Part shown: piece by piece, positions 1 through 64,000 of the stretch
Numbering within the stretch: position 1 is the first letter of the stretch
Layout of the letters: each line of letters starts with the position of its first letter
Notes under the pieces: generated by a model
Seen by the model: only the letters and a program-made list of their open reading frames with translations
The model's database searches: none
What the model was told of the DNA's origin: nothing
Made by a program: the position numbers and the translations under genes
Assembly (NCBI RefSeq): GCF_900105025.1
Contig: NZ_LT629759.1
Span: 1,798,001 to 1,862,000 of the forward strand
Length of the DNA stretch: 64,000 nt
Origin: Parafannyhessea umbonata
GTDB taxonomy: Bacteria > Actinomycetota > Coriobacteriia > Coriobacteriales > Atopobiaceae
Direction: 5' to 3'

Positions 1-176
1 GCATCGTCCGGCGAGAAGCCCTTGGCGAGCGCCTCGACCTTTGCGGTGATGGGCTCCTTGTCGTCGCGCTCGAGCGTGACCGCGTGCACGTTTGGCGCCT
101 CGCCCACGATCATGTGGACGGTGTCAAGCGCGCCGGTCGCGAGTCCGCCGTGAGACGCAAGGATGACTTGGTTCAT
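1..176 (-). CDS. PTS mannose-family EIIA domain protein, C-terminus outside the window
   Basis: This cytoplasmic phosphocarrier would pass phosphate from HPr to a sugar-specific EIIB of a mannose-family PTS. The N-terminus reads MNQVILASHGGLATGALDTV, which matches the EIIA-Man start; His9 is the expected phosphorylation site. Only about 58 residues are inside the window. The start at 176 has a GGAGAGG ribosome site just upstream. The gene lies downstream of an FrlB/GfrF-like deglycase on the same strand, which suggests a PTS for glycated amino acids (glucoselysine/fructoselysine type); that substrate is inference. Confidence 0.85.
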   Translation of the reverse strand, partial: MNQVILASHGGLATGALDTVHMIVGEAPNVHAVTLERDDKEPITAKVEALAKGFSPDD

Positions 177-215
177 GTGGTCCCGACCTCTCCTTGTTGA
201 CCTGATGTTGCAGAC

Positions 216-226
216 ATCATATACGT
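216..226 (-). promoter_or_regulatory. Operator-like motif ATCATATACGT upstream of the PTS EIIA gene
   Basis: The 11-mer ATCATATACGT lies 40-50 bases upstream of the EIIA start, inside an AT-rich promoter stretch (200-260). The same 11-mer recurs at 1577-1587 upstream of the deglycase gene. Two exact copies in the only two promoter regions of this module suggest a shared regulator. No regulator gene for it is inside the window. Confidence 0.5.
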
Positions 227-320
227 CTTATTATTGTTGTGATAGTGGTCTATAACAACTAGAAACAAATGGTTCATTTTCGCCGGCGAGCGGTACATGC
301 GATGGCAACCACGTGGCAAC

Positions 321-352
321 AAAACGGCCAGCCGCTGGAGGAAGCGACTGGC
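321..352 (-). terminator. Rho-independent terminator after the deglycase gene
   Basis: Read on the minus strand, an 11-bp stem (GGCCAGTCGCT with AGCGGCTGGCC, one G-T pair) closes a six-base loop and is followed by GTTTTGTTG. It sits between the deglycase gene and the downstream PTS promoter, so the PTS genes probably also have their own promoter. Confidence 0.7.
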
Positions 353-450
353 CTTTCCTCGGAGGCCAAGGGGAGTACCTCCGTAGGAACCGCATGTTAT
401 GACCGGCAGCGCGCAACCCTGCCAGAAGGAGCGCTGCCGCAGGCGCGCCC

Positions 451-1494
451 CTAGTACTCCACCTTCCACATGTAGCGGCGCGTCATGTAGTCCTTGCCGG
501 TCGCGGCAGACAGCGCACGCATGTACACGTTGTTCAGGATGGGCGAGAACAGGATGTGGTTGAAGTACTCGCGCACGGCCTGGGGCAGCTCGCCCAGACC
601 CAGGTCCATACCGTCCAGCACGAAGACGTTCGCGCCGCCATAGCGCCTGAGGAAGCGCAGGGCGCGCTCGTCCGCCGGGCGGCAGCGTCCCACGGAAAGC
701 AGCAGGAACACGGGCTTCGTAGCGTCCAGCACCTCGAACGGGCCATGGAAGAACTCGCAACTGTTGATGGTGGGCGAGTCTATCTGCAGCATCTCCTCGA
801 TGTTGCAGATAGAGAATATGTACGCGGAGCCATACGCGGGTCCGGAGCCCATCACGTATATGGTGCGCTCGCCGGCCATGCGGGCCGCCCATTCGCGCGC
901 GGGCTCCTGCATGCGCGCAAACGCCTTGCGATAGACACCGTCCACCACGTCGAACGCGTGCATGGCCTCGTCGTAGCGGTCGTAGCCCTCAACCTGGTTC
1001 GCAAGGTTCATGGCGATCATGAGCGCAATGCTGGAGTTGACGCGCTCCGTGCGACTCTCGTCCAGCGCGATGGACTCGTACGCGATCTTCTGGTCGCAGG
1101 TCCTCGTGAGGTCGGACTCGTTCACGTACAGCGCCACCGTCGCGGCGCCCAGCTCCTTCGCAACGCGCGCGGCCTCGCACGTCTCCTTCGTGCCGCGCAT
1201 GGAGCAGATAACGCAAAGCGTGTGCTCGTCCACATACGCCGGCGGTGCCAGCACAAACTCGTTGCTGGTATACATGTGCGAGGCAACGGTCGCGCACTCG
1301 CGCTCCATGAAGTAGTGCGCCGCATAGAACCCGCCGTTCGAACCGCCGGCGGCCACCCACGCCACGTGCGTCACGTCGTGCCCACGAAGCGCGTTGGCCA
1401 CGACCTCCGCAACCTCGTCCTGAACCCGAACCTCCGCACCCGCCCCGACGGCCTGGCCCTTCTCGACCCGACCCTTCTCGTCCTTCTCGCCCAT
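451..1494 (-). CDS. SIS-domain sugar-phosphate deglycase, FrlB/GfrF-like
   Basis: Predicted to split a 6-phosphorylated Amadori compound (fructoselysine- or glucoselysine-6-phosphate) into lysine and glucose-6-phosphate in the cytoplasm. Two SIS sugar-isomerase domains are visible: the first around residues 35-170 with the phosphosugar loop AAGGSNGG (48-55), the second around 205-345 with VMGSGPAYGSAY. The C-terminus TRRYMWKVEY matches the FrlB/GfrF-type tail. I chose the start at 1494 because GGAAGGGGAG lies just before it; an upstream ATG at 1518 has no such site. The neighbouring mannose-family PTS EIIA supports the glycation-product role. Exact substrate is not shown by the sequence. Confidence 0.75.
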   Translation of the reverse strand: MGEKDEKGRVEKGQAVGAGAEVRVQDEVAEVVANALRGHDVTHVAWVAAGGSNGGFYAAHYFMERECATVASHMYTSNEFVLAPPAYVDEHTLCVICSMRGTKETCEAARVAKELGAATVALYVNESDLTRTCDQKIAYESIALDESRTERVNSSIALMIAMNLANQVEGYDRYDEAMHAFDVVDGVYRKAFARMQEPAREWAARMAGERTIYVMGSGPAYGSAYIFSICNIEEMLQIDSPTINSCEFFHGPFEVLDATKPVFLLLSVGRCRPADERALRFLRRYGGANVFVLDGMDLGLGELPQAVREYFNHILFSPILNNVYMRALSAATGKDYMTRRYMWKVEY

Positions 1495-1576
1495 GCGCTC
1501 CCCTTCCCTCGTGTGCAATCATCACGCGCTCGCGGCGCCGGTACGTCCCGCACGACGCCTCCTTTGAGCACACTTT

Positions 1577-1596
1577 ATCATATACGTTATATACGT
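1577..1596 (-). promoter_or_regulatory. Operator-like repeats upstream of the deglycase gene
   Basis: ATCATATACGT (1577-1587) is followed by a second TATACGT (1590-1596), giving two direct TATACGT repeats nine bases apart, about 85-100 bases upstream of the deglycase start. The first copy is identical to the motif at 216-226. The region lies between the deglycase (minus) and yqeC (plus). Confidence 0.5.
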
Positions 1597-1737
1597 TTGC
1601 AATCTTTTGAGAAGAACTTCGCGTCACGTTTGCTACCGCAGACGAGAGGGACGCGCCGCCGGCCCCTCCGCCCCGGAGCGCTAGAATTCTGCCACGGGCG
1701 GCCGCGGGGGCCGCGCGGCACCACGGAGGGAGTGCGC

Positions 1738-2409
1738 ATGGGACTTGCGGAAGAGCTGGGAATCGGGCGCGGGATCACCGCGGTCATCGGGAGCGGCGGC
1801 AAGACGAGCCTGCTCGACGCGCTCGCGCGCGAGCTTGACGGCACCGTCGTCCTCACCACGACCACGCACGTGCTTCCGTTTGGCTGCCCCGTGCTGACGG
1901 ATGCGGACGAGCGCGCCGTGGAGCAGGCGCTGTGGTACAGCCGCGTGGTGTGCGTGGGCACGCCCACCGGCGACGGCACAGGCAAGCTCGCGGCGCCGCA
2001 CCTGAAGATGCGCACGCTCTCCGTCCTGGCAGACTACGTGCTGGTAGAGGCCGACGGCGCCGCGCGCCACCCGCTGAAGGCGCACGCAAGCCACGAGCCC
2101 GTCATTCCCGCCGGGGCGGACCGCGTGGTGCAGGTGGTGGGTGCCTCCGGCTTTGGCCAGCCCGTAGCGCAGGCCGTGCACCGGCCGGAAATCTTCTGCA
2201 AGCTTGCGGGCTACGGCGATGCGGACGTGGCCACGCCAGAGCTGGTGGCACGGGCCATCGCCCACGAGCACGCCGGCGGCCTTAGGGCGGACGTCCTTCT
2301 CGTCAGCCAGGTAACGCCCCAGGGCGAGAAGAACGTGCGGTCCTTTGAGCAGGCGCTTCGGGAAGAGGGAGACCAGACGCCGCTCGTCACGTGGCCCGCG
2401 CTGGGCTGA
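1738..2409 (+). CDS. yqeC: Selenium-dependent molybdenum hydroxylase accessory protein YqeC
   Basis: YqeC-family proteins accompany selenium-dependent molybdenum hydroxylases and are thought to help mature their cofactor; the precise reaction is not established. The 223-residue protein has a P-loop-like VIGSGGKTSLL near residues 16-26, then TTTTHV and a conserved PLKAHASHEPVIP segment typical of the family. It is slightly shorter than E. coli YqeC. The start at 1738 follows GGAGGGAGTGCGC. It stands apart from the purine genes, but mocA at 17894 and two xanthine dehydrogenase systems in this window are plausible clients. YqeB and selD are not in the window. Confidence 0.85.
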   Translation: MGLAEELGIGRGITAVIGSGGKTSLLDALARELDGTVVLTTTTHVLPFGCPVLTDADERAVEQALWYSRVVCVGTPTGDGTGKLAAPHLKMRTLSVLADYVLVEADGAARHPLKAHASHEPVIPAGADRVVQVVGASGFGQPVAQAVHRPEIFCKLAGYGDADVATPELVARAIAHEHAGGLRADVLLVSQVTPQGEKNVRSFEQALREEGDQTPLVTWPALG

Positions 2410-2488
2410 CACGGACACGGCGACGCGGCACGCCACGGGCTGTGAGCGCCATGGGCCGTGGAGGTCGACGGCCGCCGCGTGCCAAACC

Positions 2489-3334
2489 CTAGCGCATGAA
2501 CGCCGGCATGTCGCCCGTGGGGGCCGCTGCCGCGATCTGCTCCAGCGCGGCCGCGACGCTGTCGTCGCGCGAGGGGCCAATGTGCCAGCGCGCTGCCTTG
2601 GCCACGTCCGCGCTCGCGTTGGCAACGGCAACGGAATTTGGCACCGCGGATATCATGGGCAGGTCGTTTTCCGAATCGCCAAACGTCGCCACCTCTTCCA
2701 GCGTCACGCCCAGCTCGCGGGCAAGCTCGCGCACGCCGGCCGCCTTGTCCCACCCACGCGGCGTGATGTCGATGAGCGGGGCCGTGGGACTAGGGAACAC
2801 GAAGTCGAGGCCCGGGCACTCCGCGCGCAGCAGGTCGCGCACGCGCACCAGGCGCTCGCGCGGGCCGGACACGTGCACGTTCGCCTTGATCCACGGCGTG
2901 GGTCCAAGCTCGGCGCGCGTGGGGTGGCCAACCTCGCTCATGACCTCCGGGTGACCCTCCAGGCTCGCCACGTTGCGCTTTACCAGAATCGCCTGGCCGT
3001 CGCCAAACACGTCGTACACCGCAAGGGCCGCACCCTCCACATCTTCCAACACGTCCTGCGCACGAGCAAGCGACGCGGGGTCGAGCACCTCCTGGTGCGC
3101 AAGCTCGCCGTCGATGTAGACCATCTGGCCGTTGCAGAACGCGCCCGTGGCAAAGCAGGTGGCGTCGCCCGCAAACATCCAGCCCATGGCCGAGGGCACG
3201 CGACCCGTGACAGGCCCAACGTGCAGCCCCGCGTCGACCATCGCGTGCATGGCCGCGATCGCGCGGTCCGAGGCGCGCGGCGCGCCAACGGGAATGAGCG
3301 TGTCGTCCAGATCGGTCAGGGCAAGCTTGATCAT
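2489..3334 (-). CDS. HAD-superfamily (Cof-type) phosphatase
   Basis: Cytoplasmic haloacid-dehalogenase hydrolase, probably acting on a sugar phosphate or similar metabolite. The catalytic motif DLDDT (Asp8 nucleophile, Asp10 acid/base) is at the N-terminus and the metal-binding GDSENDL is near residue 230; the central region fits a Cof/Cap C2 insertion. The start at 3334 follows GGAGAAGAAC; an upstream ATG at 3376 lacks a site. A clear paralogue lies at 61102-61962, sharing MIKL at the start, the NPH-type tail and a PAFMR ending. Substrate unknown. Confidence 0.85.
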   Translation of the reverse strand: MIKLALTDLDDTLIPVGAPRASDRAIAAMHAMVDAGLHVGPVTGRVPSAMGWMFAGDATCFATGAFCNGQMVYIDGELAHQEVLDPASLARAQDVLEDVEGAALAVYDVFGDGQAILVKRNVASLEGHPEVMSEVGHPTRAELGPTPWIKANVHVSGPRERLVRVRDLLRAECPGLDFVFPSPTAPLIDITPRGWDKAAGVRELARELGVTLEEVATFGDSENDLPMISAVPNSVAVANASADVAKAARWHIGPSRDDSVAAALEQIAAAAPTGDMPAFMR

Positions 3335-3421
3335 GTTCTTCTCCAAAGTCTTGCGGATGTATGTGCGGGAAGGCACCGGGCGAGAAGGTCGTGGCCAACG
3401 CGGCAGTGGGCGCGGACGGGG

Positions 3422-4039
3422 CTACTCCCCCAGCAGGGCCGCCACCTGCGACACGGGCCGCAGCGGACGGGCGTTTGCGGGGTGGCCGCCCACGATCTTC
3501 TCCATCCACACCATGTCATACCAGCGACCAAACTTGTAGCCACAGCCGTGGAAGCGACCGACCCACTCAAAGCCCAGGTGGGTGTGGAACTCCACGCTCG
3601 CGCGCGTGAGGTAGGGATCGTCCGGCGCGGCGGGGTAGCCTATGCACGCGTTGAGGTTCGTGACGCCCATAGCCGCAAGCAGGCGTTCGAGCGTGGCGTA
3701 CAGCGCGCCGCCCACGCCGCGGCCGTGCGCGTCCTGCGCCACATAGATGGAAAGCTCGCAGGCCCAATCATACGCCTTGCGCTCCTTGAGCGGCCCGGCG
3801 TACGCGTAGCCCAGCGCACGGCCGTCCGTGGACTCCGCCACAAGGTAGGGGTAGCGCTCGAGCGTGTGCGCGATGCGTTGGCGGAAGTCTTCCACGCTGG
3901 GGACGTCCCACTCGAAGGTTATGGCCGTGTCGCGCACGTACGGCACGTAGATCGCAAGCAGGGCCGCGGCATCATCCGGCGTCGCCATCCTGATGCGCGG
4001 ACCCTCCCCCGCCGCCGTGCCAGCCTCTTGTTGCACCAT
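3422..4039 (-). CDS. GNAT-family N-acetyltransferase, phosphinothricin-acetyltransferase-like
   Basis: Predicted acetyl-CoA-dependent N-acetyltransferase. The 205-residue protein has the GNAT core: RDTAITFEWDVPS near residue 36, the acetyl-CoA loop around QDAHGRGVGGALY (about 103-115) and the YKFGRWYDMVWMEK end typical of the Pat/MddA subgroup, which acetylates amino acid analogues such as methionine sulfone or phosphinothricin. The physiological substrate is unknown. It follows the HAD gene's promoter side with an 87-base gap and no clear operon partner. Confidence 0.85.
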   Translation of the reverse strand: MVQQEAGTAAGEGPRIRMATPDDAAALLAIYVPYVRDTAITFEWDVPSVEDFRQRIAHTLERYPYLVAESTDGRALGYAYAGPLKERKAYDWACELSIYVAQDAHGRGVGGALYATLERLLAAMGVTNLNACIGYPAAPDDPYLTRASVEFHTHLGFEWVGRFHGCGYKFGRWYDMVWMEKIVGGHPANARPLRPVSQVAALLGE

Positions 4040-4650
4040 GATCCTCCCCGTCGCTTGTGCTCACGAGCACCAGACTACTACGGGTGGATGCTCGGCGGGC
4101 GCGGGCACGCAACCTTTCACATACGGGATGATGGGCAGGCGTATCAGGAGGTTTTCGCCTGCGAGCAATACTTTTCTCCCATTGTTCTGCCCTTGCTCCA
4201 AAAGCTCCCTGTGCGCGTTCTGGCACGCCATCGGGCTTTCGGTCATCGTTGCTCAAGCTTGTTCATATGTGACCGATTACATTAATACTTGTTATATAAT
4301 TATCGATTCATATTCATTATTTAAAAGTACTAATAATCAAATCCATACTCCAAGTACAACGCTCCTAGGGCGATGTGAAACACGGAGTCCCTACGATGGT
4401 GTTTGCGAAAATATCTGCCGGAGAAGGGCTCTGGCGACAACGCAAGTGGGACCCTCAGGAACCTTTCCCCGAAGGGCAGACGTATGGAATCGACCGCTGC
4501 TGAAGAGGCCGGGGGTCGCCTATACTAATCTGAACCTTAAGCTGCGCAAACCTTGGACTGGAAGAACCCTGAGGGGGGTCTCCCACTCTTAGAAGCTGCG
4601 CTTGCTCTGAGGATCCGTCTACTAAAAATACTGGATTTCGAGGAAGAAGA
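4040..4650. other. Gene-poor 611-bp stretch at the left edge of the BRCT island
   Basis: The first 300 bases are unremarkable, then 4257-4342 is strikingly AT-rich compared with the high-GC surroundings. The left direct repeat (4343-4369) follows. The remaining 280 bases before the BRCT gene have no convincing coding frame but contain several G/C-rich complementary runs, so a structured leader or small RNA is possible. No tRNA is recognisable. Confidence 0.4.
4343..4369. repeat. Left direct repeat bounding the BRCT island
   Basis: A 27-bp sequence starting CCATACTCCAAGTACAACGC matches 7626-7652 with three differences; the shared core is CAACGCTCCTA. The two copies are in the same orientation and flank the low-GC two-gene block, as expected for an insertion with attachment-type or target duplications. 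No integrase is present. Confidence 0.6.
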
Positions 4651-5661
4651 ATGAACGGTCGCTACGAATTTGAGGGAAACGAACTTGCCGGGAGGAGCAT
4701 AGCCTTTGGCAAGAAGCTGAGCACAATGGACACGGCCGAGGGACTTAAGGTTGTTGAACTGTGTGGTGGCACACCACAGAAGAGCGTCACCAAGTCAACT
4801 GAGGTCCTTGTCGTCAGCAACGACGTCATGGCGTCTGTGAATGGAAGTCATGAGGTTCCCATCTACGTTAAAGATGCTCTTGGTTCTGGCATCAATGTCA
4901 TCAGTGAAGACGAGTTTTGGCACTTGATTGGCATGAGAGCCGGAGATGGTGGGGTTGCCGACAGGTGGATCATCGTGGACGACGAGCTCGCCGGCGGAAA
5001 AGTCGATGTCAGCAATGAACCGGGATGGGACGGCCACAAAGCCCCGTATAAGCTGTTCATCCAGCACACGACCATCAAGTCAACCACCGACGGCGGCTGG
5101 AACATTATCGATTGTGGTCCGCTCGATGAGCGTGGGTTTCCCAAATTTGGCTCGCAGCCTTGGTACTCAAGGCCAGATAAAAAGGACATGGGCCGCGTTC
5201 CAGCGACGGACGATGAGCTCGACTATAGGGATCTCATAGGCAAGGTCGTCATAGCAGACGCCTATGCGCCCGAATCGTGTGCATATCTGTTTGATGGCCT
5301 CCAATACTGTGCTGAGTTCGATCTGCAGAAGCTCGACTCGTCAAAGGCAACTTCGATGGCAAACATGTTTAGAGGATGCTCTTCCATCAAGACTCTGCTT
5401 GACATCGGGTCCCTCGACACGTCGAACATGACGAGCATGAGCGGGATGTTCTTCGGCTGTATGTCACTACGAGTCATTGACATGCTCAAATGGGATATGA
5501 ATTCCCTGAGGTGTGCAACATCGATGTTTTCAAATTCCCCTGCGTTTGCACTGGTAAATGACAAAGCAGTCCAAAGGCTCCAATCAAGCGAGGTCGATGC
5601 TAGCAACATGTTTGATTCGGGAACTATGTACGGAACATGGCTTAAGTCATCCGCGATATAG
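4651..5661 (+). CDS. BRCT-domain protein with C-terminal BspA-type (DUF285) repeats
   Basis: Function unknown. Residues about 10-95 read as a BRCT domain (LAGRSIAFGKKL, then VVELCGGTPQKSVTKSTEVLVVS and INVISEDEFWHLIG), of the phosphopeptide- or DNA-end-binding fold found in NAD-dependent ligases. A middle region (100-225) contains WNIIDCGPLDERGFPKFGSQPWY and is unrecognised. Residues about 228-275 carry DUF285/BspA-like leucine-rich repeat signatures (MANMFRGCSSIKTL; LDTSNMTSMSGMFFGC), usually seen in surface proteins, yet there is no signal peptide. It sits nine bases before a BRCT helicase gene and is probably co-transcribed. Codon use is less GC-biased than neighbours, consistent with transfer. 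Confidence 0.75.
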   Translation: MNGRYEFEGNELAGRSIAFGKKLSTMDTAEGLKVVELCGGTPQKSVTKSTEVLVVSNDVMASVNGSHEVPIYVKDALGSGINVISEDEFWHLIGMRAGDGGVADRWIIVDDELAGGKVDVSNEPGWDGHKAPYKLFIQHTTIKSTTDGGWNIIDCGPLDERGFPKFGSQPWYSRPDKKDMGRVPATDDELDYRDLIGKVVIADAYAPESCAYLFDGLQYCAEFDLQKLDSSKATSMANMFRGCSSIKTLLDIGSLDTSNMTSMSGMFFGCMSLRVIDMLKWDMNSLRCATSMFSNSPAFALVNDKAVQRLQSSEVDASNMFDSGTMYGTWLKSSAI

Positions 5662-5670
5662 GGGGCAAAG

Positions 5671-7602
5671 ATGCAATTCGGAAAGACAAGCGAAAAGACA
5701 AGACGCGTCGGTAAATTGATAAAAGAAGTCACTGCGCTGGGTCAGCATCAAAAGGCCGACATAGACGATGTGAGAGGACTTCTCGAGTTAATAGAGACGG
5801 AATACTCTGACGTACAAGATGACGTGTTTGTAAGCTCGCTTGTCGCCGTATTAAGGGATATCGATAAAGACGGGAGGGTCGATAGTGTGGAAAGAAATCT
5901 ACTCCTGTCCTTTGAGAAGACACTCGACGAACCTATATCTAACGAGCCAATTACGGAGGTATCGGGCCAAAACTTCGTTCTCACGGGAGACTTCGACATA
6001 CAAGGTGGTAAGCAAACTATCGAGGAAATGATCTCCGCGGCTGGCGGCGTCGTAAAAAGTAGCACGTCGAAAAAGGTCCAGTACGTCGTACGTGGCAACA
6101 AGGGTAGTGAGGCCTGGTCATTCGGAAACTTTGGAACGAAGATTGAGAAAGCTCTGACTCTTAATCTAACCGGCAAAGCACAAATAAAGATTGTTTCGGA
6201 GAACGCGCTGCTTGCCTATTTCAAGCGGAACAGCCAAGACGCAATGGACGTTCTGCATAACCAAAAAGCAAGGTTCGACGCTCAATGGAATTCTGCCAAA
6301 GTGGTCTCGAATACTTTTACCGGGCTCACCAATGGCCAACAAAAAGTGTTCGACCTAGTAAAGAGCGGACATAACGTATACCTGACAGGACTTGGCGGAA
6401 CGGGAAAGTCTTATGTGCTAAATAAAATAATCGAGTGGGCGGATAAAACAGGCAAGAACGTGATTGTTTGCGCACCAACCGGGATAGCTGCTCTGAACAT
6501 CGGAGGCTCGACAATACACAGGGCGCTAGACATAAGCCCAAATAAAACGCTTCAGATGGACCCATCTCCGGCAATCAAGGACGGCTCGCCGATACCCGAG
6601 TGCGACCTGATGATTATCGATGAAATCTCAATGTGCAGAATGGACCTGTTCGACTACCTCTCTGAAGTTCTTTTCATGGCTGCCCGAATGAGGAAGAAAG
6701 AGGGAAAACCCTGCTGCCAGCTCGTCGTTGTCGGAGACTTCTGCCAACTTCCGCCAGTTGTACAAAAAAGCGAGCGCCCGATACTTGAGCAAAAATATGG
6801 ATTTGATGTTGGTGGCGCATACGCGTTTATGGGCAATTATTGGAACAGGTGGTCCTTTGAAGCTGTTGAGCTTACTGAGGCGATAAGACAAAGGGATTCA
6901 AGCTTTGTTGCCGCGCTCAATGCCTGTAGGGTTGGAGACACAAGAGGGGTGCACTGGATTTCAGAGCACTCTTCGAAACGCCCGATAGAGAACGCAATAG
7001 TACTCTGTGGCCGCAACTCAAAAGCAGATAGCGAAAACAACAAGCGGCTTAGAATGATAGATGCTCCGTTTACCACGTACGTCGGCGAAAAGACCGGAGA
7101 AGTTGAAGAGAGGGATATACCAACGCCAGAACATCTGACGCTTAAGCCAGGTGCTCGCGTCATGTCACTAATTAACGACCGCGAGGACACGTATATGAAT
7201 GGAACCCTCGGAACAGTTATTGAGTGCGAAAAAGACGGCGTTACGGTTGCGTTCGATGGAGGACAAACTAAGTTCGTGCCTTTGTATTCATGGAACATAA
7301 CAAAGCCGACAATGGTCGACGGAAAGACGAGAAGCAAACCGATCGGTACATACAAACAGGTACCTCTAAAGCTTGCCTGGGCAATAACAATCCATAAGTC
7401 GCAAGGCCAAACTTTCGATTCGGCAACAGTGTTTCCAGAGTGTTGGGACTATGGACAGTTGTATACGGCTTTGTCACGCCTCACGAGAGTCGAGAATCTA
7501 TACATCGCAGAACCAGTTAACGATAGCTTTTTAAAGACATCGCCAGACGTTATTAAATTCCTAGAAGGCCACTATGAGGGACATCTGCACGGAGAGTCAT
7601 AG
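5671..7602 (+). CDS. EF-hand/BRCT/Pif1-type SF1 helicase
   Basis: Predicted ATP-dependent 5'-3' DNA helicase of the Pif1/RecD2/Dda class. Residues 63-74 fit a canonical EF-hand loop (Asp63, Asp65, Asp67, Asp71, Glu74). Residues about 97-187 form a BRCT domain (VSGQNFVLTGDFDIQGGK). The motor follows: Walker A GLGGTGKSY (240-248), Walker B IIDEIS (315-320), motif III GDFCQLPPV (355-363), and the C-terminal IHKSQG (574-579) and TALSRLTR (599-606). The start follows AGGGGGCAAAG. The BRCT and EF-hand attachments are unusual for this class. It forms a two-gene unit with the BRCT-DUF285 gene inside a repeat-flanked island; a genome-defence or repair role is only a guess. Confidence 0.88.
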   Translation: MQFGKTSEKTRRVGKLIKEVTALGQHQKADIDDVRGLLELIETEYSDVQDDVFVSSLVAVLRDIDKDGRVDSVERNLLLSFEKTLDEPISNEPITEVSGQNFVLTGDFDIQGGKQTIEEMISAAGGVVKSSTSKKVQYVVRGNKGSEAWSFGNFGTKIEKALTLNLTGKAQIKIVSENALLAYFKRNSQDAMDVLHNQKARFDAQWNSAKVVSNTFTGLTNGQQKVFDLVKSGHNVYLTGLGGTGKSYVLNKIIEWADKTGKNVIVCAPTGIAALNIGGSTIHRALDISPNKTLQMDPSPAIKDGSPIPECDLMIIDEISMCRMDLFDYLSEVLFMAARMRKKEGKPCCQLVVVGDFCQLPPVVQKSERPILEQKYGFDVGGAYAFMGNYWNRWSFEAVELTEAIRQRDSSFVAALNACRVGDTRGVHWISEHSSKRPIENAIVLCGRNSKADSENNKRLRMIDAPFTTYVGEKTGEVEERDIPTPEHLTLKPGARVMSLINDREDTYMNGTLGTVIECEKDGVTVAFDGGQTKFVPLYSWNITKPTMVDGKTRSKPIGTYKQVPLKLAWAITIHKSQGQTFDSATVFPECWDYGQLYTALSRLTRVENLYIAEPVNDSFLKTSPDVIKFLEGHYEGHLHGES

Positions 7603-7625
7603 GGAGCGATCATTACCCATCTAAC

Positions 7626-7652
7626 CCATACTCTAAGTGCAACGCTCCTAAG
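7626..7652. repeat. Right direct repeat bounding the BRCT island
   Basis: This 27-bp copy, starting CCATACTCTAAGTGCAACGC, matches the left copy at 4343-4369 with three differences. It lies between the helicase stop codon and the 3' end of the membrane-protein gene at 7662. Confidence 0.6.
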
Positions 7653-7661
7653 ACTGGAGAA

Positions 7662-8234
7662 TCACGCGACGGCAGGCAAGCAGCCCGCGATGACCACGCT
7701 CGCCACGCCGATGAGCGCGAGCGGGATGCAGCCATCTACAAAGGACGGCAGCGCACCCAGCCGGTAATACAGCACGTAGCACACAAGGCTCACGGCAAAG
7801 CCCACCACGGCGAGAAGGGCCACCAGCGTGGCTGCACCCGCCTGCCCGGCACGGCCCAGTGCCAGCGCGCAGAGCGCCTCCATCCCCAGCCACGCCACAA
7901 AGAGCACGAGCTCCGTGGTGGGCTGACGCCCAAAGACGCGCTGCGTCACCGCAAGAAGCACCAGGTACAGAGCCACGGAGCCAACCGTGCAGCCAAGCGC
8001 AGCGCCGCCTGGGGCAAGCGTCGCCGCTCCCCCGCAGGCGCGCGTGGCGCCCCACACGCCGCAGACGACGGCACCCAGGATCGACACGACGCCCACAACG
8101 CGCAGCGGGCCCTGCGCCTCGCCCCCGCCAACCTTGGGCCAGAAAAATATCGCCCACCATGCAAGGTACAGCGCACAACACGCGGCCATCAGCCAATGGC
8201 CCTGTCTCATCTGCTCAAACGCGACGCCACCCAT
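7662..8234 (-). CDS. Small multi-pass membrane protein of unknown function
   Basis: A 190-residue protein with about five to six hydrophobic segments, starting MGGVAFEQMRQGHWLMAACC. I do not recognise a family. The start at 8234 follows GGGAGGCTGGCC. A second copy of exactly the same length exists at 12602-15710 but is split by an IS21 element; the two share most residues, including RQPTTELVLFVAWLGMEA and VSLVCYVLYYRLGAL. The coding region is conserved along its full length, which argues for a real membrane protein family present in several copies in this genome. Confidence 0.7.
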   Translation of the reverse strand: MGGVAFEQMRQGHWLMAACCALYLAWWAIFFWPKVGGGEAQGPLRVVGVVSILGAVVCGVWGATRACGGAATLAPGGAALGCTVGSVALYLVLLAVTQRVFGRQPTTELVLFVAWLGMEALCALALGRAGQAGAATLVALLAVVGFAVSLVCYVLYYRLGALPSFVDGCIPLALIGVASVVIAGCLPAVA

Positions 8235-8329
8235 GGCCAGCCTCCCTTGCGGCGCCGTCCCGTGGCGGCACCCGCAAGCCCCATGATAGCAACGTCGCAC
8301 GGGAAGCCCGGGCGCTGCAGCGTCACGCC

Positions 8330-9571
8330 CTACGCGCGCTCGCGCAGCATCTTGGTGAAGGAGGTGTCAGAATGGCGCGCCCACAGCACATAGACCAGCA
8401 CGCTCACCACGCAGGCAAGCGACACGATGGACCACATGGCGGAATATCCCAGGCCCGTGATGAGTGAGCCCGCGACGCCGCCGCCCAGGCCATAGCCAAT
8501 GTCGTAGCCGCACAGGAACGTGGAGTTGGCCGATCCGCGCGTCTGGTCCGTGGAGGTGTGGACGGCCATGGACTGCAGGGACGGCTCGAGGCCGCCAAAG
8601 GCGTAGCCCGCGAGCATGGCAGAGATGATGTACGTCACGGTGTTGGGCACAAAGGCAAGCAGCAAGAACGCGACGAGCATCGCCCCGTTGCACGTATAGA
8701 CAAAGGCCGCCTCGCCCTTCTCGTCCACAAGCTTGCCCAGCGTGACGCGCACAAGCAGCAGCATGGCGGACATCACGAGGAAGTAGATCGAGCCCGAGGG
8801 CAGGCCGTTTTCGGACGCGAAGATTGCCACGAAGTTCTCCAGCGCGCCAAAGGTGAACATGAACACGAGCATGGTCACCGTGGCGGGCAGGGAATCCCGG
8901 TTGATGATCGTGCGCAGGTCAAGCTTCTTCTTGGGCACGTCGATCTTGGGCGCGTGGATGAACGAGAAGAGCACCAGGCCAACCGTCGCGATGATCGCCG
9001 CGGCCGCATAGAGCGCCTTGAAGCCGAGGCCCTCCATGAGCGAGAGACCCAGCGCCGGCGCGATGGCGGAGGCAAGCGCCGTGGCCATGCCAAAGTAGCC
9101 CATGCCCTCTGCAAAGCGCGGGCGGCAGATGACGTCGGACGCGACCGTGGCCGTGGTCGAGTTAGAGAACGAGAGTCCCACGCCGTGCATCATGCGGAAC
9201 GCGATCGCCACGGACAGCGTGGGGACCATGATGTAGCCAAGCGGCGCCAGGCCCATGAGCAGGAGCCCCGCCACCAGCGCGGCGCGGCGCACGCCGTTAT
9301 CGAGCCACCAGCCCACAAACGGGCGGATGACCACGGCGATGAGCGAGAAGGCCGCGGCGCACATGCCCGCGACCGCCTCCGTGCCGCCAAGGCTCTGGAT
9401 GTAGAACGGGAAGGTCTAGAGGCTCATGATGTGGTTGGTGAAGACGCACAGGTTCACCAGGATGATGAGCACGAGGTCGCGCGTCCAGAGCTTGGGCTGG
9501 GCGTGGGGCGAGCCCTTGGCCGCCGCGTCCCCCCGTGCTGCCTGCTTTGCGTTCTGTACGGAATCCTGCAT
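8330..9571 (-). pseudogene. MFS transporter interrupted by an in-frame amber codon
   Basis: A 12-helix major facilitator transporter frame. It starts at 9571 (MQDSVQNAKQAARG, after AGGAGGGATTTTTTC) and reads 51 residues to HIMSL, then meets TAG at 9416-9418, and continues in the same frame with TFPFYIQSLGGTEAVAG and a full set of membrane helices to 8330. Apart from this codon the frame is intact (about 412 residues), so the break looks recent, or is a sequencing error, or is read through. The downstream part could restart at an internal ATG (9364), but it would lack the first helix. Substrate is unknown. Confidence 0.8.
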
Positions 9572-10122
9572 GAAAAAATCCCTCCTAGACGATTCCATCC
9601 ACCGTCCGGCAAGGGATTGCAGTCTTCTGGCGCACGACCGGATCGCTCCGGACGGGACGCTCGACATGAAAGCAGCTGGCTTGCACGGCTCCCGTGCGAC
9701 CGGGCGCGATGGTCGGCACGCGCGGGCACCATGTGCGCTGCTGGCGTCTCTGGCTGGGCGGCATAGATATCAACTGGACTTACGCCGTTGGGCAGCTCAT
9801 TGACGTGTGCAATTATAGACGAGCGTCCGCGCGATGGCCGTGGGTCGAAATGTAAGAAAACAGCTTACCCACAGGAGCGGAGAAGGACGAGGGGCCCGCT
9901 CGCGAACCCCCTCTCTACGTGTTGATTTTGTTCCACCCTCCACGCGTGGTGCTAAGGTAGCCCTTGCGTGTAGCGCAAAGCTGCTGCGACCAGGTGCCCC
10001 ACAACGTCACCAGGAGCAGCGATACAGTGTAGTCAGCAAAGCGTGCGACGGCCCGGATTGGGCGGTCGCACGCTTTTTTGTGTGGCGCCGTCGCACGCGG
10101 CGCCGGAAGGGAGCCGGCAAGC
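9572..10122 (+). other. 551-bp intergenic region with a possible transcription attenuator
   Basis: The left part holds the MFS promoter side. On the plus strand a candidate promoter (TTGTTC, 19 bases, extended-minus-ten TGCTAAGGT around 9925-9960) precedes about 115 bases that end in a strong terminator at 10041-10079, only 44 bases before the DUF2798 start. The region could be a leader RNA of that gene or a free small RNA. No known riboswitch class was recognised. Confidence 0.4.
10041..10079 (+). terminator. Rho-independent terminator in the leader of the DUF2798 gene
   Basis: GCGTGCGAC (10041-10049) pairs with GTCGCACGC (10065-10073), with an inner GCCC/GGGC extension, and is followed by six T. 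A second exact GTCGCACGC occurs at 10090-10098 in the loop region of the next hairpin, so the left arm could pair with either copy. That arrangement resembles a terminator/antiterminator switch. Confidence 0.7.
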
Positions 10123-10722
10123 ATGCCAAAGAACCGCATCCAGGGAATCATCTTCGGAATCCTCATGTCCGTCACCATGGCCTACGGAATGGAGGTCTAC
10201 AACGTCGCATGGAAGATGGGCATCCCCACCATACCCGGCGGCTTCTCCAACATGACGAACGTGGTGTTCTGGGACGCGCTGCTCGAGGCGGCCTACATGT
10301 GGATCTTCGTGTTCCTGTTCTCCAACCTCTGGGGCACGCGCGGCGGAGCTGCCCTGGCCGAGAAGATCGTGGACCCCGAGCGCGACGGCGCCTTTGTGCA
10401 GGGCACCATCCGCTCGTGCTGCACCGTGCTCATCATGTGCCCCACGATGAGCCTCGTGGCATCGATCCTCTTCAACGTAATCCTCGCAGGCATGCCCATG
10501 GCGCAGCTTCCCGCCATCTGGGTCGGGACCCTCATCAAGAACTTCCCCATGGCGCTGCTGTGGAACCTGTTCGCCGCGGGTCCAGTCTCCAGGCTCGCGT
10601 TCCGCAAGCTCTTCTCGCGCGTGGGCATGCACGACCAGGCGAGCGACCCCGCCGTGGGCGCCGGTCTTGCAGATGGCTCCCGCCTCGCTCCCGAGTACGT
10701 CGAGGCTGAGTCCAGGGACTAG
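10123..10722 (+). CDS. DUF2798-family membrane protein
   Basis: A 199-residue integral membrane protein with four likely helices arranged as two similar halves (GIIFGILMSVTMAYGMEVYN near residue 9 and GTIRSCCTVLIMCPTMSLVAS near residue 103), as in two-domain DUF2798 proteins. Function is unknown; the family is widespread in Firmicutes and Actinobacteria. The start at 10123 follows GGAAGGGAG. The leader carries a strong terminator immediately upstream, which suggests conditional expression. Confidence 0.75.
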   Translation: MPKNRIQGIIFGILMSVTMAYGMEVYNVAWKMGIPTIPGGFSNMTNVVFWDALLEAAYMWIFVFLFSNLWGTRGGAALAEKIVDPERDGAFVQGTIRSCCTVLIMCPTMSLVASILFNVILAGMPMAQLPAIWVGTLIKNFPMALLWNLFAAGPVSRLAFRKLFSRVGMHDQASDPAVGAGLADGSRLAPEYVEAESRD

Positions 10723-10767
10723 GCCCTCACCGGCTCGCCCTCTCGTGTCTCGCCGTCCTTCTGGCCG

Positions 10768-10893
10768 TGGGCATGGCTGTCACGCTCGCGGGGTGCGGGG
10801 GAGGCGGCTCCATCAAGCTGAGCGACTCGGTGCCCTCCGGCTTCAAGTCGTGCAAGGTGGATGACATGAGGGTCGCCTATGGCCTCGCAGCCT
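10768..10893 (+). pseudogene. Remnant of a small lipoprotein gene
   Basis: From a GTG at 10768 the frame reads VGMAVTLAGCGGGGSIKLSD and stops after about 41 residues. LAGC is a clean lipobox and the hydrophobic stretch before it continues upstream (RLALSCLAVLLAVG) without a start codon. It looks like the decayed 5' end of a lipoprotein gene whose rest is gone. Confidence 0.4.
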
Positions 10894-11312
10894 GAATCAT
10901 CAGATGCCGTCACAATGGGGGCGATAATGGGTTCGAGGGGGTATGCCATGAGCCTGGGGTACGGAGGGGTCTGCAGAAAGGCGCTTGAGGACGAGGGGCG
11001 ACTCTTCCAGTAGCACTCGAACGAGACCGAACATGCGCGCTGAAGCAGTGCCTAACGGATGATTCCTTAATTTCGGTTAAGCCAGTCCCCGGGGGGCAAA
11101 GGGGCTCCAGTCCGGTGACCCGCCTCCCTCGAGAGGCCAGCCACGAGCATCGCGGGTCGGTCCCCAGCCTCACTACCCCGCCTCACTCGAGGCCCAGCGT
11201 CGGTTAAACGACCTCCCCCGTGAAAGAGCCGCTTACGCAAAGCGTGAGGCGGGGCGGGCCAGCGTGCCCACGCGGCATCCGACCCAGGCCCGCCCACGCC
11301 CAACGGCCGCGC
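10894..11312. other. Intergenic stretch without a recognisable gene
   Basis: No convincing coding frame is seen on either strand. TCGGTTAAGC (11072-11081 area) and TCGGTTAAAC (about 11201-11210) form two imperfect direct copies. The composition shifts between GC-rich and mixed. This may be decayed coding sequence continuing from the lipoprotein remnant. Confidence 0.3.
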
Positions 11313-12479
11313 CTACAGGCTCTGGCGGAAGATCTTCTCGACCTCCTCGGTCGTGAGCTTGTGGTAGCCGCCGTCCAGGATGATCGTGGCCTTGACCGCG
11401 GCGGGGATGTTCTCCTTTGTGAGGCCGAGCTCGCTGGCGTGGCGCACGACGCCGATCTGGTCCATCCAGTCGCTCATGGCGGCGAGGCTGGCCTCGGCGA
11501 GCTGCTCGTCCGTCTTGCCGTCCGCGGGGACGTCGAACACGCTCGTGGCGAAGCGCGCGAACTTCTTCACGCCATACGGCATGACCAGGCGGTAGTACGG
11601 CAGCGCCACGGCCGAAAGCGTCATGCCGTGCGTGGCGTCCGTGACGGCGCCGATGGCCTGGCCCAGCATGTGGACCTCCCAGTCCGTGGACTTGCCGCAC
11701 GCGATGAGCGTGTTGAGCGCCCACGTGCACACCCAGCTGATATTGGAGCGGGCCTCGTAGTTGGTGGGGTCCTTCACGGCAATGCGGCTTGCGTGCACCA
11801 GGCTGCGCATGAGGCCCTCGGCGATGTAGTCGCTCGTGTTGTCGTCGGTGCCCGAGAAGTACTGCTCCTGGATGTGGTTGAACGCGTCGAAGATGCCGGC
11901 GCGCATCTGGTAGTCGGGCACGGTGAACGTGAGCTCGGGGTTCACGATGGCGAACTTGGGCATCACGTCGCTGCCGAAGACGTGGCCGATCTTGAGGCCC
12001 TCCTCGTGGTTGGTGATGACGGAACCGGCGTTCATCTCGGAGCCGGTGCCGCTCATGGTGAGGATGTCGCCCACGGGGATGATCTTGCCGGTAGGCTGCT
12101 CCATGTTGAGGTACAGGTGCTCCCAGGGGTCGCCCTCCGTCCAGGCAGAGACGGACACGCCCTTGGCGTAGTCGATGGTCGATCCGCCGCCCACGGCCAG
12201 GATCAGGTCCACGTCGTTTTCGCGCGCGACCTTGGCGCCCTCGCGGAGCTTGTCTGCCGTGGGGTTGGACATGACGCCCGGCACCTCGACCACGGTCTTT
12301 CCGGCGGCCTCGAGCGCCGCGATCACCTTCTGGTACAGGCCGCTGCGCTTGATGGAGCCGCCGCCGTACGTAAGCAGCACCTTGGGGCCAAACTTCGCCA
12401 GCTCGCCGGAAAGCTCGTCCAGGGCGTTGGGGCCAAAGTGAAGCCGGCAGGGGTTCTCGTAGGTAAAGTCGCCAAGCAT
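11313..12479 (-). CDS. Iron-containing alcohol dehydrogenase, YqhD/butanol-dehydrogenase type
   Basis: Predicted NAD(P)H-dependent reduction of aldehydes to alcohols in the cytoplasm. The 388-residue protein has the nucleotide-binding YGGGSIKRSG and GGGSTIDYAKG loops, and the metal ligands in FDAFNHIQEQ and in VHMLGQAIGAVTDATHG. In that last motif the outer histidines (14 apart) are kept, but the middle histidine found in FucO-type enzymes is Gln. The start at 12479 follows GGAAGG; the ATG at 12494 is less likely. A MerR-style promoter lies upstream, suggesting induction by an aldehyde or thiol stress signal. Confidence 0.88.
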   Translation of the reverse strand: MLGDFTYENPCRLHFGPNALDELSGELAKFGPKVLLTYGGGSIKRSGLYQKVIAALEAAGKTVVEVPGVMSNPTADKLREGAKVARENDVDLILAVGGGSTIDYAKGVSVSAWTEGDPWEHLYLNMEQPTGKIIPVGDILTMSGTGSEMNAGSVITNHEEGLKIGHVFGSDVMPKFAIVNPELTFTVPDYQMRAGIFDAFNHIQEQYFSGTDDNTSDYIAEGLMRSLVHASRIAVKDPTNYEARSNISWVCTWALNTLIACGKSTDWEVHMLGQAIGAVTDATHGMTLSAVALPYYRLVMPYGVKKFARFATSVFDVPADGKTDEQLAEASLAAMSDWMDQIGVVRHASELGLTKENIPAAVKATIILDGGYHKLTTEEVEKIFRQSL

Positions 12480-12514
12480 GCGCGTTCCTTCCATTCGAAT
12501 GGTTCGACACGCCC

Positions 12515-12545
12515 GTTATAGGACCTAAACCTAGCTTTAAGTCCA
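12515..12545 (-). promoter_or_regulatory. MerR-type promoter/operator of the alcohol dehydrogenase
   Basis: On the minus strand TGGACT (12545-12540) and TATAAC (12520-12515) are separated by 19 bp, the over-long spacer typical of MerR-activated promoters. The spacer and edges form a 24-bp palindrome (12521-12544; arms GGACTTAAAGCT and AGGTTTAGGTCC, two mismatched pairs). No MerR gene is next to it in the window. Confidence 0.7.
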
Positions 12546-12601
12546 GCGACGGTTCCAATCGCTCACAACTCGACCACAAGGGCCCGGGATGGGACCAGGC
12601 C

Positions 12602-12949
12602 TCACCCCACGACGGCGATGCAGCCCGCGACGACGGCGCTCACCACGCCGATGAGCACCAGCGGCACGCACCCGTCCACGAACGAGGCCAGCGCGCCCAG
12701 CCGGTAGTACAGCACGTAGCACACTAGGCTCACGGCAAAGCCCGCCACGGCGAGAAGAGCCACCAGCGTGGCCGCGCCCGCCTCTCCGGCGCACCCCAGC
12801 GCCAGCGCGCAGAACGCCTCCATGCCGAGCCATGCCACGAAGAGCACGAGCTCCGTGGTGGGCTGCCGCTGGAACGCGCGCTGCGTCACCGCAAGCAGCA
12901 CAAAGTAGAGAGCCGCGGACCCCAGCGCAAACCCCCAGGGCGCCCAGGC
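12602..12949 (-). pseudogene. 3' part of a membrane-protein gene split by an IS21 element
   Basis: This segment encodes the C-terminal two thirds of a paralogue of the 7662-8234 protein (VTQRAFQRQPTTELVLF onward). Its 5' part is at 15479-15710 beyond the insertion. Joining the two while counting the 7-bp target duplication CCCAGGC once restores one frame of 573 bases, exactly the length of the intact paralogue. The interruption is therefore clean and probably recent. Confidence 0.9.
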
Positions 12950-13134
12950 TGTTGATTTTCAATAGGAACTGCGCGGATGTCGCACGGGGACCTGACCACC
13001 GTACGCATCGGGAATTGAGCAGTATTCGCATGGGGGCCGTGCCCGGGCCGCGCAAGGGGCACGGCCCCCGCTATGTTTCCTCCGGGCGGGATTGATGATG
13101 AGTCGGACGAGGCCCGCCCGGAGAGGAAGGAAGG

Positions 13135-14598
13135 ATGACCGTGCCCCTTGACACAAGACAGGCTATCAGGGAACTGGACGCCGGTGGTGCGTCCAGGTCG
13201 CAGATAGCGCGCGAGCTCCATGTGAGCCGCAACACCGTCCGCAAGTACGCGGACATGGAGGACATGTCGCCGGCCGCGCCCGTGAGCGCGAGGCCGCACC
13301 CCGCGATCGACGCCGACGCCGCGTGGGTGGACTCCGTCCTGGAGGCCGACCTCGGCGCGCCCAGGAAGCAGCGCCACACGGCGAAGAGGATCTACGACAG
13401 GCTGGTGGAGGAGCGCGGCTACGCGGGCTCCTACTCGACCGTGTGCCGATACGTGGGCGAGTGGAGGCGCGGGCACTCGCGCTCCCCGCGCGAGGGCTAC
13501 CTCGAGCTCGCCTGGGAGCCCGGCACCGCGCAGGTCGACTACGGGTCGTTCCGCGCGGTCGTCGCGGGCGTCCCGCGCACCCTCAGGCTCCTCGTCGTGA
13601 CGCTGCCCCACTCGAACGCCCGCTTCTGCGTGGCAATGGAGCTCGAGAGGTCCGAGTGCCTCTGCTGGGGCCTGCGCCTCGTCTTCGAGTGGGCCGGGCG
13701 GGCCCCGCGCGTCCTCGTGCTCGACAACGCCACGGAGGCCGGGCGCATGCTCCGCGGCATCGTCACCGAGTCCGAGCTGTTCTCGCACTTCAGGGCCCAC
13801 TACCGCTGCGAGGTCCGCTTCTGCAACCCGCACTCCGGCAACGAGAAGGGCTCCGTCGAGAACGCCGTGGGGTTCCTCCGCCGGAACCTGCTCGTCCCCG
13901 TGCCCGAGGCCGCCTCGGTCGACGAGCTCAACGAGGGGCTCAGGGCCGGCTGCGAGCGGATCAACGCCGGCGCGAGGAACAGGGCCGGGGCGCCCACGCC
14001 GGAGGCGCTCCGCGAGGACCTCGCCGGGATGCTGGCCCTGCCGGGCGCGCCCTTCGACGCGGTCAGGTGGACGCACGCGCGCGCCGACAAGCGCGGCTAC
14101 GTGCGCGTGGACGGCAACCTCTACTGCGTCGGGCCCGCCTGGCACGACCGCGAGCTCGTGGTGGGCGTGCGCGCCAGGTCGGTCGAGGTCCTCGCCGACC
14201 GGGGCAGGCGCGTCGCCACGCTCGCGCGCAGCTTCGGTGAGGGCGAGACCGTGAGGAACCCGGCGTCGCTGATCCCGGCGCTGGTGGCGAGGCCGAGGGC
14301 CTTCGGGGAGTCGACCATCAGGCGCGACATGCCCGGGGCGCTCGTGGGAGAGCTCGACCGCTGCGACAAGGCCGGGAGGAGGAAGGCCCTCAGGGCGATA
14401 GGGAGGGCGTCCGAGCACTCCGGCTTCGGCGCCGCCTGCGAGGCGGCCGCGAGGATCTTCGCGGGCGGCAGGGTCCCGGACGACGCGTCCTGCGACGCGC
14501 TCGCGAGGCGCGTGGCCGCGGGCGGCCCCGAGCCGGGGCAGGCCGACCTCGCCGTCTACGACGGCTTCCTCGGGGAGGCGGCGCGGGATGCAGAGTAG
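13135..14598 (+). CDS. istA: IS21-family transposase IstA
   Basis: DDE transposase of the IS21 family, 487 residues. An N-terminal helix-turn-helix (SRSQIARELHVSRNTVRKY, about 20-38) would bind the element ends. The catalytic triad is visible as Asp135 (AQVDYG), Asp197 (VLVLDNA) and Glu242 (GSVENAVGFLRR). The C-terminus has the Mu-type beta-barrel region (GYVRVDGNLYCVG). It overlaps istB by 11 bases, the usual coupling in this family. Confidence 0.95.
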   Translation: MTVPLDTRQAIRELDAGGASRSQIARELHVSRNTVRKYADMEDMSPAAPVSARPHPAIDADAAWVDSVLEADLGAPRKQRHTAKRIYDRLVEERGYAGSYSTVCRYVGEWRRGHSRSPREGYLELAWEPGTAQVDYGSFRAVVAGVPRTLRLLVVTLPHSNARFCVAMELERSECLCWGLRLVFEWAGRAPRVLVLDNATEAGRMLRGIVTESELFSHFRAHYRCEVRFCNPHSGNEKGSVENAVGFLRRNLLVPVPEAASVDELNEGLRAGCERINAGARNRAGAPTPEALREDLAGMLALPGAPFDAVRWTHARADKRGYVRVDGNLYCVGPAWHDRELVVGVRARSVEVLADRGRRVATLARSFGEGETVRNPASLIPALVARPRAFGESTIRRDMPGALVGELDRCDKAGRRKALRAIGRASEHSGFGAACEAAARIFAGGRVPDDASCDALARRVAAGGPEPGQADLAVYDGFLGEAARDAE

Positions 14599-15346
14599 CG
14601 CGAGCGTGGCGGACGCGGTCGTGGAGGCCGGCAAGAGGTGCTCGCTCACGAAGTCCGTGCTCGCGGAGTGGGCCAGGAGGGGCACGCCCAGGCAGGTCGA
14701 GTACCTCCTCGGCTACCTCGAGGCCGAGGGCGCGAGCAGGGACGCCTCGAAGAGGGCGCAGCTCCTGAGGAGGTGCGCCCTGCCGCAGGCCAAGACCTTC
14801 GAGGGCTACGACTGGTCGTGCGTGTCCTGGCCGGACGGCTTCGGCAGGGACGACCTGCTCTCGCTGTCGTTCCTGGGCGGCCGCGAGGACCTCGTGCTCA
14901 TGGGCGACGTCGGCACGGGCAAGACCCACATGGCCGAGGCGCTCTGCGTGCTGGCGTGCCAGTCGGCGCGGCCCGCGCGCTTCTTCACCGCCTCCTCGCT
15001 CGTCGGCAGGCTGCGCCGGGCCCGCGACGAGGGCAGGCTCGACCGCGAGCTCGCCCAGGTCGGCCGTGCCGAGCTGCTGGTCGTCGACGAGCTCGGGTTC
15101 CTCCCGCTCGACGTCGACGGGGCCAGGCTGCTCTTCCAGGTGGTCTCGCAGGCCTACGAGACGCAGTCCGTCGTCTTCACGACCAACCTGGAGTTCTCGA
15201 GGTGGGGGTCCGTCTTCGGCGACGACCAGATGGCCGCGGCCGTGATCGACCGCGTCGTCCACCACGGCAGGCTCCTCCAGTTCAGGGGCGAGTCCTACCG
15301 CGTGAGGCACGCGCTGATGTCCCCGGACGGGGGCGGCGCGGAGTAG
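14588..15346 (+). CDS. istB: IS21-family helper ATPase IstB
   Basis: AAA+ ATPase (252 residues) that assists IstA in target capture. Walker A GDVGTGKTH is at residues 106-114, Walker B LLVVDELG at 163-170, and sensor TTNLEFSRWGSVF follows. The ATG at 14588 lies inside the end of istA (ATGCAGAGTAG holds both signals), implying translational coupling. Confidence 0.95.
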   Translation: MQSSASVADAVVEAGKRCSLTKSVLAEWARRGTPRQVEYLLGYLEAEGASRDASKRAQLLRRCALPQAKTFEGYDWSCVSWPDGFGRDDLLSLSFLGGREDLVLMGDVGTGKTHMAEALCVLACQSARPARFFTASSLVGRLRRARDEGRLDRELAQVGRAELLVVDELGFLPLDVDGARLLFQVVSQAYETQSVVFTTNLEFSRWGSVFGDDQMAAAVIDRVVHHGRLLQFRGESYRVRHALMSPDGGGAE

Positions 15347-15478
15347 GCGGTCCGGCGGCCGCGCCCGAAGCGGCGGAGGGCGGGCCCCGCGAGAATTGCG
15401 CAGGGCCCGCCCAAGTCAAGTGAGAAATCCGCTCAAATCCCGATGCGATATTCGCTCAAGAACTATTGACATAACACA

Positions 15479-15710
15479 CCCAGGCGGCAGCGAGCCTTGC
15501 CGCTCCCCCACAGACGCGGGACGCCCCCAACAGGCCGCAGACGACGGCCCCCAAGATCGCCGCGACGCCCACGACCCTGAGCGCCCCGTGGGCAGACCCG
15601 CCGCACACCTTGGGCCAGAAGAATATCGCCCACCACAAAAGGTACAGCGCGCAGCATGCCGCCATCAGCCAATGGCCCTGCCTCATCTGCTCAAACGCAA
15701 TGCCACCCAT
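15479..15710 (-). pseudogene. 5' part of the membrane-protein gene split by IS21
   Basis: Starts at 15710 with MGGIAFEQMRQGHWLMAACC after GGGAGGCTGTCC, almost identical to the start of the intact paralogue at 8234, including the ribosome site. The frame runs into the IS21 right end at 15478 and stops shortly inside. The 3' part is at 12602-12949. Confidence 0.9.
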
Positions 15711-15822
15711 GGACAGCCTCCCTTGGGTTCGATCGCGGGAACGCCGCGGTCCCCGCACACCCATGATAGCAGCATCATCTACAAGCGTTTTACCTGCATG
15801 TTTGTCAGAATCCGCGAGTTTA

Positions 15823-15882
15823 GGTGTCGATTTCCGCGCTTCATGGTGTCGATTTCCGCGTTCTGCGGTGTCGATTTCCGCG
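15823..15882. repeat. Tandem repeat: three copies of GGTGTCGATTTCCGCG, 22-bp period
   Basis: Exact 16-base copies at 15823-15838, 15845-15860 and 15867-15882, with six variable bases between them, and a degenerate fourth copy one period upstream (15801-15816). The only nearby genes are ridA and the broken membrane-protein gene. Multiple subterminal repeats of this kind occur at IS21-family ends, so this may be a relic end; tandem regulator sites are the alternative. It is too short and regular for a CRISPR array. Confidence 0.75.
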
Positions 15883-15962
15883 CTGGCACGGCACCTCGCA
15901 TGCAAAAAAGCGGCGCCAGCCACAGCCGACGCCGCCCCAAAAACTCGTGTGCCAGATTCGCG

Positions 15963-16340
15963 CTAGACCCTCGCGACGGCCTTGATCTCGACCTTGCCGC
16001 CGCCGGGAAGCGCCGCCACCTGGAACGCGGCGCGCGCGGGATACGGAGCCTCGAAGAACTCGGCGTACACCTCGTTCATGGCGCCAAACTCGCTGATGTC
16101 TGCCAAAAGGACGGTGGTCTCCACAACGTCCGCCATGGTGGCGCCGGCCGCGGCCAGGATGTTCTTCAGGTTCGTGAGGCTCTGGCGCGTCTGGGACTGG
16201 ATGTCGTCGCCCGCAAGCTTGCCGGTTGCGGGGTCGATGCCCAGCTGGCCGCTCACGTTGATGGAGCCGTTCGACTCCACGCCCGCGCTGTAGGGACCAA
16301 GAGCCGCAGGTGCCTTATCGGTAACGATTGCCTTCTTCAT
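15963..16340 (-). CDS. ridA: RidA-family reactive enamine/imine deaminase
   Basis: Rid proteins hydrolyse 2-aminoacrylate and similar enamines to keto acids and ammonia, protecting PLP enzymes. The 125-residue protein has the family features LGPYSAGV near residue 13, the S-G-Q-L-G-I-D-P segment, and the conserved Arg in YPARAAFQVAALPGGGKVEI near the end. The start at 16340 follows AAGGAGAAGAAC. It is the last gene of the ygeY-ygeW-mocA-hyuA set. Because YgeX (diaminopropionate ammonia-lyase) releases aminoacrylate, a role in cleaning up this pathway is likely but inferred. Confidence 0.9.
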   Translation of the reverse strand: MKKAIVTDKAPAALGPYSAGVESNGSINVSGQLGIDPATGKLAGDDIQSQTRQSLTNLKNILAAAGATMADVVETTVLLADISEFGAMNEVYAEFFEAPYPARAAFQVAALPGGGKVEIKAVARV

Positions 16341-16494
16341 GTTCTTCTCCTTACGTGATCGCGATGCGCCACGCGCGGCGGCGCACCCTTTGGTATGTCT
16401 GCCCTCCAACGGCCTTGCGGCCGAGAAGGGCCTTGGCGCCTGGCTCCGGCCTTTGCGGCCTTTGCGGCCCACTCCGGCATTCGGCGCGAGCTCG

Positions 16495-17880
16495 CTACGA
16501 GCGCGCCACGTACGTGCCGGGCTTTGCGCCCGTGGGCTCGCCGTCGCGCGCAACGAGCTCGCCGCCCACGAAGACCAGCCGCGCGCGGCCGTGCGCCTCA
16601 AAGCCCTCGTACGGCGTGTAGTCCACGGCCTGGTGCTGGGTGGCGGCGCCTATGGTCCAGCGCGCCGCCGGGTCCCACACGCACACGTCCGCGTCGGAGC
16701 CCGCTGCAAGCGCGCCCTTGCGCGGGTACATGCCAAACTCCCGCGCCGCCCCGGTCGAAAGCAGCCGGCAGAACTCCATGGGGCCCAGGTCGTCCTCGAA
16801 CGTGGTCATCACCAGCGCGGGACGGTGCTCCACGCCGGGGCCGCCGTTAGGGATCTTGCGGAAGTCTGCGCGGCCCCGGTCCTTCTGGCCGTGCAGGTTA
16901 AAGCTGCAGTGGTCCGTGGAGATCTGGTCAACCTCGCCGGCAAGCACGGCCCGGCGCAGCGCCGCCACGTCCGTGGGCTTGCGCAAAGGCGGGCTCATCA
17001 CGTACTTCGCACCCGCGAAGCCGTCCTCGCCGCGCTCCAGGTAGCGGGTGTCGTCCAGCAGCAGGTACTGCGGGCAGGTCTCCAGCATCGCACGCACGCC
17101 GTGCTCGCGGGCGGCACGCACCTCCTCAAGCCCCAGCTCCGTGGAGCAGTGCACCACGTTCACGCGGGCCCCCGTCAGGTGCGAGAGGTACATCAGGCGC
17201 CCGATGGCCTCCGCCTCGCACTCCGCGGGACGGCTGAGCGGGTGCCCCTCCGGCCCCGTGATGCCGCGCTCGAACACGCGGCGCTGCAGCTCGTTCACCA
17301 GGGTGCCGTTCTCGCAGTGCACGCACAGGATGCCGTCGAACGGCTTGATCGCCTCGAGCACCTCCATGGTCTGGGCATCGTCCAGACGCAGGTGGTCGTA
17401 GGCAAAGTACGTCTTGAACGAGGTGATGCCCGCGTCGCGCATGAGGTCAATCTCCTGGCGCGTGTGCTCGTTCCAGTCCGCGATCGCCATGTGGAACGCG
17501 TAGTTCGCGGTGCACGTGCCGTCCGCACGCTCGTGCCACGCGTCAAGCGCCTGCGTCAGGGTCATGCCGCGGTCCTGCGTGGCGTAGTCCACGATCGTGG
17601 TGGTGCCTCCACACGCAGCCGCGCGCGTGCCCGTCTCGAAGCTGTCCGCCGTCCAGTCCATTCCGGTCCAGCACTGCATATGCGTGTGCGCGTCTATAAA
17701 GCCCGGGAACACCCAGCACCCGGCCACGTCGAACACCTCGCAGCCGTCCAGCTGCGCCGCGTCCAGGCCGCCCGGCACCACGTCCGCGATGCGCTGGCCC
17801 TCGAGCACCACGTCACCCGCGAACACGCCCTCAGGCGTCACCAGGCTTCCGCCCCTCAGCACCTTCGTTACGGCAGCCAT
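16495..17880 (-). CDS. hyuA: D-hydantoinase/dihydropyrimidinase-type amidohydrolase HyuA
   Basis: Binuclear-metal cyclic amidohydrolase opening a hydantoin- or pyrimidine-like ring. The 461-residue length equals E. coli HyuA. Metal ligands are visible: His65 and His67 (AHTHM), Lys156 (SFKTYF, the carboxylated lysine), His188 (CVHCENG), His244 (VVHCST) and Asp323 (STDHCSF). The start at 17880 follows GAGGGGGAT and lies 13 bases after mocA. In gut bacteria this gene is associated with anaerobic uric acid use; the ring intermediate it opens is not evident from sequence. Confidence 0.9.
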   Translation of the reverse strand: MAAVTKVLRGGSLVTPEGVFAGDVVLEGQRIADVVPGGLDAAQLDGCEVFDVAGCWVFPGFIDAHTHMQCWTGMDWTADSFETGTRAAACGGTTTIVDYATQDRGMTLTQALDAWHERADGTCTANYAFHMAIADWNEHTRQEIDLMRDAGITSFKTYFAYDHLRLDDAQTMEVLEAIKPFDGILCVHCENGTLVNELQRRVFERGITGPEGHPLSRPAECEAEAIGRLMYLSHLTGARVNVVHCSTELGLEEVRAAREHGVRAMLETCPQYLLLDDTRYLERGEDGFAGAKYVMSPPLRKPTDVAALRRAVLAGEVDQISTDHCSFNLHGQKDRGRADFRKIPNGGPGVEHRPALVMTTFEDDLGPMEFCRLLSTGAAREFGMYPRKGALAAGSDADVCVWDPAARWTIGAATQHQAVDYTPYEGFEAHGRARLVFVGGELVARDGEPTGAKPGTYVARS

Positions 17881-17893
17881 GCCATCATCCCCC

Positions 17894-18541
17894 TCACAAG
17901 GACCTTGCAAGACGCCCCAGCTCCCCCGCCACGCGTGCGAGGTCCTCCGGGGTGTCAACGTCCATAAGCTCCGCCGCATGCCGCGCCTCTACCAGGCGCA
18001 CGCCACGCGCCAGCTCCGCGTCCCGGCGCAGCAGCGCGCCGCCGCCCACGTCGCCGGAAAGCGCGCACAGCGCACTCGCCAGCGCACCGGGAAACACCAC
18101 GGGGCTTCCCGCCTCGCCATGCCACGCCAGCCGCGTCACGCACCCCGGGTGCGCCCAGAACTCCCGCACGAGCGCGTCCACGCTCTGGGCGGAAAGCAGC
18201 GGCTGATCACCCTGGGCAAACAGGTAGCCCGCGCGTGGGCCCAGCGCACGCACGCCCGCGCGCACGGTGTCGCTCTGGAGCGCCCCCGCGGGCTCCGCCA
18301 CGGCGGCGCCGCTCTCCGCGCACACGCGCCTGACCTCCGGCCAGCGGCTCACGACAACCACGTCCAGCGCAGGCGAGAAGAGCGCGTCCAGCGCATGCAG
18401 CACCACGGCCTTGCCGTGCAGCGGCTCCAGCAGCTTCTGCCGGCCGAAGCGCCGCGCCTCGCCGTTGGCCATGACCACGCAGCCAAGGCGACCGCACTTC
18501 TCGCCCGCGTCGCCCTTCTCGCCCACGCGCGTACGATCCAT
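17894..18541 (-). CDS. mocA: Molybdenum cofactor cytidylyltransferase MocA/YgfJ-like
   Basis: Predicted to transfer CMP to molybdopterin to make the MCD form used by xanthine-dehydrogenase-type enzymes. The 215-residue protein has the nucleotidyltransferase signature VVMANGEARRFGRQKLLEPL near residues 22-41, GDQPLLS in the middle and a LMDVDTPEDL end. The start at 18541 follows GGGGAGG; eight further upstream residues are possible. It is coupled closely to hyuA and serves the two xanthine dehydrogenase systems in the window. The family's usual A-x-G-x-S/G pattern is slightly altered (MANGEARRFG). Confidence 0.85.
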   Translation of the reverse strand: MDRTRVGEKGDAGEKCGRLGCVVMANGEARRFGRQKLLEPLHGKAVVLHALDALFSPALDVVVVSRWPEVRRVCAESGAAVAEPAGALQSDTVRAGVRALGPRAGYLFAQGDQPLLSAQSVDALVREFWAHPGCVTRLAWHGEAGSPVVFPGALASALCALSGDVGGGALLRRDAELARGVRLVEARHAAELMDVDTPEDLARVAGELGRLARSL

Positions 18542-18686
18542 GTCGGTCGCCTCCCCTCGTGCCACGGCACCCGGCCGCGGCGCTATAACCGCGGCGCTTT
18601 CCGCTGCTCAACGACACTAGTGTGACACGTCGGCGGCGGAACGCTGCCGCAAATCGGCCACGCGTCCCGCCGCCTGCTGGCGTGCG

Positions 18687-19892
18687 CTATGCCTGGTTCC
18701 AGCGCGGCGTAGCCGCGTCCTCGAGGGCCTGCAGCGTGGCGATGGGGTCCTTGGCCTTCTGCAGGAAGACCATGGCGGCCACGGCGTAGGGCTTGTAGCT
18801 GGCCTCCTTGTACAGGCCGTCGCGGTGGTAGTCGAAGACCTCGTTCTCCACCTCGCCGTGCTCGCAGCTCACGCCGTTGATGTCGGCGGGCAGCGGGTGC
18901 ATGTAGATGGTGTCCTGGCCCTTGGCGGTGGTCTCCATCAGCTTCTGGGTGCAGCACCAGTCCTTGTGCGTGGCGTTCTGGGCAAGGAGCTCCTTCTCGA
19001 GCTTGTCGATGCCCTCCTGGTCGCCGGCGGCGTAGAGCTTCGTGCGCTTCTCCATGGCGGCGTAGGGAGCCCAGCTCTTGGGGATCACGATGTCGGCGCC
19101 CTCGAAGGCCTCCTCCATGGTGTGGGCCTGGGTGAAGGTGGCGCCGGACTCCTTGGCATAGACGCCCGCCTGCTTCACGAGCTCGGGCATGAGGTCGTAG
19201 CCCTCGGGGTGCGCGAGCGTCACGTTCATGCCAAAGCGGGTCAGCAGCATGATGAGCGACTGCGGGCAGGAAAGCGGCTTGCCGTAGGAGGGGCTGTACG
19301 CCCAGGTCACGGCAACCTTCTTGCCCTTGAGGTTATCGAGGCCGCCAAACTCGTTGATCAGGTACAGCATGTCCGCGGAGGACTGGGTGGGGTGGTCGGA
19401 GTCGGACTGCAGGCTCACCAGGGTCGGGCGGTGGTCCAGGATGCCGTCACGCCAGGACTGCTCCACGGACTCCGAGACCTCCTTCATGTACGCGTCGCCC
19501 TCGCCGATGAACTTGTCGTCGCGGATGCCGATGACGTCGGCCATGAAGCTGATCATCGTGGCGGTCTCGCGCACGGTCTCGCCGTGGGCGATCTGCGACT
19601 TTGCCTCGTCCAGGTCCTGCAGCTGCAGGCCAAGCAGGTTGGTGCCGGAGGCAAACGAGAAGCGCGTGCGCGTGGAGTTGTCACGGAAGTTGGAAACCGC
19701 AAGGCCGGACTGGAAGATGCGCGTGCTGATGTTGCGCTCGCGCAGGTTCCTTAGGGCGTCGGCAACCAGGTACATGGCGCGCAGCTCGTCGGTCGTCTTG
19801 TCCCACGTGTGCAGGAAGTCGTTGTTGTACATGTTCTTGAAGTCGAGCTTCGCAAGCTGCTCCAGGTACGGCTTGATGGTCTTCTCGCTCAT
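18687..19892 (-). CDS. ygeW: Knotted carbamoyltransferase YgeW
   Basis: Transcarbamylase-family enzyme thought to act in purine-derived carbamoyl transfer, conserving energy as carbamoyl phosphate; its exact carbamoyl acceptor or donor is not certain. The 401-residue length matches YgeW (about 396). The carbamoyl-phosphate loop STRTR is at residues 73-77, followed by SFASGTNLLGL. The second domain carries VTWAYSPSYGKPLSCPQSL and the HPLPAD motif. It starts 30 bases after ygeY and is the second gene in that operon. Confidence 0.92.
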   Translation of the reverse strand: MSEKTIKPYLEQLAKLDFKNMYNNDFLHTWDKTTDELRAMYLVADALRNLRERNISTRIFQSGLAVSNFRDNSTRTRFSFASGTNLLGLQLQDLDEAKSQIAHGETVRETATMISFMADVIGIRDDKFIGEGDAYMKEVSESVEQSWRDGILDHRPTLVSLQSDSDHPTQSSADMLYLINEFGGLDNLKGKKVAVTWAYSPSYGKPLSCPQSLIMLLTRFGMNVTLAHPEGYDLMPELVKQAGVYAKESGATFTQAHTMEEAFEGADIVIPKSWAPYAAMEKRTKLYAAGDQEGIDKLEKELLAQNATHKDWCCTQKLMETTAKGQDTIYMHPLPADINGVSCEHGEVENEVFDYHRDGLYKEASYKPYAVAAMVFLQKAKDPIATLQALEDAATPRWNQA

Positions 19893-19922
19893 GGCGTTTC
19901 TCCTTACTGTTGTGTCGTGATG

Positions 19923-21305
19923 CTACTTGATGTCGTTGTCCGTGAGGGAGGCGCGGAACTCGGTCGCGTCACCGTCGGCGGCGCTGGGGTCGTACAGGTT
20001 CAGGGCCGCGACGTAGAGCGCTGCGCACGTGGGCAGGTCCTGCTTGTAGGTGACCTCGTTGGGCGCGTGGGCCTGGGACTCGGCGCCGGGGCCAAAGCCG
20101 ACGCACGGGATGCCGTAGCGGCCCTGGATGGAGACGCAGTTGGTCGAGAAGGTCCACTTGTCGCACAGGGGACGACCCTCGCGCTTGTCCATGGACTTCG
20201 GGCAGCCGATGCGCTTGTCGCCAAAGAGCGCCTTGTGCGCGTCGACGAGGGCCTTGACGTGCGGAGCGGTCTCCTTGTTGATCCACGTCGGGAAGTAGGC
20301 CTCGGTCTCGTACACCTCGCCGGTCCAGCTGGGACGGTCGTACATGTACATGGAGACCTTCACGTCGTCACCATACTTCTTGACGGAGGGCAGGTCCTCG
20401 ATCTCCTTCAGGCAGGACTTGTAGGTCTCGCCTGCGGTCATGCGGCGGTCGATGCTGATGGCGCAGGAGTCGGCGACGGCGCAGCGGGAGGGGCTGGTGT
20501 AGAAGATCTGGCTGACGGTGCAGGTGCCGCGGCCCAGGAAGCGGGCGTCCTCGTAGTGCTCGGGGTTGTACTTGGGGTCGAGCATCTTGACGAGGCCCTT
20601 GATGGAGGTGGACTCGTCGGCGCCGTTGTTGTTGAGCGCACGCACGTCAGAGATGATGTCGGCCATCTTGTAGATCGCGTTGTCGCCGCGCTCGGGGGCA
20701 GAGCCGTGGCAGCTGACGCCCTTCACGTCCACGCGGATCTCCATGCGGCCGCGGTGTCCGCGGTAGATGCCGCCGTCCGTGGGCTCGGTGGAGATGACGA
20801 ACTCGGGCTTGATGCCGTCGACGTTGTAGATGTACTGCCAGCACATGCCGTCGCAGTCCTCTTCCTGCACGGTGCCGACGACCATGACCTTGTAGCCCTC
20901 GGGGATGAGGTCCATGTCCTTCATCATCTTGGCGGCGTACGTGGCGCTCGCCATGCCGCCCTCCTGGTCGGATCCACCGCGGCCGCCGATGAGCTGGTCG
21001 TCCTCGAAGCCCTCGTACGGGTCGAAGTCCCAGTTGTCGCGGTTGCCGATGCCCACGGTGTCGATGTGGGAGTCGATGGCGATGATCTTCTCGCCCTCGC
21101 CCATGAAGCCCATGACGTTGCCGAGGCCGTCCACCTTGACCTCGTCGAAGCCCAGCTTCTCCATCTCGGCCTTGATGCAGGCGACGACCTCGCCCTCCTC
21201 GCAGGACTCGCTGGGGTGAGAGATCATGGCGCGCAGGAACGCCGTCATGTCCTTGCCGTAGGCGTTAGCCGCGGCCTTGATCTTGTCGAAGTCCAGGTCC
21301 TTCAT
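19923..21305 (-). CDS. ygeY: YgeY-family selenium metabolism-linked M20 hydrolase
   Basis: Zinc-dependent M20-type hydrolase assigned to anaerobic purine breakdown; a ureido- or amide-bond substrate is likely. The 460-residue protein has the metal motifs SHIDTVG (near residue 78), [10 protein letters not shown] (near 108), [11 protein letters not shown] and the C-terminal [17 protein letters not shown]. It is longer than E. coli YgeY (about 403) mainly in the middle. The start at 21305 follows AAGGAGGATCAC. It leads the operon ygeY-ygeW-mocA-hyuA-ridA, and two operator-like motifs lie 80-150 bases upstream. Confidence 0.9.
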
Positions 21306-21867
21306 GTGATCCTCCTTGCACGGGCCTTGCGGCATGCAGGCGAGCGTTGCCCCGTTGGCGATATGACGCTTTGTCTGTATGCCATACTTTTTGTTTGGCA
21401 AGTCCATTAAACCACGGCGCGAAGCCGATTCAAGCGAGAATGCCTAACTTTTTGTTTTTGCTACAAACGGTTGGTTTGAAGACGCCAACGGTATGCGTCG
21501 CCGGGACCTGTCGACGGCGCCCCGGGACCGCGCCGAATGTTACCTGTACGTAAACAATTCGAAATATGCATGGAACCGATTCAGATGTCGCGCGCCATGC
21601 ACGCGCCTGGAACCGGGCGCGACCCCGTTTGCGGCCGACGCCCATCCGCTCGCGGCGACCCGGGCGCGAAGCTCTTCTCCCCACGGGCGCACCAGAACGA
21701 ACATCTTCCGTGCGCGCACGAACCGCGCGCATTTGGACTCGGACATCGGTCGTCAGACGGTTCTGGAGCGCCTGCGCAAACGGCCCCGCAAAGCCCGCGC
21801 GCACCCCGGCGGCAACCGGCACGCCGCCCACCAGACGCCCGCACGACGGCCACGGGGAGGAGAGGGA
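21306..21867. other. 562-bp divergent promoter region between ygeY and an APC transporter
   Basis: It contains the two operator-like motifs at 21383-21397 and 21444-21458 near ygeY. The right 380 bases towards the transporter are GC-rich with no convincing small gene; an AT-richer patch around 21537-21577 (TTACCT, 17 bases, AATATG) may be the transporter promoter. Confidence 0.4.
21383..21458 (-). promoter_or_regulatory. Two purine-regulon operator-like sites upstream of ygeY
   Basis: CATAC-TTTTT-GTTTG (21383-21397, embedded in arms GCCATAC/GTTTGGC) and CTAAC-TTTTT-GTTTT (21444-21458), 61 bases apart. Both fit C-W-A-A-C, five bases, G-T-T-W-G. The same pattern occurs in front of ygeX, in the ssnA/regulator divergent region and, with a longer spacer, before the NCS2 permease. 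Confidence 0.6.
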
Positions 21868-23343
21868 ATGGCAGACAACGACACCCCCACCTCCGGCGGA
21901 ATGAAGAAGGAGCTTACGCTCTTCAACTTCTTCACCATCGGATTTGGCGCCATCATCGGCACCGGATGGGTACTGCTCGTAGGCGACTGGATGGTGCTGG
22001 GCGGAGGACCCATCCCGGCCATGATCGCCTTCGCCATCGGCGCGATATTCCTCGTGCCCATCGGCATGTGCTTTGGCGAGCTCACCGCGGCGATCCCCAT
22101 ATCGGGCGGCATCATCGAGTACGTCGACCGCACCTTCGGGCGCAAGATGGGATTTCTCACGGGCTGGATGCTGCTTCTGGGCAACGCCCCGCTGTGCCCC
22201 TGGGAGGCCATCGCCATATCGACGCTCCTGACCGACCGCTTTGCGGAGTTCCCGGCGCTTGCGTGGCTGCGCTCCGTCAGGCTGTACACCATCATGGGCG
22301 CCGACGTGTACCTGTGGCCCACCCTCATCGCGCTTGGCTTCGCCGTGCTGGTGATCTTCCTCAACTTCCGTGGCGCCGGCGCCGCGGCGAAGCTCTCGAG
22401 CTTCCTTGCGAAGGCGCTTCTGGCCGGCATGATCCTCGCGATGGTCATCTCCATCGCCACCGGCTCGCCCTCGAACGCGCTTCCCGTGTTCTCTCAGGTC
22501 AAGCACGCGGCGGGTGGCTCTGCCACCGAGGCGACGTCGCTTCTGGGCGGCATCGTGGCCGTGCTGGTCATGACCCCGTTCTTCTATGCGGGCTTCGATA
22601 CCATCCCGCAGCAGGCGGAGGAGGCGTCCGACAACCTCGACTGGAAGAAGTTCGGGCTTGTCCCGGCCATCGCCCTTCTCGCATCCGGCGCGTTCTACCT
22701 AATCTGCATCTACTCGTTCGGCACCATCATCGACTGGCACGAGTTCGTGCGCTCGTCCGTCCCCGCGCTCGCGGTGCTCGAGCGCATCAACCTCTTCTTC
22801 TACGTCGCGATGCTCATCATCGCAACGCTTGGGCCCATGGGTCCCATGAACTCCTTCTTTGGCGCCTCGACCCGCCTGATGCTCGCCATGGGCCGCAAGG
22901 AGATGCTCCCGAAGTCCTTTGCGGAGATCGACCCCAAGTCCGGCGCCCCGAAGAACGGCAACATCGTGATGGCCGTCCTGACGCTCGTTGGCCCCTTCCT
23001 CGGCCGCAACATGCTCGTGCCGCTCACGAACGTGGCGTCACTCGGCTTCATCTTCGCGTGCACCATGGCCGCCTGCGCCTGCATGCGCCTGCGCAAGACC
23101 GAGCCCGACCTGCCGCGCCCGTACGAGGTTAACGGCGGCAAAGCCGGAATCGCCTGCGCCATCGCCGCCGGCGCCATCGTGATCGGCCTGATGGTGCTTC
23201 CGTTCAGCCCCGCCGCCCTGAACGGCGTGGAGTGGGCGATCACCGCCGGCTGGGTCCTCATTGGCATCCTGATCCTGGCACTGTACGGAAACAAGCACGC
23301 CGCCGCGGACACGCATCCGTCTGCCGGCGTCGCGAAGGCCTGA
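21868..23343 (+). CDS. APC-superfamily amino acid/polyamine-type permease
   Basis: Cytoplasmic-membrane transporter with 12 or so helices in 491 residues. The N-terminal GFGAIIGTGWVLLVGDW loop is the APC substrate-binding signature, and PFFYAGFDTIPQQAEE matches the helix-6 unwound region. The start at 21868 follows GGGGAGGAGAGGGA. It is divergent from ygeY and is followed 86 bases later by an amidohydrolase gene, so it may import a nitrogen-rich substrate of the same pathway. Substrate is not determinable. Confidence 0.85.
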   Translation: MADNDTPTSGGMKKELTLFNFFTIGFGAIIGTGWVLLVGDWMVLGGGPIPAMIAFAIGAIFLVPIGMCFGELTAAIPISGGIIEYVDRTFGRKMGFLTGWMLLLGNAPLCPWEAIAISTLLTDRFAEFPALAWLRSVRLYTIMGADVYLWPTLIALGFAVLVIFLNFRGAGAAAKLSSFLAKALLAGMILAMVISIATGSPSNALPVFSQVKHAAGGSATEATSLLGGIVAVLVMTPFFYAGFDTIPQQAEEASDNLDWKKFGLVPAIALLASGAFYLICIYSFGTIIDWHEFVRSSVPALAVLERINLFFYVAMLIIATLGPMGPMNSFFGASTRLMLAMGRKEMLPKSFAEIDPKSGAPKNGNIVMAVLTLVGPFLGRNMLVPLTNVASLGFIFACTMAACACMRLRKTEPDLPRPYEVNGGKAGIACAIAAGAIVIGLMVLPFSPAALNGVEWAITAGWVLIGILILALYGNKHAAADTHPSAGVAKA

Positions 23344-23429
23344 CGGCCGCAAAGCAAGGCTAAAGCGCGCGCAACGCGCGACTAGCGATACGCAACATGC
23401 AAAGGCTTGTGCGAATTGGAGGTATTGTT

Positions 23430-24677
23430 ATGGGCAAGATCGCGTTCAAGGGTGGCAAGCTCGTAGACGGTACGGGAGCATCCCCGGTTGAGGACAGCCT
23501 GGTGCTGGTGGACGACAAGAAGATCGCCTACGCCGGCCCCGCCACCGAGATTCCCGAGGGCTACGAGGTGCGCGACATCTCTGGCCGCACCATCATGCCG
23601 GGCATCGTCGACACGCACATCCACTTCTCGGGCAACCTCACCGACAACGACAACGACTGGGTCATCGAGACCGTCGCCCAGAAGCAGGCCTGCGCCGTGA
23701 AGCAGGCGTACGACGCCGTCACCCATGGCCTCACCACCGTGTGCGAGATCGGCCGCAACGGCATCGCCATCCGCGACCTCGTGAACATGGGCGTCATGAA
23801 GGGGCCGCGCATCTTCGCGACCGGCCTGGGCTTCTGCCGCACCGCCGGCCACGGCGACTGCCACAGGCTGCCGTTCGAGATGTCCAAGACCGGTCACCCC
23901 TGGGGCGACCAGGTGGACGGCCCGTGGGAGCTCCGCCACGCCATCCGCATGCGCCTGCGTGAGAACCCTGACGCCATCAAAATCTGGGTCACCGGCGGCG
24001 GCATCTGGCGCTGGGACTCCGGCCGCGCCCAGCTCATGAGCACCGAGGAGATCAAGGCCGTCTGCGACGAGTGCGCAATGGTCGGCATCCCCGTGTGGTC
24101 GCACTCCTACAACTCCATCTCGGGCGCGTACGACTCGGTGCGCTTTGGCTGCGAGCAGCTCATCCACGGCTTCGAGCTGGACGACAAGACCATGGACCTC
24201 ATGGCGGAGAAGGGCACGTTCTTCACGCCGACCGTTGGCTTCCTGCCCAGCTGGTACGCGACGTATCCTCCCGAGTGGACGCCGGAGCTGGACAAGTGGC
24301 CCGGCAAGGACAACGCCGAGAAGGGCATCGCGCGCTCGTACGCCAACCTCAACCGCGCGTACAAGCTCGGCGTCACCCTCACCGTGGGCTCCGACTCCTT
24401 CAGCTTCTCCACGCCGTACGGCTACACCACGCTGGACGAGGTGTACGCGTGGGTCGAGCACTGCGACATCCCCGCGATGGACGCGATCGTGGCCGCCACG
24501 CTCAACGGCGCGAAGATGGTTCACCACGAGGACGAGTTTGGCTCCCTCGAGAAGGGCAAGTTTGCCGACCTGCTCGTTATCGACGGCGACCCGCTGGCCA
24601 ACATCCGCGACCTCACGCCCGACAAGATGGAGGTCATCATGAAGGAGGGCGACCAGATGATCAAGGGCGCCCTGTAG
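23430..24677 (+). CDS. Imidazolonepropionase-type amidohydrolase
   Basis: Metal-dependent amidohydrolase of 415 residues. The beta-barrel ligands are visible: DTHIHFSGN (near residue 60), IKIWVTGGG (candidate carboxylated lysine), WSHSYN, LIHGFELDD and GSDSFSF (Asp near 325). The family includes imidazolonepropionase and Xaa-Pro-type dipeptidases and acts on cyclic amides or dipeptides. The start at 23430 follows GGAGGTATTGTT. It follows the APC permease, suggesting import and hydrolysis of one compound. Whether it belongs to purine breakdown is inference from position. Confidence 0.85.
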   Translation: MGKIAFKGGKLVDGTGASPVEDSLVLVDDKKIAYAGPATEIPEGYEVRDISGRTIMPGIVDTHIHFSGNLTDNDNDWVIETVAQKQACAVKQAYDAVTHGLTTVCEIGRNGIAIRDLVNMGVMKGPRIFATGLGFCRTAGHGDCHRLPFEMSKTGHPWGDQVDGPWELRHAIRMRLRENPDAIKIWVTGGGIWRWDSGRAQLMSTEEIKAVCDECAMVGIPVWSHSYNSISGAYDSVRFGCEQLIHGFELDDKTMDLMAEKGTFFTPTVGFLPSWYATYPPEWTPELDKWPGKDNAEKGIARSYANLNRAYKLGVTLTVGSDSFSFSTPYGYTTLDEVYAWVEHCDIPAMDAIVAATLNGAKMVHHEDEFGSLEKGKFADLLVIDGDPLANIRDLTPDKMEVIMKEGDQMIKGAL

Positions 24678-24746
24678 GCGCCCCCACGCCAGGGGCCGCG
24701 GCCACGCCAGCTCGCGACCCCCGCGCGCAACAGTGCCAACGCTTTC

Positions 24747-24785
24747 GGGAACCGGCCTCGCCTTTGCGGCCGGTTCCCATTTTTG
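24747..24785 (+). terminator. Rho-independent terminator after the amidohydrolase gene
   Basis: A perfect 11-bp stem, GGGAACCGGCC (24747-24757) with GGCCGGTTCCC (24768-24778), a ten-base loop and an ATTTTT tail. It ends the permease-amidohydrolase unit and separates it from the LysR gene. Confidence 0.9.
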
Positions 24786-24968
24786 TGCCCGCGCCCTTCT
24801 CGCCCGGCGCCCCCACGCGCCGCTGGCCTAATTTGCGCTGTGGTGCACCGGACATAAAACCTAGAATCGGTCAGGCGCCGCGCAGCGCATGTGCAAGTTG
24901 CGGGCGCGCTTTGCATTGGGCAGACGGCGCGTCCGCACGCGACGCGTCGCGGGGATTAGGGGGCAGGC

Positions 24969-25811
24969 GTGGAGGCAAACATCCGCAAGTTCCGGGCGTT
25001 CGTGACGAGCGCCCGCCTTGGCAGCTTCACGCGCGCCGCCGAGGATCTGGGCTGCACGCAGTCCACCGTGAGCCGCATGGTCGCGAGCCTGGAGGCCGAC
25101 TGGCAGCTGAGGCTGTTCCACCGCCGCGGCACCGCGCTGGTGCTCACGAGCGACGGCGAGGCCGTGCTGGAAGACGCGGACCGGCTGTGCCGCAGCTACG
25201 ACGACCTGTTTCGCCACGTGGAATCCCTGCGCGGGCTGAGCTCCGGCTCCATCGCCATCGCCGCCCCGTCGAGCATCGTCGCGCTGCGGCTGGCAAAGCC
25301 CCTGGGCGCGTTCGTGCGCAGCCATCCCGGCGTCCAGGTGAACATCATCGAGAGCACGTACGGCGAGGCGCAGAGCCTTATGGAGAAGGACGCGGTCGAC
25401 TTTGCCTTCGTCCCCCACCACATGCAGGCGGAGGGGCTCGAGTGCACCCTGTTCGAGCGGGACGAGCTCGTGATCGTGGCACCGCGGGGGCACTTTGCGC
25501 AGCCGGGCGCCATACCCGTGGAGTCGCTGCTGGACGAGATGTTCGTGGCGGACACGGAGACGGCCCCGCTTCTGCAACGCGAGCTCCGCCACTCCAACGT
25601 GCGCTGCGTCACCTCGAACACGACGGCGATCCTGGCCATGGTGGAGGCGGGGCTGGGGATATCGCTGCTGCCAAGCCTCGCCCTCGAGGGAGGCGACACC
25701 AGCCTGGACGTGCGCCGCCTCGAGACGCCCGCGTGGCGCAGCATGTACCTGGTACACCGCCACGCGTCAGACCTGAGCGTCGCGGCGCGCGCGTTCCTGG
25801 CCGCCCTGTAG
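24969..25811 (+). CDS. LysR-family transcriptional regulator
   Basis: DNA-binding regulator of 280 residues. The winged helix is at the N-terminus (GSFTRAAEDLGCTQSTVSRMVASLEADW, about 18-43 in part), followed by the periplasmic-binding-type effector domain (IAIAAPSSIVALRLAKPLG onward). I chose the GTG at 24969. It sits between the permease/amidohydrolase unit and the convergent xdhABC operon, so it may sense a purine-pathway metabolite. No binding site could be assigned to it with confidence. Confidence 0.9.
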   Translation: MEANIRKFRAFVTSARLGSFTRAAEDLGCTQSTVSRMVASLEADWQLRLFHRRGTALVLTSDGEAVLEDADRLCRSYDDLFRHVESLRGLSSGSIAIAAPSSIVALRLAKPLGAFVRSHPGVQVNIIESTYGEAQSLMEKDAVDFAFVPHHMQAEGLECTLFERDELVIVAPRGHFAQPGAIPVESLLDEMFVADTETAPLLQRELRHSNVRCVTSNTTAILAMVEAGLGISLLPSLALEGGDTSLDVRRLETPAWRSMYLVHRHASDLSVAARAFLAAL

Positions 25812-25889
25812 CGCGTGCGTGCCGCCACGGCAGGGCGGCCGGCACGCACGCGCGCCGACCGCCCGGGAACGTTCTTCTCGCCACCGCGC

Positions 25890-26450
25890 CTACTTCGCGC
25901 AGTCGGCCTCCAGCCTGTCCTTCACGCGCTGCGACCAGTCCACGTCCGGGGCGTCCTGCTCGCTTATGCCCACGTGGCCGTTCACGATGTCCACGGCCTT
26001 CTCCACGCCGTTGATCACGTTCATGTAGCCGGTGCAGCGGCACAGGTGGCCCGACAGGTTCTTGCGGATCTCGTCCCGCGTGTACGTCTTGCCGGAGTTC
26101 ACCATCTCCATCGCGCTCATGATGATGCCGGGGATGCAGAACCCGCACTGCACGGCGAACTCGTCCACAAACGCCTGCTGTACGGGGTTCAGCGTGCCGT
26201 CCGGCGCCTGCAGGCCCTCCACGGTCACGATGTCTTTTCCCTGCGCCCAGTCCGTCAGGTACAGGCAGGTGTCCGTGGCCACGCCGTCTATCAGCACGGT
26301 GCACGCGCCGCACTCGCCCACCTCGCAGCCGCGCTTCACGCTCGTCATGTGCAGGCGGTCGCGCAGCGTGTCCAAAAGCGACTCGCGCGGGTCGTAGCCC
26401 ACCTGCACGGGCCTGCCATTAAGCGTGCACTTCAGGATCCTCATGTCCAT
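25890..26450 (-). CDS. xdhC: Xanthine dehydrogenase 2Fe-2S subunit XdhC
   Basis: Electron-transfer subunit of the three-subunit molybdenum hydroxylase. Plant-type 2Fe-2S cysteines are Cys42, 47, 50 and 62; the second cluster cysteines are Cys102, 105, 137 and 139. The 186-residue protein is slightly longer than E. coli XdhC (159). The start at 26450 overlaps the xdhB stop as TGATG, so translation is coupled; an ATG two codons later is the alternative. Confidence 0.93.
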   Translation of the reverse strand: MDMRILKCTLNGRPVQVGYDPRESLLDTLRDRLHMTSVKRGCEVGECGACTVLIDGVATDTCLYLTDWAQGKDIVTVEGLQAPDGTLNPVQQAFVDEFAVQCGFCIPGIIMSAMEMVNSGKTYTRDEIRKNLSGHLCRCTGYMNVINGVEKAVDIVNGHVGISEQDAPDVDWSQRVKDRLEADCAK

Positions 26451-27331
26451 CAGATATCTGCTCCTCCCCTGCGGGCCGCCATGATCAGCGAGCGCCGCGA
26501 CATCTCCTTGATAAGCTGCAGGCGGAACTCCCGCGACGCGCGCCACGAGTCGCGGGGGGTGGTGTCCCGCTGGGCGAGAGGACCAATCTTCTCGGCCGCC
26601 TCCGCGACCGTGAGCCCGCGCACGGCGTCCTCGGCACCCGTTGCCCGCATGGGCGTGGGCGCGGCCACGCCAAAGGCGAGGCGGATGTCCTCGATCGTGG
26701 ACTTGTCGGCAGCGAGCTTGACCAGGCAGCAGCAGCCCATGGTCGCGATCTCGAGCGCGCGGCGCTTGCCGTACTTGAAGTAGTGGCCGGTCCAGCCCTC
26801 GTAGTTCTCGCGCGGGATGCGGATGTTCACCAGCACCTCGTCGCGCTCGCGCACGCACCTTCCGGGCCCCGTGTACCACTGATCGATGGGAATGGTGCGC
26901 GTGCCGCGCGCCGACCTCACGTCCAGAAGCGCGCCGTACGCAAGCAGCGTGGACGCCGTGTCCGCCGAGGTCGCGGCGTTGCACACGTTGCCGCCAATCG
27001 TGCCGCTCACGCGCAGCTGCGGGCCTCCCGGCGTGTCGCACGCGTCGCACAGCGTCTGCACGGTGCGCTGGGCCACCGGGCTCGTGGTCACGCTGTTAAA
27101 CCACGTGGTCGGCCCAATCTCCACCGTGCCGTCCTGCGCCAGGCGCACGCCGGAAAGCTCGTCTGTCAGGTTGTGGATCGACACCAGGTGCGCGCCGGCG
27201 AGCTTGCCCTCGCGGCACTTCACCAGCACGTCCGTGCCGCCCGCAACGACGATGGCCTTCGGGTCTTCCGCCAGCGCGCGGCAGGCGTCGTCCACGCTTG
27301 TGGCCTCGTACAGCGATTCGATGTCGTACAT
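26450..27331 (-). CDS. xdhB: Xanthine dehydrogenase FAD subunit XdhB
   Basis: FAD-binding subunit that passes electrons from the 2Fe-2S subunit to NAD+ or another acceptor. The 293 residues match E. coli XdhB in length. FAD loops AGGTDVLVKC (near residue 31) and TIGGNVCNAATSAD (near 112) are present. It is coupled to the genes on both sides by TGATG overlaps. It is the only separate FAD subunit in the window, so it might also serve the fused enzyme at 33247. Confidence 0.93.
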   Translation of the reverse strand: MYDIESLYEATSVDDACRALAEDPKAIVVAGGTDVLVKCREGKLAGAHLVSIHNLTDELSGVRLAQDGTVEIGPTTWFNSVTTSPVAQRTVQTLCDACDTPGGPQLRVSGTIGGNVCNAATSADTASTLLAYGALLDVRSARGTRTIPIDQWYTGPGRCVRERDEVLVNIRIPRENYEGWTGHYFKYGKRRALEIATMGCCCLVKLAADKSTIEDIRLAFGVAAPTPMRATGAEDAVRGLTVAEAAEKIGPLAQRDTTPRDSWRASREFRLQLIKEMSRRSLIMAARRGGADI

Positions 27332-29673
27332 CAGATGAGTCCCTCCCTCTTGAAGCCCTCGAACAGGCGCTGCGGCGTCATGGGCATCTCGTAGAACTTG
27401 ACGCCCGTCGCGTTCAGGATGGCGTCACGGATGGCGGGTGCCGGGCTGATGATCGGGGTCTCGCCCACCGCCTTGTTGCCGTACGGGCCCATCGGGTCCT
27501 GCGTCTCGACGTTCTCCGCAACGAGCTCCGGCACGTCCATCGCCGTGGGGACCTTGTAGTCCAGAAGCGTCGCGTTGCGCACGCGGCCGGTTGCGGGGTC
27601 AACCAGCAGCTCCTCGGAAAGCGCGAAGCCAATGGACTGTGCCATACCGCCGTGCATCTGCTGCTCCACGAGCTTCGGGTTCATGAGGCGGCCGTTGTCC
27701 TGCACGCTCACGATCTTGTTGACCGTCACCTGCGCCAGCGGCATGTCCACGGTGACGTCGCAGAACGTGCACCCCGTGACGAGCGCGTTCTGGTGCACCG
27801 TCGCCTGGCCGCGCGTGGAGATCTGATCCGTCTTGTGCAGGTTGTAGTACGCCTCGAGCGCAAGCTCCGGCAGGTCGACGACCTTGTTGCCCGCCGCGTC
27901 CCACACGGCGTGGTCGCGCAGGTCAAGCTCGCCCTGATAGTCCGGGTACAGCCGCGCCGCCAGCTCTAGGATGCGCCCGCGCATCTTCTGCCCGGCGTCC
28001 TTGCACGCCGCGCCAGAGACAAACGTCTGCCGGGACGCGTACGCGCCCGGGTCGTACGGCGCCACGTCCGTGTCCTGCGTGCTCACGATGTGGATGTCCT
28101 CCGTGCGTACGCCGATGGCCTCCGCAGCCATCTGGCAGAACACGGTGTCCGCGCCCTGGCCGATCTCGGTCGCACCCATCTGCAGCTGGAATGTGCCGTC
28201 CTGGTTGAGCGTTATCTGGCAGTTGGACGTCTCGAGCGCAAACGGCGCGACCGCCGTCTTGTAGACGAGAAAAGCCACGCCGACGCCGTGGCGTATGGGG
28301 CCATCCTGCTGTGCGTACCCCCGGCGCTTCTCGTCCCACCCGATGAGCTGCTTTCCGCGCTCGACGCACGCGCGCAGGCCGTCCGTGCGGTACGAGATGG
28401 TGTTTGAGGGGCTGAACTCGTCCACGTAGCCTGGGGCGATGGCGTTCTTCATGCGGAACTCGACGCCGTCCCAGCCCATGTCGTGCGCGATGTCGCCCAT
28501 GAGGCACTCTGCGGCCCAGATGCCCTCCGGCACGCCGTACGCGCGCATGGCGCCGGTGTGCGGGCCGTTGGTGTGGACGGTCCACGCCTCGCAGCGGATC
28601 GCGTCCTCCTGCGTGTGGTACAGCCAGCGGAACGTGTTCACGGAGTTCAGGACGAGCGCGTGCCCGTGGTGGATGTAGCCGCCCGTGTTGGACCACGCCT
28701 TGATGGAGCGCGCGTGCAGGCGCATGTCGTCGCCCACGGACGCCTCGACCTCGAAGTCCTTGGGCTGGCGGCCGGACGTGTCCCAGAAGCACTCCTCGCG
28801 GGAAAGCTCCAGCTTCACGCAGCGCCCGCCAACCTGGTGGCACAGCCAAGCGTTCAGGGGCTCGAAGTGGATGTCCTGCTTCGTGCCGAAGCCGCCGCCG
28901 ATGTAGGGCTTGATCACGCGGACGCTGCCCCAGGGGATGTCGAGCGCCTGGCCGATGATGCGCCTGCAGATGTGCGGAATCTGCGTGGACGAGACGCAGG
29001 TGAGCTTGCCGTTCTCCTCGTAGCAGTACGAGACGCACACCTCGATGTGGGCCTGGCTCTGCTCGCCCGTGAACGCGTGGAAGGCGAAGTGGTGGTACTT
29101 GGGGTCGCGTACCGCGTCCTCGACGCTGGAGTAGCCCATGGCCTTGAGCTTGTCTTCCGGCGTCACGGCGAGGGTGTGGCCGACGACGTTGTCCGGCTTG
29201 CCCTCCTGCACGGGCGGGTTCGTGCCCTGCATGGCCTCGCGTGGGTCGTACGTGACGGGATACTCCTCGTACTCCACCTTGATCTTGCGGAGCGCGCGGT
29301 CTGCCGCGACCTCGTCCTCGGCGACGACGGCCGCGATGTTGTCGCCGTAGATGCGCACGCGGTCATCGAGCAGCTTGCGGTCTGCCACGTCGCGCTTTGC
29401 GGCGGCAGAGGCCGCGTACCAGGGGTGCCCCGCGACGGGGAACTTGGTGTCGGGCACGTCGAAGCAGGTGAAGACGGCCACGACGCCCGGAACCGCCTTC
29501 GCCTCCGTCACGTCCATGGAGACGACGCGGCCGTTTCCGATGGTGGAGTGGAGGATCTTGGCCACGAGGCACGGCTTCGGGCACAGGTCGTCCGTGAACA
29601 TGGCGCGACCGGTGACCTTGTCACGGGCGTCGACGCGCTTGACCTGTCTTCCAACCTCCCTGTACTTCTCCAA
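27331..29673 (-). CDS. xdhA: Xanthine dehydrogenase molybdenum subunit XdhA
   Basis: Catalytic molybdopterin subunit hydroxylating a purine ring (hypoxanthine, xanthine or the reverse reaction from urate). The 780 residues begin with REVGRQVKRVDARDKVTGRAMF, contain the Moco-binding YIGGGFGTKQD and AMRAYGVPEG segments and the Q-rich GATEIGQGADTVF loop, and end with the catalytic GNKAVGET; Glu738 is the active-site base. It heads xdhABC. Whether its cofactor carries labile selenium cannot be read from sequence, but yqeC and mocA make that plausible. Confidence 0.93.
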   Translation of the reverse strand: MEKYREVGRQVKRVDARDKVTGRAMFTDDLCPKPCLVAKILHSTIGNGRVVSMDVTEAKAVPGVVAVFTCFDVPDTKFPVAGHPWYAASAAAKRDVADRKLLDDRVRIYGDNIAAVVAEDEVAADRALRKIKVEYEEYPVTYDPREAMQGTNPPVQEGKPDNVVGHTLAVTPEDKLKAMGYSSVEDAVRDPKYHHFAFHAFTGEQSQAHIEVCVSYCYEENGKLTCVSSTQIPHICRRIIGQALDIPWGSVRVIKPYIGGGFGTKQDIHFEPLNAWLCHQVGGRCVKLELSREECFWDTSGRQPKDFEVEASVGDDMRLHARSIKAWSNTGGYIHHGHALVLNSVNTFRWLYHTQEDAIRCEAWTVHTNGPHTGAMRAYGVPEGIWAAECLMGDIAHDMGWDGVEFRMKNAIAPGYVDEFSPSNTISYRTDGLRACVERGKQLIGWDEKRRGYAQQDGPIRHGVGVAFLVYKTAVAPFALETSNCQITLNQDGTFQLQMGATEIGQGADTVFCQMAAEAIGVRTEDIHIVSTQDTDVAPYDPGAYASRQTFVSGAACKDAGQKMRGRILELAARLYPDYQGELDLRDHAVWDAAGNKVVDLPELALEAYYNLHKTDQISTRGQATVHQNALVTGCTFCDVTVDMPLAQVTVNKIVSVQDNGRLMNPKLVEQQMHGGMAQSIGFALSEELLVDPATGRVRNATLLDYKVPTAMDVPELVAENVETQDPMGPYGNKAVGETPIISPAPAIRDAILNATGVKFYEMPMTPQRLFEGFKREGLI

Positions 29674-29705
29674 TTCTTGCTCCTCTCGTACAAATTTTCT
29701 TATGG

Positions 29706-29720
29706 CCTAAAAAATGTTAA
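29706..29720 (-). promoter_or_regulatory. Weak operator-like site upstream of xdhA
   Basis: CCTAA-AAAAT-GTTAA lies 33-47 bases upstream of xdhA in an AT-rich promoter stretch (29690-29733). The right arm fits G-T-T-W, the left arm only partly. It is a low-confidence match to the motif at ygeY, ygeX and ssnA. Confidence 0.25.
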
Positions 29721-29788
29721 TTCTTTATTACGCGCGACGCACGGGTGGCGCGTCAGACGGTAGGTGCGCGCGGGTGGCCGCAAGACGC

Positions 29789-29826
29789 AGCAGTGCCCGG
29801 CACCGTGGGATACGATGCCGGGCACT
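29789..29826. terminator. Strong stem-loop between ygeX and xdhA
   Basis: CAGTGCCCGGCA and TGCCGGGCACTG form a perfect 12-bp stem around a 13-15-base loop downstream of ygeX. There is no T-run on the minus strand, so it could be a terminator or an mRNA-end stabiliser. Confidence 0.5.
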
Positions 29827-29918
29827 GTGTCTATGGCGCGACTTGCGCGCTGTCAGGGGGCTGGCCACGCGGCGGCTCAGGGGTGTCGCGGGGGCCAGGG
29901 AGGTGTTTGCCGTAAGGG

Positions 29919-31151
29919 CTACTCGTCCTTCTCGCTCTGCCATGCGCCGTTCCAGACGATCTGGCGGTAGCGGACGGGGTCGGTGTCGCCCTCGGTCGAG
30001 AAGAGCAGGACCTGAGAATCGGGACCGAGCTCGAGGGTGTCGCGGAACTCGGCGTAGGCGGGGTCGGACATGATGGTGGAGATGACGCCCATGCCGACGG
30101 CGCCGGACTCGCCAGACGTGACCGAAGGGTCGCCCTTGACGGGGGCGGCCAGCATGCGCATGCCCTTGGCGCTGACCCAGTCCGGGCAGCTCACGAACGC
30201 GTCCGCGTGGTTGCGCAGGATGTCCCAGCCGATGGTGTTGGGCTCGCCGCACGCGAGGCCGGCCATGATGGTCTTAAGGTCTCCGCCCACGATGCGCGGG
30301 TCGCCGTCGGCCGCGACGGCACCCTGGTACAGGCAGTCCGCAGCGCCGGCCTCCATGATCACGAACTTGGGCGGGTTGCTGGGGAAGAGGTTCGTGAAGA
30401 AGCCGACCATGGCGCTGGCGAGCGAGCCGACGCCTGCCTGGACGAACACGTGGGTGGGACGGTTGACCTCGAGCTGGCGCAGCTGGTCAGCAGCCTCGTT
30501 GGCCATGGTGCCGTAGCCCTGCATGATCCAGGACGGGATCTTGGTGTAGCCGTCCCATGCGGTGTCCTGCACGATCACACCGTGCTCGGTCTCGTCGGCC
30601 TCCTTGGCCGCGAGGCGCACGCAGTCGTCGTAGTTGAGCTCCTCAATCGTGACCTTGGCACCCTCCTTGGCGATGTTGTCGAAGCGGGTCTTCGTGGAGC
30701 CCTTCGGCATGTGGACGACCGCGTTTTGGTGCAGGCGGTGGGCCGCCCACGCGACGCCACGACCGTGGTTGCCGTCGGTCGCGGTGAAGAACGTGGCGTG
30801 GCCGAAGTCCTTCTCGAGCTGGTCTGACGTGAGGTAGTCGAAGTCGCAGTCCGAGACGTCGCGACCGGTCTGCTCCGCGATGTAGCGGGCCATGGCGAAC
30901 GAGCCGCCGAGTACCTTGAACGCGTTGAGGCCGAAGCGGTAGCTCTCGTCCTTGACATAGAGGCCGCCGAGGCCGAGGCGCTTCGCCATGCCAACGAGGT
31001 CCGCGAGCGGGGTCACGGAGTACTGCGGGAAGCTCTTGTGGAACGCACGGGCCTTTGCGACGTTCTCCAGACTCATGACCTGCAGGTTCTTGTCCTCGCT
31101 CTTGGGCATGTGGTTGGCGACCCACTTGATCTTAGGCTGCATCGAGCTCAT
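29919..31151 (-). CDS. ygeX: Diaminopropionate ammonia-lyase YgeX
   Basis: PLP enzyme converting 2,3-diaminopropionate to pyruvate and two ammonia, with 2-aminoacrylate as an intermediate. The 410-residue protein has the PLP lysine Lys79 in FGLNAFKVLGG, DGNHGRGVAWAA for the phosphate/carboxylate site and the AGVGSLASAM glycine loop. The start at 31151 follows AAGGAT. The gene is alone on its transcript with two operator-like sites upstream. In gut uric acid degraders ygeX is one of the marker genes. Confidence 0.93.
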   Translation of the reverse strand: MSSMQPKIKWVANHMPKSEDKNLQVMSLENVAKARAFHKSFPQYSVTPLADLVGMAKRLGLGGLYVKDESYRFGLNAFKVLGGSFAMARYIAEQTGRDVSDCDFDYLTSDQLEKDFGHATFFTATDGNHGRGVAWAAHRLHQNAVVHMPKGSTKTRFDNIAKEGAKVTIEELNYDDCVRLAAKEADETEHGVIVQDTAWDGYTKIPSWIMQGYGTMANEAADQLRQLEVNRPTHVFVQAGVGSLASAMVGFFTNLFPSNPPKFVIMEAGAADCLYQGAVAADGDPRIVGGDLKTIMAGLACGEPNTIGWDILRNHADAFVSCPDWVSAKGMRMLAAPVKGDPSVTSGESGAVGMGVISTIMSDPAYAEFRDTLELGPDSQVLLFSTEGDTDPVRYRQIVWNGAWQSEKDE

Positions 31152-31213
31152 GGTCGATCCTTTCCTGCGGGCACACCCGCGCGTGACGCTTTGCAAACAT
31201 GTTGTCTGCAACC

Positions 31214-31286
31214 ATTACTTTTTGTCAGTTCCTACTGTAACGCGTGGGAGACAAATAACAAGTATGGTATCCAAACTTTTTGTTTT
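31214..31286 (-). promoter_or_regulatory. Two purine-regulon operator-like sites upstream of ygeX
   Basis: ATTAC-TTTTT-GTCAG (31214-31228) and CAAAC-TTTTT-GTTTT (31272-31286) are 58 bases apart, nearly the same spacing as the pair upstream of ygeY (61). Both share the core ACTTTTTGT with the ygeY sites. Confidence 0.6.
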
Positions 31287-31339
31287 GTCCCGCGAGCGGT
31301 AGGAGTGGCGCGGCGGATGGACGGCACGCGCGACGGGCG

Positions 31340-31936
31340 CTAGCGAGAAGCGCCGCGCTCAGCGGCGACGCTGCGCACGAGCTTGCACACCCTGCGACTG
31401 AGCTCGCTGGCGCTGGGGCGGTTCTCCTGACCAACCCAGCGACGAAACGCGCTGGTGATGCCTCCGGCGAGGAAGTCGCAGGCGAGGTCGTCCTCCGCGG
31501 CGCCGACGATGCGGCCAAGACGCTCGCGCACGCCGAGCTGGATGCGGGCGACGACGTCCTCGCGCGCGCCGGTGCGCAGCAGGCGGCCGAGGCCGGAGGC
31601 GCCGTCCGTGACCATGGCGCCCAGGCGCTCGATGGCGCGGGCGAGGCCCTCCTCGTCCGTGGCGGCCGCGGCCTCGTCCAGGACCTCGCTTACGGAGCCG
31701 ACGGCCTCGTCCTCCATCTCTTGGATGACGGCGCCGACGCTTGCGTAGTGCGCCATGAACGTCTTCTTGTTGATGAGGGCCGCGTCCGCGACGTCTTTGG
31801 GCGTGATGTCCGCACCGCCGCGCTGGGCCATGAGGTTGAGCAGCGCCTCGCGGATGGCACGGCGGGTGCGCGCGACGCGCTTGTCCTGCGTCTTGGCATC
31901 GACGCCCTTTGCGGAACCATCCTGCGGCCGGCTCAT
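31340..31936 (-). CDS. TetR-family transcriptional regulator
   Basis: A 198-residue regulator with an N-terminal TetR helix-turn-helix: RRAIREALLNLMAQRGGADITPKDVADAALINKKTFMAHY spans roughly residues 25-64. The C-terminal part is helical with no recognisable ligand class. The start at 31936 follows GGGGGAGAGGAG. It is transcribed towards ygeX, with the ygeX operator region directly downstream, so a link to the purine genes is possible but unproven. Confidence 0.88.
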   Translation of the reverse strand: MSRPQDGSAKGVDAKTQDKRVARTRRAIREALLNLMAQRGGADITPKDVADAALINKKTFMAHYASVGAVIQEMEDEAVGSVSEVLDEAAAATDEEGLARAIERLGAMVTDGASGLGRLLRTGAREDVVARIQLGVRERLGRIVGAAEDDLACDFLAGGITSAFRRWVGQENRPSASELSRRVCKLVRSVAAERGASR

Positions 31937-32049
31937 CGCGCTCCTCTCCCCCGTCCCTTTGTGAAAGGTTACCACGAAGAGTTGTTTCCCGATTTGCACT
32001 TATTTCCATATTTGGAAATAATGGGACAGGGGCGCCTTTGGCGCCAAGG

Positions 32050-32589
32050 ATGACTGTGGCCGCGGGATGCGGCGCCGAGGGGGACGGGCATACGCGCGGA
32101 AAGGCAGACGAAAGGGAGAGGGGCGTTGCCAAGTCGTACGCGCGGATTGCGGGGCCCGTCGTGCGGACGGCGGAGTTCAGGCAGATGGCGGCGTTCACGC
32201 AGCACGGCGACACGTCCACGATGGAGCACTGCGAGGCCGTGGCGTACTTCTCGCTCGCGTTTGCGCGCGCGATGCGCCTGAGGCTGGACGAGCGGTCTTT
32301 GGTGCGCGGCGCGCTGCTGCACGACTACTTTCTGTACGACTGGCACGACCATGCGCCGGACCGCTGGCACGGATTCACGCACCCGCGACGCGCGCTCGAG
32401 AACGCGAACCGCGACTTTGCGCTGAACGGCATCGAGCGCGACCTGATCGCGCACCACATGTTCCCGTTTGTGCCCGCGCCGCCCCGCCATCGCGAGGGGT
32501 GGGTGGTCACGCTGGCGGACAAGTACTGCACGCTGCGCGAGGTGTTCATGCGAAGGCCGTATGCGCCGCTTGAGGGGACGGTGATGTAG
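32050..32589 (+). CDS. HD-domain phosphohydrolase-like protein
   Basis: A 179-residue protein with HD-family features: GDTSTMEHCEAVAYFSLAFA, then ALLHDYFLYDWH (the His-Asp metal pair) and LADKYCTLREVF. Similar short HD proteins are widespread in Firmicutes and Actinobacteria; substrate unknown. The start is uncertain: ATG 32050 is used, but family homology begins about 27 residues later and no strong ribosome site is evident. One base separates its stop from the next gene, so the two are co-transcribed. Confidence 0.75.
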   Translation: MTVAAGCGAEGDGHTRGKADERERGVAKSYARIAGPVVRTAEFRQMAAFTQHGDTSTMEHCEAVAYFSLAFARAMRLRLDERSLVRGALLHDYFLYDWHDHAPDRWHGFTHPRRALENANRDFALNGIERDLIAHHMFPFVPAPPRHREGWVVTLADKYCTLREVFMRRPYAPLEGTVM

Positions 32590-32590
32590 C

Positions 32591-33160
32591 GTGCCGCACG
32601 GACTCGTGATGAGCCTTGCATGCCTTGCGTTGAGCTGCACGATCATCAGCATGGGCGGATGGGTGTGGGAGACGTGCTATTGCAGCGTGGTGGAGCGTCG
32701 TCTTGCGAGGCGCGGCATGCTGTTTGGGCCGAGCTGCCCGATCTACGGCGTGTGCGCCATCGTGGTGTGGTTTGTCCTTGGCGGCGTGCACAACACGCCC
32801 GCGCTGTTTGCGCTGGGCTTTGTGCTGTCGACGGCGCTGGAGTACTGTGCCGGCGCCCTGCTCGAGCGACGCTTTGGGCGCAGGTGGTGGGACTACTCCA
32901 TGTTCCCGCTCAACTTTCGCGGGCTGGTGTGCCCGCAGGCCAGCTGCGTGTTTGGCGTGTTTGCGGTGATAGACGTCAAGCTCTTGCAGCCAACGATCCT
33001 AGGCGGGCTCGCGACGATGGACCACGGCTCCGTCCTGGCGGCGGCCGGGCTGGTGTGCGCCGCGTATGCGCTGGACCTTGCGGCCACCGTGACGGCACTG
33101 GACGGCTGGCACCCGCGGAGGCCCCGCCTGCCAAGGGCACTGCGGCTGCCCCAGGCGTAG
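32591..33160 (+). CDS. CmpB-type putative ABC transporter permease
   Basis: A 189-residue membrane protein with about five helices. The N-terminal half (GWVWETCYCSVVERRLARRG, then MLFGPSCPIYG) is the signature of the ABC_trans_CmpB family, whose transport role is only presumed. A GTG at 32591 starts it immediately after the HD gene. No partner ABC subunits are nearby. Confidence 0.75.
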   Translation: MPHGLVMSLACLALSCTIISMGGWVWETCYCSVVERRLARRGMLFGPSCPIYGVCAIVVWFVLGGVHNTPALFALGFVLSTALEYCAGALLERRFGRRWWDYSMFPLNFRGLVCPQASCVFGVFAVIDVKLLQPTILGGLATMDHGSVLAAAGLVCAAYALDLAATVTALDGWHPRRPRLPRALRLPQA

Positions 33161-33163
33161 GGC

Positions 33164-33200
33164 GCGGCGCCCGCAGGTCACCTGGACCCACGGGCGCCGC
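33164..33200. terminator. Bidirectional stem-loop between convergent genes
   Basis: A perfect 10-bp stem, GCGGCGCCCG (33164-33173) with CGGGCGCCGC (33191-33200), lies between the CmpB-type gene (plus) and the fused xanthine dehydrogenase (minus). T-runs are absent on both sides, so termination strength is uncertain. Confidence 0.5.
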
Positions 33201-33246
33201 AGCGTCTGGCACTATGGCGGTCCGCGCGGTTACCGCGCGCCGCGGG

Positions 33247-36087
33247 CTACTTTCCCGCGTCCTCCTTCAACACGGAGAGCCGCTCGTCTCCCCATACGCG
33301 CTTGCGCGTGTACGGCGTGCCGTCCAGCGGCAGCCTCCAGCGCAGCTCGCCGTCCAGCTGGTGGTAGGCGTTCTGCACGGCGGGCGCGGTGCCAATGGTG
33401 GCGATCTCGCCAATGCCCTTGCCGCCGTAGCTCACGGGCAGCAGGTGCTCCTTCTCCACGTAGATCGCGTGGATGTTGGGAATCTGCGTGGCGTGCAGCA
33501 GGCCGAGCGTGCCGTACTTCGCCTGCGGCACGCCGTCCTTCAGCGGGAAGTCCTCCGTCAGCGCGTAGCCCATGCCCATGAGCACGCCGCCCTCGATCTG
33601 GCCCTGGATAGCGATGGGGTTCACGACCTTGCCGGAGTCGTGCGCCGCGTAGATCTCCTTTATCTTGCCGCGGTTGGGGCCCTTCTCCTCCAAAACGACG
33701 ACCGTGGTGCTGAAGCCGTAGCAGATGTGGCTCTTCGGGTTCGGCTTGTCCGCGCCCAGCTTGTCCGTGGGCTCGAAGTACACGTAGCCAAACTCGTGGC
33801 CCTCCAGGGCGAGAAGAGCCGCCCTCGGGTCCGCGGGATGGATGCCGTGGCCCGCGACGAGCGCGCTGCCGTCCGCGTAGCCAAGGCCCTCGTACGGGGT
33901 GCCGTCCTCGTAGGTGATGGTCTTGCCGTCGCCCTTGGCGCGCACCGGGCCCTCCGGCACGGCGCGGCCGGCCTCCACGGCGAGCATGGCGTCGCGCAGC
34001 AGGAACGCAGCCCCGCGCACGGCCTCGCCGGTCACGACGGTCTGTCGCGATCCGGACGTGGTGCCGGAGTCCGGCGCCGCCTCCGTGGAGCACTCGCCGT
34101 TCGCGAGTGCCTCGAGCGGAAGCCCCGTGGCCTCGGCCACGTCCTGCAAAAAGACGGTGTTGCAGCCCTGGCCGATGTCGGACGTGGCGGAGTACACCAC
34201 CGCGCGCCCGCCCTCGACGCGGATGTTCGCGCGGCCGGCGTCGGGAAGCCCCACGCCCACGCCGGAGTTCTTCATGGCGCACGCGATGCCGGCATGGGAG
34301 GCGTTCTTCTCGTACACGTCCTTCACGGCGAGCAGCGTCTCCTTCAGCGCGGTCGAGCAGTCCGCGATCTGGCCGTTTGGCAGGACCTTGCCCGGCTCCA
34401 CGGCGTTGCGCCAGCGTATCTCCCACGGGCTGATGCCCACCTCGCTCGCGAGCAGGTCAATGCACGACTCGAGCGCGAACTCCGTCTGGCACACGCCAAA
34501 GCCGCGAAACGCCCCGGCCGGCGGGTTGTTGGTGTAGTAGCCAAAGCCGCGGATGTCCGTGTTCTGGTACGTGTACGGGCCGACGGCGTGCGTGCACGCG
34601 CGCTCCAGCACGGGGCCGCACAGGCTCGCGTACGCGCCGGTGTCAAAGTTGACCTCGCAGTCAAGGCCGGTCAGGTGCCCGTCCTCGTCGCAGCCCAGCG
34701 TGAACGTGCCGTACATGTAATGGCGCTTCGGGTGGAAGGCCAGCGACTCCTGGCGCGTGAGCTTGCACTTGACGGTGCGCCCAAAGCGCACGGCCGCCAG
34801 CGCGGCCAGGTGCTGCACAGAGACGTCCTCCTTGCCGCCAAAGCCGCCGCCCACCAGCATGGTCTGCACCACCACGCGCTCGGGCTCCGCGTCCCAGCCA
34901 AACATGTGCGCGACTTCCTTGCGGGTGTCGTAGGCGCCCTGGTCGGTGCTGCACACCTTCACGCCGTTCTTGTACGGAAACGCGACGGCGCACTCTGGCT
35001 CCAGAAACGCGTGCTCCGTGAACGGCGTCTCGAAGTCGTGCGTCACCACATGCGCGGACGCGGCCAGCGCGGCCTTCGCGTCGCCGCGCGTGATGTGGCG
35101 ACTCTGGCACACGTTGTCGTGAAGCACCACGTGGTTGCCAAACGCGTTGAAGCTCTCGTGCACCAGGGGCGCGCCCTCGGCCTTCGCCTCCGCGATGTTG
35201 CGCACGGGCTCCAGCACCTCGTAGTCAACCTTCACCAGGCGCTTCGCCTTCGCGAGCGTCTCCTCGTCCTCGGCCACCACCAGGCAGATGGCGTCGCCCA
35301 CGCAGCGCGTGACGTCGCCCTCCGCAATCATCACGTCCCAGTCCTGGATCAGGTGACCCACCTGGTTCACGGGCACGTCGCGGGCGAGAAGAACGCCCAC
35401 CACGCCCGGCAGCGCCTCGGCCTTCGACGTGTCGATGCTCTTCACGCGTGCGCGCGGGTACTTCGAGCGCACCGCGCTCGCGTAGCACATGTCCGGATAG
35501 TCCTCGCGGTTGAGGTCGTCCGGGTACTTGCCGTACCCCAGCACCTTGCGACGCACGTCCACGCGGAAGGCGCGCTCGCCAACCCCGTACGCATCGCCCT
35601 TCTCGAGCGCGTCGTCCATCTGCTCGTCGCCGCGCAGGATGGCCGCGGCCTTCAGGATGCCCTCCACGATCTTCTTGTAGCCGGTGCAGCGGCAGATGTT
35701 GCCGCGGATGGCCCACTTGACCTCCTCCTCAGAGGGGTCGGGGTTGCGACGCACCAGCATGGCGCCGCTCATGACCATGCCGGGGATGCAGAAGCCGCAC
35801 TGCACGGCGCCCACGGCGCCGAACGCGTACACAAACGCCTCCTGCTCCTCGTGCGAAAGGCCCTCCACGGTCTCAATCGTGCGGCCCTCGGCCAGCCTCG
35901 TGGTGATGACGCACCCCTTGGTGGCGATGCCGTCGACGCCCACGGTGCACGTTCCGCACGCGCCCTCGCTGCAGCCGTCCTTCACGGACGTGAGGCCCAT
36001 ATCGTCGCGCAGGAAGCGCAGCAGCGGCTTGTCCTGGCTGGTGGTGACCGTCTTTCCGTTGACGGTGAACGTAAACTGCTCTGCCAT
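33247..36087 (-). CDS. Fused 2Fe-2S/molybdenum selenium-type xanthine dehydrogenase (XdhD-like)
   Basis: Single-chain molybdenum hydroxylase of 946 residues, close to E. coli XdhD (956). Residues 1-150 carry two 2Fe-2S clusters (Cys39, 44, 47, 59 and Cys97, 100, 132, 134). The rest is the molybdopterin domain with LVGGGFGGKED, AFRGFGVCQTE and the catalytic GKGIGE, Glu894 being the active-site base. No FAD domain is fused, so electrons must go to a partner: the ferredoxin gene lies 7 bases upstream, then ygfK and ssnA. A selenium-containing cofactor is inferred from family and from yqeC. Confidence 0.92.
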   Translation of the reverse strand: MAEQFTFTVNGKTVTTSQDKPLLRFLRDDMGLTSVKDGCSEGACGTCTVGVDGIATKGCVITTRLAEGRTIETVEGLSHEEQEAFVYAFGAVGAVQCGFCIPGMVMSGAMLVRRNPDPSEEEVKWAIRGNICRCTGYKKIVEGILKAAAILRGDEQMDDALEKGDAYGVGERAFRVDVRRKVLGYGKYPDDLNREDYPDMCYASAVRSKYPRARVKSIDTSKAEALPGVVGVLLARDVPVNQVGHLIQDWDVMIAEGDVTRCVGDAICLVVAEDEETLAKAKRLVKVDYEVLEPVRNIAEAKAEGAPLVHESFNAFGNHVVLHDNVCQSRHITRGDAKAALAASAHVVTHDFETPFTEHAFLEPECAVAFPYKNGVKVCSTDQGAYDTRKEVAHMFGWDAEPERVVVQTMLVGGGFGGKEDVSVQHLAALAAVRFGRTVKCKLTRQESLAFHPKRHYMYGTFTLGCDEDGHLTGLDCEVNFDTGAYASLCGPVLERACTHAVGPYTYQNTDIRGFGYYTNNPPAGAFRGFGVCQTEFALESCIDLLASEVGISPWEIRWRNAVEPGKVLPNGQIADCSTALKETLLAVKDVYEKNASHAGIACAMKNSGVGVGLPDAGRANIRVEGGRAVVYSATSDIGQGCNTVFLQDVAEATGLPLEALANGECSTEAAPDSGTTSGSRQTVVTGEAVRGAAFLLRDAMLAVEAGRAVPEGPVRAKGDGKTITYEDGTPYEGLGYADGSALVAGHGIHPADPRAALLALEGHEFGYVYFEPTDKLGADKPNPKSHICYGFSTTVVVLEEKGPNRGKIKEIYAAHDSGKVVNPIAIQGQIEGGVLMGMGYALTEDFPLKDGVPQAKYGTLGLLHATQIPNIHAIYVEKEHLLPVSYGGKGIGEIATIGTAPAVQNAYHQLDGELRWRLPLDGTPYTRKRVWGDERLSVLKEDAGK

Positions 36088-36094
36088 GTCTTCC

Positions 36095-36637
36095 CTACCT
36101 CACGGCCATGATGCCGTTGGCATCGTGTATGGCGCCGCGCGGGCACTTCGTCGCGCACATGCCACATGCCACGCACTTCTCGTCGTCTATAACCGCACGG
36201 CCGTCGATCACGTGCACCGCGCCCATGGGGCACACGCGCTCGCACACGCCGCAGCCAATGCAGCTGTTGGGGCAGGCCTTGCGCGCCGCGGGCCCCCGGT
36301 CCTGGTTGGAGCACCGCACCTGAATCACGTTTGCGGCGGGCGCCAGGCTGATGAGGTGCTGCGGGCACGCCGCGACGCACTTGCCGCAGCCGCGGCACTT
36401 CTTGCGGTCAACCTGCGCCACGTGGCGCTCCGCGTCCACGTGGATGGCGCCAAACGGGCAGGCGGCCTCGCAGCTGCCGCCGCCGAGGCACCCCCACGAG
36501 CACACGCCGATTCCCTCCGGGTGCGCCGCCTTGATTGCGGCGCAGTCGTGCGGCAGCCCTTCCCGCACGATGCCGTCAAGCAGCGCGGTGCCGCCCACGC
36601 AGTGGACGCACGCGACCCTGGGCATACGCTTGGCCAT
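36095..36637 (-). CDS. Multi-cluster 4Fe-4S ferredoxin, RnfB-like
   Basis: A 180-residue iron-sulfur protein. After an N-terminal cysteine segment (CVHCVGG, GVCSWGCLGGGSCEAACPFGA) there are further 4Fe-4S motifs: CRGCGKCVAACP, CIGCGVCERVCP and CVACGMCATKCP. The resemblance to the C-terminal part of RnfB suggests electron delivery between the fused xanthine dehydrogenase and YgfK or another carrier. It lies 12 bases after ygfK and 7 before xdh in one operon. Confidence 0.88.
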   Translation of the reverse strand: MAKRMPRVACVHCVGGTALLDGIVREGLPHDCAAIKAAHPEGIGVCSWGCLGGGSCEAACPFGAIHVDAERHVAQVDRKKCRGCGKCVAACPQHLISLAPAANVIQVRCSNQDRGPAARKACPNSCIGCGVCERVCPMGAVHVIDGRAVIDDEKCVACGMCATKCPRGAIHDANGIMAVR

Positions 36638-36649
36638 AGAGAAGCCCTC

Positions 36650-39649
36650 CTATCCCTGCAGGTACGCGTACTTGTCGCGCACCGTCACGATGATCTTGCG
36701 AACGTCTTCCGGAAGTCCGCACGCCGGGTCCTCCACGTCGTAGGTGGCGACGGTGCCGCCAAGGCGCACGAGCACGCCGTCCTTGGTGGGCAGCCAGCCC
36801 TCGTTTGCGGAGTCGTCGAAGTCCTCGCGGCTCCAGAACAGCGTGAGCTTGTCCTTGTACGGGCGACCCTGGGAGTACGGGCAGAACACGGCGCAGTTGC
36901 CGCACTCGTTGCACATGCCGTCCACGTGGACGATCTGCGCCTGGCGCATGCCGGGCACGCGCACGGCCACGTTCGCGCGGTTCGGGCAGACCTCGACGCA
37001 GGTCTCGCACACGGCGGCGCAGCTCAGGCAGCGCGTCTTGTCCGTGCTGGCGCAGTCCGCGCACAGGTTTCCGCGCTGCGAGAAGACCTTGGCAACCTCG
37101 GCCGCGATGTTTGTTGCCTCCTGCGCGTCGAAGCTGGCGTTCGCGATCGCGCGGGCGACGACCTGCGCGTCGGCGATGGCCTTCACCACGGTCGCGGGGC
37201 CGCGGCGGCAGTCTCCCACCGCAAACACGTGGGGGACGCTCGTCTGCAGCGTGGCGTCGACCACGGGCAGGCCCTTCTCGTCCAGCTCGCAGCCGGAGGC
37301 CGCGTACACGCCGCCGTCCACGCGCTCGCCCACCGCCGCGATGACGGCGGTCGCGGGGACCTCGCGGGTCTGGCCCGTGGCGACGGGGCGACGGCGGCCG
37401 GATGCGTCAGGCTCGCCAAGCTCCATGACGTCGCAGGTCAGGACGCCGTCTGCCAGCGTGTCCGGCGCAAGGAGCTCAAGGAACTCCACGCCGTCCGCAA
37501 GCGCCATCGTGAGCTCCTCCTCGTCGGCGGGCATGTAGCGGCTGGTGCGGCGGTACGCAAGACGCACGTTCTTCACGCCCGGCACGCGCTTCGCGGCGCG
37601 CGCGACGTCCATGGCGGTGTTGCCGCCGCCCACGACGACGACGTCCGTTCCCAGCTTGAGCGAGGCGGGGTCGCTCTTGAACGCCTCGAGGAACTCGAGC
37701 GCGTCCAGCGCCTTGCCACTCTTGAGCGCGGGGCGTCCCGGCGCCCAGGCGCCGACGGCGACGACGACGTCCGTGTAGCCCTGGGCCAGCAGCTCGCCCG
37801 CGCTTGCGACCTCGCGGCCGAGCTCGAACTTTGCGCCGTACGCCGAGCAGAGCTCGACGTCGTGGTCGATAGCCTCGTCGGAGATGCGGAAGCCGGGGAT
37901 CACGTGGCGCACGACGCCGCCGAGGCTGCTTGTGCGCTCGAAGACGGTGACGTCCACGCCGGCGCGGCTCAGGAAGGACGCAGCAGAAAGACCGGCCGGG
38001 CCGCCGCCGATGATGGCGACCTTGCGACCTGTGACGTGGCCGCGCGCCGAGAGGGTGCCGAGCACGTCGTCAAAGGCCTTCTCGGCAGCCTTGAGCTTGA
38101 GGTCGCGGATGTGCACGTGCTCCTCGTAGTAGTTGCGCATGCAGGAGTTTCCGCAGGTGTGCGGGCAGATGGTGCCCGTGGTGAACGGAAGGGCGTTGCG
38201 CTCGAGGATGATGTTCAGCGCGTCGGCGTAGCGGCCCTCGCCCACGGCCTGCACGTAGCCGGGGATGTCCTGGCGGATGGGGCAGTCCTCGCGGCACGGC
38301 GCGACGAAGCAGTCCGTGAGCGGCAGCTCGCCCAGGACGTGGCGGTCGGGCTCCGGCTTGATGGGCTTGCGGTAGTCTCCACCGGTGAGCGCCGCGTCCA
38401 CGAGGGCCGAGACCTTCGCCGCGTCGACGCCCGCGAACGGCTTGCCGGCGTCGCCCTGGTGCGAGAGCACCTCCGCGACCTGGACGAAGCGCGCGTAGCC
38501 GCCGGGCTTCAGCTCGTTGGTGGCCATGGTGACGGGCCAGATACCCGCGTCCACGAGGCCGAAGATGTTGTTTGCGGTGGCGCCGCCGGAGTACGAGATG
38601 CGGACCTTGCCGTCGAACTGCTCGGCGATGCGCTTCGCGAGCGTGAGCGACAGCGGGTACAGCGCGCGACCGGACATGTACATCTCTTCGCTCGGGAGCT
38701 CGCCGCGGGTGACGTCGACCGGGAAGGTGTTCGTGAGCTTGACGCCGAACTCGACGCCGCGCTCGGCGCTGAGCCTCTGCAGGCGCTCCATCATGGGGAC
38801 GGCGTCCGCCCACTGCAGGTCCTCGTCGAAGTGGTGCGAGTCGAACGCGATGTAGCCGAAGCCGAGGGAGTCGAGCGTCTTGCGCGCGTACTCGTAGCCC
38901 AGAAGCGTCGGGTTGCACTTGATGTAGGTGTTCAGGCCCTTCTCGCAGATGAGGTGGGTCGCGATGCGCTCGATCTCTGCGGGCGGGCAGCCGTGGAGCG
39001 TGGACTCGGTGATGGAGTCGCTGATGTGCGGCGTGATGGAGTCGACAAACGCGGCGTCCACGTAGCGGAAGCGGTCGACGTTCGCGTGCGCCCAGGCGAT
39101 GGCCTCCTTGAACTCCGGCGTCGCGGACGCGTCCTTCATGCCGTTGATGAACGAGTCGACCTTAGGGGTCTTGATGCCCTCGAGGTCGTAGCCGACGGAC
39201 ATGTTGAACACGAAGCCGTCCGGGTCGCCAAAGCCAAACTCGCGCGCGAGCAGCTTGCATGCGACCCATGCCTTGACGTACTCGCCAAACGCCTGCGGCA
39301 CGGTGAGCTCCGTGGACCACTCGCAGTTGTAGCCCTCGTCGGACGCGAGGATGCACGGCTTGTTGACGCAGGCGGAAAGCTCGGCGCCGTCCATCTTCTG
39401 GACGGTCTTCAGCTCGAAGAAGCGGGCACCCGTCACGTAGCTCGCGATGATGTTCTGGGCGAGCTGGGTGTTGGGACCGGCTGCCGGGCCAAACGGGGTC
39501 TCGATCTTCTCGCCAAAGATGGGACGGGCCGCCGCCGGCTCCGTGCGGGCAAGGCGGCGCTGGCCGAAGATGGTCTGCTGGGACTCGTACTCGTCCAGGA
39601 TCCACGTCATGAGGTGGTCGAAGGACATGGGGCGCATGATGTCGCTCAT
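36650..39649 (-). CDS. ygfK: YgfK, GltD/dihydropyrimidine-dehydrogenase-like flavoprotein
   Basis: Large cytoplasmic oxidoreductase of 999 residues (E. coli YgfK about 1032), annotated in databases as a putative selenate reductase subunit. Residues about 1-420 resemble the dihydroorotate/dihydropyrimidine dehydrogenase barrel; about 450-560 hold GltD-type cysteines (CREDCPIRQDIPGYV); AIIGGGPAGLSAA and VVVGGGNTAMDVA are FAD and NAD(P) Rossmann loops; the C-terminus has CADCASTDKTRCLSCAAVC and CNECGNC clusters. In the purine context it could reduce a pyrimidine- or purine-derived intermediate. It is in the ssnA-ygfK-ferredoxin-xdh operon. Confidence 0.92.
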   Translation of the reverse strand: MSDIMRPMSFDHLMTWILDEYESQQTIFGQRRLARTEPAAARPIFGEKIETPFGPAAGPNTQLAQNIIASYVTGARFFELKTVQKMDGAELSACVNKPCILASDEGYNCEWSTELTVPQAFGEYVKAWVACKLLAREFGFGDPDGFVFNMSVGYDLEGIKTPKVDSFINGMKDASATPEFKEAIAWAHANVDRFRYVDAAFVDSITPHISDSITESTLHGCPPAEIERIATHLICEKGLNTYIKCNPTLLGYEYARKTLDSLGFGYIAFDSHHFDEDLQWADAVPMMERLQRLSAERGVEFGVKLTNTFPVDVTRGELPSEEMYMSGRALYPLSLTLAKRIAEQFDGKVRISYSGGATANNIFGLVDAGIWPVTMATNELKPGGYARFVQVAEVLSHQGDAGKPFAGVDAAKVSALVDAALTGGDYRKPIKPEPDRHVLGELPLTDCFVAPCREDCPIRQDIPGYVQAVGEGRYADALNIILERNALPFTTGTICPHTCGNSCMRNYYEEHVHIRDLKLKAAEKAFDDVLGTLSARGHVTGRKVAIIGGGPAGLSAASFLSRAGVDVTVFERTSSLGGVVRHVIPGFRISDEAIDHDVELCSAYGAKFELGREVASAGELLAQGYTDVVVAVGAWAPGRPALKSGKALDALEFLEAFKSDPASLKLGTDVVVVGGGNTAMDVARAAKRVPGVKNVRLAYRRTSRYMPADEEELTMALADGVEFLELLAPDTLADGVLTCDVMELGEPDASGRRRPVATGQTREVPATAVIAAVGERVDGGVYAASGCELDEKGLPVVDATLQTSVPHVFAVGDCRRGPATVVKAIADAQVVARAIANASFDAQEATNIAAEVAKVFSQRGNLCADCASTDKTRCLSCAAVCETCVEVCPNRANVAVRVPGMRQAQIVHVDGMCNECGNCAVFCPYSQGRPYKDKLTLFWSREDFDDSANEGWLPTKDGVLVRLGGTVATYDVEDPACGLPEDVRKIIVTVRDKYAYLQG

Positions 39650-39784
39650 AGTGCTGTTTCCTCTCCGAAGGTGCCCTCGCGGGCACGCGCGTATGGTTCC
39701 CGCACTTAGCGTCCGCGGGACGACGAAGAGCGCCGAGCGGCGGGACGCATGGGTCCGCCGCCCGGGATTTTGTGGAGATGGCGC

Positions 39785-41140
39785 CTAGTATGCGCGGCCG
39801 TTGAGCTCCCCCCAGAGCTCCTTGGCCTGCTGCATCACGAAGGCGTCGATCTTCTCCTTGTCGCAGTCCACGAGCTCGCGGTCGCGGTAGACGACGCGGC
39901 CGTTCACGATGGTGGTGCGGCAGTCGTGGCCCTCGACGCCAAACAGGATGTGGCCGTCGATGTTGTCCGCGCCAAGCGGCGTGGGCGCCGGGTAGTCGAA
40001 GATCGCGACATCCGCGGCGGCGCCGGGCTCGAGCACGCCGAGCGTCTTGCCCTGCGGCTTCGTCGAGAAGTACATGTTTGCGACCTCGGCGTTGTTCTTG
40101 AACAGCATGGTCATGGCCTCGCCCCAGGCGACGTTGGGCAGCGCGGAGTTGAGGCGCTGCAGCGGCACGAACGCCTTGAGGGACTGGAGCATGTCGTGCG
40201 TGTAGGCGTCCGTTCCCATGGTCACCGTAATGCCGCGCTTGAAGAACTCGAGCACGGGCGCCGTGCCGACGGCGTTGTTGGCGTTGGACTGCGGGTTGTT
40301 GACAATCTTGGTGTGGGTCTCGGCAACGATGTCCATGTCGGCGGGCGTGATGTGGATGCAGTGGCCGAGCATGGTCTTCTCGCCCAGGATTCCGTGGTCG
40401 AGGAGGCGGTGGATCGACGTGCAGCCGTGCTTCTGGGCGGAGTCGTACACGTCATTCATTCCCTCGCACACGTGCACGTGGAAGCCGGTCAGGCCGTCGT
40501 TCGCCTTGACCATGGCGTCGAGCGCCTCGTCGGGCAGCGTGAAGAGCGCGTGCCCGCCGAACATGGCGGCGATCATGTCGGAGTCCTGCTCGGCGGCCCA
40601 ACGGGCGAAGTCCGCGTTCTCCTGGATGGACTCCTGCAGCTTCTGCTTGCCGTCGCGGTCCGAGACCTCGTAGCACAGGCACGCGCGCATGCCCATCTCC
40701 TGCGCAACGTCCTTGATGGCGAAGAGCGACCCGGGAATCTGGCGGAAGCTCGCGTGGTGGTCGAAGATGGTGGTGACGCCGTTGCGGAACGACTCCATCA
40801 TGGTGACGTATGCGCAGGCGCGCGTGCCGTCGAGCGTGAGGTGGCGGTCGATGTTCCACCACTGCTGCTCGAGGTTCTCCAGGAAGTTGGTAGGGTTGCA
40901 GCCCTTGATGGCAAGGCCGCGCGCCAGGCCGGAGTAGATGTGGGTGTGGCAGTTGATGAGGCCCGGCATGATGAGCCCGCCGTGGGCGTCGAGGCGGGTA
41001 GCCTCGGGGTATGCGCGGCGAAGCTCTTCTCGCCCGCCGACTGCGACGATCTTGGTGCCGTCGATTGCGACGGCGCCGTCCTCGATGTAGGGGTTTGCGT
41101 TGCTGCGCGTGACCACGCGCCCGTTCTCCACAAGTAGCAT
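39785..41140 (-). CDS. ssnA: Aminohydrolase SsnA
   Basis: Amidohydrolase-superfamily deaminase or hydrolase (451 residues; E. coli SsnA 442) linked to selenium-dependent purine operons. Metal ligands are His65/His67 (NCHTHIYSG), the HVHVCEG and GHCIHITPADM histidines and the Asp in MGTDAYTHDM. Guanine-deaminase-like action on a purine product is plausible, though not shown. It leads ssnA-ygfK-ferredoxin-xdh and is divergent from a YheO-like regulator across a region with tandem palindromes. Confidence 0.9.
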   Translation of the reverse strand: MLLVENGRVVTRSNANPYIEDGAVAIDGTKIVAVGGREELRRAYPEATRLDAHGGLIMPGLINCHTHIYSGLARGLAIKGCNPTNFLENLEQQWWNIDRHLTLDGTRACAYVTMMESFRNGVTTIFDHHASFRQIPGSLFAIKDVAQEMGMRACLCYEVSDRDGKQKLQESIQENADFARWAAEQDSDMIAAMFGGHALFTLPDEALDAMVKANDGLTGFHVHVCEGMNDVYDSAQKHGCTSIHRLLDHGILGEKTMLGHCIHITPADMDIVAETHTKIVNNPQSNANNAVGTAPVLEFFKRGITVTMGTDAYTHDMLQSLKAFVPLQRLNSALPNVAWGEAMTMLFKNNAEVANMYFSTKPQGKTLGVLEPGAAADVAIFDYPAPTPLGADNIDGHILFGVEGHDCRTTIVNGRVVYRDRELVDCDKEKIDAFVMQQAKELWGELNGRAY

Positions 41141-41525
41141 GGCTGCTCCCTGGCACGTGTCGAAGATCAGCTACGACGTCGTATGAGTACGGACGCGGCC
41201 TCTATTACCGCGCCGGCCGGACTTTGCCAACGCGGGCCCCGGCCGCCCCGCCGCGTGCGCCGCGGCTTCGTAACGATTCTAACAAATCATTAGTTGGCTA
41301 CCTAACAAATCGTTAGTTTCCATAGTGTCACAGCGCGGGCGCGGCGCGGCCGGCTGTCGGCGTACGGTCGATTTGCCGCGCGAGCGGCATGTGCGCGCGG
41401 CGTCGGCGGCAGTGCCTCCAAACAGAATGCTATTATGGCATTAATTTTTGTTAGCAGCTAAGGCCGCCGCCCTTCTCGCCCAGCGAGACGCGCCGCGGAC
41501 GGCGAGAAGAACGTGAGACATTTAT
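41141..41525. other. 385-bp divergent regulatory region between ssnA and a YheO-like regulator
   Basis: Contains three operator-like sites (41279-41293, 41302-41316, 41440-41454) and AT-rich patches, with no gene. Just before the regulator start, CTTCTCGCC and GGCGAGAAG occur 30 bases apart as an inverted pair. Confidence 0.6.
41279..41316. promoter_or_regulatory. Tandem palindromes CTAACAAATCRTTAG
   Basis: CTAACAAATCATTAG (41279-41293) and CTAACAAATCGTTAG (41302-41316) lie 23 bases apart, two helical turns, on the same face. Arms CTAAC/GTTAG with a five-base spacer match the pattern at ygeY and ygeX. A third related site, ATTAA-TTTTT-GTTAG, is at 41440-41454 close to the regulator gene. Confidence 0.75.
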
Positions 41526-42191
41526 ATGCAACAGACCATGCATCAGCAGCAGATTGACTTCTTGAAGCGCCTGGCGCGCGGCGTGGCCGCGCAGTTTGGC
41601 GACAACTGTGAGGTGGTTGTGCACGACCTGAAGTCGAGCGACCCGGACAGCACCATCGTGGCGATAGAGAACGGCCAGATTACCGGCCGCAAGGTGGGAG
41701 ACGGTCCCTCGAACGTGGTGCTGAAGGCGCTGCGCACGGACCCGAGCAAGCTTCACGACAAGCTTGCGTACCTTACGAAGACCGAGGACGGCAAGGTCCT
41801 GAAGTCGAGCACGATCTTCTTTCGCGACGAGGACGGCGAGCCGTCCGCGATCTTCGCGATCAACTATGACACGACGCTGTTCATGGCGATGCAGGAGGTC
41901 TTGAAGGGGTTCACGGCGCTGACGGACGCGCCGGACCCGAACCCCGAGACCATCCCGCACAACGTGACCGACCTTCTGGACGAGCTCATAGAGCAGAGCG
42001 TGCGCATCGTGGGCAAACCCGTGGCGCTGATGAGCAAGGAAGACAAGGTGAAGGCCATTGGCTTCTTGAACGACTCCGGTGCGTTCCTGGTTACGAAGAG
42101 CGGACAGAAGGTCTGCAACTACTTTGGGATTTCGAAGTACACGCTGTACAGCTACATGGACGAGGCGAAGCGCGCCGCGGGCCAGGAGTAG
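41526..42191 (+). CDS. YheO-family PAS/helix-turn-helix regulator
   Basis: A 221-residue regulator with an N-terminal YheO-like PAS domain (NCEVVVHDL near residue 29; IENGQITGRKVGD) and a C-terminal helix-turn-helix (KVCNYFGISKYTLYSYMDEAKRA). The related DauR controls amino acid catabolism. It is divergent from ssnA and flanked by three operator-like sites, so autoregulation and control of the purine genes are likely; that is inference. A short GAGAAGAACG site precedes the ATG at 41526. Confidence 0.88.
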   Translation: MQQTMHQQQIDFLKRLARGVAAQFGDNCEVVVHDLKSSDPDSTIVAIENGQITGRKVGDGPSNVVLKALRTDPSKLHDKLAYLTKTEDGKVLKSSTIFFRDEDGEPSAIFAINYDTTLFMAMQEVLKGFTALTDAPDPNPETIPHNVTDLLDELIEQSVRIVGKPVALMSKEDKVKAIGFLNDSGAFLVTKSGQKVCNYFGISKYTLYSYMDEAKRAAGQE

Positions 42192-42399
42192 CGAGCGGCG
42201 GCGGGCGCCGGCTGGCGGCGGGCGGCACGGATGTTGGGACTGGGGGCCTCGCGCGTGGTGCGCGGGGCCCTTTGCGTGGGGCGCGGGAGCGCGGGCGCGA
42301 GACAGAGAAGCGGCGCGGCCGCGTTGTTGCGCGACCGCACCGCTTGCGTTTGAGTAGCGTTTGGATTGCGTCTAGCTTGCGTTTGGCCTTGGGCGGCGA

Positions 42400-43896
42400 C
42401 TACGCGTTGTCGTTCTTCTCGCCATCCTGCGCGACGTTGGCGGGAGCGGCGACGTGGATGTCCGCGTCGGCGACGTGCTCGACTGCGGGGACGCCGGTCG
42501 CGGCGCTCTGGTACAGCGCGCTCACGCCCTCGGCCGCGATCTCGGACGCGCCCTCGATGGCCTCCACGACATCCTGGTCGGCGCCACCCTTGGGCAGCAC
42601 GAGATTGAGGATGATGGCCGTGATGGCCGCGATCACGATGGCGGAGCCGCCGAAGACCTGGTTGACCCAGCCGGGCATGCCGGGGCCGGTGAGGGCGCCG
42701 CTCGTGAGGGACACGCCCATGCCGAGCGCGACGGAGAGTCCCGCGATGGACGCGCGGCGCGGCGTGAGGCCGTCCTTCGTGAGCATGCGGATGCCGGTCA
42801 TGCTGATGGTGCCGAACACGTTGATGGTGGCGCCGCCGATGACGGCCTGCGGGATGCCGGAGAGCACCGCGGCGAGCTTGGGCATGAGGCCGGCGGCGAT
42901 GAGGATGATGGCGGCGGTGGAGAACACGCGGCGGTTGATGACGCGGGTCTGGGTGACGATGCCGACGTTCTGGCCGAAGGACGACGTGGGCATGGCGCCG
43001 AAGAACGCGCCGACCATGGTCATGATGCCCTGGGAAACCAGGCCGCCCGTGAGCTCCTGCACGTTGGGCTCGCGGTCCATGCCGCCGACGGTGGCGCCGG
43101 TGAAGTTGCCGATGGTCTCGAGCGAGGCGACGATGAACACGATGGTGATGCTGGCGATGGACGCGGGGACGAACTTGATGGCGAACGGCACGAAGTGCGG
43201 GAGCTCGAACCAGCTGGACGCGACGACGGCGTCGTAGCTGACCATGCCGAGCGCGAGGGCGAGCACGTAGCCCACGAGCATGCCGAACAGGAGCGAGCCG
43301 AGCTTGAAGACGCCCTTGCCGAAGTTGGCAAAGTACACGCACGCCACGAGCGTTACGAGCGCGACGAGCCAGTTCTGCGCGCTGCCGAACGTGGGCGAGC
43401 TGGAGCCGCCGGCCATGTAGCCCACGGCGACGGTGTAGAGCGAGATGCCGATGCACAGGACGACGGTGCCGGTGACGACGCTGGGAAACAGCGACTTGAT
43501 CTTGCGGAAGCACAGCGCGAACACGACCGCGACGGCGCCGCCGATAATCTCTGCTCCGAGGATGGCGCCGATGCCGAACTGGACGCCGACGGCGGAGAGC
43601 GTGGGCACGTACGCGAACGACGTGCCCATGATCACGGGCAGGCCCGAGCCGAAGCGGCCGCCGAACAGCGGGTGCGCCTGTACGAGCGTGACCAGGCCGG
43701 ACATCACGAGGGACACCTGGATGAGCAGGGTCTTCTGGTCTGCCGGCAGGTGGCACAGGTTTGCCACGATGATTGCGGGCGTGATGATGCCCACGACCGC
43801 TGCGACCACGTGCTGCAGCGCCATGGGGACGAGTTCCTGCGCCGAGAGCTTTCCGTCTCGACTAAACAGTGCGGATGAACCTTGGGCCTCTGCCAT
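42400..43896 (-). CDS. NCS2-family uracil/xanthine permease
   Basis: Proton-coupled nucleobase permease (498 residues, about 14 helices). Features of the xanthine/urate branch include VVAAVVGIITPAIIVAN near the start, QAHPLFGGRFGSGLPVIMG, SLETIGNFTGATVGGMDREP and GAMPTSSFGQNVGIV. The start at 43896 follows AGAGGAGAAGAAC. A cytoplasmic tail of about 60 residues is acidic and unusual in length. It is the obvious importer of uric acid or xanthine for this region and carries a long palindromic operator 31-53 bases upstream. Confidence 0.92.
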   Translation of the reverse strand: MAEAQGSSALFSRDGKLSAQELVPMALQHVVAAVVGIITPAIIVANLCHLPADQKTLLIQVSLVMSGLVTLVQAHPLFGGRFGSGLPVIMGTSFAYVPTLSAVGVQFGIGAILGAEIIGGAVAVVFALCFRKIKSLFPSVVTGTVVLCIGISLYTVAVGYMAGGSSSPTFGSAQNWLVALVTLVACVYFANFGKGVFKLGSLLFGMLVGYVLALALGMVSYDAVVASSWFELPHFVPFAIKFVPASIASITIVFIVASLETIGNFTGATVGGMDREPNVQELTGGLVSQGIMTMVGAFFGAMPTSSFGQNVGIVTQTRVINRRVFSTAAIILIAAGLMPKLAAVLSGIPQAVIGGATINVFGTISMTGIRMLTKDGLTPRRASIAGLSVALGMGVSLTSGALTGPGMPGWVNQVFGGSAIVIAAITAIILNLVLPKGGADQDVVEAIEGASEIAAEGVSALYQSAATGVPAVEHVADADIHVAAPANVAQDGEKNDNA

Positions 43897-43926
43897 GTTC
43901 TTCTCCTCTGTTCTGGGTCGGGCTTT

Positions 43927-43968
43927 GCCAAACTTCTTTTTTGTTTGGCTTCCACCTTTTTTGTTTGC
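43927..43968 (-). promoter_or_regulatory. Operator-like palindrome and half copy upstream of the NCS2 permease
   Basis: Perfect 7-bp arms GCCAAAC (43927-43933) and GTTTGGC (43943-43949) enclose a pyrimidine-rich nine-base spacer. A second CTTTTTTGTTTGC copy follows at 43956-43968, 20 bases away. They resemble the ygeY site GCCATAC/GTTTGGC but with a longer spacer. The divergent M20 hydrolase gene shares this region. Confidence 0.6.
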
Positions 43969-44048
43969 TGATGAGTGTAGAGTAGGAGCGGAGAATATGC
44001 AACGGGCTGAGAAATTCGGCCATCGGCAGATTTTGGGGGCGAGCGGCA

Positions 44049-45284
44049 ATGGATTGCGACGCGAGCGTAGAGGACGAGGCCACGCGGCTGGCTGCGGAGT
44101 TGGTACGGATTGACAGCTCTGACCCAGGTGCATACGAGGGCGAGCTGGAGCGCTTTGTGCGGGCGTGGCTTGCGCCGCGCGTGGACGCGGCGCGCGCCGC
44201 CGACGGCACGCCGCTTGCGACGCTGGAGGAGCTGGAGGCGCTTCCCGGTCGCACGTGCCTGCGCGCGACGATTCTGGCGGCGGGCGCGGCGGGTGCCGGT
44301 GTCGCCGGCCCCGGCCCGGCCGACCTGACGCTGTGCTGCCACATGGACACCGTGCAGCTGGGCGACGGATGGTCCGTCGACACGCCGGCGCTTGGCGGCG
44401 TCGTGCGCGACGGGGAGCTATGGGGGCGCGGCTCCTGCGACATGAAAGGCGGACTCGCCTGCGCGATGCTTGCCTTCAGCGACGCGCTCGACGCGGTGCG
44501 AAGGCGCGGATGCGCGCCCGAGCGCAGCGTTTCTCTGCTGTGCACCGTCGACGAGGAGGACGTGATGCGCGGCTGCGAGGCCGCCATCCGCGCAGGCTGG
44601 CTGGGCAGTCGCGGATGGGTGCTGGACACAGAGCCCACGGACTCGCTCGCGCGCGACGCGCACAAGGGCCGCACGTGGTTTGAGCTGGACATGTCCGGCG
44701 TGACGGCGCACGCGAGCACCCCGTGGAAGGGCGCGGACGCGGTAGCCGCGCTGAGCGAGGCGATCTGCCATGTGCGCCGCGGGTTCCAGACGCTTGCTCC
44801 GCATGCGTCGCTTGGCACGTCGACGGTCACGTTTGGGCAGGTGGAAGGCGGTTACAGCCCGTATGTGGTACCGGATTTCGCGCGCGTGTGGATTGACATG
44901 CGGCTTGTGCCGCCCTACGACACGGCCTGGGCGCGGCGCCTTGTGGAGCAGGCGATCGCGCACGCGGAGGAAAGCGTGCCCGGCGTGCACGGCAGCTATC
45001 GCGTGACGGGCGACCGGCCCGCCATCGAGCCGAACCCGGACTCCGAGCTGCTGGCCGCCCTGCGCGACGCGGCGCGCGGCGAGGGGTACGACGTGGGGAC
45101 CGGCACGTTCACGGGCTACACGGACACCGCGGTGGTCGCAGGCATCTGCCGCAACCGAGAGTGCCTGTCGTACGGTCCGGGCAGTCTGGAGGTTGCACAC
45201 AAGCCGAACGAGCACGTCCCCGTGGCGGACCTCGTGCGCGTGCGCGCCGTGCTTTCGCGCCTGGCGTGCAGCGTGGTTGGGTAG
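44049..45284 (+). CDS. M20-family metallohydrolase (ArgE/DapE-like)
   Basis: A 411-residue zinc hydrolase cleaving an N-acyl or carbamoyl group. Metal and catalytic motifs: LCCHMDTVQ, GRGSCDMKGG, CTVDEED and the C-terminal SYGPGSLEVAHKPNEHV. It is distinct from YgeY but shares the fold. It is divergent from the NCS2 permease across 152 bases that hold the operator palindrome, so it is a candidate extra enzyme of purine breakdown; the substrate is unknown. Confidence 0.85.
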   Translation: MDCDASVEDEATRLAAELVRIDSSDPGAYEGELERFVRAWLAPRVDAARAADGTPLATLEELEALPGRTCLRATILAAGAAGAGVAGPGPADLTLCCHMDTVQLGDGWSVDTPALGGVVRDGELWGRGSCDMKGGLACAMLAFSDALDAVRRRGCAPERSVSLLCTVDEEDVMRGCEAAIRAGWLGSRGWVLDTEPTDSLARDAHKGRTWFELDMSGVTAHASTPWKGADAVAALSEAICHVRRGFQTLAPHASLGTSTVTFGQVEGGYSPYVVPDFARVWIDMRLVPPYDTAWARRLVEQAIAHAEESVPGVHGSYRVTGDRPAIEPNPDSELLAALRDAARGEGYDVGTGTFTGYTDTAVVAGICRNRECLSYGPGSLEVAHKPNEHVPVADLVRVRAVLSRLACSVVG

Positions 45285-45288
45285 CGCG

Positions 45289-45386
45289 GGCCCAAACGTC
45301 AAACACTCAAAATTTTGTTGACGTTCGGGCCTCGTTTCCGCAGGTCGCGAAAATGTGTCGAAAATATGTTCTACGTTCGTGCGCCG
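45289..45386 (+). repeat. Palindromic dispersed element, copy 1
   Basis: A G/C stem (CCCAAACGTC, then GACGTTCGGG) around an AT loop, followed by a CGTTTCCGCAGGTCG-type segment and ATATGTTCTACGTT. It aligns over about 97 bases with copies at 53681, 54336 and 60939. It lies just after the M20 gene. Confidence 0.75.
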
Positions 45387-45425
45387 TCGGCCCGCAGTGC
45401 TTTCGTCACACGTCGGGGTACGGCG

Positions 45426-45716
45426 ATGACTCCATCTCGTAGGTCCTCGCGGATAGGCGCCATTCCCGACCCCGACGTTAGGGAGGCGTTCAGGGAGACG
45501 GCCGCCATCGGCGGCGGGGAGGTTGCAAGCGACGCCCCTAAGGCTTGCGTCAGCGCAATAGGCGGATACCCTTACATGCTTCAACTTGTGGGGCTCAGAT
45601 GCTGGCAGGCATCAAATCTGAGCGGAATCATTTCGGCCGAAGCTGCAAAGCGCGGCATCGCGCGCTTCGCCCTCCCGGAATTCAAAGCATTCGCCCAAGA
45701 GGAGCTGGCCGATTAG
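45426..45716 (+). pseudogene. Fragment of an AAA-type ATP-binding protein
   Basis: The frame reads MTPSRRSSRIGAIPDPDVRE, then FRETAAIGG and SAIGGYPYMLQLVGLRCW, a segment typical of the middle of actinobacterial stand-alone AAA ATPases; no Walker motifs remain. It ends at 45716 and is separated from the palindromic element by 40 bases. It is probably a decayed insertion remnant. Confidence 0.45.
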
Positions 45717-45736
45717 CCGCCCCGCCGGCATGCCCC

Positions 45737-46459
45737 CTAGCGCTGGTCGCGCAGCGCGACGGTCGTGAACGAGAACCGCTTCGGGTGGTGGCGCGAGCAC
45801 GTGTACTCGAGCATGATGCCGTCGTCGTTGAACGTGTGGTTCACCACCACGGCCACAAAGTCGTATCCGCGCAGGTCAAGTAGCCTACGATCCATCGAGT
45901 TGGCCTTCTCGGCCAGATACGTGCGTTTGCTCGTGGTCACGCGCATGCCCAACGTGCCCTCGATGTACGCGTAGATCGAGTCCGCCGCGATCTCGGGCGT
46001 GATGTCAGGCACCAGCTCGGTCAGGTACCAGTTGCGGTCCAGAATCTGGGCATGCCCGTCAATCATGCGCACGCGGTCCACGTGTGTGACGGTCGAGCCC
46101 TCCGGAAACCCGCTCTCGCGCGCAAACGCCGGCGTCACGACCTCCCGCTCGATGCCAATCACCTTCGTGACCACCTCGATGCCGCTGCGCCGCGCCGCCT
46201 CCTTGAACGTCTCGATCCCGCCCATGGAGAAGTCCTCGCGCTCGGTCGGCAGGTAGATGACGCGCACGCCCTTGCCGTTGATGGGCTGGACGTACCCCTC
46301 CTGCGCCAGCAGCCTCACCGCGCGCCGCGCCGTGTTGTGCGAGCACTGGTAGCGTTCGCACAGCTCCGCCTCGGAGGGTATGAAGCCCTGGTACGGATAC
46401 TCCCCGCTCTCGATCTGGGCGAGAAGATCCTCGTATATCTGCCCGTATACCGCCCTCAT
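45737..46459 (-). CDS. treR: GntR-family trehalose operon repressor TreR
   Basis: A 240-residue GntR/HutC regulator. The N-terminal winged helix (PSEAELCERYQCSHNTARRAV, with SEAELCERY near residue 29) is followed by a UTRA sensor domain (GGIETFKEAARRSG onward), which in TreR proteins binds trehalose-6-phosphate. It is divergent from treB and treC, and two near-identical palindromes lie in the shared promoter region. Confidence 0.88.
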   Translation of the reverse strand: MRAVYGQIYEDLLAQIESGEYPYQGFIPSEAELCERYQCSHNTARRAVRLLAQEGYVQPINGKGVRVIYLPTEREDFSMGGIETFKEAARRSGIEVVTKVIGIEREVVTPAFARESGFPEGSTVTHVDRVRMIDGHAQILDRNWYLTELVPDITPEIAADSIYAYIEGTLGMRVTTSKRTYLAEKANSMDRRLLDLRGYDFVAVVVNHTFNDDGIMLEYTCSRHHPKRFSFTTVALRDQR

Positions 46460-46665
46460 GCGCCGGCGCTCCCATCCGCGTTAGCCATCGTTTCGATGGT
46501 ACCCGTGCCACGATGCCGGCCCGTCGTGCCCCAAAAAAACCAAAGCTCTCCAGCGCCGCCACTCCCCTGTCTCCAGCCCTGCCCGCACCGCGGTCACCCC
46601 GCACGCACCCATCCGCCACTTGCCGACGTTTACCCACCGCTCGCTGCGCAAACGCCGTTCTCATA

Positions 46666-46717
46666 CCTATTTGAATAGGCGCATCGTATCCTCATCTCAA
46701 GAGCCTATTCAAATAGG
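46666..46717 (+). promoter_or_regulatory. Paired TreR operators upstream of treB
   Basis: CCTATTTGAATAGG (46666-46679) and CCTATTCAAATAGG (46704-46717) are perfect or near-perfect palindromes 38 bases apart. The second ends about 40 bases before the treB start. They fit a repressor that binds two sites across the promoter. Confidence 0.8.
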
Positions 46718-46756
46718 TTTGGAAGAAGGGCGCAGGCCCAATCGGACGGAGGAAAC

Positions 46757-48775
46757 ATGGGAAAGTATCGGGAGGACGCGCAAGAGCTGCTAAGGCTCGT
46801 CGGCGGCAAGGACAACATCGTCGCGGTGACCCACTGCATCACGAGGATGCGCTTCGCACTGGCTGACCCCGGCAAGGCGGACGTCCCCGCCATCGAGGCG
46901 CTCGCGTCCGTGAAGGGCAGCTTCACGCAGGCAGGCCAGTTCCAGGTCATCATCGGCAGCGACGTCGCGGACTTCTACGACGACTTCGTCGCCATCTCCG
47001 GCGTGAGCGAGGCGTCCAAGGCGGACGTGAAGAAAGCCGCCGTCGGAAACCAGAACCCACTGCAGAAGGCCATGGGCGCCATCGCCGAGGTCTTCGCCCC
47101 TCTCATCCCCGCCATCATCACGGGCGGCCTCATCCTTGGCTTCCGCAACGTTTTGGGCGACATGCCCTACTTCGGGCCCGACGGCACGCAGACGCTCGCG
47201 TCGCTGTCCGTGTTCTGGACCGGCGTGTACAACTTCCTGTGGCTCATCGGCGAGGCCGTCTTCCACCTGGGAATCCCCGTGGGCATCTGCTACTCCATCA
47301 CCAAGAAGATGGGCGGCACCCCCATGCTCGGCATCGTGCTCGGCCTCACGCTCGTCTCGGGCCAGCTCATGAACGCGTACGCCGTCCCCGGCGCCACCGC
47401 GAAGGACTGGGCAACCCACACGTGGAACTTCGGCTTTGCCCAGGTCCACATGATCGGCTACCAGGCCCAGGTCATCCCGGCCATCCTCGCGGCCATCTGC
47501 TTCAACTACTACGAGCGCTTCTTCAAGAAGATCACCCCGTCCATCGTTCAGATGATCGTCGTCCCGTTCTGCTCGCTACTCCTGGGCGTCATGACCGCTC
47601 ACTTCATCGTCGGCCCCATCGGCTGGACGCTCGGCACCGCGGTCGGCAACGTCGTGATGGCCGGCATCTCCGGTCCGTTCCGCGTGCTGTTTGGCGCCAT
47701 CTTCGGCGGCCTGTACGCGCCGCTCGTTATCACCGGCCTGCACCACATGACCAACGCCATTGACCTGCAGCTCATCGCGGACACCGGCACCACCATGCTC
47801 TGGCCCATGATCGCGCTGTCCAACATCGCCCAGGGCTCCGCCGTCCTCGCCATGATCGTGCTGCAGCGCAACGACGACAAGGCGCAGCAGGTCAACATCC
47901 CCTCCTGCCTCTCGTGCTACCTCGGCGTCACCGAGCCCGCCATGTTCGGCGTCAACCTCAAGTACGTCTTCCCGTTCGTGTGCGCCATGATCGGCTCCGC
48001 CGTCGCCGGCGTCATCTGCACCGCCACCTCAACCGCGGCCAACGCCATCGGCGTCGGCGGCCTGCCCGGCATCCTCTCCATCAACTCCAAGTACTTCCTG
48101 TCCTTTGCGCTGTGCATGCTCGTCGCCGTCGTCATCCCGTTTGTGCTCACCTACATCGTCGGCAAGTCCAAGGGCATCGACCGCGGCGTCGGCGTCGAGG
48201 ACGTCACGCTCGACGGCTCCAACGTCGTCGCCGCCAGCATCTCGGCCGGCGCGTCCGAGTCTGGCGTCGGCGCCGCCGTGGCCGCCGTCACCAGCGCAGA
48301 GGCCATGGGCGAGCTCACGGAGGACGGCGCGCTCTGCGCCGCGGTCTCCGGCACCGTAATCCCGCTGTCCCAGGTGGACGACGCCGTCTTCGCGTCCGGC
48401 ACCATGGGCGAGGGCGTTGCCATCGAGCCGTCCGCCGGCGAGGTCGTGGCCCCGTGCGACGCGTCCGTCACCGTCATGATGGAGGAGACGGGCCACGCGG
48501 TCGGGCTGACGCTCGCCTCTGGCCTCGAGCTGCTCATCCACATCGGCCTTGACACCGTCGAGATGAACGGGGACGGCTTCCAGGCGCACGTGCGCAAGGG
48601 CTCCATCGTGCACCGCGGCGACCCGCTCGTGACGTTCGATCGCAAGAAGGTCGCGGCCGCCGGCCACAAGGACACCGTGCTCATGGTCGTGACGGACAAG
48701 GGCTCCGCCGAGAAGATCGACCTCACCACCTCCGGCGCGGCCGTGGCAGGCGTCACCCCCGTCATCCGCTACTAG
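46757..48775 (+). CDS. treB: Trehalose PTS EIIBCA
   Basis: Membrane permease that phosphorylates trehalose on import. The 672-residue protein has EIIB first (Cys27 in VTHCITRMRF is the phosphocysteine), then a Glc-family EIIC with about ten helices, and a C-terminal EIIA of the Crr type; His595 in LLIHIGLDTVEMNG is its phosphohistidine. A fused EIIA means no separate EIIA is needed. The start follows GGAGGAAAC. It is followed by treC, 110 bases later. Confidence 0.92.
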   Translation: MGKYREDAQELLRLVGGKDNIVAVTHCITRMRFALADPGKADVPAIEALASVKGSFTQAGQFQVIIGSDVADFYDDFVAISGVSEASKADVKKAAVGNQNPLQKAMGAIAEVFAPLIPAIITGGLILGFRNVLGDMPYFGPDGTQTLASLSVFWTGVYNFLWLIGEAVFHLGIPVGICYSITKKMGGTPMLGIVLGLTLVSGQLMNAYAVPGATAKDWATHTWNFGFAQVHMIGYQAQVIPAILAAICFNYYERFFKKITPSIVQMIVVPFCSLLLGVMTAHFIVGPIGWTLGTAVGNVVMAGISGPFRVLFGAIFGGLYAPLVITGLHHMTNAIDLQLIADTGTTMLWPMIALSNIAQGSAVLAMIVLQRNDDKAQQVNIPSCLSCYLGVTEPAMFGVNLKYVFPFVCAMIGSAVAGVICTATSTAANAIGVGGLPGILSINSKYFLSFALCMLVAVVIPFVLTYIVGKSKGIDRGVGVEDVTLDGSNVVAASISAGASESGVGAAVAAVTSAEAMGELTEDGALCAAVSGTVIPLSQVDDAVFASGTMGEGVAIEPSAGEVVAPCDASVTVMMEETGHAVGLTLASGLELLIHIGLDTVEMNGDGFQAHVRKGSIVHRGDPLVTFDRKKVAAAGHKDTVLMVVTDKGSAEKIDLTTSGAAVAGVTPVIRY

Positions 48776-48885
48776 CGACCACAGGAGCGCCCGCTGTCCT
48801 ACGATGGCAGGCAGGCGCAAGCGAAGGCGCGGGAGGGACCGAGGGAGACCCCGGCCCCTCCCCGTATAGAAAGAGAGATGCCAAC

Positions 48886-50580
48886 ATGCAGGACCGCGCA
48901 GCGCGGCTTGGTGACAAGGTCGTCTACCAAATCTACGTCCGCAGCTTCAATGACTCCAACGGGGACGGCATCGGCGACCTCCGAGGCATAACGCAACGGC
49001 TGGACTACCTGAAGAAGCTGGGAGTCGACTACCTCTGGATCACCCCGTTCTTCTCGTCCCCGCAAAACGACAACGGGTACGACGTGGCGGACTACCGCTC
49101 CGTGGAGCCCATGTTCGGCACGATGGCGGACTTCGACGAGCTTTCGCGCGAGGCGAAGGCGCGCGGGATCGGGCTCATGCTCGACATGGTGTTCAACCAC
49201 ACGTCCACGAGCCACGAGTGGTTCAGGCGCGCGCTGAGCGGCGACCCCAAGTACCTGGCGTACTACAAGTTTGTGGACGCGGCGCCCGACGCGACGGCCG
49301 CCAAGCCCGGCGAGCCGCCCACGAACTGGGTGTCGAAGTTTGGCGGGAGCGCGTGGGAGTACGTGCCCGCGCTCCACAAGTGGTATCTGCACCTGTTTGA
49401 CGTGAGCCAGGCGGACCTGAACTGGGACAACCCCGAGGTGCGGGCCGAGCTTGCCAACGTGGTGCGGTTCTGGAAGGCAAAGGGCGTGAGCGGATTTCGC
49501 TTCGACGTGGTGAACCTGATCTCGAAGCCGGAACGCCTGGAGGACGACTTCGAGGGCGACGGCCGGCGCTTCTATACCGACGGACCGCACGTGCACGAGT
49601 ACCTGCAGGAGCTGGTGCGCGAGGGCGGGATCGAGGACATGGTGACCGTGGGCGAGATGAGCTCCACCTCGATCGAGAACTGCATTCGCTACACGGCGCC
49701 GCGCTACCACGAGCTGACGCAGGCATTTTCGTTCCACCATCTGAAGGTCGACTATGCCGGTGGCGACAAGTGGGCACTCGCGGAGCCGGACATCCCCCGG
49801 CTGAGGGGGCTGCTGCGCGACTGGCAGGAGAGAATGACGGCCGGTGGCGGCTGGAACGCGCTCTTTTGGTCCAACCACGACCAGCCGCGCCCGAACTCGC
49901 GCTTTGGCGACTGCTCCACCCGGGAGCTGTGGCGGCGCTCCAGCGAGCTTCTGCCCGTGTGCACCCACCTGCTGCGCGGCACGCCGTACGTGTACCAGGG
50001 CGAGGAGCTGGGGATGACGAACCCCGACTTCACGAGCATCGACCAGTACCGCGACGTGGAGTCGCTCAACTACTACAAGATCCTGCAGGACGAGGGGGCC
50101 ACGCCCGAGGAGGCGTTCCACATCGTGCGCGAGCGCTCGCGCGACGACTCGCGCACGCCCGTGCAGTGGGACGGCAGCGCGAACGCGGGCTTCACCAGCG
50201 GCACGCCGTGGATAGGCATCCCCGCGAACCACGCGTACGTGAACGCGGCGGACGAGATGGCAGACCCGGACTCCGTGTGGAGCTTCTACCGGCGAATCAT
50301 CGCGCTGCGGAAGGAGTGTCCGGTTGTCCAGGCGGGCGACGTGCGCTTCCTGGACGCGGCGTCCGACAAGGTCATCGCGTACGAGCGCACGCTTGAAGGT
50401 GCCGCCAGCGGAACGCGGCGGCTGGTCGTGGCGTGCAACTTCAGCGGCGCGGACGCGGCGGCGCTTCCGGCGGACGCGCTCGACGGCGGCACGGTGCTGA
50501 TAGAGAACTGCGACGACCATCGCATCCAGGACGGGACGCTCGTACTGGGGCCGTGGTGCGCCGTGGCGCTTGCCTGGTAG
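48886..50580 (+). CDS. treC: Trehalose-6-phosphate hydrolase TreC
   Basis: GH13 glycosidase splitting trehalose-6-phosphate into glucose and glucose-6-phosphate. The 564-residue protein has the GH13 catalytic residues: Asp207 nucleophile (GFRFDVV), Glu257 (TVGEMSS) and Asp332 (SNHDQPR), plus DMVFNHTS (100-107). It follows treB and needs that PTS product. The start is the ATG at 48886, after a purine-rich AAAGAGAGATGCC. Confidence 0.93.
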   Translation: MQDRAARLGDKVVYQIYVRSFNDSNGDGIGDLRGITQRLDYLKKLGVDYLWITPFFSSPQNDNGYDVADYRSVEPMFGTMADFDELSREAKARGIGLMLDMVFNHTSTSHEWFRRALSGDPKYLAYYKFVDAAPDATAAKPGEPPTNWVSKFGGSAWEYVPALHKWYLHLFDVSQADLNWDNPEVRAELANVVRFWKAKGVSGFRFDVVNLISKPERLEDDFEGDGRRFYTDGPHVHEYLQELVREGGIEDMVTVGEMSSTSIENCIRYTAPRYHELTQAFSFHHLKVDYAGGDKWALAEPDIPRLRGLLRDWQERMTAGGGWNALFWSNHDQPRPNSRFGDCSTRELWRRSSELLPVCTHLLRGTPYVYQGEELGMTNPDFTSIDQYRDVESLNYYKILQDEGATPEEAFHIVRERSRDDSRTPVQWDGSANAGFTSGTPWIGIPANHAYVNAADEMADPDSVWSFYRRIIALRKECPVVQAGDVRFLDAASDKVIAYERTLEGAASGTRRLVVACNFSGADAAALPADALDGGTVLIENCDDHRIQDGTLVLGPWCAVALAW

Positions 50581-50853
50581 CAACAGGCATCTGCAAACGC
50601 GCCCGACTGGACGCGCGCACCCGGCCGCACGCGCAGAGAGCCGCAAGAAAAAGGACTGTTCTTCTCGCCCGCGGGGTCCCTCCCTCCGCGGGCGCCTCAC
50701 ATGCCCGGCCCAGGCTCATATGCGACAGTCGCAGTTACAAACTTGTAAGCGTTTTTCAGGCAGCACCCACATCGCGCGCGCATACCAATACGATATTTTG
50801 TCACACGTCACGCCGCGCACGCGCGGCCCAACCAAAGAAGGAGGCTGTCAGAT

Positions 50854-51816
50854 ATGACCAGGTGCGTAACCCGCCGCGATGCCATCGCGCTGTTTGGGGG
50901 CCTGACCGCCTTTACCCTTGCCGGATGCAACAGCTCGAACGGTGGGGACAAGGTGTACAAGATCGGCGTTCTGCAGCTTACGGAGCACGACGCCCTCGAC
51001 GCCGCGAACAAGGGCTTCGTGAAGGCCCTCAAGAAGTCCGGCCTCAAGTACAAGATCGACCAGCAGAACGCCCAGAACGACCAGTCCGCCTGCCAAACCA
51101 TCGCGACCAAGCTCGTGAACGACGGCGACGACCTGATCCTGGCCATCGCGACGCCGGCCGCCCAGGCGGTCGCCGGCGCCACGTCCGATATCCCCATCGT
51201 CGGCACGGCCATCACGGACTTTGCCGCATCCGGCCTGGTAAAGAGCAACAAGAAGCCCGGCAACAACGTCACCGGCACATCGGACCTCACGCCCGTGGAC
51301 GAGCAGTTCGACCTCCTGGTGAAGCTGCTGCCCAACGCAAAGACCGTCGGCGTGCTGTACTGCACCGCAGAGTCCAACTCCGACGTGCAGGTGAAGATGG
51401 CCCAGAAGGCCGCCAAGAAGCGCGGGATGAAGGCCGTGCGCTACTCCGTCTCGAGCTCGAACGAGATCCAGCAGGTCGTGGAGTCCATGGTCGGCAAGGT
51501 CGACGCCTGCTACGCGCCGACGGACAACACCATCGCCGCGGGCATGTCGACCGTCTCGATGGTCGCGAACGAGAACAAGCTTCCGGTTATCTGCGGCGAG
51601 AAGGGCATGGTCGACAACGGCGGCCTCGCCACGTACGGCATCGACTACGAGGCCCTGGGCTACAAGGCCGGCAAGATGGCCGTCAAGATCCTGAAGGGAA
51701 CGTCCAAGCCGGCCGACATGCCGATCGAGCACCTCAGCATCAAGGAGTGCACGCTTGCGACGAACGAGAAGGCCGCGGCCGCCGTGGGCGTGGACCTCTC
51801 CGTCCTCAAGGCCTAG
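50854..51816 (+). CDS. ABC-transporter substrate-binding lipoprotein (TrpX-like)
   Basis: A 320-residue lipoprotein anchored at Cys25 (lipobox LAGC) with a double-arginine CVTRRDAIALFGG start, facing the cell exterior. The fold is the Peripla_BP_4/ABC_sub_bind type (VYKIGVLQLTEHDALDAANKGF near residue 34), a family that includes the tryptophan-binding TrpX. It is followed by a permease and an ATPase gene, so the substrate is probably an amino acid or related compound. Start follows GAAGGAGGC. Confidence 0.88.
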   Translation: MTRCVTRRDAIALFGGLTAFTLAGCNSSNGGDKVYKIGVLQLTEHDALDAANKGFVKALKKSGLKYKIDQQNAQNDQSACQTIATKLVNDGDDLILAIATPAAQAVAGATSDIPIVGTAITDFAASGLVKSNKKPGNNVTGTSDLTPVDEQFDLLVKLLPNAKTVGVLYCTAESNSDVQVKMAQKAAKKRGMKAVRYSVSSSNEIQQVVESMVGKVDACYAPTDNTIAAGMSTVSMVANENKLPVICGEKGMVDNGGLATYGIDYEALGYKAGKMAVKILKGTSKPADMPIEHLSIKECTLATNEKAAAAVGVDLSVLKA

Positions 51817-51934
51817 CCGCGACCCCGGCCCCGCCGGCCGGAGCCCGCGCAACAAGCAACGCCGCCACAGGGCGGAAAACGGGCGCACCCGCCGGCCTCG
51901 GTCGCGGGCGCGCCATCGAGTTTGGGGGGAGCAC

Positions 51935-52852
51935 ATGCTTCTATCACTAACCGGCGCCGTCTCGCAGGGCATCCTGTGGGGCATCATGGTGCTGGGCGTC
52001 TTCATCACGTTCCGCATGCTCGACATCGCGGACCTCACCGTGGACGGCAGCTTCGCCCTTGGCGGCTGCGTCGCAGCGGTCGCCTCGGTCAACATGGGCC
52101 TCGACCCGCTCGTCTCGGTCCTTCTCGGCATGCTCGCCGGCCTTGTGGCCGGGGCGGTCACCGGACTCCTGCACACGCTGTTCGACATCCCCGCGATCCT
52201 GGCGGGAATCCTCACGCAGATATCGCTGTGGTCCGTCAACCTGCGCGTCATGGGCAAGTCGAACACGCCGCTTCTGGGCGTCGATACCGTGTTCTCGCGC
52301 GTCGCGACGCTCCTCGGCGTGTCCAACAACGTCGCTACCCTCGTCATCGGCGCACTCGTCGCGGCGCTGTGCGTGGCGCTTCTCTACTGGTTCTTTGGCA
52401 CGGAGATCGGCTCGGCCATGCGCGCGACCGGCCAGAACGAGGACATGTGCCGCGCGCTGGGCATCGACGTGCGCGTGACGAAGCTGCTCGCGCTCAGCCT
52501 GTCCAACGGCCTCGTCGGGCTGTCCGGCGCCCTCGTGTGCCAGAGCCAGAAGTACGCCGACATTAACATGGGCACGGGCGCCATCGTGATCGGCCTGGCC
52601 GCCATAGTGATCGGCGAGGTGCTTGGCCGCCTGACCCCGGGCAAGCTTCAGGCGTTCGGCAGCCGCCTGACCTCGGCCGTCGTCGGCTCCGTCATCTACT
52701 TCATCATCCGCGCCATCGTGCTGCAGATGGGCATGGACGCAAACGACATGAAGCTCTTCTCGGCCGTCATCGTCGCACTCGCGCTCGTGGTGCCCGTGGT
52801 GCTGGAGCGCAGCCAGGCGCGCCGCGCGTGGCGGAAGGGAGGCGAGCGCTGA
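51935..52852 (+). CDS. ABC-transporter permease (LivH/TrpY-like)
   Basis: A 305-residue permease with about eight helices. FRMLDIADLTVDGSFALGG near residue 26 is the BPD_transp_2 (branched-chain-type) signature that goes with ABC_sub_bind proteins. The start at 51935 follows GGGGGGAG. The stop overlaps the ATPase start as TGATG. Confidence 0.88.
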   Translation: MLLSLTGAVSQGILWGIMVLGVFITFRMLDIADLTVDGSFALGGCVAAVASVNMGLDPLVSVLLGMLAGLVAGAVTGLLHTLFDIPAILAGILTQISLWSVNLRVMGKSNTPLLGVDTVFSRVATLLGVSNNVATLVIGALVAALCVALLYWFFGTEIGSAMRATGQNEDMCRALGIDVRVTKLLALSLSNGLVGLSGALVCQSQKYADINMGTGAIVIGLAAIVIGEVLGRLTPGKLQAFGSRLTSAVVGSVIYFIIRAIVLQMGMDANDMKLFSAVIVALALVVPVVLERSQARRAWRKGGER

Positions 52853-53646
52853 TGCTGACGCTTTCCCACGTCACCAAGACGTTCAACAAGGGCACGGTCA
52901 ACGAGAAGCCCGCGCTCACCGGGGTGGACCTCCACCTTGAGCCCGGTGACTTCGTCACCGTGATCGGCGGCAACGGCGCCGGAAAGTCAACGCTGCTGAA
53001 CTGCATCGCAGGCGTCTTCCCGCCCGACGGCGGCAAAATCGAGCTCGACGGCCGCGACGTCACGCGCCTGCCAGAGCACAAGCGCGCCGCCGACCTGGGC
53101 CGCGTGTTCCAGGACCCCATGCGCGGCACCGCGGCAGACATGCAGATAGACGAGAACCTCGCCCTCGCGGCGCGCCGCGGCGGCCACCGCGGCCTCGCGT
53201 GGGGCATCACGCGCGAGGAGCGCGAGGACTACCACGAGCGCCTGAAGATGCTGGACCTTGGCCTGGAGGACCGCATGACCTCGAAGGTCGGCCTGCTCTC
53301 CGGCGGCCAGCGCCAGGCGCTCACGCTTCTGATGGCAGTGCTCAAGCGCCCGAAGCTGCTGCTCCTGGACGAGCACACCGCCGCGCTCGACCCAAAGACC
53401 GCCGCAAAGGTGCTCTCGCTCACGCAGCGCCTGGTTCAGCAGGACTCGCTCACCACGCTCATGGTCACGCACAACATGCACGACGCCATCCGCCTGGGCA
53501 ACCGCCTCATCATGATGCACGAGGGCCACGTGATCTTCGACGTCCGCGGGGACGAGAAGAGCAAGCTCACGGTCGCGGACCTGCTGCACAAGTTCGAGGA
53601 GGCAGCCGGCGGCGAGCTCGACAACGACCGCATGCTGCTCTCGTAG
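52852..53646 (+). CDS. ABC-transporter ATP-binding protein (TrpZ-like)
   Basis: A 264-residue ATPase. Walker A is GGNGAGKST (about 43-51), the signature LSGGQRQALT is near residue 148, and Walker B LLLLDEHTAALDP follows. The start is coupled to the permease stop. With the two upstream genes it forms a complete three-component importer. Confidence 0.92.
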   Translation: MLTLSHVTKTFNKGTVNEKPALTGVDLHLEPGDFVTVIGGNGAGKSTLLNCIAGVFPPDGGKIELDGRDVTRLPEHKRAADLGRVFQDPMRGTAADMQIDENLALAARRGGHRGLAWGITREEREDYHERLKMLDLGLEDRMTSKVGLLSGGQRQALTLLMAVLKRPKLLLLDEHTAALDPKTAAKVLSLTQRLVQQDSLTTLMVTHNMHDAIRLGNRLIMMHEGHVIFDVRGDEKSKLTVADLLHKFEEAAGGELDNDRMLLS

Positions 53647-53680
53647 CGCCGCGGCACGCACCGCGCCAGCGTCCAAGCCA

Positions 53681-53782
53681 GCGCCCCGAACGTACAACAT
53701 TCAATATGATGTTGACGTTCGGGGCGCGTTTTCTCAGTTGGCAGAAATGTGTAGGAAATATGTTCTACGTTCGCGTCACCGA
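53681..53782 (+). repeat. Palindromic dispersed element, copy 2
   Basis: Arms GCCCCGAACGT and ACGTTCGGGGC enclose an AT loop, then CGTTTTCTCAGTTGG and ATATGTTCTACGTT. The layout is the same as in copies 1, 3 and 4. It is directly downstream of the ABC operon. Confidence 0.8.
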
Positions 53783-53821
53783 CCCGCCGTCAAACACTAC
53801 GGACGGCACGCGACGGATGCC

Positions 53822-54163
53822 CTAGCCGACCAGCGTAAGCCTACCCTCAAGCACCATCTTGCCACGGCCGCCGTGAGCGCCCTCCTCCGGCCAGGTCAGA
53901 AACGTGGTAACCCTACTGTTCCCGAAGTCCGCAACCTGGGACGCAACGACTCCGGCCTCCTCAATCCAGTTGACCATGTACACGTCCTCGCCCAGTGCGA
54001 CCGCATCATATGGGTCGACCTCACTTGAAGGCTCGCCCTCCCCCACCACGGAAAGCGCGTTCCACCTAAGCTCGCTCTCGCTTAGGTAGTCACTCACGTA
54101 GTGGTCGCCGCTCTCGTAGTCGACGTCCACGCGCTTGCCCCGCACCTTCTCGAAAACCGTCAT
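53822..54163 (-). CDS. Small MoaF-like beta-barrel protein
   Basis: A 113-residue protein beginning MTVFEKVRGKRVDVDYESG. The order of DYESGDHYVSDYLSESELRW, VYMVNWIEEAGVVASQVADF and TFLTWPEE resembles the small lipocalin-like MoaF/phenolic-acid-decarboxylase group. No catalytic residues are assigned and the role is unknown. The start at 54163 follows GGAGGCCGAC; an ATG at 54208 would add 15 residues. Confidence 0.5.
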   Translation of the reverse strand: MTVFEKVRGKRVDVDYESGDHYVSDYLSESELRWNALSVVGEGEPSSEVDPYDAVALGEDVYMVNWIEEAGVVASQVADFGNSRVTTFLTWPEEGAHGGRGKMVLEGRLTLVG

Positions 54164-54604
54164 GTCGGCCTCCATCCTGCGAGTCCAGCTATTTACCGTG
54201 GTACGCATTCGATACTTATTTCTGCTTCTCGACTAAATTGACCTTACGGGATGCAGGTCTTACGCACAATTAGGATCATTCTGGTTACCTGGTCGCTTCT
54301 GGGTGACTGCAGCTGCATTCCGCACGGCACAACAATGCCCGCAACGTAGAACTATATTTTTTAGTTCTACGTTGCAGGCACGTTTTCCCAGTTGGCGCAA
54401 ACCGCGCGAATTATAGTTCTACGTTACGCGGCAGGGGGGCGCCCCCTCGGTAGCGTGGCGCTTTGCGCTCCAGACGGAGTCACCACTCATGTCGTCTTAG
54501 GCGTTTCCCAACAATACCGTGCTCTCGAGGGACCTGAGTCGAAGACTGTCAAAGTGACGAACCCCGCCCATAGAAGCTAGGTGCCGCATGCACCCAGACA
54601 AATA
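54164..54604. other. Intergenic stretch holding palindromic element copy 3
   Basis: No credible gene. The palindromic element occupies 54336-54432. The sequence on both sides is of mixed composition, less GC-rich than the average for the window, and may include other decayed insertions. Confidence 0.4.
54336..54432 (+). repeat. Palindromic dispersed element, copy 3
   Basis: AACGTAGAACTATA and TAGTTCTACGTT arms enclose an AT loop, with an outer TGCCCGC/GCAGGCA pair. CGTTTTCCCAGTTGG and TTATAGTTCTACGTT follow. It is nearly identical to copy 4, and similarity extends about 25 bases upstream (GCATTCC, then ACAACAATGCCC). Confidence 0.9.
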
Positions 54605-55366
54605 CTATTTAACCAGTGACATTTCGAGATAATAGAGGTTGGAGCGATAGCGCCACACTCCAAACTCACGCGGAATTCCACGCTCGTCAAATGATACACG
54701 CGTAATCTCGAGAAGGGGGAATCCCTTCTCGACGTGGAGCACGCGCGCGGTTTCCTCGTCCGCCCCCACCGATTTCATCACCTGCGTTGCACGGGGCCAC
54801 GTTACATGCAAGACGTTCTTGTAGTAAGCACGAAGTGACTCATTAGAAAAGTCTCTTTCTGTAGCGCCAGGGACATAATTCGCCTCTAGTAAGATCGTCT
54901 CACGATAGTACGGCGTCTCTCCCTTACAGCGAACGCGGTCAAGTCGAAAAAGTGGCGTATCTAACGGAAGATTGAGCGCTCCGGAAGCTTTTGGATCCGC
55001 AAGCACTACCCCCGCGTCGAGGACCCTCTTCTCTACTTTCCCAACGCCAATACTTGGGTCATCGCTAAGACGCAAGCTTGAGTTCGTCCAGTTCAGTGCC
55101 GTTTTTGGCCTAGTAGCCACTACGACTGAGCCCACGCCGCGGCGCCTCTCTACCAAGCCGTCATCGACGAGCATCCCCATCGCCTTACGCGCGGTCTCAC
55201 GACTGATGCCGAACTCCTCTACCAGGCGCGTTTCGGATGGTACAAGATCCCCAACCGAAAATGAACCTCCGGTAATCTCCTGAAACAGGATATCGTACAG
55301 CTGGTAATACAGCTGCTCATGAGAGTTCGGATCGAGTCTCCGTGTTTGTAAAATTGCAATTCCCAT
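54605..55366 (-). CDS. GntR-family (HutC-like) transcriptional regulator
   Basis: A 253-residue regulator. The winged helix is near the N-terminus (PSETRLVEEFGISRETARKAM, with SETRLVEEF near residue 43) and a UTRA ligand-binding domain follows. It probably controls the nearby PTS-aldolase operon. The start at 55366 is used; a GTG at 55423 with a GGAG site would add 19 residues. A palindromic site TGGTATAGAGACCA (55463-55476) lies just upstream and fits HutC-type operators. Confidence 0.85.
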   Translation of the reverse strand: MGIAILQTRRLDPNSHEQLYYQLYDILFQEITGGSFSVGDLVPSETRLVEEFGISRETARKAMGMLVDDGLVERRRGVGSVVVATRPKTALNWTNSSLRLSDDPSIGVGKVEKRVLDAGVVLADPKASGALNLPLDTPLFRLDRVRCKGETPYYRETILLEANYVPGATERDFSNESLRAYYKNVLHVTWPRATQVMKSVGADEETARVLHVEKGFPLLEITRVSFDERGIPREFGVWRYRSNLYYLEMSLVK

Positions 55367-55462
55367 ATGCAGCACAACTCGCTTTTGGCCGAATGATGCA
55401 TGACGAGCATGCAACCGTCGCACTACTCATACTCCAAATCGCATCGAACCCAAGGTTAAATC

Positions 55463-55476
55463 TGGTATAGAGACCA
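55463..55476 (-). promoter_or_regulatory. GntR/HutC-type operator-like palindrome
   Basis: TGGTATAGAGACCA has arms TGGT/ACCA around a TAgA centre and lies about 97-110 bases upstream of the GntR gene's first ATG. It probably serves autoregulation. Confidence 0.5.
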
Positions 55477-55563
55477 ATTTAGGAATACAAATGGCATACA
55501 ACCAGCCAGTGGGCCAACAAGTTATAAAGTACCTGTCTTGCAAAACAACTTTCGAACTACGCG

Positions 55564-56172
55564 TCAGCTCCTCGCAAGCTCATCCACTCTATCGACTATC
55601 GCCTCTTCGTCGACGTCATCAATGTTCGTCGCATCAACTTCAATGAGGTCCCCGAGCACAAATGTCCCGTATCCCTTTGTGACGCAGCGCTCTTCCAAAA
55701 GCTGCCTGGTTACCAGTGCGTCTGCCTTGCTGCGATCAGCAAGCACGTCACCCTTGTGATAGTGATTCATGAGGTGCCCAAGGTGCCTTGATTGAGACAG
55801 GTCTCTAGCCAGTGATCGCTTGTAGATTACATCGAGATCCCCGACAAACCTAACAGTAATGGCCCGATAGCCATACTCCGCAACCAACTTGACCAGCGTG
55901 GGGCGCTGCTTGTCAGAAAACGGATAGTCAGTAACGAATGCCTTCCCGTCGGACATTAGGTGCCGGAGCTCAGAGTAGTACCTTTTCCAAACAAGCTTCT
56001 CGAGCTCATCCTTTTCCTGGAGGGAATCGAACCCGAACTCATCCCAAACCTGTTCTTTAATGTCATCTGGAGCGATTACAGGCAAATCCGGATGCCGTTT
56101 GAGGAGCTCTCCGCAAAATGTTGACTTACCAGTTGCCGGATAGCCCGCGAGAAGCACCATGACTTTCTTCAT
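55564..56172 (-). CDS. P-loop nucleotide kinase-like ATPase
   Basis: A 202-residue protein with Walker A AGYPATGKST (near residues 9-18) and the zeta-toxin/kinase-like layout (IAPDDIKEQVWDEFG, then FVTDYPFSDKQRP). It may phosphorylate a small molecule. It lies 41 bases after a TPR-like gene and downstream of the PTS operon. Family assignment beyond AAA_33-type P-loop kinase is not possible. Confidence 0.8.
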   Translation of the reverse strand: MKKVMVLLAGYPATGKSTFCGELLKRHPDLPVIAPDDIKEQVWDEFGFDSLQEKDELEKLVWKRYYSELRHLMSDGKAFVTDYPFSDKQRPTLVKLVAEYGYRAITVRFVGDLDVIYKRSLARDLSQSRHLGHLMNHYHKGDVLADRSKADALVTRQLLEERCVTKGYGTFVLGDLIEVDATNIDDVDEEAIVDRVDELARS

Positions 56173-56213
56173 GATTGCGCTTTCCTAACCTTTGTCCAAA
56201 ACTCCAACGAACG

Positions 56214-56606
56214 CTACTTGCCGCGAAGCATGTCCTTGGAGTTCTGCATAAGGGACTGGAGCTTGTCCAAATAGAGCTTTGCTCCGTCTTGGTCGCCAGA
56301 CTCAGCTGCGGCCTTACGCTTCCTGTTGTATAGGGTGGTCAGTGACCTATATGGGGCACCCATGCGCCTTCCGTTGGCGACGCAGGCTTCAAACGCCTCA
56401 ATGGCCGCGTCATCCTCTCCGGCATCCATCAAAAGCTTTCCGCGGCGCTCCAGAAGGTCGCACTTCTCGGCCCCATCGACTGAGTCTATTTGCTCCAAAA
56501 GCTCATTCGCCTTACGAAGCAGCTCTTCTCGGTCGACCTTAGCAGACGGCTCGTTATCCTTCTTTTCAGACTTTACCGCCTTATCTTTCTTGTGAAAGAG
56601 GAACAT
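56214..56606 (-). CDS. TPR-like helical protein of unknown function
   Basis: A 130-residue, highly charged protein starting MFLFHKKDKAVKSEKKDNEP. LLRKANELLEQIDSVDGAEK and GKLLMDAGEDDAAIEAFEAC fit tetratricopeptide-type helical hairpins, so a protein-binding role is likely. It sits between the PTS EIIC gene and the P-loop kinase, after a terminator-like hairpin. Confidence 0.65.
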   Translation of the reverse strand: MFLFHKKDKAVKSEKKDNEPSAKVDREELLRKANELLEQIDSVDGAEKCDLLERRGKLLMDAGEDDAAIEAFEACVANGRRMGAPYRSLTTLYNRKRKAAAESGDQDGAKLYLDKLQSLMQNSKDMLRGK

Positions 56607-56638
56607 GTTGCCTCGATTCTCCTAAACCCTGATAGAAA

Positions 56639-56667
56639 GGGGGCTGGCCCATAGAAGACCAGCCCCC
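56639..56667 (-). terminator. Terminator-like hairpin between PTS EIIC and the TPR gene
   Basis: A 9-bp stem GGGGGCTGG/CCAGCCCCC with an 11-base loop lies 14 bases after the EIIC stop, followed on the minus strand by TTTCT. It would reduce read-through into the TPR and kinase genes. Confidence 0.75.
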
Positions 56668-56680
56668 ATCACACAGTTCG

Positions 56681-57988
56681 CTATGCAAAAAGGCCAACGA
56701 GGCACTTGATGCCGTAGAGCACGAAACCAGTGAAGACCGTATCAACGTCGGTGCAAGTCAGGTTGACGAAGCCAATCTGCGCAAGCATGGGGGTGAGAAG
56801 CGCGGGGATGATCATGATGAAGATGCCGTGCACGATGCAGCCGATGATCAGGCCACGACGACCACCCACGGCGTTGCCGAAGATACCCGCAGTACCACCA
56901 GCGAAGAAGTTGGACATAACGCCGGGGATGACAAAGTATCCAGTGACCGGAGAAATGAGCATGCCGATAATCGAGCCGATGGTGGTGAAGATGAAGCCGA
57001 GAATAACGCTGTTAGGAGCGTAGGGGAAGAGAACGGGGCAGTCGAGGGCAGGCTTGGCACCAGGAACGAGCTTCATCGAAATGCCCTGGAAGGCGGGAAC
57101 GATGTTGTCGAGAAGCTGGCGGACGCCCATCATCAGGATGTAAAGGCCGATCACGAAGGTGCAGCACTGCAGGAACGCCTCGACGATGTAGTTAACGCTG
57201 GTCGAGATGCCGAGACCCTTGGCGACCTTGAGGCACGCAGCGGGCCCAGCAATAATCGCCGCAATGATGTAGAAGGGAAGCATGACCGTGAAGACGGCAA
57301 GGTAGGTGTCGTTGAGGAAGTCGAGCTTCTCAGGAATCTTCACGTCCTCGGCAGACTCCTCGGGATTGCCCACGAGCTTGGCAACGCCGGCGGTGACCAT
57401 GTAGCCAATGGTGCAGAAGTGACCGAGCGCGATATCGTCACTGCCAGTAATCTTGCGCACAACAGGCTGTGCAATGGCAGGCATAAACGTCGCGAAGCAG
57501 CCGCCAACAAGCGAAGCGAGGAGAATCAGAGGCACGCCGGTAAGACCGAGGAAGTAAGTGAACACGACCGCAAGGGTGGACTCCCAAAGGAGTGCCTGGC
57601 CGGTCAGGAAGATGTACTTGAACTTCGTGAAGCGGGCAATGATGAGGTTCACGATGAAGATGCCGAGCAGGACGATCGAAATCTCCGAGCCGAGCCCCAG
57701 GTCAGTCATAGCCTGGCCATTGATGCCCTCAATCGAGGCGACAACAGCGCCGCCGCCGGCACCGATGTGGAAGGCGGAGTTGAACACATTGCCGAAGTAC
57801 TGGAGCGAACCCTGAAGAACGCTGGAGCCGGCGGAAAGAATCATGAAGCCAAACAGGGTCTTCATCGTTCCCGCAAACACCTCGTTAGCCGGCTTCTTCT
57901 GAAGCGCAAGACCAAGGAAGGCAATGAGGGCGATGATGATCGATGCCTGGGTCAGAATGTTGCTAACAATCCAATTCAGGACAGCCAT
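56681..57988 (-). CDS. PTS EIIC, ascorbate (UlaA) family
   Basis: A 435-residue membrane permease with about eleven helices, starting MAVLNWIVSNILTQASIIIA. GLALQKKPANEVFAGTMKTLFGF near the start is the EIIC-GAT/UlaA signature. It is translated from an operon with EIIB and EIIA genes. The substrate is a sugar or sugar acid; the UlaA family is not limited to ascorbate. Here the linked PfkB kinase and class II aldolase suggest a product cleaved to trioses. Confidence 0.88.
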   Translation of the reverse strand: MAVLNWIVSNILTQASIIIALIAFLGLALQKKPANEVFAGTMKTLFGFMILSAGSSVLQGSLQYFGNVFNSAFHIGAGGGAVVASIEGINGQAMTDLGLGSEISIVLLGIFIVNLIIARFTKFKYIFLTGQALLWESTLAVVFTYFLGLTGVPLILLASLVGGCFATFMPAIAQPVVRKITGSDDIALGHFCTIGYMVTAGVAKLVGNPEESAEDVKIPEKLDFLNDTYLAVFTVMLPFYIIAAIIAGPAACLKVAKGLGISTSVNYIVEAFLQCCTFVIGLYILMMGVRQLLDNIVPAFQGISMKLVPGAKPALDCPVLFPYAPNSVILGFIFTTIGSIIGMLISPVTGYFVIPGVMSNFFAGGTAGIFGNAVGGRRGLIIGCIVHGIFIMIIPALLTPMLAQIGFVNLTCTDVDTVFTGFVLYGIKCLVGLFA

Positions 57989-58047
57989 TTCATCCTCTTT
58001 CTATTGCTTAAAAAACTAATTTCCTCGAGAAGGACGGGGCACCTCTG

Positions 58048-58344
58048 TTACAGCTCGCCCATTTCCTTAAGGATTGGCGTGAGCTTTTCGGTGATCTCCT
58101 TCTTGTCGACCAAACGATCGAGGAAAACCACCGGCTTAGGAAGATTCTTCTTCTCCATAAGCTTCTGGTAGTTCTTGCCAGACACGACAATATCGGCCTC
58201 GTTTACGATTGCGGAAATCGTAGTCGTGTCGGTATGGCTGACCTTGGCGTTCACGTTGAGAGCCTTCATTGCCTGCTCAATAGCCATCTGGCAGGCGAAG
58301 CTGCTGCCCAGGCCGGCGCCACACACCGCGATGATCTTGACCAT
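58048..58344 (-). CDS. PTS EIIB, ascorbate/lactose-type
   Basis: A 98-residue cytoplasmic EIIB with phosphocysteine Cys8 in VCGAGLGSS. It lies 17 bases after the EIIA gene and 59 before EIIC. Three separate PTS proteins (A, B, C) are the usual layout for the UlaABC type. Confidence 0.9.
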   Translation of the reverse strand: MVKIIAVCGAGLGSSFACQMAIEQAMKALNVNAKVSHTDTTTISAIVNEADIVVSGKNYQKLMEKKNLPKPVVFLDRLVDKKEITEKLTPILKEMGEL

Positions 58345-58361
58345 GTTTACCTCCCCTCTTC

Positions 58362-58871
58362 TTACTCGGATGCGGACAGAACGGATTCTCCTGCTCTGTC
58401 AGTTGCCTCTGACTCGGCTATGAGCAGGTGGTAGATTTCTTCTGGCGTTTCAGACTCTTTCAGACGAGCAACCTTGGACTCGTCCATGCAGAAGGTCGCA
58501 AGAACCTTGATTGCGTCTACGTGAGAGTTCGGGTCTTCTGCCGACAGAGCAAACAGCAACGTTACGCAGCTGTCCGACCCCTCGAATTGAACGGGCTTCC
58601 TCAGTAACAGAAGTCCCATCTGGGTCTTAATCGCTCCTTCTTCGGGACGTGCGTGGATGAGCGCGATGTCGTCGGTAAGCACGACATAGGGGCCCACGGA
58701 TTCAATGTCTTTCACGACATTGTCCGCATACCTCTGCTCGGCGTAGCCACCCTTAACCAGGGGGTCAAGACTTACCCTTACCCCTTCGCGCCAGTCCTGG
58801 ACGGAGTCGAGTATCTGGATGTTCTCAACCTTGAGCATGTCTTGAAAAGCAAACTTCTGAGAGTCAGCCAT
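58362..58871 (-). CDS. PTS EIIA, mannitol/fructose-type
   Basis: A 169-residue EIIA of the mannitol/fructose fold with active-site His73 in IALIHARPEEG, the phosphohistidine position of UlaC/MtlA domains. It follows the PfkB gene at 41 bases. It supplies phosphate to the adjacent EIIB. Confidence 0.88.
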   Translation of the reverse strand: MADSQKFAFQDMLKVENIQILDSVQDWREGVRVSLDPLVKGGYAEQRYADNVVKDIESVGPYVVLTDDIALIHARPEEGAIKTQMGLLLLRKPVQFEGSDSCVTLLFALSAEDPNSHVDAIKVLATFCMDESKVARLKESETPEEIYHLLIAESEATDRAGESVLSASE

Positions 58872-58912
58872 GTGTTCTTCCTTAACTGAATCGATCCCAC
58901 GCGTGGGGTTCC

Positions 58913-59833
58913 CTATGCAGATTCGGGCAAATCAATTCCGAGAGACTTAAGCGCTCCAAGCACCTCACTAAGTTCAGGAATCGAGCGCTGGCTACCCATG
59001 CGAGTGGTAGAAATGGCGGCAGTCATAGAGCCAAGAGTCAGACAATCGACGAACTCAAGGCCACGCGACAATCCGTAAGTAAAAGCTCCGTGGAAAATGT
59101 CTCCCGCGCCCGTCGAGTCAATCGCCGCCACCTCGAACGCGGGCATACGCACAGCCTTTCCCCCTTCGAGGTACACCAGCCCTTTGGACCCGAGCGTTAT
59201 CGCTACGCGGCAGCCGGGATTGATGCTTTCGATGTCTAGCAGCGCCTCAAGAAGACCCTTGTCGGTATCTGGCAGGACACGGCCCGTATGCTGCTCGGCA
59301 AACGCCTGAGAACAGACGATATAATCGGAAACACGAGCGACCTGAAGTGTCGACTCTCGACACGTACCGGCATCAACCACAACCTTTGCGTCGGGGAAGC
59401 GCCTCTTGTACTCAACAGTCGCTTCAGGTTCATGCCCGTCACAGAGAATGATGTCTGGCGACGCCTCCGGATACACAACTTCAGCTTCAACGTTCTGGGA
59501 CGGGAAGTTGAAAATTGTTCTTGTGCCCGTCTTTCCGTTTGCCACGATGAAGCTAAAAGAGGTCGATACGCCAGGGGCGCGAAGGAGATAGTCAAGATTG
59601 ACTCCGCAGTCTGCAACGGCCTTCTTTATCTGCTCTCCATAGGCGTCTCTTCCGATGCGGGCCACCAAGTAAGGCTTGGCTCCCCACTTTCCGCAAACAC
59701 AGGAGCCATTGAGGGCTGGCGCACCGGGGCATTCAGTATGCTCGGTGAGACGATACTTCCTATCAGGGACAATGTCTTCGTCGACTCGTGCAGTTATGTC
59801 ATAGGCCGCTTGGCCGATACAGAAAATGCGCAT
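58913..59833 (-). CDS. PfkB-family carbohydrate kinase
   Basis: A 306-residue ribokinase-type kinase. The C-terminal signature AIDSTGAGDIFHGAF holds the catalytic Asp and the anion hole, and GAPALNGSCVCGKWGA near residue 37 the substrate glycines. It is second in the operon after the aldolase. It probably makes a bisphosphate that the class II aldolase then splits. Confidence 0.88.
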   Translation of the reverse strand: MRIFCIGQAAYDITARVDEDIVPDRKYRLTEHTECPGAPALNGSCVCGKWGAKPYLVARIGRDAYGEQIKKAVADCGVNLDYLLRAPGVSTSFSFIVANGKTGTRTIFNFPSQNVEAEVVYPEASPDIILCDGHEPEATVEYKRRFPDAKVVVDAGTCRESTLQVARVSDYIVCSQAFAEQHTGRVLPDTDKGLLEALLDIESINPGCRVAITLGSKGLVYLEGGKAVRMPAFEVAAIDSTGAGDIFHGAFTYGLSRGLEFVDCLTLGSMTAAISTTRMGSQRSIPELSEVLGALKSLGIDLPESA

Positions 59834-59866
59834 GCTCCACCACCTCTCTGGCTCCAGATGCGGTCT

Positions 59867-60709
59867 TTAAATGTTCTTGAAGAGGCTGATCTTGTGCTCC
59901 ACGACCTCCTGGACAACGTCAAGCGCGGGCATAACGTTGTTCCTGTTAGAGGTGTTCTCCTTGTTCGAGTCGTAAAGCTCCTTGGACTTCCTGTTCCACT
60001 GCACGAGAAGCTCGGTGCCCACGTTGAACTTTCGGATGCCAAGGTCAATCACGCGGTGGATATCGTTGTCAGACACGCCAGTGCCGCCATGAATAACCAG
60101 CGGACGCTGGGCAACCTCGTAAATCGACTTCAGAACGTCGAAGTTGATGTTGGTCTTCGACTTGTACTGGCCGTGATTGGTGCCGATTGCCACGGCAAGG
60201 GCATCGATGTCGGTCTTGTCAATGAACTCGACCGCCTGCGCAGGGTCGGTCAGGCGCACAGCGTCAGACGCGACGGCCACGCCATCCTCGGTTCCGCCAA
60301 CGGTGCCAAGCTCCGCCTCGACGGAAGCACCGGCAGCGTGTGCATACTCGACAACGCGACGCGTTCCAAGGATGTTCTCCTTGAACGGCAGTGCAGAGCC
60401 ATCAAACATGACGGAGCCAAAACCCGCGTCAACAGCCTCGCGGATGTTGTCCCAATTCTTGGCGTGGTCGAGGTGGAGATCGACGTTTACGCCGTACTCC
60501 TCAGCAAGCGACTTGCACACTGCAACAAGAGTGCGCATGCCGACATACTTTGCAGTCCCCTCAGAGGTCTGGATGATTACCGGAGTCCTCTGGTTGTTTG
60601 CCGCCTTGACGATTGCCTGCACCATCTCGAGGTTGTGGGTGTTGAAAGCGCCAATGGCCATGTTCAGTTCGGAAGCTTCCTCCAGAACACTCTTAAGCGT
60701 GGTGTACAT
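59867..60709 (-). CDS. Class II fructose/tagatose-bisphosphate-type aldolase
   Basis: A 280-residue zinc aldolase cleaving a ketose bisphosphate to two trioses. Zn ligands are in DLHLDHAKN, VEAELGTVGG and LVIHGGTGVSD. It is the first gene of the aldolase-PfkB-PTS operon. The start at 60709 follows GGGAGACAAAC; a GTG at 60724 would add five residues. Specificity (fructose, tagatose or another 1,6-bisphosphate) is undetermined. Confidence 0.9.
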   Translation of the reverse strand: MYTTLKSVLEEASELNMAIGAFNTHNLEMVQAIVKAANNQRTPVIIQTSEGTAKYVGMRTLVAVCKSLAEEYGVNVDLHLDHAKNWDNIREAVDAGFGSVMFDGSALPFKENILGTRRVVEYAHAAGASVEAELGTVGGTEDGVAVASDAVRLTDPAQAVEFIDKTDIDALAVAIGTNHGQYKSKTNINFDVLKSIYEVAQRPLVIHGGTGVSDNDIHRVIDLGIRKFNVGTELLVQWNRKSKELYDSNKENTSNRNNVMPALDVVQEVVEHKISLFKNI

Positions 60710-60743
60710 GTGTTTGTCTCCCACCTTTCCTTCACACCCATAC

Positions 60744-60767
60744 GGTTATATGGTTGTGTGGTTGTCC
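60744..60767 (-). promoter_or_regulatory. Three 8-bp tandem repeats in the aldolase promoter
   Basis: GGTTATAT, GGTTGTGT and GGTTGTCC follow one another without gaps (60744-60767), 35-58 bases upstream of the aldolase. On the gene strand they read as A/C-rich units. They may be sites for the nearby GntR regulator, although they differ from the palindrome at 55463. Confidence 0.4.
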
Positions 60768-60938
60768 GTACATTTACCTGACAAACACAGCCTATACACA
60801 ACAACGGAGAAATGCAAGGATTTTTCTGGAATGGTTTTGCCTCTTCGGTAAATGCCTAGAGCACTCGCTTCTCATTCCCAAAGTTCGGTCATCCATCCCC
60901 TCGGAGTGAGGCCGAGCCGCATTCCCCGCCACACAACA

Positions 60939-61036
60939 ATGCCCCTAACGTAGAACTATATTTTTTAGTTCTACGTTAGGGGCACGTTTTCCCAGTTGGT
61001 GCAAGCCGCGCGAATTATAGTTCTTCGCTACGCGAC
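60939..61036 (+). repeat. Palindromic dispersed element, copy 4
   Basis: TGCCCCTAACGTAGAACTAT and its complement TAGTTCTACGTTAGGGGCA form a near-perfect hairpin with an AT loop; CGTTTTCCCAGTTGG and TTATAGTTCTTCGCTACG follow. It is almost identical to copy 3. It lies alone between the aldolase promoter and the HAD gene; the rest of 60768-61101 holds no recognisable gene. Confidence 0.9.
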
Positions 61037-61101
61037 ACGCTGCACGTTACGCGCCGCGTTGCACGCCGCACCCGAGCACGGCGATCGCGCCCACCACTCC
61101 C

Positions 61102-61962
61102 CTACGCGCGCATGAACGCCGGCTCCACCTCGCGTCCAAGCTCACAAGACTCCCGAGCCGCAGCCGCTATCTGCTCCATCGCGCGCGCCACGCCGTCGTC
61201 GGCGCTCGCGCCCACGTGCCAGCGGGCCGCCCGCGTCGCCGCCTCATTCGCGTTCGCCACGGCGCACGAGTTGGGGTACCTCCGCAGCATGTCCAGGTCG
61301 TTGTCCGCGTCGCCAAACACGCAGACCTCCTCGTCGGCCAGGCCCAGAATCTTCTGCAGTATGGCGACGCCGTCCGCCTTGCCCCAGCCCTTCGGGCTCG
61401 CGTCCAGCCAGTTCACCACCGTGTTGGGAAACGACAGCCCCGGGCACGCATCCGAAAGCACACGGGAAAGCTCCACGGCGCGCTCGTTGTCGCCCATCAC
61501 CACCATCCCGGCCTTCACCACAGGGTAATCCGGCATCTCGCCCAGCTCGTGGCGCTCGCCGCCGCACAGGAAGACGCGCTCGAACATGGGCCCAAGCTCC
61601 TCGCGGGTCGCACCCACCCAGTCGCCAAAGTTGTCGTCGCGATACGTGATGAACGCGCAGCCCTCGACCCGCGCCGCAATCGACTCCGCGCGGCGCAGCT
61701 CGTCCATGGGCAGGGTCTTCTCGTACACCACCTCGCCCAGGTAGTACACCTTCTGGCCGTTCACCAGCACGCCCGTGTTGTAGCAGCTCGCGTCCTTGTT
61801 AAAGAAGCTCGACAGCTCGCCGCGGTCGCGGCCGCTCGCCGGCCCAAAGTCGATGCCCTGCTCCTGGCAGGCGTGAATCGCGTCCACCGTCCGCCGCGAT
61901 GCCGCCGACGCGCCAAACGGCACCAGCGTGTTATCCATGTCAGAAAGTATGAGCTTGATCAA
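61102..61962 (-). CDS. HAD-superfamily (Cof-type) phosphatase, second copy
   Basis: A 286-residue HAD phosphatase with DMDNT (Asp8, Asp10) at the start and GDADNDLDML near residue 240. It is a paralogue of the gene at 2489. I chose the TTG start at 61962 because GGAGGAGGCGCC lies just before it and the protein then begins like the paralogue (M-IKLILSDMDNT). Substrate unknown. Confidence 0.85.
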   Translation of the reverse strand: MIKLILSDMDNTLVPFGASAASRRTVDAIHACQEQGIDFGPASGRDRGELSSFFNKDASCYNTGVLVNGQKVYYLGEVVYEKTLPMDELRRAESIAARVEGCAFITYRDDNFGDWVGATREELGPMFERVFLCGGERHELGEMPDYPVVKAGMVVMGDNERAVELSRVLSDACPGLSFPNTVVNWLDASPKGWGKADGVAILQKILGLADEEVCVFGDADNDLDMLRRYPNSCAVANANEAATRAARWHVGASADDGVARAMEQIAAAARESCELGREVEPAFMRA

Positions 61963-62142
61963 GGCGCCTCCTCCGCCGCGTCCGCCCGCGCCCACAGGCG
62001 CTCCGGCCAATACGATAGCGCCGCGCCACGCCTACCCGGGCGCGACGCGGCGTATCAACACGTTATCCATCGGCCCTCGTCGGCAGCGGCAGGGCCATGA
62101 GGCCCACCGCTTCCGGACGAGAAGCGCCATCCTCCCGGCCCG

Positions 62143-62802
62143 CTACGCAAACGCCCGCTTCAGCTCGCGCTTTGCCGCGGCGCTCGTAAACGCCAGAACG
62201 TTGTCGCCGGCGATGAGGCCCGTGTCGCCGCGAGGGATGATGATGTCCCCCGCGCGGTCGATCGCGATCACGACGGCCTCGTCCGGCAGGGCCAGGTCAG
62301 AGATCTTCCTCCCCGCCGCCGACGACCCCGGGCGCACCTCAAGCTGCACGAGTGCATGCTCGTCCTTGCCCAGGCGCATGATGGTGAACACGTCCTCCAT
62401 GTCCAGACCCTCCTGCACGGAGCGCGCCAGCAGGTCCGCCTGGTTGATCCCCACGTCCACGCCCATCGACTCGTTGAACATCCACGAGTTCTTCGGGTTG
62501 TTCACGCGCGCGACCACGCGCGGCACCTGGTACTCCATCTTCGCCAGAGTCGACGCCACCAGGTTCACCTCGTCGGAGCCCGTCGCCGCTATGAGCACGT
62601 CCGCGCTCATCACGCCGCACCTCTCCAGCACCTCCGGGCTCGTACCGCTCCCGAGCACGACCTTCTGGCCCGGCAGCTCCTCCTGCAGCTTGCGCACCAC
62701 GTCGCGCCTGCTCTCCACCACCACGACGGACGAGCCTCCGTCCGTGAGTATGGGCGCCAGGTAGCGACCGGTCTTGCCGCCGCCTACGATGATGATGTTC
62801 AT
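62143..62802 (-). CDS. TrkA/KtrA-type RCK-domain potassium-channel regulator
   Basis: A 219-residue cytoplasmic regulatory subunit. RCK_N holds the nucleotide loop IIIVGGGKTGRYLAPIL (3-19), and an RCK_C domain follows from about residue 135. Such proteins gate Trk/Ktr K+ channels. A second, different copy begins upstream at 63465, so two regulators form one unit. No membrane Trk/Ktr subunit is in the window. Confidence 0.88.
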   Translation of the reverse strand: MNIIIVGGGKTGRYLAPILTDGGSSVVVVESRRDVVRKLQEELPGQKVVLGSGTSPEVLERCGVMSADVLIAATGSDEVNLVASTLAKMEYQVPRVVARVNNPKNSWMFNESMGVDVGINQADLLARSVQEGLDMEDVFTIMRLGKDEHALVQLEVRPGSSAAGRKISDLALPDEAVVIAIDRAGDIIIPRGDTGLIAGDNVLAFTSAAAKRELKRAFA

Positions 62803-62811
62803 GGCAACCTC

Positions 62812-63465
62812 CTACTCGCTCTTACCGAGCATGTGGGCGAACTTCTCCTGCGCGCTCGACGCCACGGCCGCGTACACCACGTCGCCGTGTCCAAGCACCG
62901 TGCCCTCCGTCGGGATGAACGTCTGGCTGTTGTGCGACACGGCGACGATCTTCACCTCGCCGATCGCGCTTATCTCGCGCACGGGGTGCCCCTCAAGCAG
63001 CGTCGGCACGTCGGCACGCACTATCTGCACCTCGCCGGTGCCCACGGCAAGCACGCTGTCCTGCTGGTGGTACGTCAGAAGCTCGCACGCGCGGCGCACG
63101 CCCCAGTCCGTCGTCGATATGGTCTGTATGCCCAGGCGGCGGTACGTCTCGGCCTTGCTCACGTCGTACATGCGCGCGATGACGCGCGGCACGCGGTACG
63201 AGTCGCGCGCGATCCGCGCGATCACGATGTTCGTCTCGTCCGAGGTGGTGCAGGACACGACGGCGGACGCACGCTCGATACCGGCCTTCTCCAGCACGTC
63301 GCGATCGATTCCCACGCCGCACACCTTGCGCCCGGCAAACCCGTCGCCCAGAAGCTCCAGGCGCTCCGGGTCCTGGTCGACGGCGCACACGTTGTGGCCC
63401 TGGCGGTCCAGCTTGCGCGCGAGCCCGGTGCCCATGCGCCCCAGTCCAACGACAATCACGTTCAT
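62812..63465 (-). CDS. TrkA/KtrA-type RCK-domain protein, second copy
   Basis: A 217-residue RCK protein starting MNVIVVGLGRMGTGLARKLD (nucleotide loop 5-13). The C-terminal RCK_C domain (residues about 135-215) ends in GHGDVVYAAVASSAQEKF. It is 9 bases before the other RCK gene in one transcript. It lies 6 bases after a cation-ATPase gene, suggesting joint ion-homeostasis control. Confidence 0.88.
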   Translation of the reverse strand: MNVIVVGLGRMGTGLARKLDRQGHNVCAVDQDPERLELLGDGFAGRKVCGVGIDRDVLEKAGIERASAVVSCTTSDETNIVIARIARDSYRVPRVIARMYDVSKAETYRRLGIQTISTTDWGVRRACELLTYHQQDSVLAVGTGEVQIVRADVPTLLEGHPVREISAIGEVKIVAVSHNSQTFIPTEGTVLGHGDVVYAAVASSAQEKFAHMLGKSE

Positions 63466-63471
63466 GATGCC

Positions 63472-64000
63472 CTACCTTTCGACATTTTCCTGCTCGATGC
63501 GGACGCCGTTGCGGTCGATCCCCAGGTGCCTGCGCACGATGGCCTTCCTGCCCTCTTCCAGCGCCAGCACGATGGGAGGGAGAAGAACGAGGAATCCATA
63601 GTCCGCAAGGCCAAGCGGGCAGGTGTGGAACACGCCCTGGAACGGCGGGAACACCGTCAGGAGCACGATGAGCGCCACCTCGAACAGTATGCCCTTGTTC
63701 ACCTGCCTGTTAGAGAACAGACCAACCGAGAAGACCGAGGCAAGCTCCGTGCGGCAGTTCATGACCTCGCCTATCTGCGTAAACACGATGGCCGCGAGCG
63801 CCATGGTCGTGGCACGGACGTACGTGGGATCCAGGTCCTTGCCAACGCCAAACATGACGGTACCCATGTGCCAGCCGGCCTGCGCCTGCGCGAACACAAA
63901 CGCCGCAAGCGAGGCGGCCGCGCCCAGAAGGCCGTACCACAGAAACGCCTTGCGCATGACCTCCTTGTTCAGAAGGTGCTCGTGGGGGTCGCGCGGCGGA
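63472..64000 (-). CDS. C-terminal part of a P-type cation-transporting ATPase
   Basis: Membrane ion pump, N-terminal part beyond the window. The visible frame starts PPRDPHEHLLNKEVMRKAFL, the motif found at the head of the Cation_ATPase_C domain in Ca2+/Na+/K+-type pumps, then has helices (GLLGAAASLAAFVFA, LASVFSVGLFSNRQVNKGIL, LILLTVFPP-type) and stops at 63472. It leads into the two RCK genes. Confidence 0.85.
   Translation of the reverse strand, partial: PPRDPHEHLLNKEVMRKAFLWYGLLGAAASLAAFVFAQAQAGWHMGTVMFGVGKDLDPTYVRATTMALAAIVFTQIGEVMNCRTELASVFSVGLFSNRQVNKGILFEVALIVLLTVFPPFQGVFHTCPLGLADYGFLVLLPPIVLALEEGRKAIVRRHLGIDRNGVRIEQENVER

What the first reader, a model, noticed from the sequence alone, without database searches (positions are those of the whole stretch)
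4343..7652. Repeat-flanked two-gene BRCT island: a candidate undescribed system
Two genes nine bases apart each carry a BRCT domain, one fused to DUF285/BspA repeats and the other to a Pif1-type helicase with an EF-hand. They sit in lower-GC DNA bounded by 27-bp direct repeats (three differences), and no integrase or transposase is present. A paired BRCT module could recruit the helicase to the DUF285 partner at DNA ends. Function is inference; defence, repair or plasmid-type mobility are all possible.
Basis: partly seen in the sequence, partly recalled or inferred. Interest (0 to 1): 0.82.

Follow-up and report, generated by a model that had tools for sequence, protein, structure and literature searches.

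The report
BRCT helicase cassette beside IS30 remnants
Two adjacent genes, a DNA-unwinding enzyme and a repeat protein, both with BRCT-type domains, look like a shortened copy of a rare gene cassette that moves between gut bacteria, often includes an exonuclease, and may protect against phages or other invading DNA; the repeats around it are decayed insertion-sequence ends, not the edges of a new mobile element.

Summary
The gene pair is real and intact: BRCT-DUF285 (4651-5661) and, nine bases on, a Pif1-type helicase with a weak BRCT (5671-7602), in 49-54% GC DNA within about 65% GC. The EF-hand is not supported. The 27-bp repeats are left ends of an IS30-family insertion sequence: 4340-4617 is an internally deleted copy, 7619-7650 a lone end. 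Two same-genus relatives showed no repeat in the parts of this site that could be read, and carry other genes there, including CBASS, GmrSD and restriction-modification genes. The helicase is rare: 4 of 140 family genomes have it, all 4 with a DUF285 partner. Four of six helicase loci also hold a DEDDh exonuclease gene with a BRCT-like tail; the window lacks it, and the IS30 relic lies where that gene stands in two relatives. Three loci hold integrases; one helicase adjoins a C5 methyltransferase and an AIPR gene; a related exonuclease-DUF285 pair lies 1.6 kb from Gabija. Best reading: a mobile BRCT-linked helicase/exonuclease cassette with a repeat-protein partner, probably defensive, of which the window holds a shortened copy. 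Defence rests on context alone; no control count was made and function could not be tested.

The parts
4651..5661 (+). Gene 1: BRCT (residues 11-93, 4681-4929) + conserved middle region + DUF285/PARCEL repeats (residues 210-324, 5278-5622), 336 aa
5671..7602 (+). Gene 2: helical N-terminal part (residues 1-90, TerB-like at best) + weak BRCT (residues 99-181, 5965-6213) + Pif1/Dda-type SF1 helicase core (residues 219-633, 6325-7569), 643 aa, helicase motifs kept
4340..4617 (+).
   Evidence: aligned to an intact 1099-bp IS30 in L053: IS 4-89 at 68.6% (E 1.5e-5) and IS 901-1097 at 65% (E 1.3e-17); end alignments
7619..7650 (+).
4132..7679 (.). Stretch without alignment to the two same-genus genomes, between the GNAT gene and the membrane-protein gene
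3422..4039 (-). Left flank: GNAT acetyltransferase, aligns in G001 and G002
7662..8300 (-). Right flank: membrane-protein-like gene (no Pfam family at E<=0.001), aligns in G001 and G002; a second, closer-matching copy lies at 12602-12901

Best explanation
The pair is one copy of a rare cassette that moves between bacteria: a helicase and (in most complete loci) a DEDDh 3'-5' exonuclease, each with a BRCT-type domain, plus a repeat (LRR-like) protein, usually DUF285 with its own BRCT-type domain. Proposed mechanism: the BRCT domains bring the enzymes to the same DNA (nicks, ends or replication intermediates of an invading phage or plasmid) or to each other; the helicase opens the duplex, the exonuclease trims the exposed strand, and the repeat protein acts as sensor or adaptor that decides when or on what they act. 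Most likely result: defence against phage or other foreign DNA. In the window the exonuclease is missing from the locus; a deleted IS30 copy ends 33 bases upstream of gene 1, the place of the exonuclease gene in G393 and G356, so an IS-linked loss is likely, and an exonuclease gene elsewhere in the genome may or may not stand in. Shown: domains (BRCT weak in several members), association, sequence constraint between two relatives, genomic context, IS30 identity. Inferred: defence, sensor role, order of enzyme action, cause of the loss.
For: Association: helicase orthologues in 4 of 140 genomes of the family, all 4 with a gene-1 homologue; a fifth (L079, another family by its record title) has an LRR_5 repeat protein instead; a sixth (L086) starts ~600 bases before the helicase. 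Exonuclease in the cluster at 4 of 6 (L046, L047, L048, L079). D-E-D-H-D columns of a DEDDh exonuclease invariant in 6 of 6 aligned; RNase_T above cut-off in 6 of 6; PF00533 listed at the C-terminal side of 6 of 6, above cut-off in 1 (L079). Exonuclease + DUF285 without helicase in 2 more genomes, G096 and G151 (neither among the 14 helicase-positive); gene 1's BRCT resembles the tail of those exonucleases (E 1e-4, 0.005 in a 22-protein comparison). Constraint: dN/dS 0.07 (exonuclease), 0.13 (DUF285), 0.11-0.15 (helicase) between G393 and G356, with silent sites near saturation for two of the three. Context: same site in relatives holds SMODS cyclase, SLATT effector and GmrSD (G002), HEC-06-type and restriction-modification genes (G001); C5 methyltransferase and AIPR/MzaE gene next to the helicase in L086; GajA (2.9e-151) and GajB (1.2e-80) near the exonuclease + DUF285 pair in G096. 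Mobility: integrase in L047, L048, L079, relaxase in L047, MobC in L048. IS30.
Against: No experiment. Direct neighbours match known defence genes strongly in only 2 of the loci read (L086, L106); L046 gave weak hits, and the single neighbour scanned in each of L047, L048 and L079 gave none. No control count for random loci was made. BRCT in gene 2 of the window and in 5 of 6 exonucleases is below Pfam's cut-off, and Pfam lists no BRCT at E<=10 in the DUF285 proteins of G393 and G356; there it rests on alignment with gene 1. The window lacks the exonuclease. The helicase is frameshifted in G356 and in L086: sequencing error or decay. Both AlphaFold models were poor (mean pLDDT 42). Many DUF285 proteins are surface proteins (PMC2996958, passages).
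Confidence: 0.5

Rival explanations
1. The cassette serves the mobile elements that carry it: helicase, exonuclease and adaptor process or repair element DNA during transfer, replication or integration, and it is not an immune system.
For: Three loci hold integrases, one a relaxase, one MobC and one a VapE-type gene. Seven Pseudomonas phages encode a relative of gene 2's N-terminal part; in the one whose annotation was read it lies next to a CI-like repressor.
Against: By reading, no integrase or relaxase was seen beside the pair in the window or in G241, nor beside the exonuclease + DUF285 pair in G151 and G096 (no family search of those ORFs). Relatives' sites and two loci are rich in defence genes. 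Cargo of mobile elements is often defence (general knowledge).
Confidence: 0.25
2. The window's copy is a remnant without function: an IS30 insertion removed the exonuclease and perhaps the promoter, and the two remaining genes persist for now. (Compatible with the best explanation for the cassette as such.)
For: IS30 relic directly upstream of gene 1; tblastn of six exonucleases on the window finds gene 1's BRCT (E 5.5e-5, 0.029) and otherwise nothing better than E 0.4; no sigma-70-like site on the + strand in 4040-7760.
Against: Both frames are full length without stops and the helicase motifs are kept. A simple promoter scan says little here. The genome has an exonuclease gene of this type elsewhere.
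Confidence: 0.35
3. A chromosomal DNA-repair accessory: a Pif1-type helicase and a repeat protein that act at damaged host DNA.
For: Pif1 core and ligase/RFC1-like BRCT fit repair.
Against: Patchy presence: 4 of 140 family genomes; 1 of 266 in a phylum-wide draw, the window genome itself; absent from 2 of 2 same-genus genomes.
Confidence: 0.1
4. One reading: the 27-bp repeats are the ends of a new mobile unit that carries the two genes.
For: Two similar copies flank the genes; a direct-orientation pair of IS30 copies could once have acted as a composite transposon.
Against: The repeats are IS30 left ends and the right copy has no second end; the one IS30 transposase place found in the genome is broken by stops over its length. 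No repeat found in the parts of the site read in relatives. Integrases accompany the cassette in 3 of the 5 other helicase loci.
Confidence: 0.04

Closest known systems
Gabija (GajA OLD nuclease + GajB UvrD helicase)
   Same: Nuclease and SF1 helicase as partners encoded side by side; a Gabija pair lies about 1.6 kb from the exonuclease + DUF285 pair in G096.
   Different: No OLD/TOPRIM nuclease in the cassette; Pif1 not UvrD helicase; BRCT-type domains and a repeat protein instead.
Pif1/Dda-type SF1B helicases
   Same: Helicase core matches solved bacterial Pif1 (8bns, E 1.1e-64) and phage Dda-like helicases (phrog_325, 8.1e-82).
   Different: N-terminal helical part plus BRCT; extra C-terminal tails in relatives (HhH-like by reading in L047, with no Pfam match for its counterpart in G241; HTH-like below cut-off in L079).
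DnaQ-like DEDDh exonuclease + BRCT (NCBIfam PRK06195 type)
   Same: Exonuclease plus BRCT-type tail, the partner in relatives; BRCT of genes 1 and 2 match the BRCT part of that model.
   Different: The cassette's exonucleases are clustered with DUF285 and helicase genes, some with an extra ~100-aa region (by reading); absent from the window locus.
DUF285 / PARCEL repeat proteins
   Same: Gene 1's C-terminal half meets Pfam DUF285.
   Different: Begins with a BRCT domain; many known members are surface proteins, and PMC2996958 (passages) leaves open what members without targeting signals do. No signal-peptide program was run here.
IS30-family insertion sequences
   Same: End sequences and body remnants at 4340-4617.
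   Different: About 810 bp of the middle, with most of the transposase, is gone; the right-hand copy is only an end.

Membership tests
Pif1-type SF1 helicase | PIF1 domain above cut-off, Walker A/B and later helicase motifs | tested here: met
   104.7 bits against 25.9; GLGGTGKS, DEIS, GDFCQLPP, HKSQGQT, SR invariant in the three aligned orthologues; motif roles recalled
BRCT domain, gene 1 | PF00533 above gathering score | tested here: met
   21.4 against 21.3 bits, a bare pass; G241 22.1; not listed at E<=10 in G393 and G356
BRCT domain, gene 2 | PF00533 above gathering score | tested here: inconclusive
   window copy 14.1-15.2 bits against 21.3; 5 of 5 orthologues listed at E<=10, best 6.7e-7; profile matches ligase and RFC1 BRCT
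BRCT domain, partner exonucleases in relatives | PF00533 above gathering score | tested here: inconclusive
   listed in 6 of 6 at E<=10 (5.8e-5 to 0.26), above cut-off in 1 of 6 (L079, 23.7 bits)
DEDDh exonuclease (relatives only) | RNase_T fold with D-E-D-H-D | tested here: met
   RNase_T above cut-off in 6 of 6; five residues invariant in 6 of 6; motif recalled
EF-hand | Conserved D-x-D-x-D-G loop | tested here: not met
   no EF-hand family listed at E<=10; acidic loop positions lost in four orthologues
TerB-like domain | TerB family match | tested here: inconclusive
   TerB in 1 of 5 orthologues at E 0.065, DUF533 in 2 of 5 at best 0.027; four predicted helices at low confidence
DUF285/PARCEL | PF03382 above cut-off | tested here: met
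   51.8 against 25 bits
Gabija | GajA OLD nuclease plus GajB UvrD helicase | tested here: not met
   gene 1 no PADLOC match; the 12 families of gene 2 include no GajA or GajB
Any PADLOC-DB 2.0 defence system | Both genes matched by models of one system | tested here: not met
   gene 1: 0 families; gene 2: partial matches within residues 177-603
IS30 family | Related ends on both sides | tested here: met
   left part (86 bp) and right part (199 bp) align to an intact element with an HTH_38 + rve transposase
IS30 family | Target-site duplication | not tested
   -
Composite transposon | Two complete IS copies around the cargo | tested here: not met
   right copy is a lone end
Antiphage defence system | Protection when expressed | not testable with these tools
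   -

The most novel reading that the evidence does not exclude
An undescribed immune system in which a cytosolic leucine-rich-repeat-like protein (DUF285 or LRR_5) recognises an invader and, through BRCT-type domains shared by most parts, hands DNA to a helicase-exonuclease pair: repeat-domain sensing joined to BRCT scaffolding in bacteria, with the repeat class interchangeable between lineages.
Probability: 0.2. Interest if true: 0.8.

Novelty: new variant of a known kind. Interest (0 to 1): 0.55.

Why it matters
BRCT domains are best known as glue of DNA-damage signalling in eukaryotes and as the tail of bacterial ligase (general knowledge). A mobile bacterial cassette in which helicase, exonuclease and repeat protein carry BRCT-type domains would be a compact natural case of BRCT-based assembly outside repair, and would suggest an intracellular role for some DUF285 proteins. 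If defence is shown, it adds a helicase-exonuclease type to the known list. It also marks a trap: imperfect direct repeats around low-GC genes were old IS ends.

Tried and rejected
Structured RNA in the 280 bases upstream of gene 1: Rfam gave no match at gathering score in the window and one weak hit at E 2.3 inside gene 1 in 4200-7750; the stretch is an IS30 relic. DNA search with that stretch over 386 class genomes gave 16 genomes at E<=0.01, the own genome included; E-values are per genome, so most of the short matches are, by my estimate, chance. The hits that led to IS30 were G244, G297, G098 and a second place in the own genome (read). First genome-contig scan with the single protein: 20 pattern hits, none confirmed; the alignment scan gave 7 loci, 3 orthologues (L078 and L080 are the G393 and G356 loci, L079 is new) and 4 weaker helicase matches. 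Viral contigs: 0 relatives for gene 1, 1 weak helicase. Plasmids: 147 records match the helicase core, 0 cover 80% of it. Subdoligranulum plasmid hits are, by reading, an ordinary exonuclease-BRCT and a ligase. Of 14 genomes with helicase matches at E<=1e-20 in 396, 9 match the core only and 1 the N-terminal part only; they were left out of the orthologue count. Of 8 family genomes with an N-terminal match, 4 are other proteins (exonuclease fusions in three, a short gene near a contig end in one). The AlphaFold models were too poor to search. The low-GC stretch 54-61 kb holds sugar-operon-like genes by reading, no link seen.

Literature: no paper held both DUF285 and BRCT, none BRCT + 'anti-phage defense' + helicase; TerB + BRCT gave 7, of which one passage was read (PMC4012209: WYL domains combine with exoRNase, SF1 helicase, BRCT and TerB domains among others). 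PMC2996958: passages. The other searches were seen as listings with abstract starts. So 'not in print' holds only for these searches of open-licence papers.

Changed on checking: BRCT in the partner exonucleases had been named by reading; one search shows it below cut-off in 5 of 6, and not listed in the DUF285 proteins of G393 and G356.
Full report
What is there. The window (bases 1,798,001-1,862,000 of a 2.35-Mb single-contig genome) holds two same-strand genes, 4651-5661 and 5671-7602, nine bases apart, in DNA of 49-54% GC while the surroundings are about 65%. Gene 1 has a BRCT domain at residues 11-93 (just above Pfam's cut-off) and DUF285 repeats at 210-324. Gene 2 has a Pif1-type helicase core, closest among phage families to Dda-like helicases (phrog_325) and among solved structures to bacterial Pif1. 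Its BRCT is weak in the window copy (14.1 bits, cut-off 21.3), but PF00533 is listed for 5 of 5 orthologues at E<=10, best E 6.7e-7, and their profile matches DNA ligase A and RFC1 BRCT domains in the PDB. The reported EF-hand is not supported: no such family among those listed at E<=10, and in four orthologues only DG and the last E of the loop remain. A TerB-like fold is possible but unproven (TerB E 0.065 in 1 of 5, DUF533 in 2 of 5).

The repeats. The 27-bp repeats are real (three differences; 32 nt at 88%). They are ends of an IS30-family insertion sequence. L053 (G297) carries an intact element of 1099 bp (1446-2544) whose transposase has an HTH_38 domain above cut-off and an rve match at 1.4e-6. 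Its bases 4-89 align to window 4340-4423 (68.6%, E 1.5e-5) and its bases 901-1097 to window 4420-4617 (65%, E 1.3e-17). So 4340-4617 is an IS30 copy that lost about 810 bp of its middle. The downstream repeat at 7619-7650 is a lone left end in the same orientation. The one IS30 transposase place found in the genome has four stops over its length. Two same-genus genomes were compared. The left flank aligns to window 4126 (G002) or 4131 (G001) and the right flank resumes at 7680 in both, so the variable stretch is wider than the repeat interval. A search for the repeat found none in L071-L073 (E<=0.05). Those sites are not empty, and G001's lies on two contigs with an unseen gap, so this does not show the original target. 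One caution: the gene on the right has a second copy in the window at 12602-12901 that matches both relatives better over 344 bp (94-95%, against 82-83%), so exact orthology of the right flank is uncertain.

The site. In G002 the ~13 kb between the flanks hold a SMODS cyclase (PADLOC 5.4e-119), a SLATT 2TM effector (3.2e-50), a GmrSD-type protein (Pfam 8.2e-38) and others; in G001 the contigs that carry the flanks hold a HEC-06-type, a type II methyltransferase and a type IIG-like gene. So the pair sits where relatives keep defence genes.

The cassette. Helicase matches at E<=1e-20 occurred in 14 of 396 genomes of the class; 4 are orthologues along the length (G000, G241, G393, G356, the last in two frames), 9 match the core only and 1 the N-terminal part only. 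In the family, 8 of 140 genomes match the N-terminal profile at E<=1e-8, and 4 are the same orthologues; in a phylum draw only the window genome of 266 matched at E<=1e-20. An alignment scan of named genomes added one in an Eggerthellaceae MAG (L079; L078 and L080 are the G393 and G356 loci), and a phage-collection search one in a human-gut scaffold labelled 'Bacteriophage sp.' (L086). That makes six helicase loci. A gene-1 homologue lies beside the helicase in 4 of 6: directly upstream in the window, G393 and G356, and ~400 bp downstream in G241. In L079 the place is taken by a BspA-type LRR_5 protein; in L086 the scaffold starts too close to say. A DEDDh exonuclease gene is in the cluster in 4 of 6 (L046/G241, L047/G393, L048/G356, L079). 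It is not in the window, where tblastn of six exonucleases finds gene 1's BRCT and otherwise nothing better than E 0.4, and it was not seen in the 7 kb of L086 read. The G000 genome has an exonuclease gene of this type elsewhere (1189111-1189890, E 6.2e-25 and 3.3e-12 for its two halves). Two more genomes (G151, G096) have an exonuclease gene followed at once by a DUF285 protein without BRCT; neither is among the 14 helicase-positive genomes.

How firm the BRCT link is. In the six exonucleases PF00533 is listed in 6 of 6 at the expected place, but above cut-off only in L079 (23.7 bits); in gene-1 homologues it is above cut-off in the window and G241 and not listed at E<=10 in G393 and G356, where it rests on alignment with gene 1. 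Gene 1's BRCT is similar to the tail of the L021 and L020 exonucleases (E 1e-4 and 0.005) and G241's to L021's at 2e-6, in a comparison of 22 proteins only. A C-terminal region of the G393 helicase, HhH-like by reading, is a separate small ORF in G241 (E 1e-16; no Pfam family). Parts are joined and split between lineages, as expected if they act together.

Constraint and mobility. Between G393 and G356 dN/dS is 0.07 for the exonuclease, 0.13 for DUF285 and 0.11-0.15 for the helicase pieces (Nei-Gojobori); dS exceeds 1 for exonuclease and helicase, so those values are rough, and window-to-G241 silent sites are saturated. Integrases accompany L047, L048 and L079, with a relaxase in L047, MobC in L048 and a VapE-type gene in L079. 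Defence neighbours: C5 methyltransferase and AIPR (MzaE, 2e-77) next to the helicase in L086; Gabija GajA and GajB about 1.6 kb from the exonuclease + DUF285 pair in G096; a Schlafen-group-3 helicase with a GIY-YIG match just below cut-off in G241, and, by reading, a similar helicase upstream of a short N-terminal homologue in G195. One neighbour scanned in each of L047, L048 and L079 gave no PADLOC match; the other ORFs there were not scanned, and no control of random loci was made.

Interpretation. The data fit a mobile cassette of nucleic-acid enzymes with BRCT-type domains and a repeat-protein partner, most likely defensive. The step from anatomy to mechanism is inference: BRCT domains place the enzymes on DNA or on each other, helicase and exonuclease process it, the repeat protein tunes or triggers. 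Binding of DNA by the RFC1 and ligase BRCT domains is recalled and not tested here. In the window the IS30 relic ends 33 bases before gene 1, the place of the exonuclease in G393 and G356, so loss of the exonuclease by IS-linked deletion is the simplest story; it cannot be dated or proved from one genome, and the window copy may no longer work. Structure predictions failed, probably for lack of homologues (three sequences each, mean pLDDT 42 for both), and were not used.

Noticed in passing
window 13135-15346: An IS21-type pair: a 487-aa integrase-like ORF followed by a 252-aa ATPase-like ORF on the + strand (named by reading the translations, no family search).
   Followed up: no
window 7662-8300 and 12602-12901: Two copies of a membrane-protein-like gene about 5 kb apart; the second matches the copies of G001 and G002 at 94-95% over 344 bp, the first at 82-83%.
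   Followed up: partly
window 54000-61000: A second low-GC stretch (52-57%) with GntR-like, PTS-IIC-like, sugar-kinase-like and aldolase-like ORFs, by reading an acquired sugar operon.
   Followed up: no
L049 5147-6274, L095 847-2028, L097 484-2028: Exonuclease-like proteins whose own C-terminal part matches the N-terminal profile of gene 2: the module is shared between exonucleases and helicases (exonuclease by reading).
   Followed up: partly
L089 3824-4474 (Pseudomonas phage Marin): A stand-alone BRCT protein related to the N-terminal part of gene 2 lies next to the CI-like repressor gene; six other Pseudomonas phages have a match at the same identity, their surroundings not read.
   Followed up: no
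L076 1418-1440 (own genome, about base 897,900): Another IS30 right-end remnant in the window's genome, between two reductase-like genes by reading.
   Followed up: no
L108 7260-8204 and 8977-11142 (G301): A relative of the L021 exonuclease with an in-frame stop lies next to a Cas9-type gene.
   Followed up: no
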